NCBI GenBank assembly: GCA_948567375.1
Contig: OX419756.1
Span: 53,334,333 to 53,398,332, forward strand
DNA: 64,000 bases
Origin: Lunularia cruciata
Taxonomy: Eukaryota > Streptophyta > Marchantiopsida > Lunulariales > Lunulariaceae
Direction of reading: 5' to 3'
Position numbers and translations under genes: made by a program. Position 1 is the stretch's first letter. Every line of letters starts with the position of its first letter. Shown piece by piece: positions 1 to 64,000 of this stretch. The notes beneath the pieces were generated by a model that was given only the letters and a program-made list of their open reading frames with translations, made no database searches and was not told the origin of the DNA.

Positions 1-935
1 GCTTGTTTGACCAACCAGATGGGACCAGGATCTGTAACACCCATTTGTGTATGTGTGTGGTATTGTGATATTTAGCTTGGTATTACAAGTACTTGAGAGA
101 TATTATTTATGTAGAGATGAAGGATGGTTCTACATTAGTCATGATTAGCTAAAGTTAGTCATAGTTAAGATAGAGGGGACCTTACTTTAGAGGAAGTGGA
201 AAAGATGAGCACCACTATTTTGGATTCTAGTGTGTTGACTTGGTATTATTCCTAGGTGTTTGGCTTTGAGGAAAGAGTTGAGAACTCTTGGGCCCGCAAG
301 CCTTTTTGTTTTGGATTCTTCTATAGTTCCAGGATAGCCTATGTGAAGGAATCCTTGACTTAGTGGTTGGGTCAAGATAAGATCACATGCTTAGTGGAAT
401 ATGCCCATGTGGATGAATATTCCTTTATAATTCTTGACTTTACTTGACTTTTAGCCTAGTAACTTGAGAGTCCAATAATTAGTAACTTTGGTGCGTAACT
501 ATTTCACAAGTATGTAAACCAAGGGTGAGGAAGTACTCAACATCCTTTCATTTACAACTATCTCTCTCTCATTGAGTTCTCTAGTGAGCAATGTCTTGAG
601 TCTTGGAGTGTTAGCCTTGGAGGAGTATGATGGAGTTGGGGTTCCTTGCCTTCTTAGTCCATGGTGCGCTACCATAATAGCCATCAGAGGTTCATCCTGA
701 GTGAGAGACAGGCCGGCTCACAGATCAACATGTCACCTATCCAAGCAAGTAATCTAAGGGTGGAGCTTGCTTATATGTCACCTATCCATTTACCTAATCA
801 TATGGTGGAGCATCCTGGGAGGACATCCTCTTTGGCTATATTATAGAGAGAAGGTGCTCCCTTGGGGTACCAAAGTTTTAGTGTGAAACTTTTGTTTTCT
901 CTTTTGTGTTTCTCTGCTATCCTTGGAATATTACA
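1..935 (+). repeat. 5' LTR of family A element (right third), split by a solo LTR
   Basis: Bases 1-32 and 727-935 match 6572-6814 of the 3' LTR, so about 500 bases of this LTR lie left of the window. It ends in ATTACA just before the primer site. The 690 bp between the two matching parts is a later insertion. Confidence 0.88.
33..722 (+). mobile_element. Family B solo LTR, copy B1
   Basis: A 690 bp unit beginning TGTAACACCC and ending GGCTCACA. It is flanked by a perfect 4 bp duplication GATC (29-32 and 723-726), and the uninterrupted 3' LTR of the host element has GATC once at the same place. Four more copies occur in the window. No internal region or coding capacity is seen, so a solo LTR is the simplest reading. 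The TG...CA ends and a TATTTAAA-like box about 200 bases before the end in a sister copy support this. Confidence 0.85.
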
Positions 936-936
936 A

Positions 937-949
937 TGGTATCAAAGCA
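937..949 (+). other. Primer binding site, tRNA-Met type
   Basis: TGGTATCAAAGC starts one base after the 5' LTR. It is one base off TGGTATCAGAGC, the usual plant initiator-Met primer site of Copia elements and chromoviruses. Confidence 0.85.
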
Positions 950-1074
950 AATGTTTTAATCCAAGAGAGTGGATCACCCCTCTTGGAAGAACATAGGCTA
1001 TTGAGATTGAGTATTTTTGGGGAGAAAAATTGTAGAGCAATTGATAGGTTAGGAGTGTTTTAGAGAGAGGATGG

Positions 1075-2600
1075 GATGGAGGATCTTAGACAACAATTTC
1101 ATGCACATTTTTTTCCATTCTTGAATCCATTTCATATGAAGATCATGTACATCCAATGAGAACAATTGAGAGTTTATCTCATTTACCATTTTGGAGCAGA
1201 GTTATTGGACATAGTGATGAACTCACCAAACCCAATGATTCTACCTAGAGCAATTTATGATAGAGAGTGGGATTTGACAATCTATATTTTGTTGTGATGG
1301 ATCTAAATGTCTCAAATCCTCTCCCTTCCAATACTCAAGTAGAAATTTGCTATGTAGTTAGACCAAAAGTGATGTTTAGGGATTTTGTAGTCAAGAATTT
1401 TGGTGAGGAATATTATCAAAGAGTGATATCTTCCAAAGTCCCAATGGTAGTCCCAATAGTTCATGCACCTCTCGAGTGATCATATTAACTCTCTATTCAC
1501 GTAGGAAGGAGCGAGTGAGCATTTGCAAGAACCATGGATCCGTAATTGCAGGTACTGATGCAAGGAATGCAAGGGATGTTGAATGAGTTTTGGAAGATCA
1601 AGATGACCATGGAGGCATTACAAAATCAAATACAAACCTTCAGGAATGATCAAACAATGCATGAAAGAGAACCATCTCAAAGCTTAGTACCTACAATTGA
1701 AGTACTTGGAGAGGCACTCATGCCTATGACATCAAACCCGGCCAATGATGAAGCCATATTATTACTACGGATGAAGAAGACCTGCAATATTGAGCCTTAC
1801 TAGGAGCAGCGTGCTATGGGAGTAGTGGAGAATTGGATCTCAAGAATAAATCTATACTTCTGATTGTTCTTGACGGAGATCATCGAGCATGCCGTAGGTG
1901 TTTGCATGTGGGTACTTGACCAATAAAGCCCTCACATGGTATGATGTTTGGGAACAATCAATGTTGGTAGAAAGAAGGGAGGTCACATGGACAACAATGC
2001 AAGGACTTCTGAAGAATTTTGAGTCTGTGGATTCTGTGCATATGGCCCAAATTCAACTATGGAGATTGAAACAAAACAATAGCGTACAAGAGTATGTGGA
2101 AGCGTTTTTGGATCTACAAGTTGCAATAACCAACATGAGTCCAATAGAGGCTCTAGAAAATTTCAAACAAGGGTTGAAGGACCCAATTCACCAGAAGTCA
2201 TGGTACAAAATCCTTACATTGTATTTGAAGCCATTGTTTGTGCTCAAAGAATAGCAAGGGCACTTGAAGGAGGTGAGGGAGTAGTTTTGCCTCAACATTA
2301 TCAGGCAGAAATGCCATACGTGGGTGGACAAACACCTATAAATTAGGCAAATTTTGGTTTTGAGATAGAGGAGTATGACCGCTTCAAGGAGAGCGGGGAT
2401 GGGGATGGGTGGAAGAATAGAGAAATGGAGTCCCACAAGGAGAAGGAACTCAAGGAGAACAATGTGATTGCTACAATTGTGGCCGTATTGGACCCATATA
2501 CATCAACTATTATGCTCGTCTCCCTAGAGGCCCTTGGCCTCCATATAGGCAATCTTTGAACACCATGGAGCAATGCATTGAAGAAGAGGATGTAGAAATC
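1075..2600 (+). pseudogene. gag remnant of family A chromovirus
   Basis: The stretch around 1898-2200 has the retrotransposon gag core (PF03732-like): a Leu-Thr-Trp-Tyr block followed by an F-x-S/D...L...Q...V-Q-E-Y pattern. A CCHC-type knuckle beginning CYNCG lies near 2465. The product would be the structural capsid/nucleocapsid polyprotein. The frame is broken several times. Protease follows directly, as usual for Ty3/Gypsy. Confidence 0.75.
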
Positions 2601-2689
2601 ACCTTGGAAAACAAAGATTGTTAGTAAAGATACCTTGTGGCCTAACTAGCTCAATAGGGAAGTGGACAAGCAAGAGGAGGAAGAAGATG

Positions 2690-3060
2690 AGTGCACAAAG
2701 ATCTAGAAAGGCAAACTCACAATTGATTGTCGTGAATGTGGTCCTAGAAGGCAATCAGGTGAAAGTATTTATAGATCTTGGAGCAACAAGATCATTGATA
2801 GATTGTGGAGCAACAAGATAGCTATGTTGCAATTAAATTGAGATGGATCTAGAGAAAGATAAGAGCAAAGAAGTAGAGTTACCTAATGGGCAAATAGAGG
2901 AGATTGAGTCGTTATCTAGCAAGGTCACACTCTATGTAGGAAAATATCAAGAAGCAATTGAGTGGCAAATGATACAATTAGCTCATTATGATGCAATCTT
3001 AGGCATGACTTGGATGGAGCAATACAACCCTATGGTAGATTGGAGGAAGAAACCAGATGC
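2690..3060 (+). pseudogene. Retropepsin (protease) remnant, family A
   Basis: A block reading VFIDLGATRSLID near 2765-2800 aligns with the D-S/T-G-A active-site region of retroviral-type aspartic proteases. It is followed about 75 codons later by ILGMTWM, matching the conserved ILG-x-x-W/P-W end of the domain. It lies between gag and reverse transcriptase. Broken fossil. Confidence 0.75.
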
Positions 3061-3299
3061 CAATGGGCGGTCATTGGGGTTAGAAAAAAAGCATTGGCAA
3101 AAATTGCCTCTCTATGTCACAAGAACAACAGCTATCTATAAGACATATAAATGTTTCATGGGTCTAATAAGAGAAGTCAAAAGTGCACAACTTGATGGAC
3201 AAATTCCTAAGAAATTAAAGGATGTGGTAAATGAGTTTTAAAATGTTTTCCTAAATGATCCACCCTTAGGATTACCACCAACAAAGAGAGTAGATCATA

Positions 3300-4600
3300 A
3301 AATTGAGATATTTCTAGGGAAGATACCTCCTTGTAAGGCACCATATCGCCTATCACCTTAGGAGTTGGAGGAGTGTAAGGCTCAAATTGAGGATTTGCTA
3401 CAAAAGGGGTTTATCCAACCCAAAGTATCACCATACAAGGCTCCTATCTTGTTTATGAAGAAGAAGGATGGTACAATACGCATGTGCATTGACTATTGGG
3501 GCCTCAATCACCAAACAATGAGAAAAAATACCCTTTACTCCGCATGGATGACCTATTTGATCAAGTCAATGGAGCAAGATACTACACTAAATTGGACTTG
3601 CGGAGCAGTTACAATCAAATCTAGATTAAAGAAGAAGATGTATACAAATTTACCTTTCAAACTAGGTATGACCACTTCAAGTACCTTGTGATGCCATTTG
3701 GCCTCACTAATGTACTTGCCACTTTCATGAGTCTGATGAATGACATATTTTGGCCATATTTGGATAAGTCTACTATTGTCTTCCTAGATAACATCTTAGA
3801 ATATAGTAGGACAATGACGGAACACAAATAACATCTATGAGAAGTCCTCTAGATTCTAAGATAGAATCACTTGTACACCAAAATCTCAAAGTGCAAGTTT
3901 GGCAAGTCTGAAGTAGACTACTTGGGGCATAGAGTAAGTGCAGAGGATATCCAAGTATTAACATATAAAATAAAGGTCATTCAAAAACGGAACACTCCAA
4001 AAGATCAGACTCAACTCAAGAGCTTCTTGGGGTTGATGGGATTCTATCATCAATTTGTCAAGGACTTCTCAAGGTTGCACAACCTTTTAATGGCACTACT
4101 TGGCAAGGGGAAGAAGTGGACATGTGGAATTGCACAAGATTTGAACTTCAAGAATTGAAAGATGCCTTGCTACATGCACCAATCTTGAAATGGTATGACC
4201 CAAAATGTCCAATCAAATTGGCTACCAATGCATCCAGCTTAGCAATAAAGGCAATCCTACAACAAGAGTGGCATGATGGGTGACATCCAATTGCATACTT
4301 CTCTTGAAAGCTGTTACCAATAGAATGCAATTATCACACCATAGAGCGAGAAGACTGGCCATTGTCCTTGCAACCAAGCATTGGAAGCACTATCTTGGCA
4401 AGAAGGCATTTGTAGTGGAGACAAACCATAAACCTCCAATCTACCTTGAGACACAAAAAGATCTATCTCATTGCTAGATTTGGTGGGCAAAGTGGCAACA
4501 ATGATTCAACATAACAATCACCTACATGAAAGGCAAGAAGCAACTTGCAGATGCATTCATCCAAATGCCAATGGCAAACAATTTGGTGATAGAGGTCAAG
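3300..4600 (+). pseudogene. Reverse transcriptase and RNase H remnant, family A
   Basis: Recognisable blocks are an LLQKGFIQP-x-x-SPYKAP block at 3385-3450, KKDGT-x-RMCIDY near 3460-3500, MPFGL-x-x-A near 3690, the thumb block KSEVDYLGH near 3905, and an RNase H part around 4290-4450 (ATKHWKHYLGKKAFVVETNH). The order is that of Ty3/Gypsy pol. Several breaks interrupt the frame. Confidence 0.85.
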
Positions 4601-4839
4601 ATGAACCCTAAATTCTAACCAAAGATTCTAACTACTACAAAAATAGATCTACAGATTTTAGGAGCTTGATGATCCAAAGGCATCACCAATAACCAAGGAC
4701 TCACTTTTTGTGATGGTAAATTATACATCCCAAATGTCTCATAATTACACACCACCATCTTAGCAAAATGTCTTGATTCCACCATTGCAAGTCATGTCGG
4801 AGTGGACAAGACCTTGGATGCAGTCCAATGCTATATTAT

Positions 4840-5830
4840 TGGCCCAAGATGAGCAACAATGTGATAGAATATGTTTGGAGCTGCCTACTTTGTCAATAGA
4901 ACAAAGCCTCTAATCAAGCTCCTACAAGACTCTTGCAGCTCTTCCCTACTCCTACGCAAGGTTGGGAACAAGTGAGTATGGATCTAGTTTGTGAATTATC
5001 CAAGACCACTTTAGGGTTTGACTCCATCATAGTATTTGTTGACTGACTCAACAAAATGATTCATGTATGCCCTACCACCAAGGATGTGATGGCTCCATAA
5101 TTAGCTCAATTGTACTTAGATGCAATCTTCTCTCACCATGACCTATCTTGAGTGCTCATCACCAATAGAGGCACTCAATTTACTAGTCTATTTTGGAGAA
5201 CACTCTTTGGTTTCTTCAAAATAAAATTGGCCATGTCCACGGCTTACCATCCACAGACCGATGGCCAAAAAAAGCAAGCTAATTCCACTATTGAGGATAT
5301 GCTTTGCAACTTCACCTTAGATGAGCAAGAGAGGTGGGACACTTTACTTCCATTGGTGGAGTTTGCCTACAACAATTCAGTAAATGTCTCTATCCAAGTC
5401 ACACCATTCTTCCTCATGTATGGCAAACATCCTTTCACACCTTTGAGCTTGATGAAGATCCATTTGTAGACTACCAAGGATGATGTTGTCAACTCTTTTG
5501 TTTTGAGAATCCAACAAGGCGTGGGAAATGCCAAAAATAGGTTACAGATTGGCAAAAATCAACAAAAGTAGTATTCCAATGCACACCATAGGCACATGGA
5601 GTTCCAAGTGGGAGATCAAGTTTGGCTGTCAACAACAAACCTCACATTAGTTGACCCTTGTAAGCTCAAACCTCTTTTTATTGGGCCTTTTCCCATTCTT
5701 CGTGGAAGCAGTGTTGTGGCCTATCACCTCAAGCTACCACTACATATGAAGATCCATCCAATGTTCCATGTCTCTCTTCTACGTAGATATGCACCCCGAT
5801 CAGGCCATTGTCCCTCCATACAAGACATTT
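4840..5830 (+). pseudogene. Integrase remnant with GPY/F module, family A
   Basis: The catalytic core is readable: ...MDLV... near 4980, ITNRGTQFTS near 5157 and STAYHPQTDGQ near 5235. A C-terminal GPY/F module follows at 5596-5820 (KLKPLFIGPFPI, then HPMFHVSLLR). This order is typical of plant chromovirus integrases. Broken, with several breaks. Confidence 0.85.
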
Positions 5831-5838
5831 GACCTTGC

Positions 5839-6024
5839 TTGACATTCATTGATAGCATGGAGGAATACAAAGTTGAATGCATTGTACAAGAATGCATCCA
5901 TGGTACTCTTCACCCGCATGTAGAATATCTCATGCAATGGAAAAGTTACCCACTATATGAGGCAACAAGGGAGCCAATAGAAAACTTGACCCATGCACTA
6001 GTGTTAGTGAAATCTTTTGAGTAG
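5839..6024 (+). pseudogene. Chromodomain at the end of integrase, family A
   Basis: A 61-codon open stretch with HVEYLMQWKSYP and a following EPIENL matches the chromodomain pattern (x-YLVKWKGY...-TWEP-x-x-x-L). Chromodomains of chromoviruses are thought to steer integration to heterochromatin. It sits directly upstream of the purine tract and 3' LTR. Confidence 0.8.
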
Positions 6025-6067
6025 TAGCTTTGCAACAAGGATGTTGTGTCTTAAAAGGAAGGAGGTT

Positions 6068-6814
6068 TGTAATACCAATAGCTAGACATATGATCTAGAG
6101 ATCAACTTTGGTTTGGTAACATCTAGGAGGACTTTATACATGATGGAATAAGTAGATCAGATAGAGGTATGACCAAAAGATTACTTCTACTAATAAGCCA
6201 AAAATTGAAACATGCTTGAAGACTTTAGAATCAATAGCTAGACATATGATCTAAAGGTAGAATTTGGGTTGGTGATATTTGGAAGGATGGTCTACATAAT
6301 GGAAAAAGTAGATCAGGTTGAGTTATCAAAAGAAGAGCACTTCTACTAATAGAGCAAAAACCAAAATAGGCCAAAAAACTTTAGAGGCAATTTTGGAGGC
6401 CTAAACGGACAAATTAGGCCTTGAAAATGCGCTGTTTAAATTCCCAAATGGAGAGAGGGTTGGCCTTTCCTCCCCACTAGTTTGTCTCACCAAGAGCTTT
6501 CCAATGGTATCTTACTCACTTGATTATGAGATTCCTACAAGAAGATTCCCTAAAAGATTCCCTTTGGTCAAAGCTTGTTTGACCAACCAGATGGGGCCAA
6601 GATCAACATGTCACCCATCCAAGCAAGTAATATAAGGGTGGAGCTCACTGATAGGTCACCTATCCATGTACCTAATCCTATGGTGGAGCATCCTTGGAAG
6701 AGATCCTCTTTGGTTATATAATAAAGAGAAGGTGCTCCCTTGGAGCACTGAAGTTTGAGTGTGAAACCCATGTTTTCTCTTTTGTGTTTCTCTGCTATCC
6801 TTGGAATATTAAAA
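6068..6814 (+). repeat. 3' LTR of family A element
   Basis: Starts TGTAATACC right after a purine tract (AAAAGGAAGGAGG, 6053-6065). It ends where the 5' LTR match ends. It contains an internal direct duplication: a block of about 155 bp starting CAATAGCTAGACATATG occurs at 6077 and again at 6232. The same duplication is present in the two solo LTRs of this family. Confidence 0.88.
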
Positions 6815-7072
6815 TAGGCAATGGGTGAAACTATTGCGTAGGAGCATCAAATGATGCTCTAACTCAGCCACAAACCACATATCTTGTGACAAATTGCAAT
6901 ACATCATTTTGTATATCGTGCCACCAATAATGATTATAGAGTAAGCTATATGTAAGCTTTACTCCAAAATGTCAATCACATCAAAGATCTCCTCTAATGT
7001 AGGCATGGCATACCAATCAGCCCTAGTTTGTCGATTGATTGGACGGTAATCTCCACACATCCTCCTATCTGT
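6815..7072 (-). pseudogene. Element M: reverse transcriptase piece and integrase zinc-finger-like piece
   Basis: On the minus strand 7072-6960 reads RRMCGDYRPINRQTR then MPTLEEIFD, a strong Ty3/Gypsy reverse transcriptase block. Further on (about 6930-6820) a reading resembles an integrase N-terminal finger (WWHDIQND, then C-x-x-C and RASFDAPTQ). The two lie closer together than in an intact element, so an internal loss is likely. The zinc-finger reading is less sure than the reverse transcriptase. Confidence 0.7.
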
Positions 7073-7814
7073 TGTAATACTCCGAGGACAAGAGAAGAGA
7101 GAAAACACAGATTTCACGCTCAAACATTTGATGCCCCAAAGGAGCACCTTCTTTTTATTATATAGACAAAGAGGATCTCCTCCAAGGAAACTCCACCATA
7201 GGATTAGGGACATAGATAGGTGACATGTCAGCAAGCTCCACCCTTGGATTACTTACTTGGATGGGTGACATGTCTGGTGTAGGTCCTATCTGGTTGGTCA
7301 AACAAGCTTTGACCAAAGGGAATCGTTTAGGGAATCTTCCTGTAGGAATCTCAAAATCACATAAGGTACCATTGGAAAGCTCTTTACAAGACAAAGCAGG
7401 GTGGAGGGAAGGCCAACCCTTTCTACATTTAGGGAGGGGGGAGGGAATCTGCATATTTTTGAGGCCTAATTCATCTGTTTAGGCTTCCAAAATTGCCTTC
7501 AAAGATTTTAGCATATTTCGGTTCCTACTCTATTAGTAGAAGTCCCCTTTTGGTGATACCTCTTTCTGATCTGTTTAGTCCATCATGTGTAACATCCTTC
7601 CAGATGTTACCAAACCAATTCTCACCTTTAAATCATATGTCTAGCTATTGGTTCTAAGGTTCTCAAGTCTATTTTGGTTTCTGGCATATTAGTAGAAGTA
7701 TTCTTTTGGTGATACTTCTATCTTATCTATTTATACCATCATGTATAACATCATTCTAGATGTTACCAAACCAAATTTCACATCTAGATCATATGGGTAG
7801 CTCTTGGTATTACA
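7073..7814 (-). mobile_element. Family A solo LTR, copy A2
   Basis: A 742 bp reverse-complement match to the 3' LTR at 6068-6814, with both ends intact (TGTAATAC...GTATTACA). It is flanked by a near-perfect 5 bp duplication, ACAGA/ACAAA on the minus strand. It interrupts the reverse transcriptase of element M, whose reading resumes on either side. No internal sequence, hence a solo LTR. Confidence 0.9.
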
Positions 7815-8369
7815 TTTGTGTAGTTGCCATGCATATCCTTCTTGGCTAGCATCCTTATAGTTGATGCATACTCTCCATGTGAAATCTCCACCAAACCAAC
7901 TTCAAAAAGATCTCTACTCCAACTTTGAATCAATGCTCTCTTCATGTCACTACATTGATAGGGATGTCAAAAAATTGGTGTATTGCTAGTCAACTCAATC
8001 CGTATACCAGGTCCCTTTAGAGCACCCAAATCCTTCACATTGAAGGCAAAACTACTCTTATAGCTCCTCAAGAACCTCCAAACTCTCCGTCTTTCCTCTC
8101 TTATAAGCTTGGGTCCAAGATTTGGCTACCAAGTATAGGAGTGGAAGACATACTAATTGGCTGCTACATTGGGCCCTTGGGAGCAGTAGTGTCATGCCTC
8201 CAACCACTAGAGGTCCCAACCTTAGTGTGATAAACTCCCTCTGATCTTGCTGCAAGTTCCATACATCCTCTAGTTGCATCCCAAGTAGACCAAGGATGTA
8301 ATCCAAGTAGACCACTCTCCCTAGTAGCCATTGGTTGTGTCCCAAGAATACCTTGTCTACTCAGTCCAT
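7815..8369 (-). pseudogene. Element M: start of reverse transcriptase and linker
   Basis: Minus-strand reading near 7935-7830 gives EISHGEYASTIRM, then a weak HGN-like block directly before the A2 insertion; after the insertion the sequence continues as RRMCGDYRP. The stretch 8369-7950 links the methyltransferase domain to reverse transcriptase and contains a short block DLGALKGPGIRI. No other domain is recognised. Broken. Confidence 0.6.
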
Positions 8370-9470
8370 CACCCCCAACATGTACCTGAATCATCCCAAG
8401 TGGTGATGCCTATCAAGCACATCCTATGCTGCTCTGCTAAACCAAGGCTCACAATCCATGTCAAGAAGTTCAAGTCCATAGCTTGACCTAACACTTGATG
8501 TTTGGATACCTCTAATACTGTTGGAACAACAATAAAACTAGTATGAAAACCCATTACCCACTCTCTCTCATTGGCATTGGGCTCCACTAATTGCTTTAAC
8601 TATGAGTCCTAAACCAGTCCAAGACCTTCCTCTCAAAAAGCATGGGACCTTGGGAAACTCATAAGTGTGGGAAAAGCAACTCTAGGCTGTCCAACTAGGT
8701 TCATCACTACCATAGGTGACCTATCAGCCACTACCACTGTCTGAGACTGACGCCCAATATCCAAGGTGTCAACAATGATGTGGTCTAGTCATTGAATCCC
8801 ATCCTAAGCATGCTATAGAACCTCTCTAGGTAAGAGGTTTGTTCACCAAAGATGAAGATGATGAGCCCATGATCCCACTCTAGCTGCATCTAACAATATG
8901 GCAAGTCCCATCCAAAAATGGACCTAATGTGTACTTGCCACCACCTAGGTGAAAAAATCACCCATCAAAGAGACATTCTCCAAAATGTAAGCTAGAGAAA
9001 TAGATTGATGAATTTGGAGATGTTGTAGTATACATAACATCTCCCAAAACATATCAGAATGGGGATCTTGAAGACCCAAACCTTGGCTAGTGTGTGTATG
9101 TCCTTGACATGGCCATCCAAAAATTACCAAATGAATGAGACCATGTCTTTCCAAATCCTATGCCCCCAACAAGGAAATGTTTGTTGGTAGGATCTTTTGG
9201 TAATCCCTAATTGCTAACATTGGTAATAACTCAAGATACCAATAGGCCAAGTGTGCCACATGATGTAGAGAGACTTTCCTAGAAATCTCATCTCTCCTTA
9301 CATACAAGTACCTCTGTACTCATATACTTACCGCAACTAGTCTAGTGCTAATCCACCAAACAACTCCAATAGACATACTCCCTCTACTAGATACTACCAA
9401 AAAATGAGTGTGGTATCCTCAAGTGGCTAAAGTGTGAAGGTAAGCAACTTAGGAGGCTCATTCCCACACT
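8370..9470 (-). pseudogene. DNA cytosine-5 methyltransferase domain inside element M (fossil)
   Basis: Known DNA C5-methyltransferase signatures occur in order on the minus strand. A glycine-rich SAM-binding block FGGL lies at 9360-9349 and YVRRDE near 9306-9289. GWPCQGHT, with the catalytic Pro-Cys-Gln, lies at 9118-9095, and the ENV block at 8980-8972. A GS-x-AHH region near 8900 resembles the R/H-rich motif VIII zone, and QVLGQAMDLN lies at 8500-8468 near the domain end. Intact relatives transfer methyl groups from SAM to cytosine in DNA. The order places it between protease and reverse transcriptase of the same strand, so it is retroelement-encoded rather than a host gene. It is broken, with roughly ten breaks by eye. 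Whether it is closer to DNMT3/DRM-like or Dnmt1-like enzymes I cannot settle. Confidence 0.82.
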
Positions 9471-10160
9471 AGTGGTACAAAGGCTTCACTCCAAGCCTAT
9501 TGTACCAACTGATTTGCATGTTACTGCAATGCCTCCTTTGAACTCCACAAAGGAACATCCAAGGTGGATGGAACGATCCCACTTGTATTCCAAATCCAAG
9601 TGATCTCCTCTAGTATTGGAGTATTTTCTACATGGACATTCATGTCCAAGAAATCACCAAGCCAAGTAACAACACCACTAAAAGCTGAAATTGATGCCAC
9701 CATGGTCTTGGACTATAGTGAGCCAAGACTGCCACTATTGAAGCATATTGGTAGGCAACATACTCATCCCTCACTTGACTGCCAACCTGGTCTATAGAAG
9801 GTTGTTTCTTCCCAATTCTCAATACTTAAACCCATGGGGTATAACACTACTGCCCTAACTAACACATCATATGACTTGGCCACCATTGCAAGGGCCTGAG
9901 CTCTCATCACAAAGCTATCAATAGGATGATCAGGCTACATCTGAACAACAAGCTCTCCACATGTGATGTACTATGTAGAACCACCCCTTTGAGATGTTTG
10001 GATCTGAAATGGACACCTCTCCACATCAATCTTCTGCAACTCTAGACCGACAACTGCAACCTTCCCCAACATAAGGGGCTACACAACAAAGTCTAGTAAG
10101 ACATTTTGTGGTGCATAGACCTTCCTTGAAAGTCCCACCAAACAAAGAATACCCCTCTAG
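9471..10160 (-). pseudogene. Element M: retropepsin-like domain and linker to the methyltransferase
   Basis: On the minus strand, readings near 10085-9795 include GKVAVVGLELQ, ERCPFQIQTS, and KSYDVLVRAVVLYPMG followed by IENWEET and YRPGW. This is the pattern of a retropepsin domain with its C-terminal hydrophobic block in pol of a divergent Gypsy lineage. The 9790-9471 part is a linker with no known fold. Broken fossil; assignment rests on pattern memory. Confidence 0.55.
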
Positions 10161-10734
10161 GGTTATTTAATAGGACAACCCTAGGTGTAAACCGTGCTCA
10201 CTCAAAGGCCAGTCTAGTTGGTAACTCCTCCAATCTAGCCATTGTTGCCTACCATAAACCATTGGTTGCTAAGTAGATCCCTGCTCCTCAACCAAGTCAG
10301 CTCCACTATTCACCACCTCTATTCTTGTAGTAGGGTCCACATCATCCTACTCTCACAAAGCTTGGTAGCCAACCAAAACACTAGGGCTAGATTAACTCCC
10401 AATGTACACATGTTATTGATTGAGAATAATGGAAAACACATAATCAATTGAGTCGCTCCCAACATTGTTCTAGACTCAGCCTATGTTGTAGCAAGTGGAT
10501 GACTAGTAGGTAGTCCACCATGCATCCCATCACCACCTACTACACCTACACTAGGACATCTAGGAGCCATGGATGTCATTTGTAGAGCCTCAAAGAGTGT
10601 AAAAGATTAGGGAATTTTGACTTGTCTACCAACCTCTCCTCTCTGTGGGTCCAACTCCCCTGATGCTCCTCTAGGTTCTAGAGCATGTATTGCATTCCTA
10701 TACATTGCAGTAGATGCATCCACCTAAGCTGCTC
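10161..10734 (-). other. Element M: poorly preserved gag/protease junction
   Basis: Lies between the protease part and the B2 insertion, in the correct place for the C-terminal part of gag. I see no zinc knuckle and no long frame. Only position supports the assignment. Confidence 0.35.
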
Positions 10735-11416
10735 TGTAATACCTAATTGTAAATGTGTGTGGCATTGTGATATTTAGCTTGGTATTACAAATACTTGAGA
10801 TATATTATTTATATAGAGATAAAGGATGGTTTTAGATTAGTCATGACTAGCAAAAGTTAGTCATAGCTAAGATAGAGGAACCTTACTTTAGAGGAAGTGA
10901 AAAAAATGAACACCAATATTCTAGTATGTTGACTTGGTATTATTCCTAAGTGTTTGGCTTTGAGGAAAAAGTTGAGAACTCTTGGGCCCGCAAACCTTTT
11001 TGTTTTGGATTCTTCTATAGTTTAAGGATAGCCCATGTGAAGGAATCCTTGACTTAGTGGTTGGGTCAAGATAAGACCACATGCTTTGGAGAATATTCCC
11101 ATGAGTATGGATATTCCTTTAGCTTTTTTACTTTATTTGACTTTTAGCCTAATAACTTGAGTTACTCCAAGAATTAATAACTTTTGTGCATAACTATTTC
11201 ATAAGTATTTAAAAAGGGGTGAGGAGGTTCTCATCATCCTTTCATTTGCAACTATCTCTCTCTTATTGAGTTGTCTAGTGAGCAATGTCTTGAGTCTTAG
11301 AGTGTTAGCCTTGGAAGACTCTGATGGAGTTGGAGTTCTTTGCCTTCTTAGTCCATGGTGCGTTACCATAATAGCCATCAGAGGTTCATCTTGAGTGAGA
11401 GATAGGCCGGATCACA
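10735..11416 (+). mobile_element. Family B solo LTR, copy B2
   Basis: A 682 bp match to the 33-722 copy with the same ends (TGTAATACC... to GGATCACA). The flanks GCTC and ATTC agree at only two of four positions, so the target duplication is decayed or lost. This copy shows a clear TATTTAAAAAGG box about 200 bases before its end. It lies in the gag region of element M. Confidence 0.82.
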
Positions 11417-11583
11417 ATTCTACACATGAAGTTTGAGAGTCTCTATCACCCGCATATGAGGTAGAAACCTCAACACCTAAATCTCATCTGCTTTGAGCTA
11501 TGGCAATGCTAGCCAATCTTTGCTCCAATTGCTCAATCTGAGTAACCATGGCTATATCAAAAGTAAGAGCAAGTATTGCACCC
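11417..11583 (-). pseudogene. Element M: gag N-terminal piece, between two insertions
   Basis: Minus-strand reading gives a coiled-coil-like block ...MVTQIEQLEQRLASIAIAQS. Heptad-like coiled coils are common near the gag N-terminus in this kind of element. It is bounded by solo LTRs A3 and B2. Confidence 0.45.
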
Positions 11584-12334
11584 TATAATACCAAGAGCTA
11601 GCCATATGATCTAGATGTGAAATTGAGTCTGGTAACATCTGGAATGATGTTATACATGATGGTCAAAATAGATCAGATAGAAGTATCACCAAAAGGGTAC
11701 TTCTACTAATAGTGCAAAAAACCAAAATAGATTTGAAAACTTTAAAACCAATAGCTAGACATATGATCTGAAGGTGAGAATTGGGTTGGTAACATCTGGA
11801 AGGATGTTACACAAGATAGACTGAATAGATCAGAAAGAGGTATCACCAAAAGGGGACTTCTACTAATAGAGTTGGAAACAAAATATGCTTGAAATCTTTA
11901 AGGCAATTTTGGAGGCCTAAACGGATGAATTAAGCCTAAAAAATGTGCAGATTCCCCCCAACAAAGGAAATGTAGGCCTTCCCTCCCCCTTGCTTTGTCT
12001 CGTCGAGAGCTTTCCAACGGTACCTCACCCACGTGATTCTGAGATTCCTACAAGAAGATTCCCTAAAAGATTCCCTTTGATCAAAGCTTGTTTGACCAAC
12101 CAGATATGACCAAGACCGACATGTCACCCATCCAAGTAGGTAATCCAAGGGTGGAGCTTGCTGACATGTCACCTATCTATGTACCTAATCCTACGGTGGA
12201 GCTTCATTGGAGGAGATCCGCTTTGCCTATATAATAAAGAGAAGGTGCTCCTTTGGGGCATCGGAGTTTGAGTGTGAAAGGGTGTGTTCTCAAGGTGTGT
12301 TTCTCTTCAGGTCTCCTATCCTCGGAGTATAACA
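11584..12334 (+). mobile_element. Family A solo LTR, copy A3
   Basis: A 751 bp full LTR match (TATAATACC... to ...GGAGTATAACA) flanked by a perfect 5 bp duplication CACCC (11579-11583 and 12335-12339). It carries the same internal ~155-160 bp duplication as the other family A LTRs. It sits in the gag start of element M. Confidence 0.92.
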
Positions 12335-12475
12335 CACCCCTACTAGGTATGGATCCTCTACCACCACCTTTACCACCTTGTCCTCCATGACTTAGAGCTC
12401 CTCTACCACTTACCATAGCAGCTCTACCACTCCATAACTCAGCCAAATGAAGCCTTTCTTCTTGTCACTTTGAAT
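12335..12475 (-). pseudogene. Element M: first part of gag
   Basis: Minus-strand reading is Gly/Arg-rich (AELWSGRAAMVSGRGALSH, then GGRG repeats). It continues, across the family C solo LTR, into the tandem array at 32969. The Gly/Arg-rich character fits a nucleic-acid-binding gag N-terminus, but no domain is recognised. Confidence 0.45.
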
Positions 12476-14078
12476 TGTGACAACCCAACAAATATCACTT
12501 TTGCGGTAATCAGGTAAGTAAAGTTTGTTCCCCGTAGAGATATAATCCAAAATATCCAAATACAAAGCAAAGTAACCAAATTATTTCTTCTTGGTTGCAT
12601 ATTTAATCTCTCAAGTAGAAACCACACCTAGAAGAGATTAAAAAGCACTGACTTGCAATCTCATCATGCATTAACACGTCTAATCACAAACCCATCAAAT
12701 CTTTCCAAACAATCTTGATTGTGATGATTCAGTCTCTCCCAAAAATGGCACTCTACTGTAAAACACTATCGCCTCAAAATTGTGTTCCACCCTTCCACTA
12801 AAGGCACAACTTCCTTGATCAAAATTGCTTCACATCAACACTATGCTACACTCACAATTATAGAATACTACCAACACTACAATTCCTCTCAAATCTGCCA
12901 AGGCATTGCTCTAATTGCACTTCACTCAGGATCAAAGACACAAAATGAAGATCAAGGCTGTAGAATCCAACATCCAACAAACACATTGACTTGCACTTCA
13001 AAATTCTCCAAACACTCACAATTACAAACAAAAAGTTGATACTCAAAATTAAGCTCAAGCAACGAGCGCTACTTCACAACACTTTGCTTTATCTATTGTT
13101 AGAATTATGAGCATTGAACAACAACATATTGCAAATGTCTCCTTTAAATAGGCAGAGCACTTCAGTAGTTATTTAACTTCCTAAACTACTTCCTAACTAC
13201 CTCTAACAACTTTGCAGATCTGAAATGATAATGCAACTCTTCATATCTGCCTCTTCCAATCTCAAAATTTTCCTAATCCAACCCGATGTCTACCTCTACT
13301 TTGGCTTCTGAACTCAATGATCCTCCAAGTATTTCTCCTTCTTCAAGTCTATCTAATTCTACTAAGTCCTTCACTAACTCTACTACTTCTTCACTATAAA
13401 ATACAATTGATGTCATGGGTAACCTTTCTAACTCTTTATCTCCCAACCCACTCTTCTCTAAAGTGTCAAGTGCTTAATCCAAAGGCACCTGCACTCCTAC
13501 TTCTCTTACTTTGGACTTAGTCTCTAACCTCAAGGAACTACAAAGTCTCTCCAATTCTGAATGTACTAAGTCTAATCTAAGACACACATTGTCTTCTGCT
13601 TCTAATATCTTCCTATCTACTAGATCTCTGAAGCAAATCAACAACTGGTTCAATTCAATGTCCTTCACTTTCTTCTTCTTTGTTTCCTACACTAACAACT
13701 TTAACTCGTGTAGTCTTGCTTCCTCCAACTAGACTTCAGACATCATCCCTAACATTGCTTTCAGTCTTACAATGACATCTTTGCTTGCATCTTGTCTTGA
13801 CATCTGTAGCTTCTCTCTTTGCTAACAATTCTTCCCGATACATCTTTACTTCATCTCCAACTTGGCCTTCAATGCTTCCTTTTCCTTCACACTCTGCCTA
13901 AGCTCTACATACTTACAAAGCTCTACTAACTCCCTCTCTCATCAACTTATCTTCTTTTTCAACTCCAAATTTTCATCACTCATCTATTGTACTACTGCCG
14001 ATTTGTCCTTCACTCTTGAGTGATTGTACTTCAATTCATCTTGCTTCTTTTATAATTGTACTAACAAAGGACAAATTG
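12476..14078 (-). repeat. C' LTR, segment 1: R/U5 and end of the U3 gene
   Basis: The first ~800 bases match the R/U5 side of all C LTRs, from TGTGACAACCC through the conserved block containing AGGCACAACTTCC. From about 13280 a minus-strand coding remnant follows: the acidic tail, then a coiled coil (LVDRKILEAEDN). This is the C-terminal half of the U3-encoded protein, decayed. Confidence 0.8.
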
Positions 14079-15984
14079 TGATACCCACATTTTTCATTTT
14101 GGATGAGTTTTAAAGAAGAAATGCATTACTGAAACCAAGTTGAACCCAAATGGAGAATAAACAATGAGAAGTTTATATTTTGATTTGACCCAAAGAAGTT
14201 GACTTTGTGTTGGAGGAATAAAAGAATCGGATTGGATCAGATCCAAAGAAGCTTACTTTGTGTCAGAGGAGAAAAAAATTGGATCAGATGCCAAAGGAGG
14301 GCAGACCCAAAGGAGGAAGGGAAGTTGTAGGTCAGGATTCTTTCAGGGGCCATATCTCAATGAGTACAAATTCAAATCATGCGTGCTATATCTTGTTGGA
14401 GGTGTCTCGTTTAGAGCTTTCCATTGCTACCAAAATTGCAGAGTTTGGAGGTCTGTACAAGAAGTAACACACCTTTGAAGTTTTGGGAGTAGATGTATAG
14501 AGTAGTTTAATGTCTTTGGGTTGGTGTCTTTGGGTCTATAGGACTTCGGACTTCGTAATTTGGGTTTACATGACTTTGTGTCTAAAGACTTTGCCTAAAG
14601 ACAAATATGATTCAACCCAAGGAAGTTGGACCTCAAAGTGCAGTGAAGGTGACTTTGAGAGTTTTTCCAGAGGGATCAGAGGAAGTTAGAGTAGTGAAAG
14701 AAAATAGTTAGGATACCCATGACTTCAATTTCAGTTGTGATTGAAGATAGGATAGAATTAGAGGAGAAATAGCAATAGTGAATAAACCCAAAATGCAGGA
14801 TCAGACAATAAGTGTCTTTGGATCAATAACATGAGGGATTAGGGGAAAGTGGGTTACAAATTGAAGGAGTAGATAGTGTACCCATGCTTTTAATTACAAC
14901 TCTTGATGAGGATATAATAGAACTAGCAAAGGAATTGATAGTAGCTAGATCCAAAGTAGATAACATAGGAGTGTAGATGTCTTTGGAGTTACCGTTGGAG
15001 GTATTAGAGAAGAGTGGGTCAGGAGAAAGAGAGTTAGAAGGATTACCTATGATGAGAATTGTAGATCAGATTGGAGAACAATTAGAATTGGTAGAGGAAT
15101 TAGGAGTTGTGAAACCCGAGGACAAAGTAGTGTGTGAAGTTACTTTGGGATCAAGTTTGAAAGTCGATGAAGAAGTAGACATCAGATTGGAGTAGAAATA
15201 GATTTGAGATTTGAAGAGACAAATATGAAGGGTTGCATTGTCATTTTGGATCTGCAGGTTAGAAGAGTTGTTGTAGAACGGTATTTTTGTTAGAACTATC
15301 GTTTGCTTCACTATTTAAAGGTGGCATTCGCAGTACTATGTTGTTCAGTTCTCATTATTTTTGAGAATAGATAAATCAAAGTGCTGTGAAGCAGTGCTCG
15401 TTGCTTAAGCTTGATTTTGAGTATCAACTTTGGGTTTGTGTTTGTGAGTGTGTAAAGAAATTTGAAGTGCTAGTTAGTGTGCTTGTTGGATGTTGGATTC
15501 CGCAGCCTTGATCTTCATTCTGTGTATTTGATCTTGAGTGAAGTGCAATCGAACAATGCCTTGACAAATCAGAGAGGAATTGTAGTGTTGGTAGTATTTT
15601 GCATTTGTGAGTGCAGCGCAAAGTTGATGTGAAGCAATTTTGATCAAGGAAGTTGTGCCTTCAGTGGAGGGGTGGAACACAATTTTGAGGCAAAGTTGTT
15701 TTGCAGTGAAGTGCTTTGGGAGAGCTTGAATCATCACAATCAAGATTGTTTGGAAAGATTTGAAGGAGTTGTGATTAAGAAGTGTTAATGTGTGACAAGA
15801 CTGCAAATCAGTGCTTGTTATTCTCTTCAGGGTGTGGTTTCTACCTGAGAGATTAAAGATGCAATCAAGAAGAACTACATTGTGACATTTGACTTTGTAT
15901 GTGGACATTTCTGACCTGTATCTCTGTGGGAACAAACTTTACTTACCCAATTACCGCAAAAGTGATATTTACCGGGTTTTCACA
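14079..15984 (+). mobile_element. C'' : shortened family C LTR, plus strand
   Basis: Starts TGATACCCACATTTTTC and ends GGGTTTTCACA, matching the two ends of family C LTRs, but is only about 1.9 kb long. The middle of U3, including most of the gene carried there, is absent. Only the acidic C-terminal tail (about 14975-15195) and the R/U5 side remain. I find no clean target duplication. It lies within C'. Confidence 0.78.
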
Positions 15985-16680
15985 CAAGCCACCCATGACA
16001 AGTACTCTACTCCACTCAAGACTTTGGATTTCTCAACTTGCTTTGGCTCTTTGCTTCTTACCTCTTCTACAAGAGCTTTACTCCAATGTCTTAATCTTCT
16101 AACTCTTAGAGGTTCTTCATCTGACTGGCCCCTTCTTCTTCTAATGGACTCACATTACTTACTTTTGCTACCGCAATAGCAACACTTTCTCTTCTGCTCC
16201 ACTGAACTTCTACTATTGGCTTGGCCTCCAAAGTTTTTGTTATTTCAGCAGGATGAAACTCCTTCTCTCCTTCCTCAGCATTGTCTCTACCTCATTGATG
16301 AACTTCTACCTCACCTTTGCTCCCATTGCTTGACTCTTCACTTTGCAATGTCAACTCTGGTTCTTCTTCTTCTTCCGAGCCTTCTTCCTTGCACTCAGCT
16401 TCACCTTTTGACTCTTCTGCTCTTGACAACTCATCAAGCACTACAACTTCTTGTCTTGGGAATACTTTCTGCACCCTCTTTGGCTTGATTGGCAAAAAAC
16501 TCTCCTCTGGGTGACTTTGCTTCTGTGTCTTTGGAATGGCCACCGCTACACTTAGATATTGCCTTGTGCACAAATAGTGCTTATCACTACTTTGGATCTG
16601 TCAAATATACTACTGTTCCTCACCATCTGCAGTCTTTCGTAAGTTGGAATGGAAATGCAACACAATCTTTCTTTGCTTAG
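15985..16680 (-). repeat. C' LTR, segment 2: middle of the U3 gene
   Basis: Minus-strand coding remnant with acidic, Ser-rich stretches (EAECKEEGSEEEEE near 16400-16360), matching the acidic part between the globular and coiled-coil regions of the U3 protein. It is cut at 16680 by the full C element. Confidence 0.75.
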
Positions 16681-17067
16681 TGTGGTGCACACATTTTCTG
16701 TTTTTTTTCAGAATAAAGGAGAAGAAGTGTATAGAGAAGTCGGATTGCGCCTATATGGCCAAAGAAGGCAAAGAAAAGAGTCTTTGGGATGAAAACCAAA
16801 GTAAAGTGACTTTGCGGCATAAGGCAAAGTATTCAGAAATGCCTTGTCAGCATACAACCCGAAGTAAATTGTCTTTGGATTGGGGGGAGCTCAACCCTAG
16901 GCAAAGATAGTCTAACAACCTTTTGTCGGGGTGAGAAATTCAAGAAGGAGCCGTTTGAAAACTGGCGGCTTATACACGTGAAGGTTGATTGACAATGACA
17001 AGTGCATGTTGGAGGGGTGATTTCTTGGTAGGAACTCAAAGTGACGGAAGACAAAGAAGCACAACTC

Positions 17068-17076
17068 TATAAAAAT
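17068..17076 (+). promoter_or_regulatory. TATA box for the U3 gene
   Basis: TATAAAAAT lies 165 bases before the ATG of the U3 coding region. The same box is at 27664-27672 in the 3' LTR. Equivalent boxes occur in the minus-strand LTRs of E, J and C'. This is a sequence match plus conserved position; transcription itself is inferred. Confidence 0.6.
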
Positions 17077-17232
17077 CAAAACTGCAACAACGAAATGTTG
17101 AGCAATTTTCCTTTGCCGTTGAGGAGTCGTCTTGTAGGTGATCGGGGAAAGGGAAATAGAGTTGGACTCGTGTTAGTGCGTAAGGGAGAAGTCGTGAGAG
17201 TGAAATCAAGAGAAAGTGAGAAAGTAGAAGAG

Positions 17233-19606
17233 ATGGGAGGAGGGAAGAAGAACTCCAAATTTGCAGTGAGAAATCATGCAATTTGGAGATTAGATGTGAT
17301 AGCGAGGATCAAAGTCTTGAACCAACTTCGGATCACCTTTGTAGCATGGAACTGGAATGTAAGTTTTCCAGGATTCATGACAGAAATCATTGAGAGCAAG
17401 TGTCTCGATGGACCCGAGGAAGAAGGGAAGAGAGGAAATCCGGCTCGCTGGACAGAGTCGGATTGGAGACTCGTACTCGGGAAGGAGGCAAGCTCGGAGC
17501 AGGGAGCCACGTTCTTGGGGAGAGGATAGATAGCCCAAGAGAATCAGGAGGTGAGAGATGCCTTCTTGTCGAAAAGAACAAAGAATAGGTACAAAGTTGA
17601 GAGTTACAAGGATCCAGTGAAGAGAGGGATCATGAGTGCTCTCATGGCAATCTTGAAGCCGGAGAGAACGACTTATGTGATGAAACACCAAGCGGTGTTC
17701 TTCCATGAGTTGTTTGCAGGAGAACCAATCAATTGGACGAGGTGTTTTCACGGAAGAACAAGGCAGATGGTGTGGAATTTGCGGGATAAGTTGCCTCCAC
17801 ACTATATTGTGCTGTTTGTAGCACACTTCTACCTCGGGCTCAATTTGCTGAGCTTGGCGGAGCGGACTTGGATGGTGTTGCACTTCCATCCTGATGTGCG
17901 AAAGGAGGTTGATGTCAAGGAGCAACAATACATTCTCCAAATCTGGAGCACGGATGACTACTATGCAAAGACAAGGAAGAACGTGGAGGTCACAGTGAGT
18001 ACCCCAACGAAGAAGAGGAGTTGGCAAGGAGAAGCCGAAGAAAGCAAGAAACCTCGGAAGATGCGGAGAAGTAACCCGAGGTGAGGAATGGTGGTAATTG
18101 AGTCAAAAGATGAAGACTCAAAAGGCAAGGCCGAGCTCAAAACGGAGGACTCGGAACATGAGGAGGAACCTAAGCTGACACTGCAGAGCACAGATACGAG
18201 TAGTGATAGTGAAGAAGGTGGAGAGATGACATCGGCACCAGCGGCTGACGAATACAAAGAAGAAGTGCAAGCGGAGATGGAAGCCAAAGACAACACACCG
18301 CTGGAGGATGTAAGGTGAAGTGTGAAGCGGGGCCGAGTAGAGTGAAGGAAGAGGTAGAAGAAAGCTCGGGCAGTGAGGTATCAATCCCGATACGAAGACT
18401 CTAGAGAAGAAGGCGAGTATCAGGAGAATACGAGGAGAGAAGAGAGACCACTCCGTGGGAGGAAGTAGTTGCCAATGATGGAGTGGAGTACCTGTGAGAG
18501 GTAGTGTGCCCATTGTTGGTGAAGTTGGAGCATAAGAAGAAGGAGATGCAGTCGACTTGTCCAGAGGTAAAGACTGTATTGCAGGTGGTAGTGAGATTAG
18601 AAGCAGAAAACTCGAAGTTGAAGAGGAGTGTAACCCGAGGTGAGGAGGAGAGAGAAGTACTGCAAGCAGAGGCAGTAGAGAGAAGTCAGGTAATTGAAGG
18701 CCTGAAGAGGGAAGTGAGCTATCGAGAGGATCTTGCGAGGAAGAGTGACATAGCAAGAGAGAGACAAGTAGCTGAATTCAAAATCTAGAAGCAGCAGTTT
18801 GCTGATTCAAGAGTAGAACTTATCCATGCTATGGCGAGGGTAGCAACAAAGGATCAAGAGCTCGATAGAGTGATGGAGAGTATGGAGAAGAAGAAGCAAC
18901 TCTGGCAACAAGAGTTGGCTGCACGGTAGAGAAGAAGAGAGATTGCGAGAGTTACTTTGTAATCAGGAAGAGAAGATTGAACAGAAGGAGAAGGAGAAGG
19001 AAACGGTGAAAGCCGAATTTGAGGCAGAGTTGGCAATGTACCAAGAGGAATGGCTTGCAGATTGGGAACGAGAAAGGAAGACAAGATTGAAGCTATTGAA
19101 GGAGATAGTCCTTAGGGTGAACGCGATGTTAAGTACAGAAGCCAGCGTTTGGATTGAAGAAGCGCGAGTGCACGAGTTGAAGTTGTTGGTGCAGGAGACA
19201 AGGCGCAGACAAGCAAAAGATACAAAGATGAATGCCTTGTTGATCAAATTAAGAACTCGTGTAGACAGAAAGGTTTTAGAGGTAGAGGATAACATTTCAA
19301 TTAGATTAGACTTAGTGAAAATAGAGCTAGAAAAACTTCGGAAGGATGTAAGAGCAAAACCCGAAGTAGATAACATAGGAGTCAAAATGTCTTCGAGTTG
19401 CCATCAGAGACATTAGAGAAGAGTGGGTCGGGAGATAAGGAGTTAGATAGATTATCCACTAGTGGAATTTCAGATCAGGAAGAGAATTGCTGGATCTGGT
19501 AGAAGAAGTAGGAGATCTGAAACCCGAGGACAGAGTAGTAGGAAGTAAAATTACTTCAGGTTCGGGTTTGAAAGCCAAAGAAGAAGTAGACATCGGATCG
19601 GATTAG
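17233..19606 (+). pseudogene. U3-encoded coiled-coil protein, 5' LTR copy
   Basis: About 790 codons within the LTR. The N-terminal part (to about 17980) is globular-looking, with blocks WTESDWRLVLGKEA, YKVESYKDPVKRG, MKHQAVFFHELF and LPPHYIV...HFYLGLNLL. A basic patch and an acidic/Ser-rich stretch follow (about 18000-18320). A long heptad-rich coiled coil runs from about 18510 to 19370, with a short acidic tail to 19606. I recognise no known family. The start is the ATG of MGGGKK, downstream of a TATA box and alignable in the 3' LTR; an upstream in-frame ATG at 17041 lies before that box. The frame is broken a handful of times. Confidence 0.7.
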
Positions 19607-19721
19607 TAACAGATTTGAGATTTGAAGAGGCAGATATGAAGAGGTGCATTGTCATTTTGGATCTGCAGGTTAGAATAGTTGTTGTAGAATGGTATAGTTG
19701 TTAGAACTGTTGATTGCTTCA

Positions 19722-19729
19722 CTATTTAA
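19722..19729 (+). promoter_or_regulatory. TATA-like box for the genomic transcript
   Basis: CTATTTAAG lies about 675 bases before the LTR end and about 115 bases after the end of the U3 coding region. The same box is at 31063-31070 in the 3' LTR. Its position suits the start of R and the genomic RNA. Confidence 0.55.
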
Positions 19730-20407
19730 GAGTGGCATTTGTAGTTAGATGTTGTTCAATGCTCATAATTTCTGAGAATAGATAAAGCAAAGTGCTGTGA
19801 AGCACTGCTTGTCGCTTGAGCTTGATTCCAAGTATCAACTTTGCAATTGTGTTTGTGAGTGTTTGGAGAAATTCGAAGGGCAAGTCAGTGTGCTTGTTGG
19901 ATGTTGGATTCCACAACCTTGATCTTCATTCCGTGTGTTTGATCCTGAGTGAAGTGCAATCAAAGCAATGCCTTGACAGATCTGAGAGGAATTGTAGTGT
20001 TGGTAGTATTCTGTATTTGTGAGTGCAGTGCGAAGTTGATGTGAAATAATTTTGATCAAGGAAGTTGTGCCTTCAGTGGAGGGGTGGAACACAATTCTGA
20101 GGCAAAGTCGTTTTGCAGTGAAGTGCCATTTTTGGGAGAGCCTGAATCATCACAATCAAGATTGTTTGGAAAGAATTGAAGGATTTGTGATTAAGGAGTG
20201 TGAATTTGTGACAAGACTGCAAATCAGTGCTTGTTACTCTCTTCTGGGTGTGGTTTCTACCTGAGAGATTAAAGACGCAACCAAGAAGAACTACATGATA
20301 CTATTTGACTTTGTATTTGGACATTTCTGACTAGTATCTCTGCGGGAACAAACTTGACTTACCCGATTACCGTAAAAGTGATATTTGCCGGGTTGTCACA
20401 TGATTTT

Positions 20408-20425
20408 TGGCGCCGCTGCCGGGGA
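20408..20425 (+). other. Primer binding site, tRNA-Asp-like
   Basis: TGGCGCCGCTGCCGGGGA begins seven bases after the 5' LTR. It is almost the TGGCGCCGTTGCCGGGGA motif common in Athila and allied plant Gypsy elements. Confidence 0.88.
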
Positions 20426-20488
20426 TACAAATCTTGGAAGTGGAATAATACAAAGCCAAATTGGAAACTGGGTATCAATGCAATATGA

Positions 20489-22831
20489 ATGTCTGCATCG
20501 AGAGAACAACGGGAAGAGAGGGCTCAAAGACAAGCACTTCAGCGTGAAGAAGATGAACGTCTAAACGTCCCATCCACTGTTGACGATACTGAACAAGAGG
20601 CGTTGGATTTTCAACTCCTTCACGAAGTGCAAGAAGCCCTGCGAGAACTTGACCATAAGAAACGCAAAGGCGGTTGGCAAGGCTACTTCACATCTCCCTC
20701 TTCTTCCAAGAAGAAGAAAGAATCGAGTGGGCAAACATATGCATTGCAGCCCAGTCCACCAACTTCCCCTAGAGCTTTAAAGGAAGTTGTTTCCTTGAAG
20801 AACTTTGTTTGAGAAAAGACAGCACGTACACTTACTGAAGACGAGTGTCAACATCTTCTATGAACAATTCCTTGGTTGTCCCGAAGGAATTTTGAAGAAC
20901 CAATCGAAGATGTTGATCCTAAATCTTCCACTCGGGTTGAAGTTGACACCCTCATAGCAGAAATTGTCGAAGAAGATCCCACCTTGAATTTGACAAATTG
21001 GAATCCCTGGTCTGACAACACGGCGTTAATACCAGCCAATTCTTCAGTTCCGTCAAGTTCAACACTACCTCAGCCGATCCCAGTGCATCAAACAATGACT
21101 TTGCTGCCTGTCACCCGACACGCCTATCAGAAGTACAAGGGGACAGAACAAGACAAAGACCCCGATGAATTCATTGAAGAATTCGAAGTCATCTCCTTTG
21201 CTAACAAGGAGCATGACTCGGCGGATCGACTGAGAATTTTCCCAAGTCTGCTCTGCAAGAAAGCTTGGAGCTGGTACACCCATGTGACCCATAAGGGGTT
21301 TGTACCAGCGGATTGGGCAGACTTGAGAAACAACTTCCTGGAACAATTCCGGGAAGTTGACTACGATATGAGTGTCTTTACGGCACTCAACGATTTGGAC
21401 CGTGGCAAGAAGGAGAAGTTGAGAGACTACTCTGAGCGGTTCATGGCACTACTGAAACGAGTTCCCAAGCAATCGGGGGTGGTGGGTTACTCCAATGCCC
21501 AAGCCATTACCTTGTTCCTCGGGGGCCTTTCACTAGAGATACAAATCTTTGCCAAGGAGAGGAATGTAACTTCCCTAGACAAAGTACTCAAACATGTCGC
21601 TCGTTATGAAGCGGCCCACTCTCACTTTGCCGGTAACCGGAGAAATCGGGAGAAGAAAGGTAAGAAGCCCTAAAGGAGAGCTTTGCGTAGCACCTCCCCT
21701 TCTTCGGACAAATCCTCTATGTCTTCAAGCTCTTCTTTGGAATCCAAAGAAGAATCAAAGCCAAGACGAGTCAGAAGATGTGGAGGCAAGAAACCAGTGA
21801 CTCCTCTTGCAAAGAGTGTACATAAGGCGGATACCAAGCTGGATGCCCTCATTAAGGAGTTTTTGGATTTCAAGATCCAGATGATTGGGGCCAAGGACCG
21901 AAGAAAGGCCCCAGCATTTGGACAATCTAATGTGTGGTGCACCGCATGTGGCAAATCTGGCCACGCCAACACAGAATGCAATACTCGTAATGCATTCCTG
22001 GTGCAGTAAATTGATTGGGTTCCGGGATGGAATCAAGACGAGGACGAAGAGGCGGTGTACCAAACTCAGGAAGTATAGCCCCAAGTGAGCACATTGTATC
22101 AAGGTCCAAGGTTTGGACCCAGGGAGTATAACTCCAATGCTCCTCCATGAAGACCACCAATGAGCAACCAAAATTGGCCTCTGAATGTTGCACTCGGAGC
22201 CTGTTATAATTGTGGCTCAATGGGACATTGGTCTCCAAACTGTCTCGAGCCAAGAAGGAAAATTAGGTACGTTCCCCTGTGCAGAAATTGTAAAGGATCG
22301 GGGCATATGGGCAACCAATGTCCTCACCCACCAAACCCGAAGCCACCTGTAAAGTATATACATACCCCCGCTGAGCGTGCAGCCCTTCAGCCAAAGGGGG
22401 ATACGAATGTAAATTGTATCACTCTTGAGGAAGAAAGACCTCAAGAAGGGAGTCCGGCCTCAGAAGGAGAATGGCCGGACCTTGAGATTTTGAAGGTTGA
22501 AACACACTCCAGTAAGAAGAAGCGTGATCCCAAAGAACTGAGTACGACCTCGTCATCTTCAAGAAAGGCAAAGAGACTACGCCCAAAAGCAATTCTTTTT
22601 GCTAAGGAGGAAAAGATCCTTGCAAAAGCGAAAGCTAAAGCCTTGCAGAAAGAACTAAAGGAGGCACTACTTAGGACTTGGGAACTGAGTTTGGAAGAGG
22701 AGACAAAGACAAAGTCTCCAATTTTTCTGGTGGACATCCGATCCGAAGTAAAGGGTCTGATCCAAGCCAAGGTGGGCCAACCCGAGGAACCTTGGGTCAA
22801 GGCCATCAGCAAGCCTGTCACCATTTTGTAG
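20489..22831 (+). pseudogene. gag of the full family C element
   Basis: An N-terminal charged region (20489-20812) is followed by the gag core in a 265-codon open stretch at 20876-21673 (RLRIFPSLLCKKAWSWYTH, then LRDYSERFMALL and FLGGLSLEIQ). Three CCHC knuckles come next: CTACGKSGHANTEC near 21945, CYNCGSMGHWSPNC near 22205, and CRNCKGSGHMGNQC near 22280. Most plant Gypsy gags have one or two knuckles. Lys-rich sequence follows to about 22830. Broken, with few breaks. Confidence 0.88.
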
Positions 22832-23860
22832 CATCCCGAAGTCAAGTGGGAACATGGAGAGACTTTGGACCCAAAGCCAAAAGCAAAGACGGTTAAATTG
22901 GGAGGAGTTCCCCAATATGATATTGTAGCAGATCTGGCCACCACAAATGCCAATGTTACATTCAAGCAATTGTGGGAAGATAACAAGCTGTACAAGAGAT
23001 AGCTGAATTTGGCCCTCAAGAAGGTGAGGTCGATGTCAAAGAAGGACCTGCCTGCTATTTATCGTATTAAACAAGAAGATTTGGGATCTCCCAAGGTAGA
23101 CGCGGAGATTGCAAGGTGCATGATCACATCGATACCCATTGACTCTGGGTCCGGTGTAAATGTCATGACCAAAGATACTGCAAATCGACTCGGGTATCAC
23201 ACTCGGGTATCACACGTTTGAACCAACATCCCGAGTGTTGAAGTTTGCAGACCAAACCAGGAGACGGCCATTGGGCATGCTGTCAAACATTACCACGATC
23301 ATTGGAGGGGTACCCTTCAAGTTGAATTACATCGTGTTGCGACCAGTGACAAAAACTTGTTACCCTTTGTTGATCGGCAGACCCTGGTTGTACAGTGCCC
23401 AAGTTGTGGTGGATTGGCATCAACAGAAGTTAAGATTCAAGGACATTTCGTCCAAAGATTAGAAGCTGGTGACTGTGAGTTGGACGAAGGTTCCCCATCT
23501 TGAGGAAACAAGTTTGTCAGAAGAGGAGGACGAATCCGAAGACTCATTGTCTTTGTCCTCAGACGAATCCGAAGATGAAGTCCAAGTTAATTACTTGGAA
23601 TGCTACGAGGTGGATGTTGAAGACAAAGATCCATATGACCTTGCCTTGGGTGAACCTGACTTGGAGGAAGGGGGTTTGATGGCCACTCGCCTCGGGTTAA
23701 GCCGAGTAAGCCACGTTGAAGGAGTCATCAACCCCGACGACTATCAAGATGTTTTATTAACTGAAGGAAAAATTTTAAAAATCTCAAAGACAGTTACTTT
23801 GGAGGAGTTGGCAGGATACACTGCCCTGTTTATAGAATTACAGGATGTATTTGCCTAGTC
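22832..23860 (+). pseudogene. Protease region of the full family C element
   Basis: The retropepsin active-site block IPIDSGSGVNVM is near 23137-23172, and the end-of-domain block PLLIGRPWLYSAQVVVDW near 23362-23420. An acidic linker (SEEEDESEDSLS and following) leads to reverse transcriptase. Broken. Confidence 0.85.
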
Positions 23861-25200
23861 GATTGATCAAATGCCGGGTATTCCACGAGAATTCGGAGAA
23901 CACCGGATTGATCTGATTGAAGGTGCAATTCCGGTTCGGCAGCAACAATACCATCTGAACCCAAAGTACTCACTTTTGGTGAAAGATGAAATCAATAAGT
24001 ACTTAGGGGCTGGAATCATCTTCCCTGTCTTAAGCAGTGAATGAGTCTCCCCCATTGTCATTGTCCCAAAGAAGAAAATAGGGAAGATCCGAGTGTGCCA
24101 AGACTTTCGGAAGTTGAACGCAATCACAAGGAAAGATCATCATCCCTTGCCTTTTACCGATACAATTTTAGATCAGGTAGCTGGACATCCTTGTTATAGT
24201 TTTCACTTGGATTTTCAAGGTACAATCAAGTATCCATTCAAGAAGAAGACAAGGATAAAACTACATTCACGACCAATTGGGGCACTTTTGCTTACAATCA
24301 AATGCCCTTTGGGTTGTGTAATGCTCCCTCTACTTTCCAGCGGATGATGAATTCCATCTTCAAAGATTTCATGCGCAAATTTGTGGAAGTTTTTATTGAT
24401 GACTTTTGTGTGTTTGGGCGAAGAGATGTACATTTAGATTACCTTTGCCAAAAGTTTGAAAGGAGTCATTTTGCCAGCTTGTCATTACACCCGGAGAAAT
24501 GCTTCTTCGCAATGAAGGAGGGAATACTTCTGGGGCATCGGGTGTCAAGCCAAGGTATTGAAGTCAATGTCGAGAAGGTCAAGATAATCACAGCTTTGGA
24601 ATCCCTGAAGAAAATTTGGGAGCTGAGAGCCTTCTTGGGACATGTTGGATATTACAGATGCTTTGTGTCAAACTATGCATTGCTTGCTGCACCACTTTCA
24701 AAGCTTCTGAAGAAATCCGAAGACTATCTGTGGGAAGCAAATCAAGAAGAAGCTTTTAAGGTGTTGAAGAAGAAACTGGTTGAAGCACCAGTCATGAGGG
24801 CCCCAAATTGGGACGTCCCTTTTCATGTATATGTGGACACTTTGTCCATGGCCATCGGAGTTGTCTTAAGTCAGAAGGACGAGAAGAAGAAGGACTACCC
24901 GGTGTATTATGCCAGCCGACAACTTTCAGTTTCTGAAAAAAAACTATTCAACGACTGAAAGAGAAGCACTCAGAATGGTGTATGCCTGTAAGAAATTTTG
25001 TCATTATTTGTTGGGGTATGAGTTTGTCTTCTATGTGGACCATTATGCATTGCAACATTTGGTCAAGAAGGCAGATTTATCGAGACGAATTGCAAGATGG
25101 ATCTTGTTATTACAAGAGTTCACGTATACTGTACAAGTAAGGAAGGGAGCTTCGCATTCGAATGTGGACTTCCTGTCCAGGTTAGAAACTCAAGACCAGG
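23861..25200 (+). pseudogene. Reverse transcriptase and RNase H of the full family C element
   Basis: Readable blocks are VCQDFRKLNAITRKDHHPLP near 24096, MPFGLCNAPSTFQRMM at 24302, VEVFIDDFCVFG (catalytic Asp-Asp) near 24386, and LGHRVSSQGIEV near 24531. RNase H follows: VPFHVYVDTLSMAIG near 24818, YYASRQLS near 24904, TEREALRMVYACKKF near 24955 and the end block HSNVDFLSRL near 25156. There is no second, archaeal-type RNase H. A few breaks. Confidence 0.9.
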
Positions 25201-27265
25201 AGTGGGAAATAGATAATTGGTTCCCTGACGAAGAGTTGTATCACTTATCAGCAATGCGAAGTACAAGGTATGCAGCTGAATATAATTATCTGAATACTCT
25301 CCATTGTCATGAGGGGATGGACCCGGAACAGCGGGCAGTCTTTCTCAGGAAAATGGGGCCGTACCAGCTTAAACACAACATTTTATTTAAGATGGGCGAA
25401 GACAAAGTACTTTGTCGATGCTTAGAGTCATATGAAGTAGGAGGAGTAATTGAATATTTACACCCCAAAGCATCGGAAGGACACTATGCTCTGAAGAATA
25501 TTGTAAAGAAAATTCTTTTGGCAGGGTATTGGTGGCCTACAATGTACAAAGATGTACATGCTCATATCCAAAGCTGTGATGCTTGTCAGAGAACGGGGAA
25601 ACCGATGACTACTTCTCAATGGCCTTTGAGACCAATTTTGCCTTTGGCCCCATTTGAGAAATGGGGGATTGATTTTGTGGGTCCCATTCAACCAGTGACC
25701 TGAGTCACAAGAAAGCAATACATTTTGGTTTGCACTGACTATGCTACCAAGATGGTCAAAGCGGAAGCAACTCGTAGACATGATGCTGAAACTGGCGGAA
25801 TTCTTCTTTTGAAACATCATCTCCCGATATGGGTGTCATGTGGAATTGGTCAGTGACCAAGGAACACATTTTTTGAACTTTGTAATGGAGGCGTTAACCA
25901 AGTACTTTCAGATTAAACATCGGAAGATGACTCCTTATAACCCAAAAGCAAATGGCTTAACGGAAAAAGCGAATGGGTTACTTTGTAAAATTTTGAATAA
26001 GGTGACTGTCAATTATGCATATGATTGGGATACGAAATTACCAGCCACGTTGTGGGCATATCAAAGGACAGAGAAGATTACAACCAAACAAACTCCATAC
26101 TTCTTGACATATGGCTTGCATCCCATACTGCCAGTTGAATTTGAAGTGCCGATATATCGGGTTTTGTGTTGTGAGCCGGCCTGTCTCTCACTCAGGATGA
26201 ACCTCTGATGGCTATTATGGTAGCGCACCATGGACTAAGAAGGCAAGGAATCTCAACTCCATCATACTCCTCCAAGGCTAACACTCCAAGACTCAAGACA
26301 TTGCTCACTAGAGAACTCATGAGAGAGAGATAGTTGCAAATGAAAGGATGATGAGTACCTCCTCACCCCTTGTTTATATACTTGTGAAATAGTTACGTAC
26401 CAAAGTTACTAAATACCGTAGTAACTCAAGTTACTAGACTAAAAGTCAAGTAAAGTTAAAAAGTAGAAAGGAATATCCATTCACATGGGCATATTCCCCT
26501 AAGCATGTGGTCTTATCTTGACCCAACCACTAAAGCAAGGATTCCTTCACATGGGCTGTCCTTGGACTAAAGAAGAATCCAAAACAAAAAGGCTTGCGGG
26601 CCCAAGAGATCTCAACTCTTTCCCCAAAGCCAAACACCTAGGAATAATACCAAGTCAACACACTAAAATCCAAAATAGTGGTGCTCATCTTTTCTACTTC
26701 CTCTAAAGTAAGGTCCCATCTATCTTAGCTATGACTAACTTTAGCTAACCATGACTAATATAGAACCATCCTTTATCTCTATATAAATAATATCTCTTAA
26801 GTACTTGTAATACCAAGCTAAATATCACAATACCACACACATGCACAAATGGGTGTTACAGTGCAAAGAACAAATGTCGGAAGAAGAAAGTCAGGATCTT
26901 CGGATTCATCAACTGATGTGGTTAGAAGAGAAAAGAGACGATGCAATGCAAACCACAAAAGAAGTACAAGCACAGAGGAAAGTCAGGCATGATAAGAGAA
27001 TCAAGCCTGTGACTGTATGAGAAGGAGATTTGGTTTTGTTATATGATAATTGCCGAATATTTTTTCCAGGCAAGTTGCATTTGAGATGGATGGATCCCCA
27101 TCGAGTTCTTTATCTTTACAAAAATGGATCCATGCAGCTCGTCGACTTGGAAGGTAATCCTTTTGCCACTCAAGTAAATGGGTGGAGAGTTTGGCGATAT
27201 TGGACCATAGACTCGGAAGTTTCTAAGACACCCGAGGTCTATGTTTGCGGGGATGCTCACATTTG
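25201..27265 (+). pseudogene. Integrase of the full family C element, split by B3
   Basis: The HHCC finger region ends in CDACQRTGK near 25580. The core has FEKWGIDFVGPIQP near 25660, LVSDQGTHFLN near 25842 and TPYNPKANGLTEKANG near 25930 (D, D, E positions). After the B3 insertion the C-terminal part resumes (GKLHLRWMDPHRVLYLY near 27070, then VNGWRVWRYW), ending just before the purine tract at 27265-27275. No chromodomain follows. Few breaks besides the insertion. Confidence 0.9.
26170..26860 (-). mobile_element. Family B solo LTR, copy B3
   Basis: A 691 bp reverse-complement B LTR (TGTGAGCCGG...GTGTTACA) in the integrase of the C element. The flanks GTGT/GTGC form a 4 bp duplication with one mismatch. 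It is nearly identical to B4, so it is recent relative to its host. Confidence 0.88.
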
Positions 27266-27828
27266 AGGGAGGGGGTATGTAGTGCCCACATTTTTATTTT
27301 TTTTCAGAATAAAGGAGAAGAAGTGTATAGAGAAGTTGGATTGCACCTGTATGGCCAAAGAAGACGAAGAAAAGAGTCTTCGGGATGAAACCCAAAGTAA
27401 AGTGACTTTGGGTCATAAGGCGAAGTAGTCGGAAATGCCCTATCAGCATACAACCCGAAGTAAATTGTCTTTGGATCGGGGGGAGCTCAACTCGAGGCGA
27501 AGACAGTTTAACAACCTTTCGTCGGGGCAAGAAATTCAAGAAGGGACCGTTTGAAAACTGGCAGCTCATACGCGTGAAGGTTGATTGACAGTGACAGGCG
27601 CATGTTGAAGGGGTGATTTCTCGGTAGGAACTCAAAGTGACGGAAGACAAAGAAGCACAACTCTATAAAAATTGAAACTGTAACGATGAAATGTCAAGCA
27701 ATTTTCCTTCACCATTGAGGAGTCATCTTGCAAGTGATCGGGGAAAGGGAAATAGAGTTGGACTCGTGTTAGTGCACAAGGGAGAAGTCGCAAGAGTGAA
27801 ATTGAGAGAAAGTTAGAAAGTAGAAGAG

Positions 27829-30800
27829 ATGGGAGGAGGGAAGAAGAACTCCGAATTCGCAGTGAGAAATCATGCAATTCAAAGATTAGATATGATAGCG
27901 AGGATCAAAGTCTTGAGCCGACTTTGGATCACCTTTCTGGCATGGAACTGGAACGTAAGTTTTCCAAGATTCATGACAGAAATCATTGAGAGTAAGTGTC
28001 TCGATGGACCCGAGGAAGAAGGGAAGAGAGGAAATCCGGCTTGCTGGACAGAGTCGGATTGGAGACTCGTACTCGGGAAGGAGGCAGGCTCGGAGCAGGG
28101 AGCCATGCTTTTGGGGAAAGGAGAGATAGCCCAAGAGACTCAGGAGGTGAGAGATGCCTTCTCTTTGAAAAGAACAAAGAATGGGTACAAAGTTGAGAGT
28201 TACAAGGATCTAGTGAAGAGAGGGATCGTGAGTGCTCTCATGGCGATCTTGAAGCCGGAGAGAACAACTTATGTGATGAAACACCAAGCGGTGTTCTTCC
28301 ATAAGTTGTTTGTAGGAGAACCAATCAATTGGGCGAGGTGTTTTCACGGAAGAACAAGGTAGATGGTGTGGAATTTGTAGGATAAGTTGCCTCCACACTA
28401 CATTGTGCCATTTGCAACACACTTCTACCTTGGGCTCAATTTGCTGAACTCGGCGGAGCGGACTTGGATGGTGTCGCACTTCCATCTTGATGTGCAAAAG
28501 GAGGTCGATGTCGAGGAGCAGCAATACATTCTCCAAATCCGGAGCACAGACGACTACTACGCGAAGACAAGGAAGAACGTGGAGGTCGCAGTGAGTACCC
28601 CGACAAAGAAGAGGAGTCGGCAAGGAGAAGCCGAAGAAAGCAGGAAACCTTGGAAGATGCAGAGAAGTAACCCGAGGTGAGGAATGGTGGTAATTGAGTC
28701 AGAAGATGAAGACTCAGAAGGCAAGGCCGAGCTCAAAACAAAGGACTCAGAACATGAGGAGGAACTGTGAGCCGGCCTGTCTCTCACTCAGGATGAACCT
28801 CTGATGGCTATTATGGTAGCGCACCATGGACTAAGAAGGCAAGGAACCCCAACTCCATCATACTCCTCCAAGGCTAACACTCCAAGACTCAAGACATTGC
28901 TCACTAGAGAACTCAATGAGAGAGAGATAGTTGCAAATGAAAGGATGATGAGTACCTCCTCACTCCTTGTTTATATACTTGTGAAATAGTTACGTACCAA
29001 AGTTACTAATTACCATAGTAACTCAAGTTACTAGACTAAAAGTCAAGTAAAGTCAAAAAGTAGAAAGGAATATCCATTCACATGGGCATATTCCCCTTAT
29101 CTTGACCCAACCACTAAAGCAAGGATTCCTTCACATGGGCTATCCTTGGACTAAAGAAGAATCCAAAACAAAAAGGCTTGCGGCCCCAAGAGTTCTCAAC
29201 TCTTTCCCCAAAGCCAAACACCTAGGAATAATACCAAGTCAACACACTAAAATCCAAAATAGTGGTGCTCATCTTTTCTACTTCCTCTAAAGTAAGGTCC
29301 CATCTATCTTAGCTATGACTAACTTTAGCTAACCATGACTAATATAGAACCATCCTTTATCTCTATATAAATAATATCTCTTAAGTACTTGTAATACCAA
29401 GCTAAATATCACAATACCACACACATGCACAAATGGGTGTTACAGAACCTAAGCTGACACTGCAGAAGCAGAGATACAAGCAGTGATAGTGAAGAAGGTG
29501 GAGTGAAAACATTGGTGCCAGCGGCAGACAAATACAAAGAAAATGTGCAAGCCGAATTAGAAGCCAAAGACAACACAGCGCTGGAGGACAAAGTACCGTT
29601 GCTAGAGGATAAGAAGATCGCAATACAATGAGGAGTTCGCTCGTGACGTAAGGCAAAGTGTGAAGCGGGGCCGAGTAGAGTGAAGAAAGAGGTAGAAGAA
29701 AGCTTGGGCAGTGAAGCATCAATCCCGATATGAAGACTCCAAAGAAGAAGGTGAGTATCAAGAGAACACAAGGAGAGAAGAGAGACCACTCCGTGAGAGG
29801 AAGTAGTTGCCAGTGATGGAGTGGAGTACCTGCAAGAGGTAGTGTGCCCATTGTTGGTGAAGTTGGAGCATAAGAAGAAGGAGATGCAGTCGACTTGTCC
29901 AGAGGTAAAGACTGTATTGTAGGTGGTAGTGAGATTAGAAGCAGAAAACGTGGAGTTGAAGAGGAGTGTAACCCGAGGTGAGGAGGAGAGAGAAGTACTG
30001 TGAGCTGAGGCAATAGAGAGAAGTCAGGTAATTGAAGACTTGAAGAAAGAAGTGAGCTATCAAGAGGATCTTGCGAGGAAGAGTGACATAGCAAGAGAGA
30101 GACAGGTAACTGAATTCAAAATCTTGAAGCAGCAGTTTGCTGATTCAAGAGTAGAACTTATCCATGCTATGGCGAGGGTAGCAGCAAAGGATCAAGAGCT
30201 CAATAGAGTGATGGAGAGTATGAGGAGAAGAAGCAACTCTGGCAACGAGAGTTGGCTGCACGGTATAGAGAAGAAGAGAGATTGCGAGAGTTACTTCGTT
30301 ATCAGGAAGAGAAGATTGAACAGAAGGAAAAGGAGAAGGAAACGGTGAAAGCCAAATTCGAGGCAGAGTTGGCAATGTACCGAGAGGAATGGCTTGTAGA
30401 TCGGGAACAAGAAAGGAAGACAAGATTTGAGCCATTGAAGGAGATAGTCCTCAGGGTGAACGCGATGTTAAGTACAAAAGCTAGCTTTCGGATTGAAGAA
30501 GCACGACTGCACGAGTTGAAGTTGTTGGTGCAGGAGACAAGGCGCAGACAAGCAAAAGATACAGAGATGAATGCCTTGTTGATCAAATTAAGAACTCATG
30601 TAGACAAAAAGGTTTAAGAGGTAGAGGATAACATTTCAATTAGATTAGACTTAGTGAAAATAGAGCTAGAAAAACTTCGGAAGGATGTTAGAGCAAAACC
30701 CGAAGTAGATAACATAGGAGTCCAAATGTCTTCAAGTTGCCATCAGAGACATTAGAGAAGAGTGGGTCGGGAGATAAGGAGTTAGATAGATTACCCACTA

Positions 30801-30946
30801 GTGGAATTTCAGATCGAGAAAGAGAATTGTTGGATCTGGTAGAAGAAGTAGGAGATCTGATACCCGAGGACAGAGTAGTAGGAAGTAAAATTACTTCCAG
30901 TTCGGGTTTGAAAGCCGAAGAAGAAGTAGACATTGGATCGGATTAG
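27829..30946 (+). pseudogene. U3-encoded coiled-coil protein, 3' LTR copy, split by B4
   Basis: Same layout as the 5' LTR copy: TATAAAAAT at 27664-27672, ATG at 27829 (MGGGKKNSEF), blocks WTESDWRLVLGKEAG and YKVESYKDLVKRG, a 177-codon open stretch to 28362, then a basic and acidic part. After the B4 insertion a coiled coil rich in Glu/Lys/Arg runs to about 30720, with an acidic tail ending near 30946. Without the insertion the region is about 2.4 kb, or about 800 codons. No known family recognised; nuclear or chromatin roles would be pure guesswork. Broken a handful of times. Confidence 0.7.
28766..29444 (-). mobile_element. Family B solo LTR, copy B4
   Basis: A 679 bp B LTR flanked by a perfect 4 bp duplication GAAC (28762-28765 and 29445-29448). 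The uninterrupted 5' LTR has GAAC once at the matching place (near 18161). It lies in the acidic part of the U3 gene. Confidence 0.92.
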
Positions 30947-31740
30947 TAACAGATTTGAGATTTGAAGAGGCAGATATGAAGAGGTGCATTGTCATTTTGG
31001 ATCTGCAAGTTAGAACAGTTGTTGTAGAACGGTATAGTTGTTAGAACGGTCGATTGCTTCACTATTTAAAAGTGACATTTGCAGTTAGATGTTGTTCAGT
31101 GCTCATAATTTTTGAGAATAGATCAAGCAAAGTGCTGTGAAGCAATGCTCGTCGCTTGAGCTTGATTCCAAGTATCAACTTTGCAATTATGTTTGTGAGT
31201 GTTTGGAGAAATTCAAAGGGCAAGTCAGTGTGCTTGTGGGATGTTGGATTCCACAGCCTTGATCTTCATTCCGTGTGTTTGATCTTGAGTGAAGTGCAAT
31301 CGAAGCAATGCCTTGACAGATCTGAGAGGAATTGTAGTGTTGGTAGTATTCTGCATTTGTGAGTGCAATGCAAAGTTGATGTCAAGCAATTTTGATCGAG
31401 GAAGTTGTACCTTTAGTGGAGGGGTGGAACACAATTCTGAGGTGAAGTTGTTTTGCAGTGGAGTGCCATTTTTGGGAGAGCCTGAATCATCACAATCAAG
31501 ATTGTTTGGAAAGAATTGAAGGATTTGTGATTAAGGAGTGTGAATTCGTGACAAGACTGTGAGTCACTGCTTGTTACTCTCTTCTGGGTGTGGTTTCTAC
31601 CTAAGAGATTAAAGACACAACCAAGAAGAACTACATGTTACTGTTTGACTTTGTATTTGGACATTTCTGACTTGTATCTCTGCGGGAACGAAGTTTACTT
31701 ACCCGATTACCGCAAAAGTGATATTTGCCGGGTTCTCACA

Positions 31741-32968
31741 CTTAGACTCCTTCATCAAGTTCAATCTGAAGTAGAAATGGGCAGCAAACGGCATTAGATA
31801 ATGAAATGCATCTTGTTGTCTCCAACATCACACCATCTTCCATGTTCTTTGTTGAAAACACTTTGCCCTATTTACTGGTGCACTTGCAAACATCTAGTGG
31901 AAGAAGACCGCCTGATGATTCATCACATAAGTCGTGCAATTGGGCTTAAAAAGTGCCATCATTGCCCCAAAAATGCTTTGCCTGACTGGGTCTTGATAGG
32001 TATCCACCTTGTACCTATTCTTTGTGCGCGGTGATGTAAAGGAATTTTGAATCTCATCCGTCTCCTCCGCAAACTCTCCTTTTCCAAGAAAGGTAGCCGT
32101 AGTTTCTTCACGGGCCTCTCTCCCCAACACCAATCTCCAATCCGCCTCTGTCCATCAAGCCAGATTGCCTCTCTTTCATTCACCCTCAGGTCCTTCCTTA
32201 CAATCACTTGAGGCTACTTCAGCCATGAACCCTAGAAAGCCCAAATTCCAGTTCCATGTTAGAAAAGTAATCCAAAGTCTACTTAGGATTTCAATTTGAG
32301 CTATCATATCTAATCTTCAAATCATTGGATTTCTTACTATGAGCGAAGGACTCTTATTCTCACCCTTCTTTGGCATTATGTGATCTCTAGTGCATGGTAA
32401 TTGAAAGAGGATTATACCGTCCCCTAGTCTCAAAATCCTCACTCCTTCAACCTTGATAAACATCAAACACTCAATCGGCTTCTCTACAGGCACTCCTTTG
32501 GATCGACTACTCATTGGCGTAGGATACTTGCATGACATTTCACAATCTCCTTGAGGAAGTCCTAAATTTATAGTTCCTTGTTGATCAGCCATTCCTTTGC
32601 TACTTGTCACTAAAACGCACCCTTTCTGCATGACTTCCTCTTGGCATTATACAAGTTAAGTGGTTTGTGCCTTGTCCGCCATCTTTTTGCCTGTACTTTC
32701 TTCATTTGCCTCTACAAAGAGAAGTCATTATGTTGTCTTTGCTTTGGGTCGATCACCTCGAGATGAAGTCCCCTTACTTTGGGCCTCTCTTGGCCGGTTC
32801 TGATCTAAGTACTTTGTTTTGGACTCAGAGTTACGTTTGTTCAGGTTTCAACCCAAAGTCATGCTTCTTTGCCTTCTACTGCCATTTGGGTTCAATACAA
32901 CTTTGTCTATACACTTCTTCTTCAAAACTGCACATAAATGATCAAAACCAAAAAATATGGGTACCAAA
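31741..32968 (-). repeat. C' LTR, segment 3: start of U3 and N-terminal part of its gene
   Basis: The first five bases (31741-31745) are the target duplication of the C element. Minus-strand remnants match the U3 protein N-terminal part (KNRYKVDTYQDPVRQ, TTYVMNHQAVFFH between 32030 and 31890). A TATAAATT box on the minus strand at 32572-32565 precedes it. The LTR start is GGTACCCATATTTTTTGG on the minus strand, ending at 32968. Confidence 0.8.
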
Positions 32969-33215
32969 TGAACCTTCTCCAAATCTGGCAAAACTCCTCC
33001 TAATCTGCAACTTTGAACCCTCTTTAAATTTGGCGAAACTCCTCAAAACTTGGCCAAGCCCCTCCAACTTGAGCCAAAATCTGCCACTTTGAACCCTCTC
33101 CAAATTTGGCAAAACTCCTCAAAATTTGGCCAAGCCCCTCCAACTCAAGCCAAAATCTGCCACTTTGAACCCTCTCCAAATTTGGCAAGACTTCTCCAAA
33201 TTTGGCCAAAATTGT
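32969..33215. repeat. 76 bp tandem array, about three units, in element M
   Basis: The block CTTTGAACCC recurs at 33011, 33087 and 33163, exactly 76 bases apart, with the flanking CTCC-AAATTTGGC-AAAACTCCTC text. Across the C' insertion it continues at 12467-12475 (CACTTTGAA), so the array belongs to element M, upstream of its gag on the minus strand. Confidence 0.8.
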
Positions 33216-35199
33216 ATTGATCTAACTGAGTGTGATTTGAGTTGTGTAAACAAACTAATTACATCATAAAAGTGAGATCAAGGGGAAATTGGGTGCAGAG
33301 CCTGAAAGTGTTGGTGGTATCTCCAAGCCTTGCTAATCATTGGTAGCTCAATCATGGTCCCAAGTTTCCCTAAGAGTGATTGTGTGCAAAAGGTCTTTGA
33401 ATTGATATAGATTTGGCAGTAAGGCATACCGTGTGTAGATGCACTGGCCAAATTTTGAGCAAAGAGAAGCAATTTTCAAGTGGAAGTTGTGATTTTGACC
33501 TCAGGACATGAAAGTAGTACAAATTTGGTGCAAGTTGAGCTCAGAAAGTGAAATTGAAGGTAGAGTTGGGAACATCATTGTAAATTTGTGATTTGGAGAA
33601 CCTCTTCTTTTTTAGTTTGGCTCAAGTAGAGAGTTAGTGGAGGATTTGACGGTCAACCAACTTTAGGGATTTATGTCAAATTTTATGTTAGATTTTTTCT
33701 GGAGTTTATGTTACTTGAATTGTCACTCCATAATCTGCCAATAATTATGCACTAATTACAATCAAGCCACACCCACTTAGCTAAGAGAATCCAAGTGATG
33801 CTTGTTGGCCAATGTCCACGATAGCCAGGAACTCGAAGGCTCAACATCAAAGAAGTGAGCTCTCTAGAGCTGCACTTCAAAAGTATACCCTCTTGGTCTC
33901 CAATCCTAATGGTTCCATTGATGGCACATCCGATCAGTGCTAATTGATGGTGGACCCTACCATGTAGTCAATACTTTGAACACAAAATCTGACTTTTAAC
34001 AAGTAGTCTATGAGTAACTATCAAAATACTATTGGCTGTAAACACTACTACTCTAGAGTCCGAGCAATCTAGGTGCAATTCTACAAATGGTGTGACACAA
34101 TCCACTAAATAACTCAAGGTAAAATATGGAAGTTTATTGCTATATATGTTAATTTGTGAGGATTCTCTACTCATATGTCTCCTTGTAGTATAGCCTTGGC
34201 CATTACACAATAGGTTCTCCATAGCTCCAAAGAGTTGATCTTATACACCCACAACATAGAGAACTATTTTGTGCCGATGATTGCCCTTAAGGATATGTGA
34301 CAGTTAATGACCGCTCTTGCAATAAGGAGGGCCATGTCAAAATAGTAGATTTAATCTTCCAAGGTGATTACCACTATTTCATGCTCCAAATAGCTAAAAC
34401 ACACAAAAATCTTCCCTAGGATATCCTATGTTAAGTTTGGCCAAGGGAGAAAGGGATACCAAGCTGAGCATTCCTTATCCACTTGAAAAAATTGTTGTAG
34501 CCATTACTTTGACTTGGTTCATATTGATTATCCCTAGAGCATAGAATGTCACAAATAGAGGTAAGATGGTTATGTAAATTGGGTTATAGTTGGACCCATG
34601 GGTGGATGGAATCACTAGCTATAACCAATCTTGGAAGTCATGGGGATCTTGTGGGACTCGTTTCACTAGATCAAAGGAAGGAGCCATTGTAGTTCTAAGG
34701 CCCAGATTGCCATCATCTATAGGGCATAGGTTTCCAACTCCTTTATTTGTCTCATGTGTGGGGCATTTAATATTATGTCCATGGGATCTTGAGGTTTCAA
34801 GGCCTAAGATGCAATCATAAGGAATTGGAATTTCTTGTTTAGAGAGATTGCATTTTTGGCTAGCTGGTCTACCAACTCTACAACTTCAAAGCGTCAGCTA
34901 GACTCCTTCTTGATTGTCTATGTCAAAGGCCACAACTTCCTCATGCTCCACTTTGCTTTTGGATGGGAGCCATGGAAGTTCTATGGTAATTCCTTCAATC
35001 ATGATCTCTTCTCTACTTGTTTTTGATTGCAAATGCCTTCTCTTGTAGATTATCTTGTGATGTCTCCCAACTTGAGACATTGCTCCCTAGTGTTGTATGG
35101 ACTTAATTGGCTCATCAATTCTTCCAATAAATCAAGAATGGTGGCCTCTTGTTCCTCTTGGGATCTTCTTTGGTCACTAGCTCAAGTACATCAATAATA
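33216..35199 (-). other. Unassigned decayed sequence, probably 3' part of D
   Basis: Only short frames, the best being 84 codons at 34222-33968 on the minus strand. I recognise no domain, primer site or LTR end. It could be the non-coding 3' part or LTR of D, or the 5' LTR side of M. Confidence 0.3.
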
Positions 35200-38100
35200 T
35201 GTGCAACTTCCATTGTACTTCCTATATACTGATAATTGTTGATGATCAACCCTATAGTTGGAGTATTATGCAAACCATATCACCATATCTCCACTTCTAA
35301 CAAAGTCCATGCATTTCTTAGGGGACTATTTCATGCATTCTGCCCTTGGGTTGGGCTGTTTCTTGTCTTCTTTATGGGAGAGGAATGGGATTGGCTCCTT
35401 GTACTTGAGGGGTTACTTGGCTAAGATGAATTGGAAGCAAGGGATCTGCCTCTTGCAGGACTCCCTCAATTTGGTACCTATTCTATCATCTTTTGAGGCT
35501 CTCTTCTGAGGTCCTCTACCCATGGACTCCTTAGGCTCTTTTTCCTTTGTATCCTTATCTTCATCAACCTCTAAGTCCTCTTCCTCCATTAGAGGTTCTA
35601 ATTATGATAAGCAATGAACCAAAGAAGTCGGTTTACCTTATGCTCTAATTTTTTTAGTTTGGGTTGTCAAGTCATTGTGGGAATTTTTTTGGGCTTCTAC
35701 CTCCACCTACTCTTCTTATCTTCTCTCCTTATAATAGAGAAGATCTTTTCTATACCGATTCTTCTCATAGGTAAGCTTGGTTGTAATTATTTGTAGGGAA
35801 GTTATTTCTTGCTCCAAGGTTTTTCCTAACTTCCTCATACTTGCTTCTTTCCTTCTCCAAACTTCCAATCATTGATTCTAATGCCAATAAGAATAATTTT
35901 AATCTTTGATCTCTCTACTGAACTCCTCCTTTGAATCAGTTAATTATCATATCGTTTCTCCTATGGCCTTGTGATCCTCCTTTGCATGACTAGCTTGGTT
36001 TCTTAGTATCTAGAGCTCACACTCATTTTTCTTCTTCTCTATGTGAGCTCAAGATAATTGAGCATCCAAGGCAAGGTTCTCTACTTTAACAAGTTGTACC
36101 TTTAATTCCATTTCTACCAACTCCTTGGTAAGCTTGATAGTCTCCTTTTGCTAGTCAGACTAATTTTGACACCAAACCAACTCCGTCTCCTAGAGTTCAT
36201 AATGCTCTCTCCTTTGTACTGCTCTTGCTCCTCTTGTAGCTCCAAAATTTTGTTGCGGGCCAATTATTTGCATTTTAGGTCTATCAAGATGGAAAAGGCT
36301 CTGAGTTTTCAAGCCTGGTTGGGGTTCCCTACCCACTTATCAAATTGTCCTCCGCCTACTAGGCTGTCAACAAGGGTGTCTATTAGGTGAGATGATGCTC
36401 CCAACCTATCCCATTCCATGGAATTAGTTTCTCTCAGCCGTTGAGTTAGTAGTACAAGCTGGGGTCTCATAGACCTATGGGTTATGGACTTGGGGGTCAT
36501 TGCTAACACACCTAAGAGAAAAAAATGAGTCCCTCATCCAAGCCTAGGAACCTGGCCCATTGGTGGTGGTGGTAGTGGGGGGGGGGGGTGTTTAGGGAAA
36601 CCCCTCATCTAGGATTCACTTGCAGAATCATCTTCTAATTGGATAACATGGGATCTTCTTCCATAGATAACGTGGTGTATTGCCCATCCTCTCATAAAGG
36701 AGAACAAGAAGTTCCAAGTCTTTGGTTTTGGTCCCTTTCTCTTTTGTTGAGGTTGTTCTCCTCTTGAATATGAGGTTCTTTGAGTCTTCTTCTCTACATA
36801 TGCGAGTTTTGATTCTCACCCTTAGTTTCTTCTTCTCCTTAGGTGTGGAAGGAGATGACATCATGTCCTTATTGGTGCTAGTTGCATTCTTTTGCTTGCT
36901 ACATGCAATTTCTTCTTTGGTTGGGATGAATTGCTCTTGCAACTCCATGATGGCAAGATCCATCCATAGCTTCAAAAGGTTTTCCAACACTTTTTCATTC
37001 CATTTCATAAAATTGGTTATGAGCAAGGTTGTTACATGGGGACTCATGTTTTGGCACCCAACCCATTTTATTACTTCTTGGTAAGTTTTCTTGAAAATGG
37101 GCAGCTAAGAAGTTAGAAATATCTTGTTGGTTAGGTTTTCCTTCATTTTAAAGCTACTTGGAGCGACATGTTCCAAGATTTCCATTGATATGGACTCCAT
37201 CAAAGAAAGGTCTACCTCCATTTTCTTTCTTAGTTTGGACCATCTTCTTGAAGCTTGAGTAACATTCCCATAGTTTAGTAAATATTATGGGAGTGTAATC
37301 TAATGGCTCTCCATGTATCATGCTTTTGATCAAGGTGTTTGTTAATGATTTGCTTAGGGAGGATGTCCACCTATTAGCCAATGGAAGTTTTTCATGGTGT
37401 AGAATAGTGGAGGTTGCGTGACTACTGTCATAGAGAACACATTTTTGGTCATACTTCTCACTGGACTGTTGGTTGTATTGAAGAAAAGGAGCCATAGTAA
37501 GTATTGAGAGCTGAACCTGAATTCCCTCCAAGCAAGAGGATGTCCTTTGACCTTCGCCAAAGAAAGAATACCTCCCAAATAGTATCTTTGGTGATGGTAA
37601 CAATTATGAAGCTCTTGGAGTTACCCGATACAGGAATTGGGAGATGGATTATCTTTGATTCCACTTGTATCTCATCAGCTCTTGCCAAAATCCTAGGGAG
37701 CTCCCCCTCCACTAATAGGAAGAACTTGTGAACTACAAGGCTCCATTTCTTTTTGTGCTTTATGTTTTCCCTCACAGTGGGATCTATGTTGCTAAAATCA
37801 CATAAGTACCCCAATTGTATGTAGATTGGACTTCTACCTTTGTATTCTTTTGTGGTGCCAATGTCTCCTCTTTGCTTGTAGCTTGTAAGATTTGGTCCCT
37901 CCTTGTTATTGCCATCTCTTGAAAGAATTGGTGCTAGCACAATTCTCCAACTCTTTGAAAATTTGGTGATTTATGCCTTTGAGGAGGAATATGGGAAGGA
38001 CTTTTTCTACTCAATATTTTTTTCATTTATGCAGAATTCCCAAGCACTAGCAACAATTTCCTTTCTCCTTGTTCAATCTAATCAGTCCAAGAGTGCTCCT

Positions 38101-38700
38101 AAAATCAGCCTCCCTGCAAATTCCTATTTTTTGCACATGTAGCTCTCAACTTTTGTCAAGATGATCTCCTTCCTGTTTTAGGTTCTTGATTAGGAGTCGG
38201 TCCAACTCTCTACACTCACTTTTCTCAATAATTCAGATTAATGTATTTTTTCTTACACAAGTTGTGATAGCTTCCAAGGTCGGGAGCTACAATTGATAGA
38301 ATAGTGAGGACTTGGTTTTGTTCAAAGGTTTGTTGAGGCCCAATTGCTATCACCCGATGTACTTCCTTGCCCAAGTTTAAATTTCTCATGCAAAATAACC
38401 CTTCTTCAATTATGTGTGTGGTGTCGTCTCTTCATTGAATATGGCTCTTTATGAATTGAATGCCGTCTTTTCTTGGGACTATCATGATCATTGTATTTTG
38501 TGCCACATAGGAGGTTCTTGCAGAGGTGCTCAATTTCTTCCCATCTTTGGCTCTCAAATTTTGCTTTGGAAATTTTAGGTCTAAGACAAAATGCCCCGTG
38601 GTTTATGGAAACTTGCACTTGATCCTGTAGTTTCTTCAAAAGCCATCTAAATCTTGGAGGAAGACCTTTCAAGTCATATCTCTTGTGTGATATGACTAGT
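35200..38700 (-). pseudogene. Element D: unfamiliar coding region after integrase
   Basis: Minus-strand frames of 88 to 160 codons follow one another here (38672-38406, 37940-37458, 37603-37154, 37047-36628). Blocks include WSLVVHKFFLLVEGELPR, KSFIIVTITKDTIWEV, FLAWREFR-like text and MNFHWLIGGH-like text. A Lys/Glu/Arg-rich, probably helical part follows towards 35200. Its place after integrase matches where Athila and some Tat elements carry an extra ORF. I recognise no family. A poly-G run (36577-36588) lies inside. Many breaks. Confidence 0.5.
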
Positions 38701-38879
38701 CTTCAAGTGATATGGTGAAACAACAAGTTTACCATGGCAGCTTCTCTTGTTGGCTGCCTAGGGGAGTGCAATGGGGGTTGTAAGGTATGTATTTTGATTT
38801 GTTAGTGTCGGATTCTAAGATTTTTCCATCTAATTTTTCCAACTAAACAAACCCATTGTTGAACACTTCCTATACTCTA

Positions 38880-39960
38880 TAGAAGCCTAACCGTTTCTTG
38901 GCAAAGTTACTAGGGATTGAGCCTCATTGAACTTGAGTACCAAGTCTTTATTGTAGAGTGAAACTTCTTTTGTCTTTCTATCATAATAAGTTTTTTATTT
39001 ATCTTGGATAGTGTATTGTGTATACAATGCCCGTAAAAATTTTTCATTTAGATTGTGGAGCGCAAACACCCCTTATTCCATGGCTGCTCCTTCTTCACAC
39101 CAAGATGTCCCAAGCAAGTGATAGGTAAGAATTCTATGAGAAGGTATGGGAAAAATAGCCACTTGCTCATAGATGAGTTGGAAGGGAGTGAATCCCTTTG
39201 TTAGCTTGACTTTGGTGTGATAGGCCTAGAGTGCACCAACTAGTTTTTTTGGTCCCAATTAGTGGTTTAGGCTAACCATGTTTTAAAAGATGGTAACCAA
39301 AATTTCATTAATGCATTCCACTTGGACTATTTATGTTGAATCCCATATGCATTGGTAAGATTTGGCACTCCTTTGTTGATGAAGTGAGAATAGTTGTTAA
39401 TGACAATGGAGAAGGAACCTCAAAATGGGATATAATTTTTTTTTATGAAAAAATTGGAATGATATGGTAGACAAGTTGTTGATAAAGGATTTGGCCTCTA
39501 CCCACTTAGTGATGTAGTCAACCATGACAATAATGTAATGATGGCAAGTGCATCAAGTGGTAGGATTAACAAGCCCAACAAAGTCAAGTCTCCATTGCTA
39601 GAATGGATAGGCCACCAATATTGGATGGAGGTAGATGCAATATCTAGAGGTGGGTTTGCCAATATGGTGGTATGCATTGCACATATGGGCATAGATGGCC
39701 ATCAATATCCTCCCAGATATATTTTGCAAGAAGTGAGCTTGCGTGAGAAGTGCCTACGCAAGTCATTAGAGTGGCAAGCTTTGAGGACTACGGGGATTTC
39801 TTTGAGTCTAATGCAACATTGAAGTACTCAATCAATGCCCATTTGATAGAGATTGCCATGCAAGATTATCAAAGGGAAGTGCTGACATATGAAAACTCTT
39901 ATGGTTGTGTTGAAGTAAGTCAAATGGCACACAACCCATAGATAAATAATGTTTGATTTG
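38880..39960 (-). pseudogene. Element D: integrase remnant
   Basis: On the minus strand: LDFVGLVNPTT near 39590, HYIIVMVDYITKWVEAKSF near 39545-39490, a HFINK block near 39385, then a KEVSL-type C-terminal part near 38960. These match the core of Ty3/Gypsy integrases of the Athila/Tat type. Several breaks. Confidence 0.75.
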
Positions 39961-40189
39961 GTCCATCTAGGTTGATTGGATAGTGACTTTATCCCTTATG
40001 CAAAAAAGGTAGAAATCTAGGGGATTAGTGCTAAGGGATTTTGTGATTGGTGATTTGAGAATGTGGGCTCGGAAATCTGCATTTCCGAGATGATTTTCTA
40101 TCATAAAAAATAATTTTTGTAGAAATAACATCCATTGAGTGAGTTTTCCTTCACTGCAAGGGTTATTGATGAGGTATTTAAGAGCCTCA
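39961..40189 (-). pseudogene. Element D: end of RNase H, cut by E
   Basis: Minus-strand reading EALKYLINNPCSEGKLTQW, then LFLQK and NADFRAH, matches the end of Gypsy RNase H (ALxYL...RWxLLLQEF...NADxLSR). It is truncated at 40189 by the 3' LTR of E. Confidence 0.75.
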
Positions 40190-40985
40190 TGTGACAACCC
40201 GGAAAATATCACTTTTGCGGTAATTAGATAAGTAAAGTTTGTTCTCAAAGAGATACAAGTTAGAAATGATCAAATACAAAGTCAAACAATAACAAACATG
40301 GTTCTTCTTGATTTCTTCTTTAATCTCTTGGGTAGAAACCACACTCAAAAGAGAGTAACAAGTACAAGATCACAATCTTGTCACAAATTAACAATTCTTA
40401 ATCACAACTCATTCAAACAAATCTTGATTGTGATGATTCTGATTCATATTCCTCCAAAGACTGCTACTTCATTGCAAAACACCTTTGCTTTAGAATTGTG
40501 TCCCAGCCCTCCACTAAAGGCACAACTTCCTCAGTCAAAATTGCTTACATCAACCTTGTGCTGCACTCACAACTACAGAATACTACCAACACTACAATTC
40601 CTCTTAGATCTATCAAGGCATTGCTTCAATTGCTATCCACTCAAGATCAAACACACAAAATGAAGATCAAGGTTGTGGAATCTAACATCCAACCAACACA
40701 CTGACTTGCACTTTGAATTTATCCACACACTCACAAAAAAATTATAGGATTGATACTTGGAATTAAGCTCAAGCAATGAGCATTGAAGTCAACACTTCAC
40801 TTTATCTATCTTCAAAAATTACAAATATTGAACACCATTTAACTGCAAAGGTTTCCTTTAAATAGGCAGAGCTTTTGTAAGTTAACTAACTAAAATACCA
40901 TTCTACAACAACTTTACCAACCTATAGATCCAAAATGACAATGCACCTCTTCATATCTGCCTCTTGAAATCTCAAAATTGTCTCT

Positions 40986-43675
40986 ACTCCGATCCGATGT
41001 CAACGTCAAGTTTTGCTTCTAAACTTGATGATCCTCCTATCACTTCTCCTTCTTTGGTTTTATCTAACTCTACTCTATCCTCCTCTAATTGTATCACTCC
41101 CCTACTAAAATCTCCAATTACAACCATGGGTAATCTATTATGTCACTATTTTGCAACCCACTCTTCTTGAATATATCAAACCATTGATTCACAGACACTT
41201 GCACACCAATGTCGGCTACTTTAGACTTTGTGTCTAACTTCATCTTACTACAAAGTCTCTCTTATTCTAAATGTACTAAATCTAATCTAAGACACACATT
41301 GTCCCCTACCTCTAACATCTTCTTATCTACTCAATTTCTCAAGCAAATCAAAAACTTATTCAACGCAATGCCTTTCACTTTCTTCCTCCTTGTTTCTTGC
41401 ACTAGCAATTTCAATTCATGCATTCTTGCTTCTTCTAATTGAACCTCAAACATCATGCCAAGCATTGCCTTCACTCTTACTACTACCTCTTCAATTATCT
41501 CCCACCTTGGCATCTGCACTTCTCTCTCTTTACTAATAACTCCTCATAATACATCTTCACCTCATCTTCCAACTTGGCCTTCAATGCTTCCTTCTCCTTC
41601 ACACTCTGTCTGAATTGTTCTTCCATTCCTCTGACCAACCCATGCAGTCACTCTTCTTCACAATCTCGTGTAGCTAACTTCCTTTGCCAAGCCCGATCTT
41701 TCTCTACCGCACTTGTCTTAAAGCTCTCCAACTTTTGTCCCTTAACATCAGCCATGGCCTTCAAATGGATGACTTCCACTAGCGTATCATGCACTTCTGC
41801 CCTCAAGGCCTCAATCTTCACCAACAGCTCCTTCTGATCTTCTTCTTGCTTTGTCATAGCTTTGCATCTTTTCACAAAGTCTTTCATCAGGCTCTCAATC
41901 TCCTTCCTCCTCAACTCTACATCAATCATGAGTTCTACTAATTCACGCTCTCCACAAATTAACTTTCTCCACAAATTAACTTTCTCCTCAACTCCAAATT
42001 ATCATCACTCATATACTGCACTATTGCAATTCATCTTTCACATTTGAGTGATCTCTCTTCAACTCTTCTCTCTTCTTTTGAAATTGCAGTAGCAAAGGAA
42101 AAACTATTTGCGACAAGTATTCTACCCCATCAAAAACTCATAAGCTCTCAGATTTTTCTCTCCTTACTTTGTCTACTAGAGCTCTACTCTGAAGTCTTAA
42201 TCTTCTAACTCTCAAGGGCACTTCATCTGGTGTATCTCCCTTCTCCACTACCGGGCTTACATTACTCGCTTCTGCCCCCATAGTAGAAACACTCCTTCTC
42301 TACATTTACCCCTCTGAACTTCCGACTTTGGCTCAACCTCAAGTTTCTTCTATCTCCGTGCTTGGAAATTCTTGACACATGTTACCACCTTGCACCATAC
42401 AATCAATTGCCACATGAAACTCCTACTCTTCCTTGTCAGCATTGTCTTCTCCTTGTTGCTGAACTTCTACCTCTCCTTCACTTCCACTGCTCAACTCTTC
42501 ACTTTGCAGCATCAACTCCGCTTCTTCTTCTTCTCTCAAGTCTTTTGTCTTATACTCAGCTTTGCTTTTGAAATTTTTTGCTCCCAACAACTCATCAATC
42601 ACTATGACCTCTTGCCTTAGGTTCATCTTCCTCCTCTTGGATGAGCTGGTCTCTCACTCAGGATGAACACCTTGTGGCTATTATTGTAGTGCACCATGGA
42701 CTAAGAAAGCAAGGAACCCCAACTCCATCATACTCCTCCAAAGCTAACACTCCAAGACTCAAGACATTGCTCACTAAAGAACTGAATGAGAGATAGATAG
42801 TTGCAAATGAAAGGATGATGAGTACCTCCTCACCCCTTATTTATATACTTGTGAAATAGTTACACACTAAAGTTACTATTTACTATAATAACTCAAGTTA
42901 CTAGGCTAAAAGTCAAGTAAAGTCAAAAAATATAAAGGAATATTCATCCACATGGGCATATTCTACTAAGCATGTGATCTTATCTTGACCCAACCACTAA
43001 GTCAAGGATTCCTTCACATGGGTTATCCTTGGACTAAAGAAGAATCCAAAACAAAAAGGCTTGTGGGCCCAAAAGTTCTCAACTCTTTCCTCAAAGCCAA
43101 ACACCTAGGAATAATACCAAGTCAACACACTAGAATCCAAAATAGTGGTGCTTATCTTTTCCATTTCCTCTAAAGTAAGGTCCTCACTATCTTAGCTATG
43201 ACTAACTTTAGCTAATCATGACTAATGTAGAACCATCCTTTATCTCTATATAAATAATATCTCACAAGTATTTGTAACACCAAGCTAAATATCACAATAC
43301 CACATACAAGCACAAATGGGTGTTATAGGTCCGATAGGTATCAAATTTGTACCCATTCTTTGTGCATGGCACCATGAAGGAATTTCAAATTTCATCCATC
43401 TCCTCCATAGACTCTCCTTTGTCGAGAAACGGTGCTCCAATTTCCTCCTCCAACTCTCTTCCCAATACCAATCTCCAATCCGACTCTGTCCATTGAGCCG
43501 GATGGCCTCTATTCCCTTCATTCTTAGGTCCTTCCTTACAATAACTTGAAGTTACTTCTACCCCAAACCCTGAAAAACTCAAGTTCCAATTCCATGCCAG
43601 AAAAGTGATCCAAAGTCTATTCAGTACTTTGATCTTGGCTATCATATCTAACCTTTGAATAATCGGATTTCTCAC
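40986..43675 (-). pseudogene. U3-encoded coiled-coil protein, element E copy
   Basis: The N-terminal part at 43675-43385 has ITFLAWNWNLSFSGF and WTESDWRLVLGREL, as in the C element. It is followed by B5 and a loss of the middle of the globular part. The acidic part (EEEEAELMLQSEE near 42540) and coiled coil (41974-41331, with HELKLLVQETRRKK) remain. It ends near 40986. Broken many times. Confidence 0.65.
42642..43327 (-). mobile_element. Family B solo LTR, copy B5, at a deletion
   Basis: About 686 bp matching the other B copies, with slightly eroded ends (TGAGCTGG... to ...GTGTTATA). The flanks do not match. Compared with the C element LTR, a few hundred bases of U3 between the two flanks are missing. 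That explains the absent target duplication. Confidence 0.82.
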
Positions 43676-43689
43676 TGCAAGTGAGAAAT

Positions 43690-43726
43690 TAACTCCTTTA
43701 ACTCCTTTAACTCCTTTAACTCCTTC
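43690..43726. repeat. 9 bp microsatellite
   Basis: AACTCCTTT repeated about four times, in the U3 of E upstream of its gene. Probably replication slippage. Confidence 0.85.
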
Positions 43727-44242
43727 AGATTGTTAAATATCCAACTCTCAATTGGCTTGGCTATAGGCACTCCTTTGGGTCAACTACTCAGTGGCTTAGT
43801 ATACTTGTATGACATTTTGAAATCCCCTTGACAAAGTTCTGATTTTATAGTTCTTTGTTGATAAGTCATTCCTCTGTCCATCTTCACTAAAACTCACTCT
43901 TTTTGCATGAATTCATCTTGGTATTATCCAGGTTAGTAGTTTGAGCCTTGTCTGCTGTTTTCTTGCCTGTCCTTTCTTGATTGACCCATCCAAAGGGAAG
44001 TTGTTACACCATCTTTGCATTGGGTTGATCACTCCAAGACAAAGTTCCCTTGCTTTGGGTTTCTTTGGCCAGGTCTGATTTGAGTACTTTACTTCTGACA
44101 CAAAGTCACTTTACTTTGGGTTACAAACCAAAGACACAATTCTTCTCCTTCCAATGCCATTTGTGTTCAATATGACTCTGTTTGTACACTTCTTCTTCAA
44201 AATAGAACAAAACTTATAAAAGCAAAAAATGTGGGTACCACA

Positions 44243-45420
44243 TACCCCCTCCCTCAAATGTGAGCATCCCCACAAACACCAATAATAGGTTCTTTATTCA
44301 AAGTTGGGTCTGTGGTCCAATACTTTTTAACTCTCCACCCATTTACTTGCATGGCAAAAGGATTGCTTTCTAGGTCTGCAAGTTGAATTGAACCATTATC
44401 ATAAATGTACATAGTACGATAGGGCCCCATCCACCTTAGATGCAAACTTCCTTGGAAAAAATGTTCAGTGATTGTCATACAACAACACCAAATCACCTTC
44501 CTAAATAGCAAGAGGCTTGATTTGATTATTGTGCCTAAATTTCCTCTATTCTTGCACTTCCTTTGTGCCTTGCATTGCACCATCTTTCTTCTCTTCTAAC
44601 CATATTAGTTGATGGATCCAAAGATTGTGGCTTTCTTCTGCCAACAATTGTCCTTCACAAAGAAGTTGATATGTCGGAACTTCAAATTCCATTGGTAGTA
44701 TGGGATGCAATCCGTATGTCAAGAAGTAAGGTGTTTGTTTGGTAGTAATATTTTTTGTCATTCTATATGCCCACAAAGTTGCAAGTAGCTTTGTATCCCA
44801 GTCGCAAGCATAATTGACTGTCACTTTATTCAAAATTTTGGCAATCCATTGGCTTTCTCCGTCAGTCCATTTTCTTTTAGGTTATAAGGAATCGTCTTCT
44901 GATGTTTTATCTAGAAGTACTTGGTTAATGCTTCCACCATGGAGTTCAAAAAATGAGTCCCTCAATCATTGACCAATTCCATAGGACATCCATAACACAA
45001 AATGATGTATCAAAAGAAAAATTGTGCAATTGTTTGTGCATCATCTATCAAAGTTGCCTCAACTTCCACCATCTTGGTAGCATAACCAGTGCACACCAAG
45101 ATGTATCTCTTTGTTGTGAATTGAGTCACCGGTTGAATTGGGCCTACAAAATCAATACCCTTTTTCTCAAATGGACCCAATGGCAAAATTGGTCTCAAAG
45201 GCCATTGGGAAGTAGCCATTGGCTTCCTGTTTGTTGGCAAGCATCACAACTTCTTGTGTAGGCATGAGTATCCTTATACATTGTAGGCCACCAATACCCT
45301 AATGAAAGAATTTTCCTTCATAGTATTCTTCAAGGCATATGTCCTCTTGATGCTTCAGAGTGTAAGGACTCAATTATACCTCCAACTTTGTATGCCTCTA
45401 ACCATCTCCAAAGTACTTTG
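44243..45420 (-). pseudogene. Element E: integrase
   Basis: The purine tract (GAGGGAGGGGG on the minus strand, near 44255) borders the LTR. Upstream on the same strand are VNGWRVKKYW near 44330, GSLHLRWMGPYRTMYIY near 44450, NKVTVNYACDWDTKLLATLW near 44830, and FEKKGIDFVGPIQP near 45170. The order and motifs equal those of the C element integrase. Broken. Confidence 0.85.
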
Positions 45421-47000
45421 TCCTTGCTCATCTTAAATAATATGTTATGTTTTAGCTAGTATGGTCCCATGTTCTTGAGGAAGACTGCCTTCTACTCCAG
45501 GTCCAATCTCTCAAGACAATGACAAGTATGCAAATAATGATATTTTGCTATATACCTTGTACTTTGCATTCCCATTAAATAGTATAAATTTTCATCAAGA
45601 AACCAATCATCCACTTCTAAGTATTGGTCCTGAGTTTCCAACTTGGATAAGAAGTCCACATTTCCATGTGAAGCTCCCTTCCATACTTGTACATTATATG
45701 TGAATTCTTGTAACAACAAGATCCATCATACAATTTGCCTAGACAAATCTGCCTTCTTGACCAAATGTGTAGGGCATAATGGTCCACATAGGAGACAAAC
45801 TTGTATCCCAACAAATAGTGACAAAACTTCTTGCAAGCATACACCATTTTGAGTGCTTTTCTTTTAGTCGACAAATAATTTGTTTCTGAAACTAAAAGTT
45901 GTTGGTTTGCATAATAAATTGAGTAGTCCTTCTTCTTCTTGTCCTTTTGACTTAAGATGATGTTGATTGCCATGGACAAAGTTTTCACATACACATGGAA
46001 AGGGACATCCCAATTTAGGGCCCTCATAACTAGTGCTTCAACTAGTTTCCTTTTCAATACTTGGAAAGCTTCTTCTTGTTTTGCTTCTCACAAATAGTCT
46101 GTAGACTTCTTCAGAAGCTTTGTGAGGAGTGCAGCAAGCACTAAGTAGTTTGATAAGAATCATCTAAAGTATCCAACATGTCATCCTAAGGCCCTCAACT
46201 CCCAAATGTTTTTAGGGGATTCCAAAGCTGAGATGACTTTCACCTTCTCAACATTGACTTCAATACCTTAGCTTGACATCCAACGCCCAAGCAAAATTCC
46301 TTCCTTCATTGCGAAGAAGCATTTGCCTGGGTGTAATGAAAAACCGGAAAAATTACACCTTTCAAAAGTTTGGCAAAGGTAATCCAAATGTACTTCTCTT
46401 TGCCCAAACACACAAAAATCATCAATGAAGACTTCCACAATTTTTCATAGAAAATCTTTTAAGATTGCATTCATCATCCAATAGAAAGTAGTAGGAGCAT
46501 TACACAACCCAAAGGGCATGTGATTGTATGCTAAAGTGCCCCAATCAGTAGTGAATGTGGTTTTGCCCTTGTCCTCTTCTTGAATAGATAATTGATTATA
46601 GCCTCAAAATCCATCAAGAAAACTATAACAAGGATGACCAACTACTTGGTCCAAAATGGTATCCGTGAAAGGCAAGGGATGATGATCCTTCCTTGCATTC
46701 AGCAAAATTCTTGCAAAATTCTTGGCACACTCAAATCTTCCCAATCTTCTTCTTTGGAATGACAATGGGGAAGACCCACTCACCGCTCAAAATGGGAAAG
46801 ATTATTCTGGCTCTTAAGTACTTGTCAATTTCATCTTTCACTAAAAGTGAGTACTTTGGGTTTAGGCGGTAATATCTTTGCCCAACCGGTACTACACCTT
46901 CAACAAGATCAATCCAATGTTCTCCAAATTGGCATGGAATTCCCGACATTTGATCAATAGACCAGGAAAATATATCATGGTACTCTAAACAGGGCAATGT
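45421..47000 (-). pseudogene. Element E: RNase H and reverse transcriptase
   Basis: RNase H blocks are HGNVDFLSKLETQ near 45650, KMVYACKKFCHYLLGYKF near 45840 and VPFHVYVKTLSMAI near 46000. Reverse transcriptase is read from about 46997 (VPVGQRYYRLNPKYS, then FPIVIPKKKIGK) down to about 46200. Same order as the C element. Several breaks. Confidence 0.85.
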
Positions 47001-47239
47001 ATCTTGCCAACTCCTCCGAAGTGACTATCTTTGAAATCTTCAAAAGATTTCCTTCAATGTGATTGACTCAACTTAACCTGAGTCAAACTGTAGTCAAACC
47101 TCCTTCCTCTGAATTGTTTTCACTTGAGGCAATGTTGTATGGATCTTTGTCTTTGACCTCTACGTCATAGCACTCCAAGTAATTGACTTGGACTTTGTCT
47201 TTGGAGTTGTCTAAAGACAAAGATGATGAATCTTTGGAT

Positions 47240-47990
47240 TCCTCTTCATCTTTTGATTAGGTTGTTTCCCCAAGGTGGGAAACCTTTGTCTAACTCACAG
47301 TTACCAGCTTCTGGTCTTTGGACATGATTTCTTTGAACCTTAACTTTAGTTGGTGCCAATCCACAATAACTTGAGCATTGTACAACCAAGGTCTACCAAT
47401 CAACACCGGGAAACCAGTTTTAGTTACTGGTTGCAACACAATGTAGTTTAACTTGAAGGGCACCCCTCCAAGAATCATAGTAATATTTGATAGCATACCC
47501 AAAGGCTGTCTCTTGGTTTGATCCGCAAACTTTAGAATTTGGGGTGTCGGCTCAAACATAGTATACCCCAATCGATGTACAATGTCTTTTGTCATGACAT
47601 TCACACCTGACCCCAAATCAATGGGTATGGATGTGATCATGCAACCTATGATCTCTGTGTCCACTTTGGGAGGTCCCAAATCTTCTTGTTCAATATGATA
47701 GATTGTGGGCAAGTCTTTCTTGGTCGTTGCACTTAATTTCTTGAGGGCTGAACTCAGCTGCTTCTTGTACAGCTTGTTGTTCTTCCACAATTGCTTGAAT
47801 GTGACATTTGCATTCATAGATGCCAAATCTACCACAATATTGTATTGGGGTGCTCCCCTCAACTTCACCTTATTCACCTTTGTCTTTGGGTTCAAAGTCT
47901 GTCCCAATTCAAATTGGACTTTGAAGCGTTTCATAATGATGACTGGAGTACTAGTGGTCTTGACCCAATGTTCTTTTGGTTTACCCACCT
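47240..47990 (-). pseudogene. Element E: protease region
   Basis: A 232-codon open stretch (47988-47290) holds the active-site block CMITSIPIDLGSGVNVM near 47640 and the end block FPVLIGRPWLYNAQVIVDW near 47400. It matches the C element protease along its length. Confidence 0.88.
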
Positions 47991-50230
47991 TGGCTTAAAT
48001 CAGGTCCTTTACTTTGGATCTGATGTCTGCCTAAAAAACTGGAGGCTTTGTCTTTGTATCCTTCTCCAACTCATCTCCTAAGTCCTTTGTACTGCTTCTT
48101 GGACTACTTTCTGCAAATCTTTAGCTTTGGCTTTTGCAAGAATCTTTTCCTCCTTTGCAAAAAGGTTTGCTTTCTTGTCTTCACAAGATGAGAAAGCAAT
48201 TTTGTGAAGATGAGGAAGTAGTACTCAATTCCTCAAGATCACACTTCTTCTTGCCCATGTGTGCCTCAACTTTCAAACTTTGAAAATTTCAAGGTCTAGC
48301 CATTCACCTTTAGAAGCCGGTCTCTCTTCTTGAGGTCTCTCCTCCTCAAAGTGTTATACAATTTACAATTGTATCCCCTTTTGCTTGTAGTGTAGCTTTC
48401 TCAATTGGGGTCTATACATACCTCACCGGTGGCTTTAGGTTAGGAGGTTGCGGGTACTGATTTCCAATATGGCCCAATCCTTTACAATTTCTGCAAAGTG
48501 GAACATACCCAACCTGATGCCTTGGCTCAGGGCATTTTGGAGACCAATGGCCCATAAAGCCACAATGATGCAACAATTATAACAGGCACTTGATGCAACA
48601 ATTTGAGGCCTATTTTGGCCGCCCATTGGTGGTCTTCATGGGAGAGCATTGTCATTGTACTCCCTTGGTCCATACCTTGAACCTTGATACGATGTGCTCG
48701 CCTGAGGTTGTACATCTTGGGTTTGGTACACTTCCTCTTCTTCCTTGCCTTGGTCCCAGCCCAAAACCCAATCAATTTGTTGCATTGGAAATGCAGTGCG
48801 GGTCAAACACCCTATGTTAGCATGGCCTGAATTGCCACATGCAATGCACCATACATTTGTTCCACCAAATGAAGGAGGCTTTCTTCAATCCTTAGCCCCA
48901 ATCATTTGCATCTTGAAATCCACAAACTCTTTAACAAGAGTCTCTAACTTTTGATCAACCTTATTTAAAATCTATGATGGAGGTGTTACTGGCTTCTTTC
49001 CTCCGTGCCTTGTATTCTCATTGGCTTTGAATCTTCTCTAGATTCTAAAGAAGATGTGGAGGATTCCTCCAAAGAAGAGGATGTACTACAAGAAGCTCTT
49101 TGTCTGGGCTTCTTGCCTTTCTTCTCCAGATTTCTTTGGTTTCTGGAAAATGAGAGTGGGCCACCTTGTATAAGGCAACAAGTTTGAGGACTTTGTCTAG
49201 GGAAGTTACATTCCTCTCCTCGGCAAAGATACAAATCTCTATTGACAATCCTCCGAGGAACCAAGTGATGGCTTCAGCATTGGAGTAACCCATCACACTA
49301 GATTGCTTTGGAACTTGGTTCAATAGGGCCATGAACCGCTTAGAGTAGTCTCTCAACTTCTCCCTCTTCCCTCTATCCAAAAATTGTTCTAGGAAGCCAT
49401 TTCACAATTCTGCCTAATTGACTAGCTTGAACCCTTTTTAGATTACATGCATGTACTAACTCCAAGCCTTCTTTTGGAGCAGACTTGGGAAAATTTGTAG
49501 ACAATCTGCAGAGTCATGTTCCTTGTTGGCAAAGGAAATGACCTTGACAAATTCTTTGATGAATTCATCTGGATCTTCAATTTGTTTTGTCCCCTTGTAC
49601 TTTAGGTATGCATGTTAGGTGACAAGCAACAATGTCATTCTTTGGCTATACAAAATAGACTACGGTAAGGTTGAACTTGATGGTACCAAGGAACTGGAGA
49701 GTATTGACGCCATGTTATCAGCCCATGGGTTCCAATTTTTCAAGTTCAAAGTTGGGTCTTTGTTGACAAATTCTTCTCTGGTGATGTTGAGTTCAACCCA
49801 AACCAGAGGAGAAGGCTCAATACCCTCTAAATGCTCTTCAAGATTCCATAGTGCAAAATGAGGAATCATATGTAAGAGGTGTTGGTACTCTTCTTTTGTT
49901 AACACTTGTGTTGTCTTCTCACAAATAAAATCTTTGATAAATTTGACTCCCTTGATAGCTTTAGAGGAAGTCGGTGTATTGGGTCACAATGAATATGTTT
50001 GTCTACTAGAAGCTTTCTTCTTCTTGGGATTTGGAGACGCAAAGTATCCTTGCCACCTAACTTTGTGTTTCTTTTGCTCAAGTTCTTGCAAGGCTTCTTG
50101 AACATTGTAGAGAAGTTGTAGGTCCAATGCCTCCTTTTCAAATGCTTCAATTTTGGTTGGGCTCTTTTGACATTCTTCTTCTTCACATAACAATGTTTTT
50201 TTACGAGCTTTTTCTTCTCATTGTTCTTTT
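47991..50230 (-). pseudogene. Element E: gag
   Basis: The N-terminal charged region (50193-49984, with EALDLQLLYNVQEALQELEQ), gag core (49905-49045, LRDYSKRFMALLNQVPKQSS and FLGGLSIEI) and knuckle region (48830-48430) are collinear with the C element gag. Broken many times. Confidence 0.82.
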
Positions 50231-50306
50231 GACATAAACATTCATATTTCTTGCAACTTTAGTGTGAGATTTGGCTTTGTATTCTTTTACTTCCAAGATT
50301 TGTATC

Positions 50307-50324
50307 CCTAACAATGGCGCCAAA
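50307..50324 (-). other. Primer binding site of element E, tRNA-Asp-like
   Basis: Minus strand TTTTTGGCGCCATTGTTAGG lies just after the LTR end at 50330, the same place as in the C element. It is slightly eroded. Confidence 0.8.
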
Positions 50325-50329
50325 AATCA

Positions 50330-50697
50330 TATGACAACCTGGAAAATATCACTTTTATGGCAATCAGGTAAGTAAAGTTTGTTCCTATAGAGATATGAGT
50401 CAGAAATGGTCAAAGAAAAAGTCAAACAAAAAAAACATGGTTCTTCTTAAGTTCTTTAATTTCCCAGGTAGAAACCACACCCAAAAGAGAGTAACAAGTA
50501 CTAGATTGCAGTCTTGTCACAAATTAACACTCCTCAATCACAACTCATTCAATTTTGTCCAAACAAATCTTGATTGTGATGATTCAAATTCCTTTGAAGA
50601 CGGCTACCTCACTGCAAAAACCTTTGCCTTAGAATTCTGTCCCACCCTTCCACTAAAGGCACAACTTCCTTGATCAAAAGTGCTTCACATCAACCGT
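50330..50697 (-). repeat. Element E 5' LTR, U5-side piece
   Basis: Matches the last ~370 bases of the 3' LTR of E and other C LTRs (from the GATATTTTCCAGG end back to AGGCACAACTTCC). It is interrupted at 50697 by insertion F and resumes at 53903. Confidence 0.8.
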
Positions 50698-53600
50698 TGT
50701 CACGAGGAATGTTGGTCTCAAGAGTGCACTGAGCACATGGCTGATTGTGCTCAGTTTGTCCTTACTGTAGTTGATTCAAAGTTTCTTGTAGATTGACATT
50801 CTCTTCCTATTCATGGTGTGTTGGAAATCTTAGCTGTAAGAGCTTGGGGTTTTCTTTGTTTCTTGAGGTTGGTTTTCTTGAGGATTTGTGTTTGTCCTCG
50901 GTCTTCACAGGATCGGCCATGTCATGCGGGCTCAGGCTATGGTTCTGGACCCAACAGTTCCTAGAAATGGACTGGAGGCTTTACAAACAACATCTAGTAT
51001 TCTATCTGGACTCAACCCGTCACCCAGATTACTGAATCAAACCATTTATATAGACTGACTGAGAGCTCCTAAGATGGATTTTCCTTGATGCTAGTCACAG
51101 ATCAAACACACCGTTGTCTTAGTATTCATCATTCATAAAAAAATCAGTTGCAAGGTTCACAAGTTTGGACAAGCTAAACAACTCCAGTTCATACAATGTT
51201 TGCACTAAGTTATGACAGAAAATCAATTCAGCCGGTGCTTTACACACACACTCTGTCCAACAACAGTAAAGATGACTCACCCTCCAAACCTCTCCCTTCA
51301 TCCCCGTCTTTGTAGGGAAACTGCTCAGTCAACCTACCAGCAACCCTTTTCTCCTGCGAGAATCCTTCTGTCCATTCTTTCACCTTTCAGCAGCACTCCC
51401 ATCAATGCTTCCTTGTGAAGCTTTTTGTTCTCAGTCAAAGATCCTTTCATGAAACATACTTAGCTCTCCTGCTCACATAAATCAATTCTCAACCTCTTAA
51501 TTGTTCCAATCACTACAGAAAACCCTCTCAACCTCTCTCTCAACACTCTTGATCACTTAAGGCAAATTCCAGTCTCTAAATTGTTTAAACACTACAGAAA
51601 GCTTCAGCCACATTTTTCATGAAAGACCCTATCTCCATGCACTCAGCTCCTCAATTTTCCTGCAAAAATTTCTTAGTCACACCTTTCTTCTCATCAGCAT
51701 TCCTCTCAAGCCCTGCCTTCACAAAATCTTCCTTCAGTTCATTTCCAGCTCTCCTAAAACTTCTCGTTACATACCTTCTTGGCAATCCTTCAACACATCT
51801 CACAAAATCTCCCAAACCCTTGTCACTCAACTCCAAGTCCTATCCTGCGGAATGTTCCCTCCCTTGCTTGTCTTGTCATTTCAAAGCTCCCTTTGAAGTT
51901 CCTCTAGGTTCCATCTCAACTCACACAGCTCATTCATCAGCAAGACAATTCCTCAAAACATACCATAATCTTCTCTCTTGTCATCAGCAAAGGGTCTCAT
52001 TTGTGACAATTCTCACCCTCTCATTGTCCATTCATTGCCCATCATAACCATTATCTGATTGAGACACACCTCTTAAAACTTACTTGCCTTACCACTCCTC
52101 AAAAAACCCTTGAGGCATTTCCCAGTCTCCTGTTCCTTCAAAAGTGTTCTCTTCTCCCTTTAGACTCCATTCACAAAGTACTTCTTCCTCTTCCTTTCTC
52201 TGCTCTTTGCAAAGCACTTCACCTCTCAAGAAACTTCTCTCAGAAGTTCAGTCTACAGCTCTCATTTGACTCTATGTTCTTTCAAAGTCCTGCACAAGCA
52301 TTTGCTCAGCCCTTCATCTCATATGTCAGCTTTTCCCCTTGGAATTTCTCCCTGCATCCACACCCATCAGCCCTTCAAATTTGAAATCTCTCTCCTTGGT
52401 GTCTCTCTCTCAAAACCCTCCTACAGGCCAGTCTTCAAAGCATAATCCTTATTCTTTTTCAGGGAAGACTTCTATTTGGGCCAACCACTTTCCCTCCTTC
52501 ATTGTCCTCCTATCTAGGAAAATCTCTCGAAGCCCATCTCTTTCCCTCTGTCCTCCTATTGCAGACCAAGGCTCAAAAAAATCCCTTAAAAAATCCTCTC
52601 CTCTTCCTCTTTCTCTCTTCATGTCATAGACCAAGGCCCAACAAAATCCCTCAAAATTTTCTCCTCTCTTCCATTTGGCACTCCTGTCCAGAGCAAATCT
52701 CCCAAAAATTCCTTCTCTCTTAACTGTCCTTGTCCAGGCCAAACCCTCAAATTTTCTCCTTCTTCTTCACTATTCCTGTCACAGACCAGGGCAGCAAAAC
52801 CCTCAAAACCGCTCTCCTTCCTCCTATCCAATCCAAACCTTCAAATATTCCTTCTCTTCCTTTGTTGTCCTCCTGTCCAGAGCAACCCAAGCAAAACCAT
52901 CAAAAAAACTCTCCCCTCTCTTCTTCCTCCTATCCAGGCCAAACCCTCAAATTTTCTCCTCCTTCTTCACTGTTCTTATCACATACCAGGCCAGCAAAAC
53001 CCTCAAAACCTCTCTCCTTCCTCTTGTCCAGTCCAAACCCTTGATAATTCCTTCTCTTCCTTCATGGTCCTCCTGTCCAGAGCAACCCAAGCAAAACCCT
53101 CAAAGAAACTCTCCTCTCTCTTCTTCCTCCTGTCCAGGCCAAACCCTCAAAATTTATCCTCCTTCCCTGTGTTCTTGTCACAAACCAGGCTGGCAAAACC
53201 CTTGAAACCTCTCTCCTTCCTCCTGTCCAATCCAAAAATTCCTCAAAAATTCCTTCTCTCTTCACTGTCCCTGTCATAGACCAGCAGATTTCTCTCAAAA
53301 TTCCCTTACTCTCTTGCCACCTCCTCAACATAGCAAACTCAAATCCTTCACTCCTGCTCCTGTCTAGCCAACGCAACCCTGCAAAACTTCCCCAAAATTT
53401 TTCTTCTTCTCCCCCTAGTTCAAGGCAAAGCTCCCAAAAATCCTCTTGTCACTGCCTAGGGTAAAGGCCTCCTAGCCACTCAAAAATTTTCCCCAAAGGC
53501 CTTTTTATCAAAGTGCCTAAAGAAAAAAAACTTCCAAGAGTTTCTCTTCTCTAGGGCGAAACCCTTCTTCTTCTCTTCTTTCATTTTGTCACTCCTAAAC

Positions 53601-53902
53601 ACAAAAAATCCCCCAAGACTCATTTGCTCAAGGTAGCACTAACTAAAATACCTCCCATGAATCTTTGGTTCAAATGCTCTTACTAAAATACCCCCAGAAG
53701 ACTTATTTGCTCAAAGTGCACTAAATAACATATTCCCAAGATTCTAGCACTATAAACGAAGTCATGAGTTGGTGTCACAAATTTAAGCTCCAAGTGTCCT
53801 GTAACACAAAGAGACTCTTGAATTTAGGTACCATAAAAGGAAACTCTAGAGCTCAACAAATAGCACCAATGATAACCGTGAATCATTTCCCCGACGACAC
53901 CA
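50698..53902. mobile_element. F: 3.2 kb insertion with tandem arrays, unclassified
   Basis: Splits the 5' LTR remnant of E. The left end is TGTCACGAGGAATG. The right end, on the minus strand, is TGGTGTCGTCGGGGAAATGA, which resembles a Gypsy primer-site motif (TGGCGCCGTTGCCGGGGA). From about 51200 to 53400 it is pyrimidine-rich (plus strand) with tandem repeats and no coding signal. It may be a non-autonomous LTR-type element or a fragment. I find no convincing target duplication. Confidence 0.45.
52737..53336. repeat. 200 bp tandem repeat in F, three units
   Basis: GGCCAAACCCTCAAA starts at 52737, 52937 and 53137, exactly 200 bases apart, and the text between is alike (TCTCTCCTTCCTC, CCAGAGCAACCCAAGC). 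Shorter related pieces lie just upstream. The open frames across it (up to 176 codons) are low-complexity by-products of the repeat. Confidence 0.88.
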
Positions 53903-54162
53903 TGTGTTGCACTCACAATTGCAGAATACTAACAACACTACAATTTCTCTTAGATCTGTCAAGGCATTGCTTTGTTTGCTATCCACTAAGGATCAAACAC
54001 ACAAAATGAAGATCAAGGTTGTGGAATCCAACATCCAACCAACACAATAACTTGCACTTCCAACCAGCACACTGACCGCTTAGCAGGCTGTGGAATCCAA
54101 TATCCAACCAGCACACTAACTAGCACACTAACCAGCACATCCAACCAGCACACTGACTAGCT
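53903..54162 (-). repeat. Element E 5' LTR, R-side piece ending in a mini-repeat
   Basis: Continues the C LTR after F (TGTTGCACTCACAATTGCAG...). From about 54010 to 54160 the text decays into irregular repeats of CCAACCAGCACACTGAC, then switches to element H. The missing U3 suggests a deletion with repeat expansion at the break. Confidence 0.75.
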
Positions 54163-56446
54163 AGTATCCATAGTTTTATTTGAAATATCCACAAATACAT
54201 GGAAAGTAAATTCCCAATTGGGTGCCATAAGAATGGGCATTGTAGCCAAGTTTGCCTTCAAGGTCTGGAATTCTTTAATGCATTGCTCTTTCCACACAAA
54301 GTCTATTGTTGAATGAGTAATCCAATGAGTTTAGATGCAATCTTAGCATACATATGAACATATTGTTGGTAGTATCTCATACAACCATAGAAATTTCAAA
54401 GAGTACATATTGTTGTGAGTACAAGCAGTTGTGAGATGACCTTTTGGGTAACCATGATGCCATTTCTGCATACTAGATGGCCTGAAAGGAGGCCATAGGA
54501 GACCACAAATAAAAAAATATGAGGATTGTCGGAAATTTGGATGCACCGGTAGGTCTGCAAAGGGGTGTGTAGTGCTCAAATGTGGTCATTGTGGGAACTA
54601 TGGACACACATGTCATCTAGATAGAGCTCAAGTTTCATTTTGGATATCCCCAAAGGAATTTTTCATGTAAAGTTAGAATGTTGCAAGAGCATTCTAGAGT
54701 CCAAATAGCATGACATGATATGTGTAGTTTCCTTACTTATTTACAAAGGTAGTCTTGTATTGATCTTCCGGAGCAATTGTGATTTGGTTGTAATCACAAT
54801 AGTCATCCATAAAGGAAAAACACCGGCTGCCGACTACTTTGTTAAGCAAGGTGTTGGTGAAAGAGATTGGAAAGAGATCCGTAATAGTTTGGGAATTTAG
54901 TTTGCAAAAATCCATGCAGATTCTTACCTTACCCATACCTTTTTTAGGGACCACTAGAATAAGCAATGCCCACTCAATTTTGCCTTGGTGATAGATGAAC
55001 TTGCACTTGAGTAGTTTATCTAGTTTGTCTCATACCTTTTGGGAGTAAATGGAGTTTAGCTTGTTTGGATCATACAAGAATGGCATCTACATGAAGGATT
55101 ATATAATGCTGAAATGTTTTTGGGTTCACACCCATAAGTTCCGTGTAGTCATAGGCAAAAAGATAACAGAAATCAAGGAAGATTCTTGATATGTTAGTTG
55201 CTCATCCTAGCTCACTTTTGTGCTAATTCTTACATATCTAAGAGATTCCTCCATAGGAGAAATGGCAAGGTCTTGGAATTTATTGATTATTGATAAATGG
55301 AGTGGTATAGGCTCAACAATGTGTTTGGAAGGTTTCTCTCAAGAATAGCATTGCAACACTTCAATATGAATTGTTTGGTGTACCTCTTTCTCTTTTTCCA
55401 AGAATTTTGAGGTTTTTTCCTTGGTGTCAACAAGCAACTCACCATCTTGACCAATTGGATGTTGATTATTGGTGTGAGACAAGGGAACTATTTTTGCATC
55501 CTTATGGAAGAGCACAATGGCCAAGTTGTGTCTGCATTTTGGGAATAAATAGTATCATCAAAAAGAGCACTATCAAGAAAGAAGCATTCCTTGTCCATTT
55601 CTTGATTGTGGCAATCAATGTAATTGTTGATACAATAACATGAGGGTTGTGAGGTGCCACAAACATGATTGCTTGTGTGCAGCCACAAGAACATGCTATG
55701 ATGGGAGAGGTCATCTACCAGAGGGGCTAAGGCATTGTCAGTGTTCAAGAGCTGTGTAGACGAAGTCATGAGAATGGGTCAGCCAAAAACATCCTACAAC
55801 CTTGGAAGTGTTGTGGAAGAAAGGCCACATAAGTTTGTCATCTTTGAACTAGTAGCTATGCCATACATTATTGTTTCTTGCATTTGGTAGGAGATGTCTG
55901 ATAGAGTTGTTTGAGAGTGATGTTTGCTTGAGTGTTACCCAAATTGGCAATGATATTGTAGTTGTGTATGAGGGAAGTAAGGAGTTGCGTTGGTAGGGTA
56001 TCAAACATAAAATTCATTGTGTGGTAGATTTTGAGGACAGTTTGCAAGGTCTCCTTCCATATGGGCTCATTGTTAAAATCCATGGAGGAGTAGTCTTCTA
56101 AGCTATAAGTACTAGTTGGAGCAAGTAATATATAAGTATAGGATTGCATTGAGAGGAAGACATTGGCCTTGGGGAGATACCATCCTTATTTGATATGTTC
56201 CTTCCTTTTAGAGGAACTTCTTTAATAGCAATGAAATGCTTGTTCCTATTGGGCTTATGTTATTGGGTTGTTCATTTATGTAGGCACTCTCCATGCCTGA
56301 TTGATGAAGTTCAAAAGTTTGGACATTGTACCATTGGATGTGCATTGGAGCAGAACATGCAATGTGAAAGTTTGTTTGGGCATTAATTTGCATGATGATT
56401 TTTGCTACAAATGTAGCAATGAATTTCAAGGCTAATTGACCCATGA
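54163..56446 (-). mobile_element. Element H: gag-pol part of an old Gypsy element
   Basis: Minus-strand reading near 54966-54733 is reverse transcriptase: VPKKGMGKVRICMDFCKLNS, then DLFPISFTNTLLNKV and a YNQITIAPEDQYKTTFV block. At about 54210 an RNase H start follows (FTFHVFVDIS). Upstream, 56149-55500 is a linker and protease-like zone with short frames and no firm motif. It is cut by E on one side and by LTR G at 56447. Old, with dozens of breaks. Probably the 5' half of D. Confidence 0.7.
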
Positions 56447-57620
56447 TGTGACAACCCGGCAAATATCACTTTTGCGGTAATCAGGTAAGTAAAGTTTGTT
56501 CCCGCAGAGATACAAGTCAGAAATGTCCAAATACAAAGCAAAGTAACAATTTAGTTCTTCTTGGTTGCGTCTTTGATCTCTCAGGTAGAAACCACACCCA
56601 GAAGAGAGTAACAAGCACTAATCCACAGTCTTGTCACAAATTAACACTCCATAACCACAACTCCATCAAATCTTTCCAAACAATCTTGATTGTGATGATT
56701 CAAGCTCTCCCAAAAATGGCACTTCATTGCAAAACGACTTCACCTCAGAATTGTGTTCCACCCTTCCACTAAAGGCACAACTTCCTCGATCAAAATTGCT
56801 TTACATCAACTTTGCACTACACTCACAAATGCAGAATACTACGAACACTACAATTCCTCTCAGGTCTGTCAAGGCATTGCTTCGATTGCACTCCACTCAG
56901 GATCAAACACACAGAATGAAGATCAAGGCTGCGGAATCCAACATCCAACAAGCACACTGACTTGCACTTTGAATTTCTTCACACACTCACAAATACAATC
57001 ACAAAGTTGATACTCGGAATCAAGCTTAAGCGACGAGCATTGCTTCATAGCACTTTGCTTTATCTATTCTAAGAAATAATGAGCACTAAACAACATTTGA
57101 CTGTGAATGCCACTCTTAAATAGTGAAGCAAGTGACAGTTCTAACAACTATACCATTCTATAACAACTCTTCTAACCTATAGATCCAAAATGACAATGCA
57201 CCTCTTCATATCTGCCTCTTCAAATCTCAAAACTGTTACTAATCCGATCCGATGTCTACTTCTTCCTCGGCTTTCAAATGCAAACCCAAAGTAATTTTAC
57301 TTCCTACTACTCTATCCTCGGGTTTCACAACTTCTTATTCTTCTACCAGATCCAACAATTCTCTTTCCTGATCTGAAATTCCACTAGTGGGTAATCTATC
57401 TAACTCCTTATCTCCCAACCCACTCTTCTCTAAAATCTCCATTGCTAACTCCAAAGTCATCTGTACTTCTACTTTGTCTACTTCAGGTTTTGCTCTTACA
57501 TTCTCCCAAAGTTTGTCTATCTCTAACTTTATTAAGTCTAATCTAATCGTGATATTATCTTCTACTTCTAATATCTTCCTATCTACACAAGTTCTTAGAC
57601 TGATCAACAAGGCATTTAAT
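56447..57620 (-). repeat. G: C-type LTR fragment, R/U5 side plus end of the U3 gene
   Basis: TGTGACAACCCGGC at 56447 opens the same R/U5 block as the other C LTRs. From about 57240 the minus-strand acidic tail and coiled coil of the U3 protein are read (LRTCVDRKILEVEDN near 57600). It stops abruptly at about 57620, where a tandem array begins. Confidence 0.83.
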
Positions 57621-58718
57621 TTTTGAGTTGGACAGGAGGGCTTGAGAGTGCAGGGGAGAAAAATTCTTGAGAACTGAAGGGTTTGGACAGAAGAACAATC
57701 AGGAGAAGGAATTTTTGAGTTGGACAGGAGGGCTTGAGAGTGCAGGGGAGAAAAATTCTCAAGAACTGAAGGGTTTGGACAAAGGAACCATCAAGAGAAG
57801 GAATTTTCGAGTTGGACAAGAGGGCTTGAGAGTGCATGGGAGAAAAATTCTTGAGAACTGAAGGGTTTGGACAGAGGAACAATCAGGAAAACGAATTTTC
57901 AAGTTGGACAGGAGTGCTTGAGAGTGCAAGGGAGAAAAATTCTCAAGAACTGAAGGGTTTGGATAGAGGAACAATCAGGAGAAGGAATTTGAGTTGGATA
58001 GGAGTGCTTGAGAGTGCAGGGGAGAGAAATTCTTGAGAACTGAAGGGTTTGGACAGAGAGAGAATGTGCAGGAATTTTTGAGCTGGACAGGAGGGAGTTT
58101 GGCAGGAGAGAAATTCTAGAGAAATGAAGGGTTTGGATAGAGGAACAATCAGGAGCATGAATTTTTGAGTTGGACCAGAGAGGGTTTGGCAGGAGAAAAA
58201 TTCTCAAGAACTGAAGGGTTTGGACAGAGGAACAATCAGGAGAAGGAATTTTTGAGTTGGACACGAGGGCTTGAGAGTGCAGGGGAGAAAAATTCTTGAG
58301 AATTGAAGGGTTTGGACAGAGGAACAATCAGGAGAAGGAATTTTTGAGTTGGACAAGAGTGCTTGAGAGTGCATGGGAGAGAAATTCTCAAGAACTGAAG
58401 GGTTTGGACAAAGAGAGAATGTGCAGGAATTTTCGAGTTGGACAGGAGAGGGTTTGGCAAGAGAGAAATTCTCAAGAGTGAAGGGTTTGGACATGGAGAG
58501 AATGTGCAGGAAATTTTGAGTTGGATAGAGAGAGAATGTGCAGGAATTTTTGAGTTGTACAGGAGAGGGTTTGGCAGGAGAAAAATTCTCAAGAGTGAAG
58601 GGTTTGGACAGAGAGAGAATGTGCAGGAAATTTTGACTTGGACAGAGAGAGAATGTGCAGGAATTTTTGAGTTGGACAGATGAGGGTTTGGCAGGAGAGG
58701 AATTTTCAGGAGTGAAGG
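57621..58718. repeat. ~92 bp tandem array, about 14 units
   Basis: The block GAGTTGGACAGGAG recurs at 57625, 57717, 57809, 57901, 57991, 58080, 58167, 58254, 58346, 58435, 58518, 58552, 58635 and 58669. The first spacings are 92, later ones 83-92, with two short units of 34. The plus strand is purine-rich. The unit is not a multiple of three, so the open frames across it are by-products. J inserted at its right edge. Confidence 0.93.
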
Positions 58719-59517
58719 TGTGACAACCTGGCAAATATCACTTTTGCGGTAATTGGGTCAGTAAAGTTCGTTCTTGTAGAGATACTATCCAGAATTGGTC
58801 AAATACGAAGTCAAAAGTCACAATTGCAATTCTTCTTGATGGCTTCTTTAATCTCTCAGGTAGAAACTACACCCAGAAGAGAGTAACAAGCTCACAATCT
58901 TGACAACTTGTCACTAATACGCACATATAATCACATCATAGTAAATTTTGTCCAAACAACTCTTGATTGTGATGATTCAGATTCTCCCGAAGACGGCACT
59001 TCACTGCAAAGACTGATTTTGCCTCAGAATTGTGTTCCACCCCTCCACTGAAGGCACAACTTCCTCAATCAAAATTTCTTCACATCAACTTCGTGCTGCA
59101 CTCACCAATGTAGAATACTAACAACACTACAATTCCTCTCAGATCTGTCAAGGCATTGCTCCGATGCACTTCACTCAAGATCAAACACACAGAATGAAGA
59201 TCAAGGCTATAGATTCCAACATCCACAGACACACTGACTTGCTCTTTGGAATTCTCCACACACTCACAAACACAAACACAAAATTGACAATCAGAATTAA
59301 GCTTAAGCGACGAGCACTAAGAACAACACTTCGCTTTATCTATCTTCAGAAATGTGAATACTGAATAACATTGTACTTCGATTGCTCCACTTAAATACTG
59401 AAGCAAACGGCAGACTTGCCTACCAAGGCACCGCTTCCTAACATCTCCTCCTGCCTATAGATCCTAAGTGACAATCTATCTCTTCATATCTGCACTTTCT
59501 TATCTTAGAATTGACTT

Positions 59518-61874
59518 CTATCCCGATCCGATGTCGACCTCATCATTGGCTTCCAAACCCGATGATCTTCCTACTATTTCACCTTCTTTGGGTATGACTG
59601 ATTCTACTTATTTCTTCACTAATTCTACAACTTCTTCACTACAATCTGTAATTGAACTTTGGTTTACTCCATCTACACTCTTATTTCCCGACCCACTCTT
59701 CTCTAATGTGTCAATTCTCAAGTCAGATGACACTTGAGTTCCTACATCTGCAACATCGGGTTTCTTCTCCACTGTCACACTATTCCGAATTTTCTCTAAC
59801 TCTAAATTGACTAAATCTAGTCTAAGACTAACATTATTTTCTACCTCCAACATTTTTCTAACATTTTTCTATCGTGTTCTCTCAACCAAATTAGCAAGGT
59901 ATTCATATCCATGTCCTTGGCTCTTCACTTCCGAGTCTCCTACACAAGTAACTTCAACTCATGTAGACAAGCTTTTTCCAATCTCCCTTCAGCCTCCGTG
60001 CTTAAGATTGCTCGTAATTTCCCCGCAATGTCCCCTACTGATTCCGATGCGTATCCTCGAGAACATTCCACCTTCAACTCCGCTCGATAAATCTGCAACT
60101 CGTCTTTGTATTCTGCAGCAAGCATCTTCTTCTCCTCTGCATATTGCATCTTCTGCTGTTCCGCACTCTTGACTAGTTCTTGTAAACGCTCTTCTTCTTC
60201 TTGCCTAGACGCCAATTCTCTCTGCCATGCTTGATCTTTTGCTGCGGCACTCTTCTTCAAGCTATCCAACTCCTGCTCCATCACAATGGTCATCGCCTTC
60301 AGATGAACATTTTGGATGTGCACATCACTCACTTCCTCCTTCATCTTGCTGAGCCACATCGCCTGCTCCTTCAATTCCCCGGCTTGCTTTTGCAGTTCTT
60401 TCTCTTTCTCTGTGCAACTCCCTTGTAGCACGCTTAGCATTTCCTTCCTCGAGCTTTCTTCCCTTTGAAGTTCTTCTACTTCTGCACTTCTTTGGATTTG
60501 ATGCTCTTGCAATTCCTTCACCTCACTCACCAGATACTTCATCACCTGCAATTCATTCATCCCTTTCCTTTGATCTTGGGTAATTCCCATACGATGTTCT
60601 TTCAACAACTCAAGCAACGGTGTGACCACCTTTGTCAAATATGCTATCCCGCCGTAATTTTCTTCTTCATCGCCACCTTCGTCTGGAATCTTCTCCTACG
60701 TCATTGGCTCCTTCATCCAAAGTTGTGATCTTCATATCTTCATTGTGTCGGCACTGTCTTCGTCTTGGCCTCTTGAACTCGGCCCAACGGGATATTCCTT
60801 CTTTGCTTTGAGTTTTGGCTTGTTCTCCGTCATTGCCTTGCCAGCCTCACTTACCACCACCGATTGTTGGACTTTGGGCTCTCCCTCACTTTTGCTACCC
60901 GACTTCTCACTTTTCAAGGTGAGCTCTTCTTCTTCTGAGTCCTCTTCTTGCGACTCAATTTCTTCATCCGAGTCCGATCCCGATGATGCCCGTCTCACGA
61001 CATTAGTAGTCTTCAACATCAGCCTCCGAGTCTTGTGTTGGATGGGCAATGATTTGGCTTCTTTGGGTTTACTTTGCTTCTTTGTCTTTGGACTGGCAAC
61101 ATCTTCAATCTTCCACTATCCAGTTCTTGCAAAGTACTCGTCATTTGCCCGCAGATGAAGCATATACTGTCACTCCTCTTTGTCGGCTTCTCGTCTCAAA
61201 TTGGGGTGCATGTGGGAGACCATATGATGACGCTGATCTTCAGACAGTAAGTTCAGCCCAAAGTAGAAATGAGCTGCAAATGGTGCAAAATAATGCGGTG
61301 GCAAGCCTGTTTCCCAATTCACCACCATCTGCCTTGTTTGGTGATGGAAGCACTTTGCCCAATTCACGGGTACACCCGCAAACATCTGATGGAAGAAGAC
61401 TGCCTGCTGCATGGTTACTTACACTTTTTGCTCCGGCTTGAACATGGCCATCATCGTCCCCACTATACTTCTTTGGATCGGGTCCTGATAAGATTCCACC
61501 TTGTAACCATCCGTAGTTCTCAGAGTGAAAAACAAATTGCAAATCTCCACCGTCTCCTCTACAGCATCACACTTCCGATAGAAGGTGATCCATGTCGGCT
61601 CTCCTGCTTCTCTTGCCAGGACTAACTTCCAATCCGACTCAGTCCATCGAGCCGGATTGCCTCTCTTCCCCTCCACTTCGGGCCCCTCCTCACAATTACT
61701 GGCAGCGATCTCTGCCATCACTCCCGAGAAACTGAAATTCCAGTTCCATGCTAAAAATGTGATACAAAGTCTAACCAAGACTTCGATCCTAGCTACTACA
61801 TCTACTCTTCAAATTGCAAAACCTCTCACTGCCAGCGCGTTGGCCACCTTCTTTGCCATGATTTGTTCTCTCAT
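59518..61874 (-). pseudogene. U3-encoded coiled-coil protein, element J copy
   Basis: Starts MREQIMAKKV at 61874. The globular part has ITFLAWNWNFSFSGV, WTESDWKLVLAREAG, YKVESYQDP, QAVFFHQMFAGVPVNWAKCF and LPPHYFAPFAAHFYFGLNLL. A basic then acidic/Ser-rich stretch follows (61049-60732, with SDSDEEIESQEEDSEEEE). A 232-codon open coiled coil runs 60638-59940 (heptads rich in Glu, Lys, Gln), then an acidic tail to 59518. About 785 codons in all, a handful of breaks. No known family recognised. Compared with C, the protein blocks agree much better than the non-coding U3. Confidence 0.72.
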
Positions 61875-62044
61875 TTTACGCTGTTGGAAGATCAGCCCCT
61901 CTCTTGGACGAGACACTCTAAATCCCTCAGGGTTTCGGAAAATTTCACTCTCGACGGGCTTTCGGACACACATTACTGCAGGACAACTACTCAAAGGAAT
62001 TGGAAATTTACTCAGCAAATTCAACTTCCCCTTGCGCAATTGCA

Positions 62045-62052
62045 ATTTTATA
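62045..62052 (-). promoter_or_regulatory. TATA box for the U3 gene, element J
   Basis: TATAAAAT on the minus strand, 171 bases upstream of the ATG at 61874. The spacing is close to the 165 bases in the C element, although the surrounding DNA has diverged. Confidence 0.6.
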
Positions 62053-62425
62053 TTGTACCGAATTGCAATCATTCTTCAATCAATTTTGTTTGTGAATTTT
62101 CTCTCTTCTGCGTGCCCTCCCGGTCACTGTCAAGACATGCTTCTTCTGCCCCCGCCGTTTCTTGAAATGTACTTTCTTGCCACGTACAGAGGTTGTTAAA
62201 CGGTCTTCATCATTCTTGCATTTTCCAACCCAAAGACGATGATCTTCGACCTGTTTTCGGCGTACTACTCTTCCGAGTACCTCCATCATCGGATCCAATG
62301 TCAGCTTCTTCGGCTTTCCTTCAAAGTTACTTTTGCCTCTTCTTTGTCCGCAATTCACCTTTTCCGTGCTTACTTTGTCTTTTAAACACTACTAACCATA
62401 AAAAAACAAAAATGTGGGTACCTCA

Positions 62426-63560
62426 TACCCCCTCCCTCAAATGTGAGCATACCCGCAAACATCGACAACCGGGTTTTTATACAAAGTCGGGTTTGGGGTC
62501 CAATATTTTCTAATCCTCCAACCATTGACGCGAGTTGCAAAAGGATTGCCATCCAGATCTACAAGTTGAATAGAACCATTATCATAAATGTGCATCACAC
62601 AATACAGTCCCATCCACCTCAGATGTAATTTCCCTTGAAAAAATAGGCGGCGATTATCATATAATAATACCAGATCTCCTTCTTGAACAGTCACAGGTTT
62701 AATTTGTTTATTGTGCCGATCTTTCCGTTGTTCTTGAATTTCCTTTGTAGTTTGCATTGCATCGTCCCTTTTCTCTTCCAAACACATCAGTTGATGAATC
62801 CAAAGATCTTGACTTTCTTCCTCCGACAATTGTTCTTCACAAAGTATTCTATATGTCGGTACTTCGAATTCAACTGGTAATATGGGATGCAATCCATAAG
62901 TCAGAAAATAAGGAGTTTGCTTGGTAGTAATTTTTTCCGTTGTCCGATATGCCCATAACGTTGCAAGTAACTTCGTATCCCAGTCATAGGCATAATTGAC
63001 TATCACCTTATTTAAAATTTTACACAACAATCCATTGGCTTTCTCCGTGAGTCCATTTGCTTTTGGGTTGTAAGGCGTGGTCTTCCAATGCTTAATTTGG
63101 AAGTATTTGGTTAACACCTCCACCATTGAGTTCAAAAAATGAGTTCCCCGATCACTGACCAATTCCAGAGGACACCCATAACAGGAAATGATGTTTTGGA
63201 AGAAAAATTCTGCTACTGTCTCTGCATCATCTCTTTGTGTTGCCTCTGCTTCCACCATCTTGGTGGCATAATCCGTACATACTAAGATGTACCACTTCCT
63301 TGTGACACGGGTTATTGGTTGAATAGGTCCCACAAAATCAATACCCCATTTCTCGAATGGGACCAGAGGCAAAATTGGTTTCAAAGGCCATTGGGAAGTC
63401 GCCGTCGGTTTCCTTGTTCTTTGATAGGCATCACAACTCCAAATATGGGCATGCGTATCTTTATACATCATAGGCCACCAATATCCTACCGAAAGAATTT
63501 TCTTCACCGTATTTTTCAGAGCCTAATGTCCCCCCGATGCTTGCGAGTGCAAGGATTTGA
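62426..63560 (-). CDS. Element J: integrase, long open frame
   Basis: A 356-codon open frame (63507-62437) covers the finger end (GYWWPMMYKD, then C-x-x-YQRT), core blocks FEKWGIDFVGPIQP, LVSDRGTHFLN and TPYNPKANGLTEKANG with the D, D, E positions, and a C-terminal part ending in GKLHLRWMGLYCVMHIY and VNGWRIRKYW. It ends just before the purine tract. It would insert the DNA copy into the host genome. No chromodomain. The full pol is not in the window, so whether the element is whole cannot be judged. Confidence 0.85.
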
Positions 63561-64000
63561 TGACTCCTCCTACTTCGTATGCTTCCAGGCATCTCCGAAG
63601 TATCTCATCTTTGCCCATTTAAACAAAATGTTGTGTTTCAATTGGTACGGTCCCATTTTCCAAAGGAAGACTGCCCTTTGTTCCGGATCCAGCCCCTCAG
63701 GACAATAGCACGTATGCAAATAATGATATATTGCCGCATACCACGTACTTTGCACTGTCATTAAATGATATAGCTCTTCATCAGGAAACCGATCATCGAT
63801 TTCCAAATCTTGGTCTTGAGTTTCCAACCTGGATAAGAAGTTCGCATTTGAATGCAAAGCTCCTTTCCTTACTTGTCAGTGTATGTGAATTCTTGTAACA
63901 ACATGATCCATCGTGCAATTCGCCCGGACAAATCCGCCTTCTTGACCAAGTATTGCAGTGCATAATGGTCCACATAGAAGACAAATTCGTATCCTAACAG
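63561..64000 (-). pseudogene. Element J: RNase H end and integrase start, runs off window
   Basis: Minus-strand frames (63984-63793 and 63857-63570) carry the RNase H end (HSNANFLSRLETQ-like text near 63850) and the linker to the integrase finger (DPEQRAVFLWKMGPYQLKHN near 63690). Collinear with the C element at 25130-25400. At least one break. Confidence 0.8.

Follow-up and report, generated by a model that had tools for sequence, protein, structure and literature searches.

In a Ty3/gypsy retrotransposon family of Lunularia cruciata, a genuine accessory gene of some 857 codons probably lies in U3; it was kept under purifying selection while the LTR families diverged and is now decayed in many copies. 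We describe it in element C, which lies in the window (the whole 64,000-nucleotide stretch analysed, from contig OX419756.1), and in related LTRs within the window and elsewhere in the genome. Plant LTRs are usually regarded as regulatory DNA, and accessory ORFs have been described between them, so a gene residing in the LTR itself could escape standard annotation.

Element C (16681-31740, forward strand) is a complete LTR retrotransposon of the Ty3/gypsy type, with paired LTRs, a TSD, a PBS-like site, a PPT and the order gag, reverse transcriptase (RT), RNase H, integrase. Its LTRs have TG...CA ends, share 91-92% identity and are flanked on both sides by the identical 5-bp TSD CTTAG (16676-16680 and 31741-31745). 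The 5' LTR (16681-20400) is 3720 bp long, in keeping with the roughly 3.7 kb that a preliminary description of this DNA had given for each LTR; the 3' LTR (27278-31740) departs from that figure, at 4463 bp, because a repeat of about 680 bp (TGTGAGCC...GTTACA; 28766-29445, forward strand) has inserted in it. The 5' LTR is followed, on the same strand, by the PBS-like TGGCGCCGCTGCCGGGGA (20408-20425), gag (20876-21673; Retrotrans_gag, E 3.3e-10) with zinc knuckles at 22160-22831, an RT/RNase H part (24302-24958), and RNase H leading into the integrase zinc-binding domain (24909-25703; E 8.3e-11). Pfam returned the domains in the order gag, RVT_1, RT_RNaseH and Integrase_H2C2; the rve core alone fell below the cut-off. 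An ARAGORN scan found no tRNA.

The gene lies on the sense strand within the U3 of each LTR, between the LTR start and a downstream TATTTAA (TATA2; 31063-31069, with its 5' LTR copy at 19723-19729), a putative promoter of the genomic RNA that would set the U3/R border. The preliminary description had proposed a protein gene of about 800 codons here, and its landmarks are all present: TATAAA at 27664 (copy at 17068), an ATG at 27829, the stop TAG at 30944-30946 and TATA2. The frame sits wholly after the LTR start and before TATA2, with a coding signal far above chance. The start needs revision. The ATG at 27829 opens an unbroken 177-aa stretch of the N domain (27829-28359, forward strand), but the start conserved among 26 family LTRs is 46 codons upstream, near LTR position 415 (27691 and 17095 in the two LTRs of C). 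We therefore place the gene at 27691-30946 in the 3' LTR and at 17095-19606 in the 5' LTR, both on the forward strand. In the family the frame runs 857 codons; the copy in C has no continuous ORF of about 800 codons. From 27691 to the terminal stop, the 3' LTR copy has 12 in-frame stops, of which 11 come after 27829; the frame changes near 30222 and near 30728, and the 680-bp element cuts it. The 5' copy has, by alignment, five in-frame stops and four frame-breaking indels. The gene copy carried by element C is dead.

With a start some 415 nt inside the LTR, the gene does not occupy the internal region after pol. Misplaced LTR borders, with the frame being pol's 3' end or a further internal gene ahead of the 3' LTR, have next to no chance of being the explanation. 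The integrase frame ends at a stop of its own (TGA, 27264-27266), which overlaps the PPT GAGGGAGGGGG (27265-27275, forward strand) and precedes the LTR start, and the coding pattern occurs both upstream of gag and after pol, in repeats with TSD, PBS and PPT. Solo LTRs that hold the frame between matching TSDs already contradict such an error. Nine of 29 complete LTRs fetched from the genome are solo by identical TSDs and seven more by TSDs with one mismatch, so solo LTRs do carry the U3 gene region, as had been anticipated. Among genome copies, in pairs picked by eye, the gene was found 2831-2842 nt downstream of RT in 11 copies and 7054-7128 nt upstream of it in seven.

Aligned across 26 family LTRs, the 857-codon frame has no majority stop, whereas over this span one of the alternative frames has at least 54 majority-stop positions and the other has 40. 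Within family C, each of the five ORF segments shows an excess at third positions (overall 0.121, against 0.070 at second positions); the excess is weaker in R-U5 (0.094 against 0.088). Homologous proteins are encoded in at least three other LTR families, and N-domain dN/dS between families is 0.175-0.433 in nine of nine pairs, values that are not all independent, that come with high dS in several pairs (0.73-1.9) and that were computed with stop codons skipped; the gene was therefore under purifying selection. The stop codon TAG and a C-terminal motif are likewise common to different families. A chance open frame is ruled out by dN/dS, the majority-stop contrast and the third-position excess. 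An antisense gene was also rejected: no antisense ORF in 29 LTRs exceeds 297 aa, and the U3 gene is on the sense strand. Over the 99 nt before the TATA-proximal start, the ORF frame scored best in none of six family pairs, and the close pair E4-E2 scored high in all three frames; downstream of that start, between 27691 and 27829, the C5-E4 comparison favoured another frame (z 3.4 against 1.5), which counts against the earlier start.

Decay is widespread. Every one of the 26 aligned LTRs is broken, with 3-11 stops apiece, as is the majority of 150 scored genome copies, and no database relative was found. These observations would suit a fossil, a gene captured by an ancestral LTR that is now functionless and was spread by amplification. 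We regard this as very improbable, because the third-position excess, the dN/dS of 0.17-0.43, the conserved carboxy end and the whole frames in seven of the 150 copies (868-879 codons, with no stop in the match) need constraint until the family amplified.

At least three further families in the window carry homologous U3 genes; those of E3, E2 and E4 are on the reverse strand. The E3 LTR (58719-62425) has its gene from 62018 to about 59518, in a single frame over 722 codons, stop codons aside. In the E2 LTR (40187-44242), where a copy of the 680-bp repeat interrupts the gene, the N part is at 43690-43331 and the C part at 41704-41187. The E4 gene is split into distant parts because element C inserted inside it, leaving the N half in the LTR segment at 31741-32968 and the remainder at 16666-16319 and 13938-13276. 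In C, E2 and E3, a PPT stands just ahead of the LTR. Nested insertion is common in the window, and the U3 gene might on that account be a separate mobile element, or a gene of the host, that recently entered one LTR. However, at least four diverged LTR families have it at one and the same position, and its distance from RT is near-constant in the pairs examined, which makes a recent insertion highly unlikely.

How might the gene be expressed? The upstream TATAAA (TATA1; 27664-27669, forward strand, with its 5' LTR copy at 17068-17073) is found in all four families, and 27 of the 29 LTRs of family C have it. TATA2 is identical in all seven LTR ends of the window, and among the 29 fetched family LTRs it is exact in 20 and inexact in nine. 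Only 27-34 nt separate TATA1 from the conserved start region (27 nt in C), leaving almost no leader. Of 27 LTRs, 20 have the ORF start, 27 nt downstream, as their first ATG after TATA1; in six an ATG only 19 or 22 nt away precedes it, and the remaining one has its next ATG 165 nt past TATA1. E3 has no ATG at the conserved start, its next in-frame ATG lying 79 nt from TATA1. Within U3, 3-7 ATGs precede the ORF in each of the 29 LTRs, and an RNA beginning at TATA1 would mostly avoid them. The very short leader, the E3 start, the earlier ATGs and the inexact TATA2 copies count against this arrangement. On balance we lean slightly towards the gene having its own promoter, with TATA1 as the candidate.

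The PPT, the plus-strand primer, lies upstream of the gene, so that reverse transcription would copy the gene into both LTRs. Transcription would most likely begin from the conserved TATA just before the frame and end in the LTR's own R region, and each LTR would thus be a self-contained gene. RNAs that end before TATA2, as the preliminary description expected, would not be required, as a TATA1 transcript could equally end in R. Alternatively, the gene may be real and lack a promoter of its own, being the 3'-terminal gene of the genomic RNA and expressed, like nef or sag, from a spliced subgenomic RNA begun at TATA2 of the 5' LTR; TATA1 would then be incidental and solo LTRs silent. The gene is within the genomic RNA because it lies downstream of pol in the same sense. 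In both LTRs of C, U3 has a pyrimidine tract and AG right at its beginning, TATA1 is just 27-34 nt from the gene's start, and a spliced env-like RNA has been reported for barley Bagy2 (PMC7264820). A simple pattern search found an acceptor-like pattern in 12 of 29 family LTRs but not in the other 17, and a spliced RNA entering at the U3 start would meet the 3-7 ATGs that lie ahead of the ORF in 29 of 29. TATA1, moreover, persists in all four families despite an otherwise diverged leader. We consider expression by splicing possible but rather unlikely.

The predicted product has an N domain of about 300 residues, a charged linker and a coiled-coil-like C part, with no clear membrane segment. 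Heptad periodicity in the C part is significant in L009 (p 0.007) and was reached by 0 of 300 shuffles in E3. Peak 19-residue hydropathy is 1.32 in L009 and 1.77 in E3, with charged residues inside those segments. No relative at E<=0.001 emerged when a protein database was queried with the E3 frame (674 aa, X at stops) or with alignment A1, under length limits and exact-word seeding by which distant relatives may be missed; the same database yielded liverwort RTs when queried with the RT of C. In Pfam, two N pieces had no match at E<=1, one of five A1 members had a frataxin-like match below the cut-off (E 0.23), and a C piece matched PcRGLX_3rd, also below the cut-off (E 0.02). An AlphaFold model of the N domain was useless (pLDDT 33), so composition is the guide to the product's role. 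The product is most likely an accessory protein that contains a coiled coil and probably has a regulatory function. It is tempting to speculate that this protein acts in oligomeric form on the element's RNA or against the element's silencing, a suggestion we make tentatively.

LTR-encoded genes are known from animal retroviruses, with sag of MMTV as an example and nef and the foamy-virus 3' genes as others. Retroviral nef and sag are translated from spliced subgenomic or other transcripts, and both are smaller than the U3 gene of element C. MMTV sag is alike in being an accessory frame in U3, and hence in both LTRs and in solo LTRs, a likeness of location. It belongs to an animal retrovirus, whereas the gene of C is part of a plant Ty3/gypsy element and takes up roughly two thirds of its 3.78-kb LTR. 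Plant env-like and other internal sense accessory ORFs share with it an extra sense ORF downstream of pol in Ty3/gypsy elements; theirs lies in the internal region, while the gene of C comes after the PPT, inside the LTR, and has no clear membrane segment. Maize Grande gene23 and Retand TRP28 are antisense accessory ORFs of plant gypsy elements, and gene23 is reported to have its own promoter and to encode a nuclear protein (PMC7264820, PMC11963269). They are antisense and internal, in contrast to the gene of C, which is sense, in the LTR and without a significant Pfam match. Retrosat2, RIRE3 and RIRE8 have LTRs of about 3 kb or longer and an ORF0 of unknown function (PMC3485330). The long LTR and extra ORF are shared, but ORF0 belongs to the internal region, where it precedes the gag-pol ORF, and not to the LTR. 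For CERV of C. elegans Cer1, passages of one report describe a predicted coiled-coil-forming domain, a model of a role in genomic RNA export, and a spliced mRNA of five exons, with exons in the gag frame (PMC10309623). CERV is thus another extra LTR-retrotransposon protein with a predicted coiled coil; those passages do not place it in an LTR, and we claim no homology. In the literature we found no plant case of an LTR-encoded gene, and the 'gene within the LTR' of PMC1560396 is, in the passage that uses the phrase, a host gene inside a maize retrotransposon and not in an LTR.

Solo-LTR formation is a usual route by which genomes shed elements. Lone LTRs left after element loss still carry the U3 gene, many copies of it decayed. 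If the gene is expressed, genes would remain wherever a solo LTR forms, and the selfish element would thereby retain a trans-acting protein at very many loci. Reading from sequence, we think it possible, at somewhat less than even chances, that each LTR of the superfamily is a stand-alone cassette of promoter, 857-codon gene and terminator. The many LTRs, a good part of them solo, would then form a dispersed multigene family that supplies an accessory protein in trans, or is open to host recruitment, after the element body is lost. Such a family, with its own U3 promoter, would parallel in land plants the genes that retroviruses encode in their LTRs. The U3 gene also invites the questions of how selection works when a solo copy could supply the gene, and of how genes can come to lie in an LTR through a shift of the PPT.

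Two smaller features of the window may be added. The second LTR of E3 is probably outside it, at about 71-72 kb. Further copies of the ~680-bp repeat are found at 26170-26861 and 42636-43332 and, on the reverse strand, at 28-726 and 10733-11424.

Both LTRs of element C, one of the nested LTR retrotransposons that crowd the window, carry the same sense-strand coding pattern within U3, broken in each. Element C occupies 16681-31740 (+), with CTTAG at both flanks. LTRs of ~3.7 kb had been described; this holds for the 5' LTR (16681-20400, +; 3720 bp), but the 3' LTR (27278-31740, +) spans 4463 bp with an insertion of ~680 bp. The pair is 91-92% identical. A PBS-like sequence, TGGCGCCGCTGCCGGGGA (20408-20425, +), lies 3' of the 5' LTR, and the integrase stop runs into the PPT, GAGGGAGGGGG (27265-27275, +), which stands ahead of the 3' LTR. 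The body has the Ty3/gypsy order by Pfam (gag, zinc knuckles, RT, RNase H, integrase zinc-binding domain); the integrase core, searched alone, fell under the Pfam cut-off. Among 120 of 580 matches listed, the RT comes nearest to named proteins of liverworts, Marchantia polymorpha (62%), Riccia fluitans (51%) and Calypogeia fissa (50%), which makes a liverwort host probable.

The 3' LTR frame has 12 in-frame stops ahead of its terminal stop and shifts near 30222 and 30728, and by alignment the 5' LTR frame has 5 stops and 4 frame-breaking indels. A search of the 565.8-Mb assembly gave 40 scored LTR matches, which are best matches and not a random sample; two of them lie in the window, the other 38 were fetched, and both LTR ends were recovered by the script's rule in 29 of these, one (L013) without the CA end. 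The alignment of 26 LTRs above 3.7 kb, the 5' LTR of element C and 25 of the 29, has 857 codons without a majority stop from 5' LTR position 415 (17095; 27691 in the 3' LTR), closed by two consecutive stops; the other two frames hold at least 54 and 40 majority-stop positions over the same span. The number of stops per copy ranges from 3 to 11 (median 5), and 10 of the 26 are free of frame-breaking indels. The preliminary description, an ATG at 27829 opening about 800 codons, is borne out as a family frame, but one that begins at 27691 and that stops and frameshifts interrupt in element C's own copies.

Intact versions exist elsewhere in the genome. With a 177-residue N-domain stretch as query, the best 150 of 19,809 first-look candidates were scored (the former are top scorers, not a random set, and the latter no copy count), and seven of the 150 have an uninterrupted frame of 868-879 codons with a stop-free match, a length in keeping with the 857 codons and about 21 more upstream of them; a further 875-codon row, with a TAG within its match, was left out. 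Distances to the list of 150 RT places, from pairs chosen by eye and hence minimum numbers, put the N domain 2831-2842 nt downstream of RT in at least 11 copies and 7054-7128 nt upstream in at least seven, with one more at 7855. The downstream distance in element C itself is 3527 nt, which shrinks to 2835 when its 692-bp insertion is discounted. Of the seven whole frames, at least one is spaced from an open RT frame as expected for a 3' LTR.

At least three more LTR families of the window, all on the minus strand, have a homologous U3 frame: E2 (40187-44242), E3 (58719-62425; 722 codons in register, stops aside) and E4 (32968-31741, onward 16680-12473). Protein identity between families is 51-60% for the N domain, against 27-55% for the middle and C parts, and the families share the carboxy end (LEKSG.G ... 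VDI) together with its TAG stop. With stop columns skipped (1-7 per pair), pairs non-independent and between-family dS high (0.73-1.9), Nei-Gojobori dN/dS for the N domain against E3, E4 and E2 is 0.245, 0.214 and 0.421 for the 5' LTR of element C and 0.252, 0.175 and 0.433 for the 3' LTR; E3-E4, E3-E2 and E4-E2 give 0.175, 0.193 and 0.272. In the coiled-coil part dS is saturated. The two LTRs of element C, diverged only since insertion, give 0.497, with even codon-position counts (22/19/22). Within family C (325 pairs, 26 copies), ORF differences by codon position are 0.085/0.070/0.121, with a third-position excess in all five ORF segments; the comparison regions give 0.077/0.088/0.094 (R-U5) and 0.108/0.074/0.083 (leader).

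The U3 leaders of both element C LTRs, E3, E2 and E4 each have one TATA[AT]A in the same relative place, and this first box (TATA1) is kept in 27 of 29 family LTRs. The downstream TATTTAA is the same in all seven aligned LTR ends of the window and exact in 20 of the 29 fetched. Frame-specific protein similarity starts at the start region beside TATA1 and was not found in the 99 nt upstream. In the start region the ORF frame exceeds the other two in E3-E4 (z 4.1 v 1.6 and 0.2), E3-E2 (9.4 v 3.2 and 2.3) and E3-C5, the last with the 5' LTR of element C (4.6 v 0.1 and 1.4); E2-C5 has no preference, and E4-E2 and E4-C5 do not clearly discriminate. Up to the second ATG it is favoured in E3-E4 (8.1 v 0.9 and 0.9) and C5-E3 (3.9 v 1.8 and 1.5), and another frame in C5-E4 (ORF 1.5 v 3.4). 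Because this similarity begins beside TATA1, the ancestral start was probably closer to 27691 than to 27829. However, TATA1 lies 27 nt from that start in C and 34 nt in E2, E4 and E3 (a non-ATG codon in E3), a gap too small for a normal leader; better placed would be the following in-frame ATG (27829 in C) or, in E3, the one 79 nt downstream of TATA1. The ORF start is the first ATG past TATA1 in 20 of 27 family LTRs; six have an earlier ATG, 19 or 22 nt past the box, and in one the next is at 165 nt. All 29 LTRs have 3-7 ATGs between LTR start and ORF, which makes a long leader without splicing less likely and lends mild support to TATA1 as a candidate promoter. In 12 of 29, a tract resembling a splice acceptor stands at the U3 start. 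In E2, a 9-bp tandem repeat (43689-43725) lies at the position of the second in-frame ATG of C, E3 and E4, which the E2 copy of the window lacks.

It had been anticipated that solo LTRs would carry the gene, and the sampled ones do. Identical 5-bp repeats flank nine of the 29 complete LTRs, with no PBS or PPT found, and seven have flanking repeats with one mismatch; a PBS follows four, a PPT-like tract precedes eight (five by the script's pattern, three more by eye), and two are unassigned. From these counts, solo LTRs are frequent among the 29 sampled, and each of them contains the gene region. The aligned ones are decayed. L031 enters both the PBS and the PPT-like counts, with the tract on its upstream side and the PBS on its downstream side, as expected for a tandem LTR-body-LTR-body array arising by unequal recombination.

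The predicted product comprises an N domain of ~300 residues, then a charged linker, which is acidic in the fetched copy L009 and almost balanced in E3, and a C-terminal part whose heptad periodicity is significant (L009, p 0.007; E3, 0 of 300 shuffles). No clear membrane segment was found in L009 or E3. Since Pfam gave no significant family match, protein database searches with the U3 frame no relative at E<=0.001 and structure prediction no usable model, it is by inference that we suggest a regulatory, oligomeric role. LTR-encoded genes of animal retroviruses include MMTV sag, nef and foamy-virus genes. We found no plant retrotransposon with a gene inside its LTR in the literature searched, largely open-access papers. 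The additional ORFs described there lie in the internal region (PMC7264820) or sit between the LTRs (PMC11963269, PMC3485330). Cer1 CERV (PMC10309623) and Grande gene23 (PMC7264820) may serve as functional models for the product, not as relatives.

The repeat inserted in the 3' LTR of element C (28766-29445, ~680 bp) has four further copies in the window, at 28-726, 10733-11424, 26170-26861 and 42636-43332. This ~690-bp repeat (TGTGAGCC...GTTACA) is solo-LTR-like, and three of its five copies in the 64 kb lie within elements C and E2. Element C is itself inserted into the U3 gene of an E4-family LTR (16676-16680 / 31741-31745; 32364-31741 and 16666-16319, -), and a solo LTR in L011 likewise lies within the U3 gene of another diverged copy. 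A 92/117-bp tandem array (57618-58718) separates a C-like LTR end (56443-57616) from the E3 LTR end (58719).
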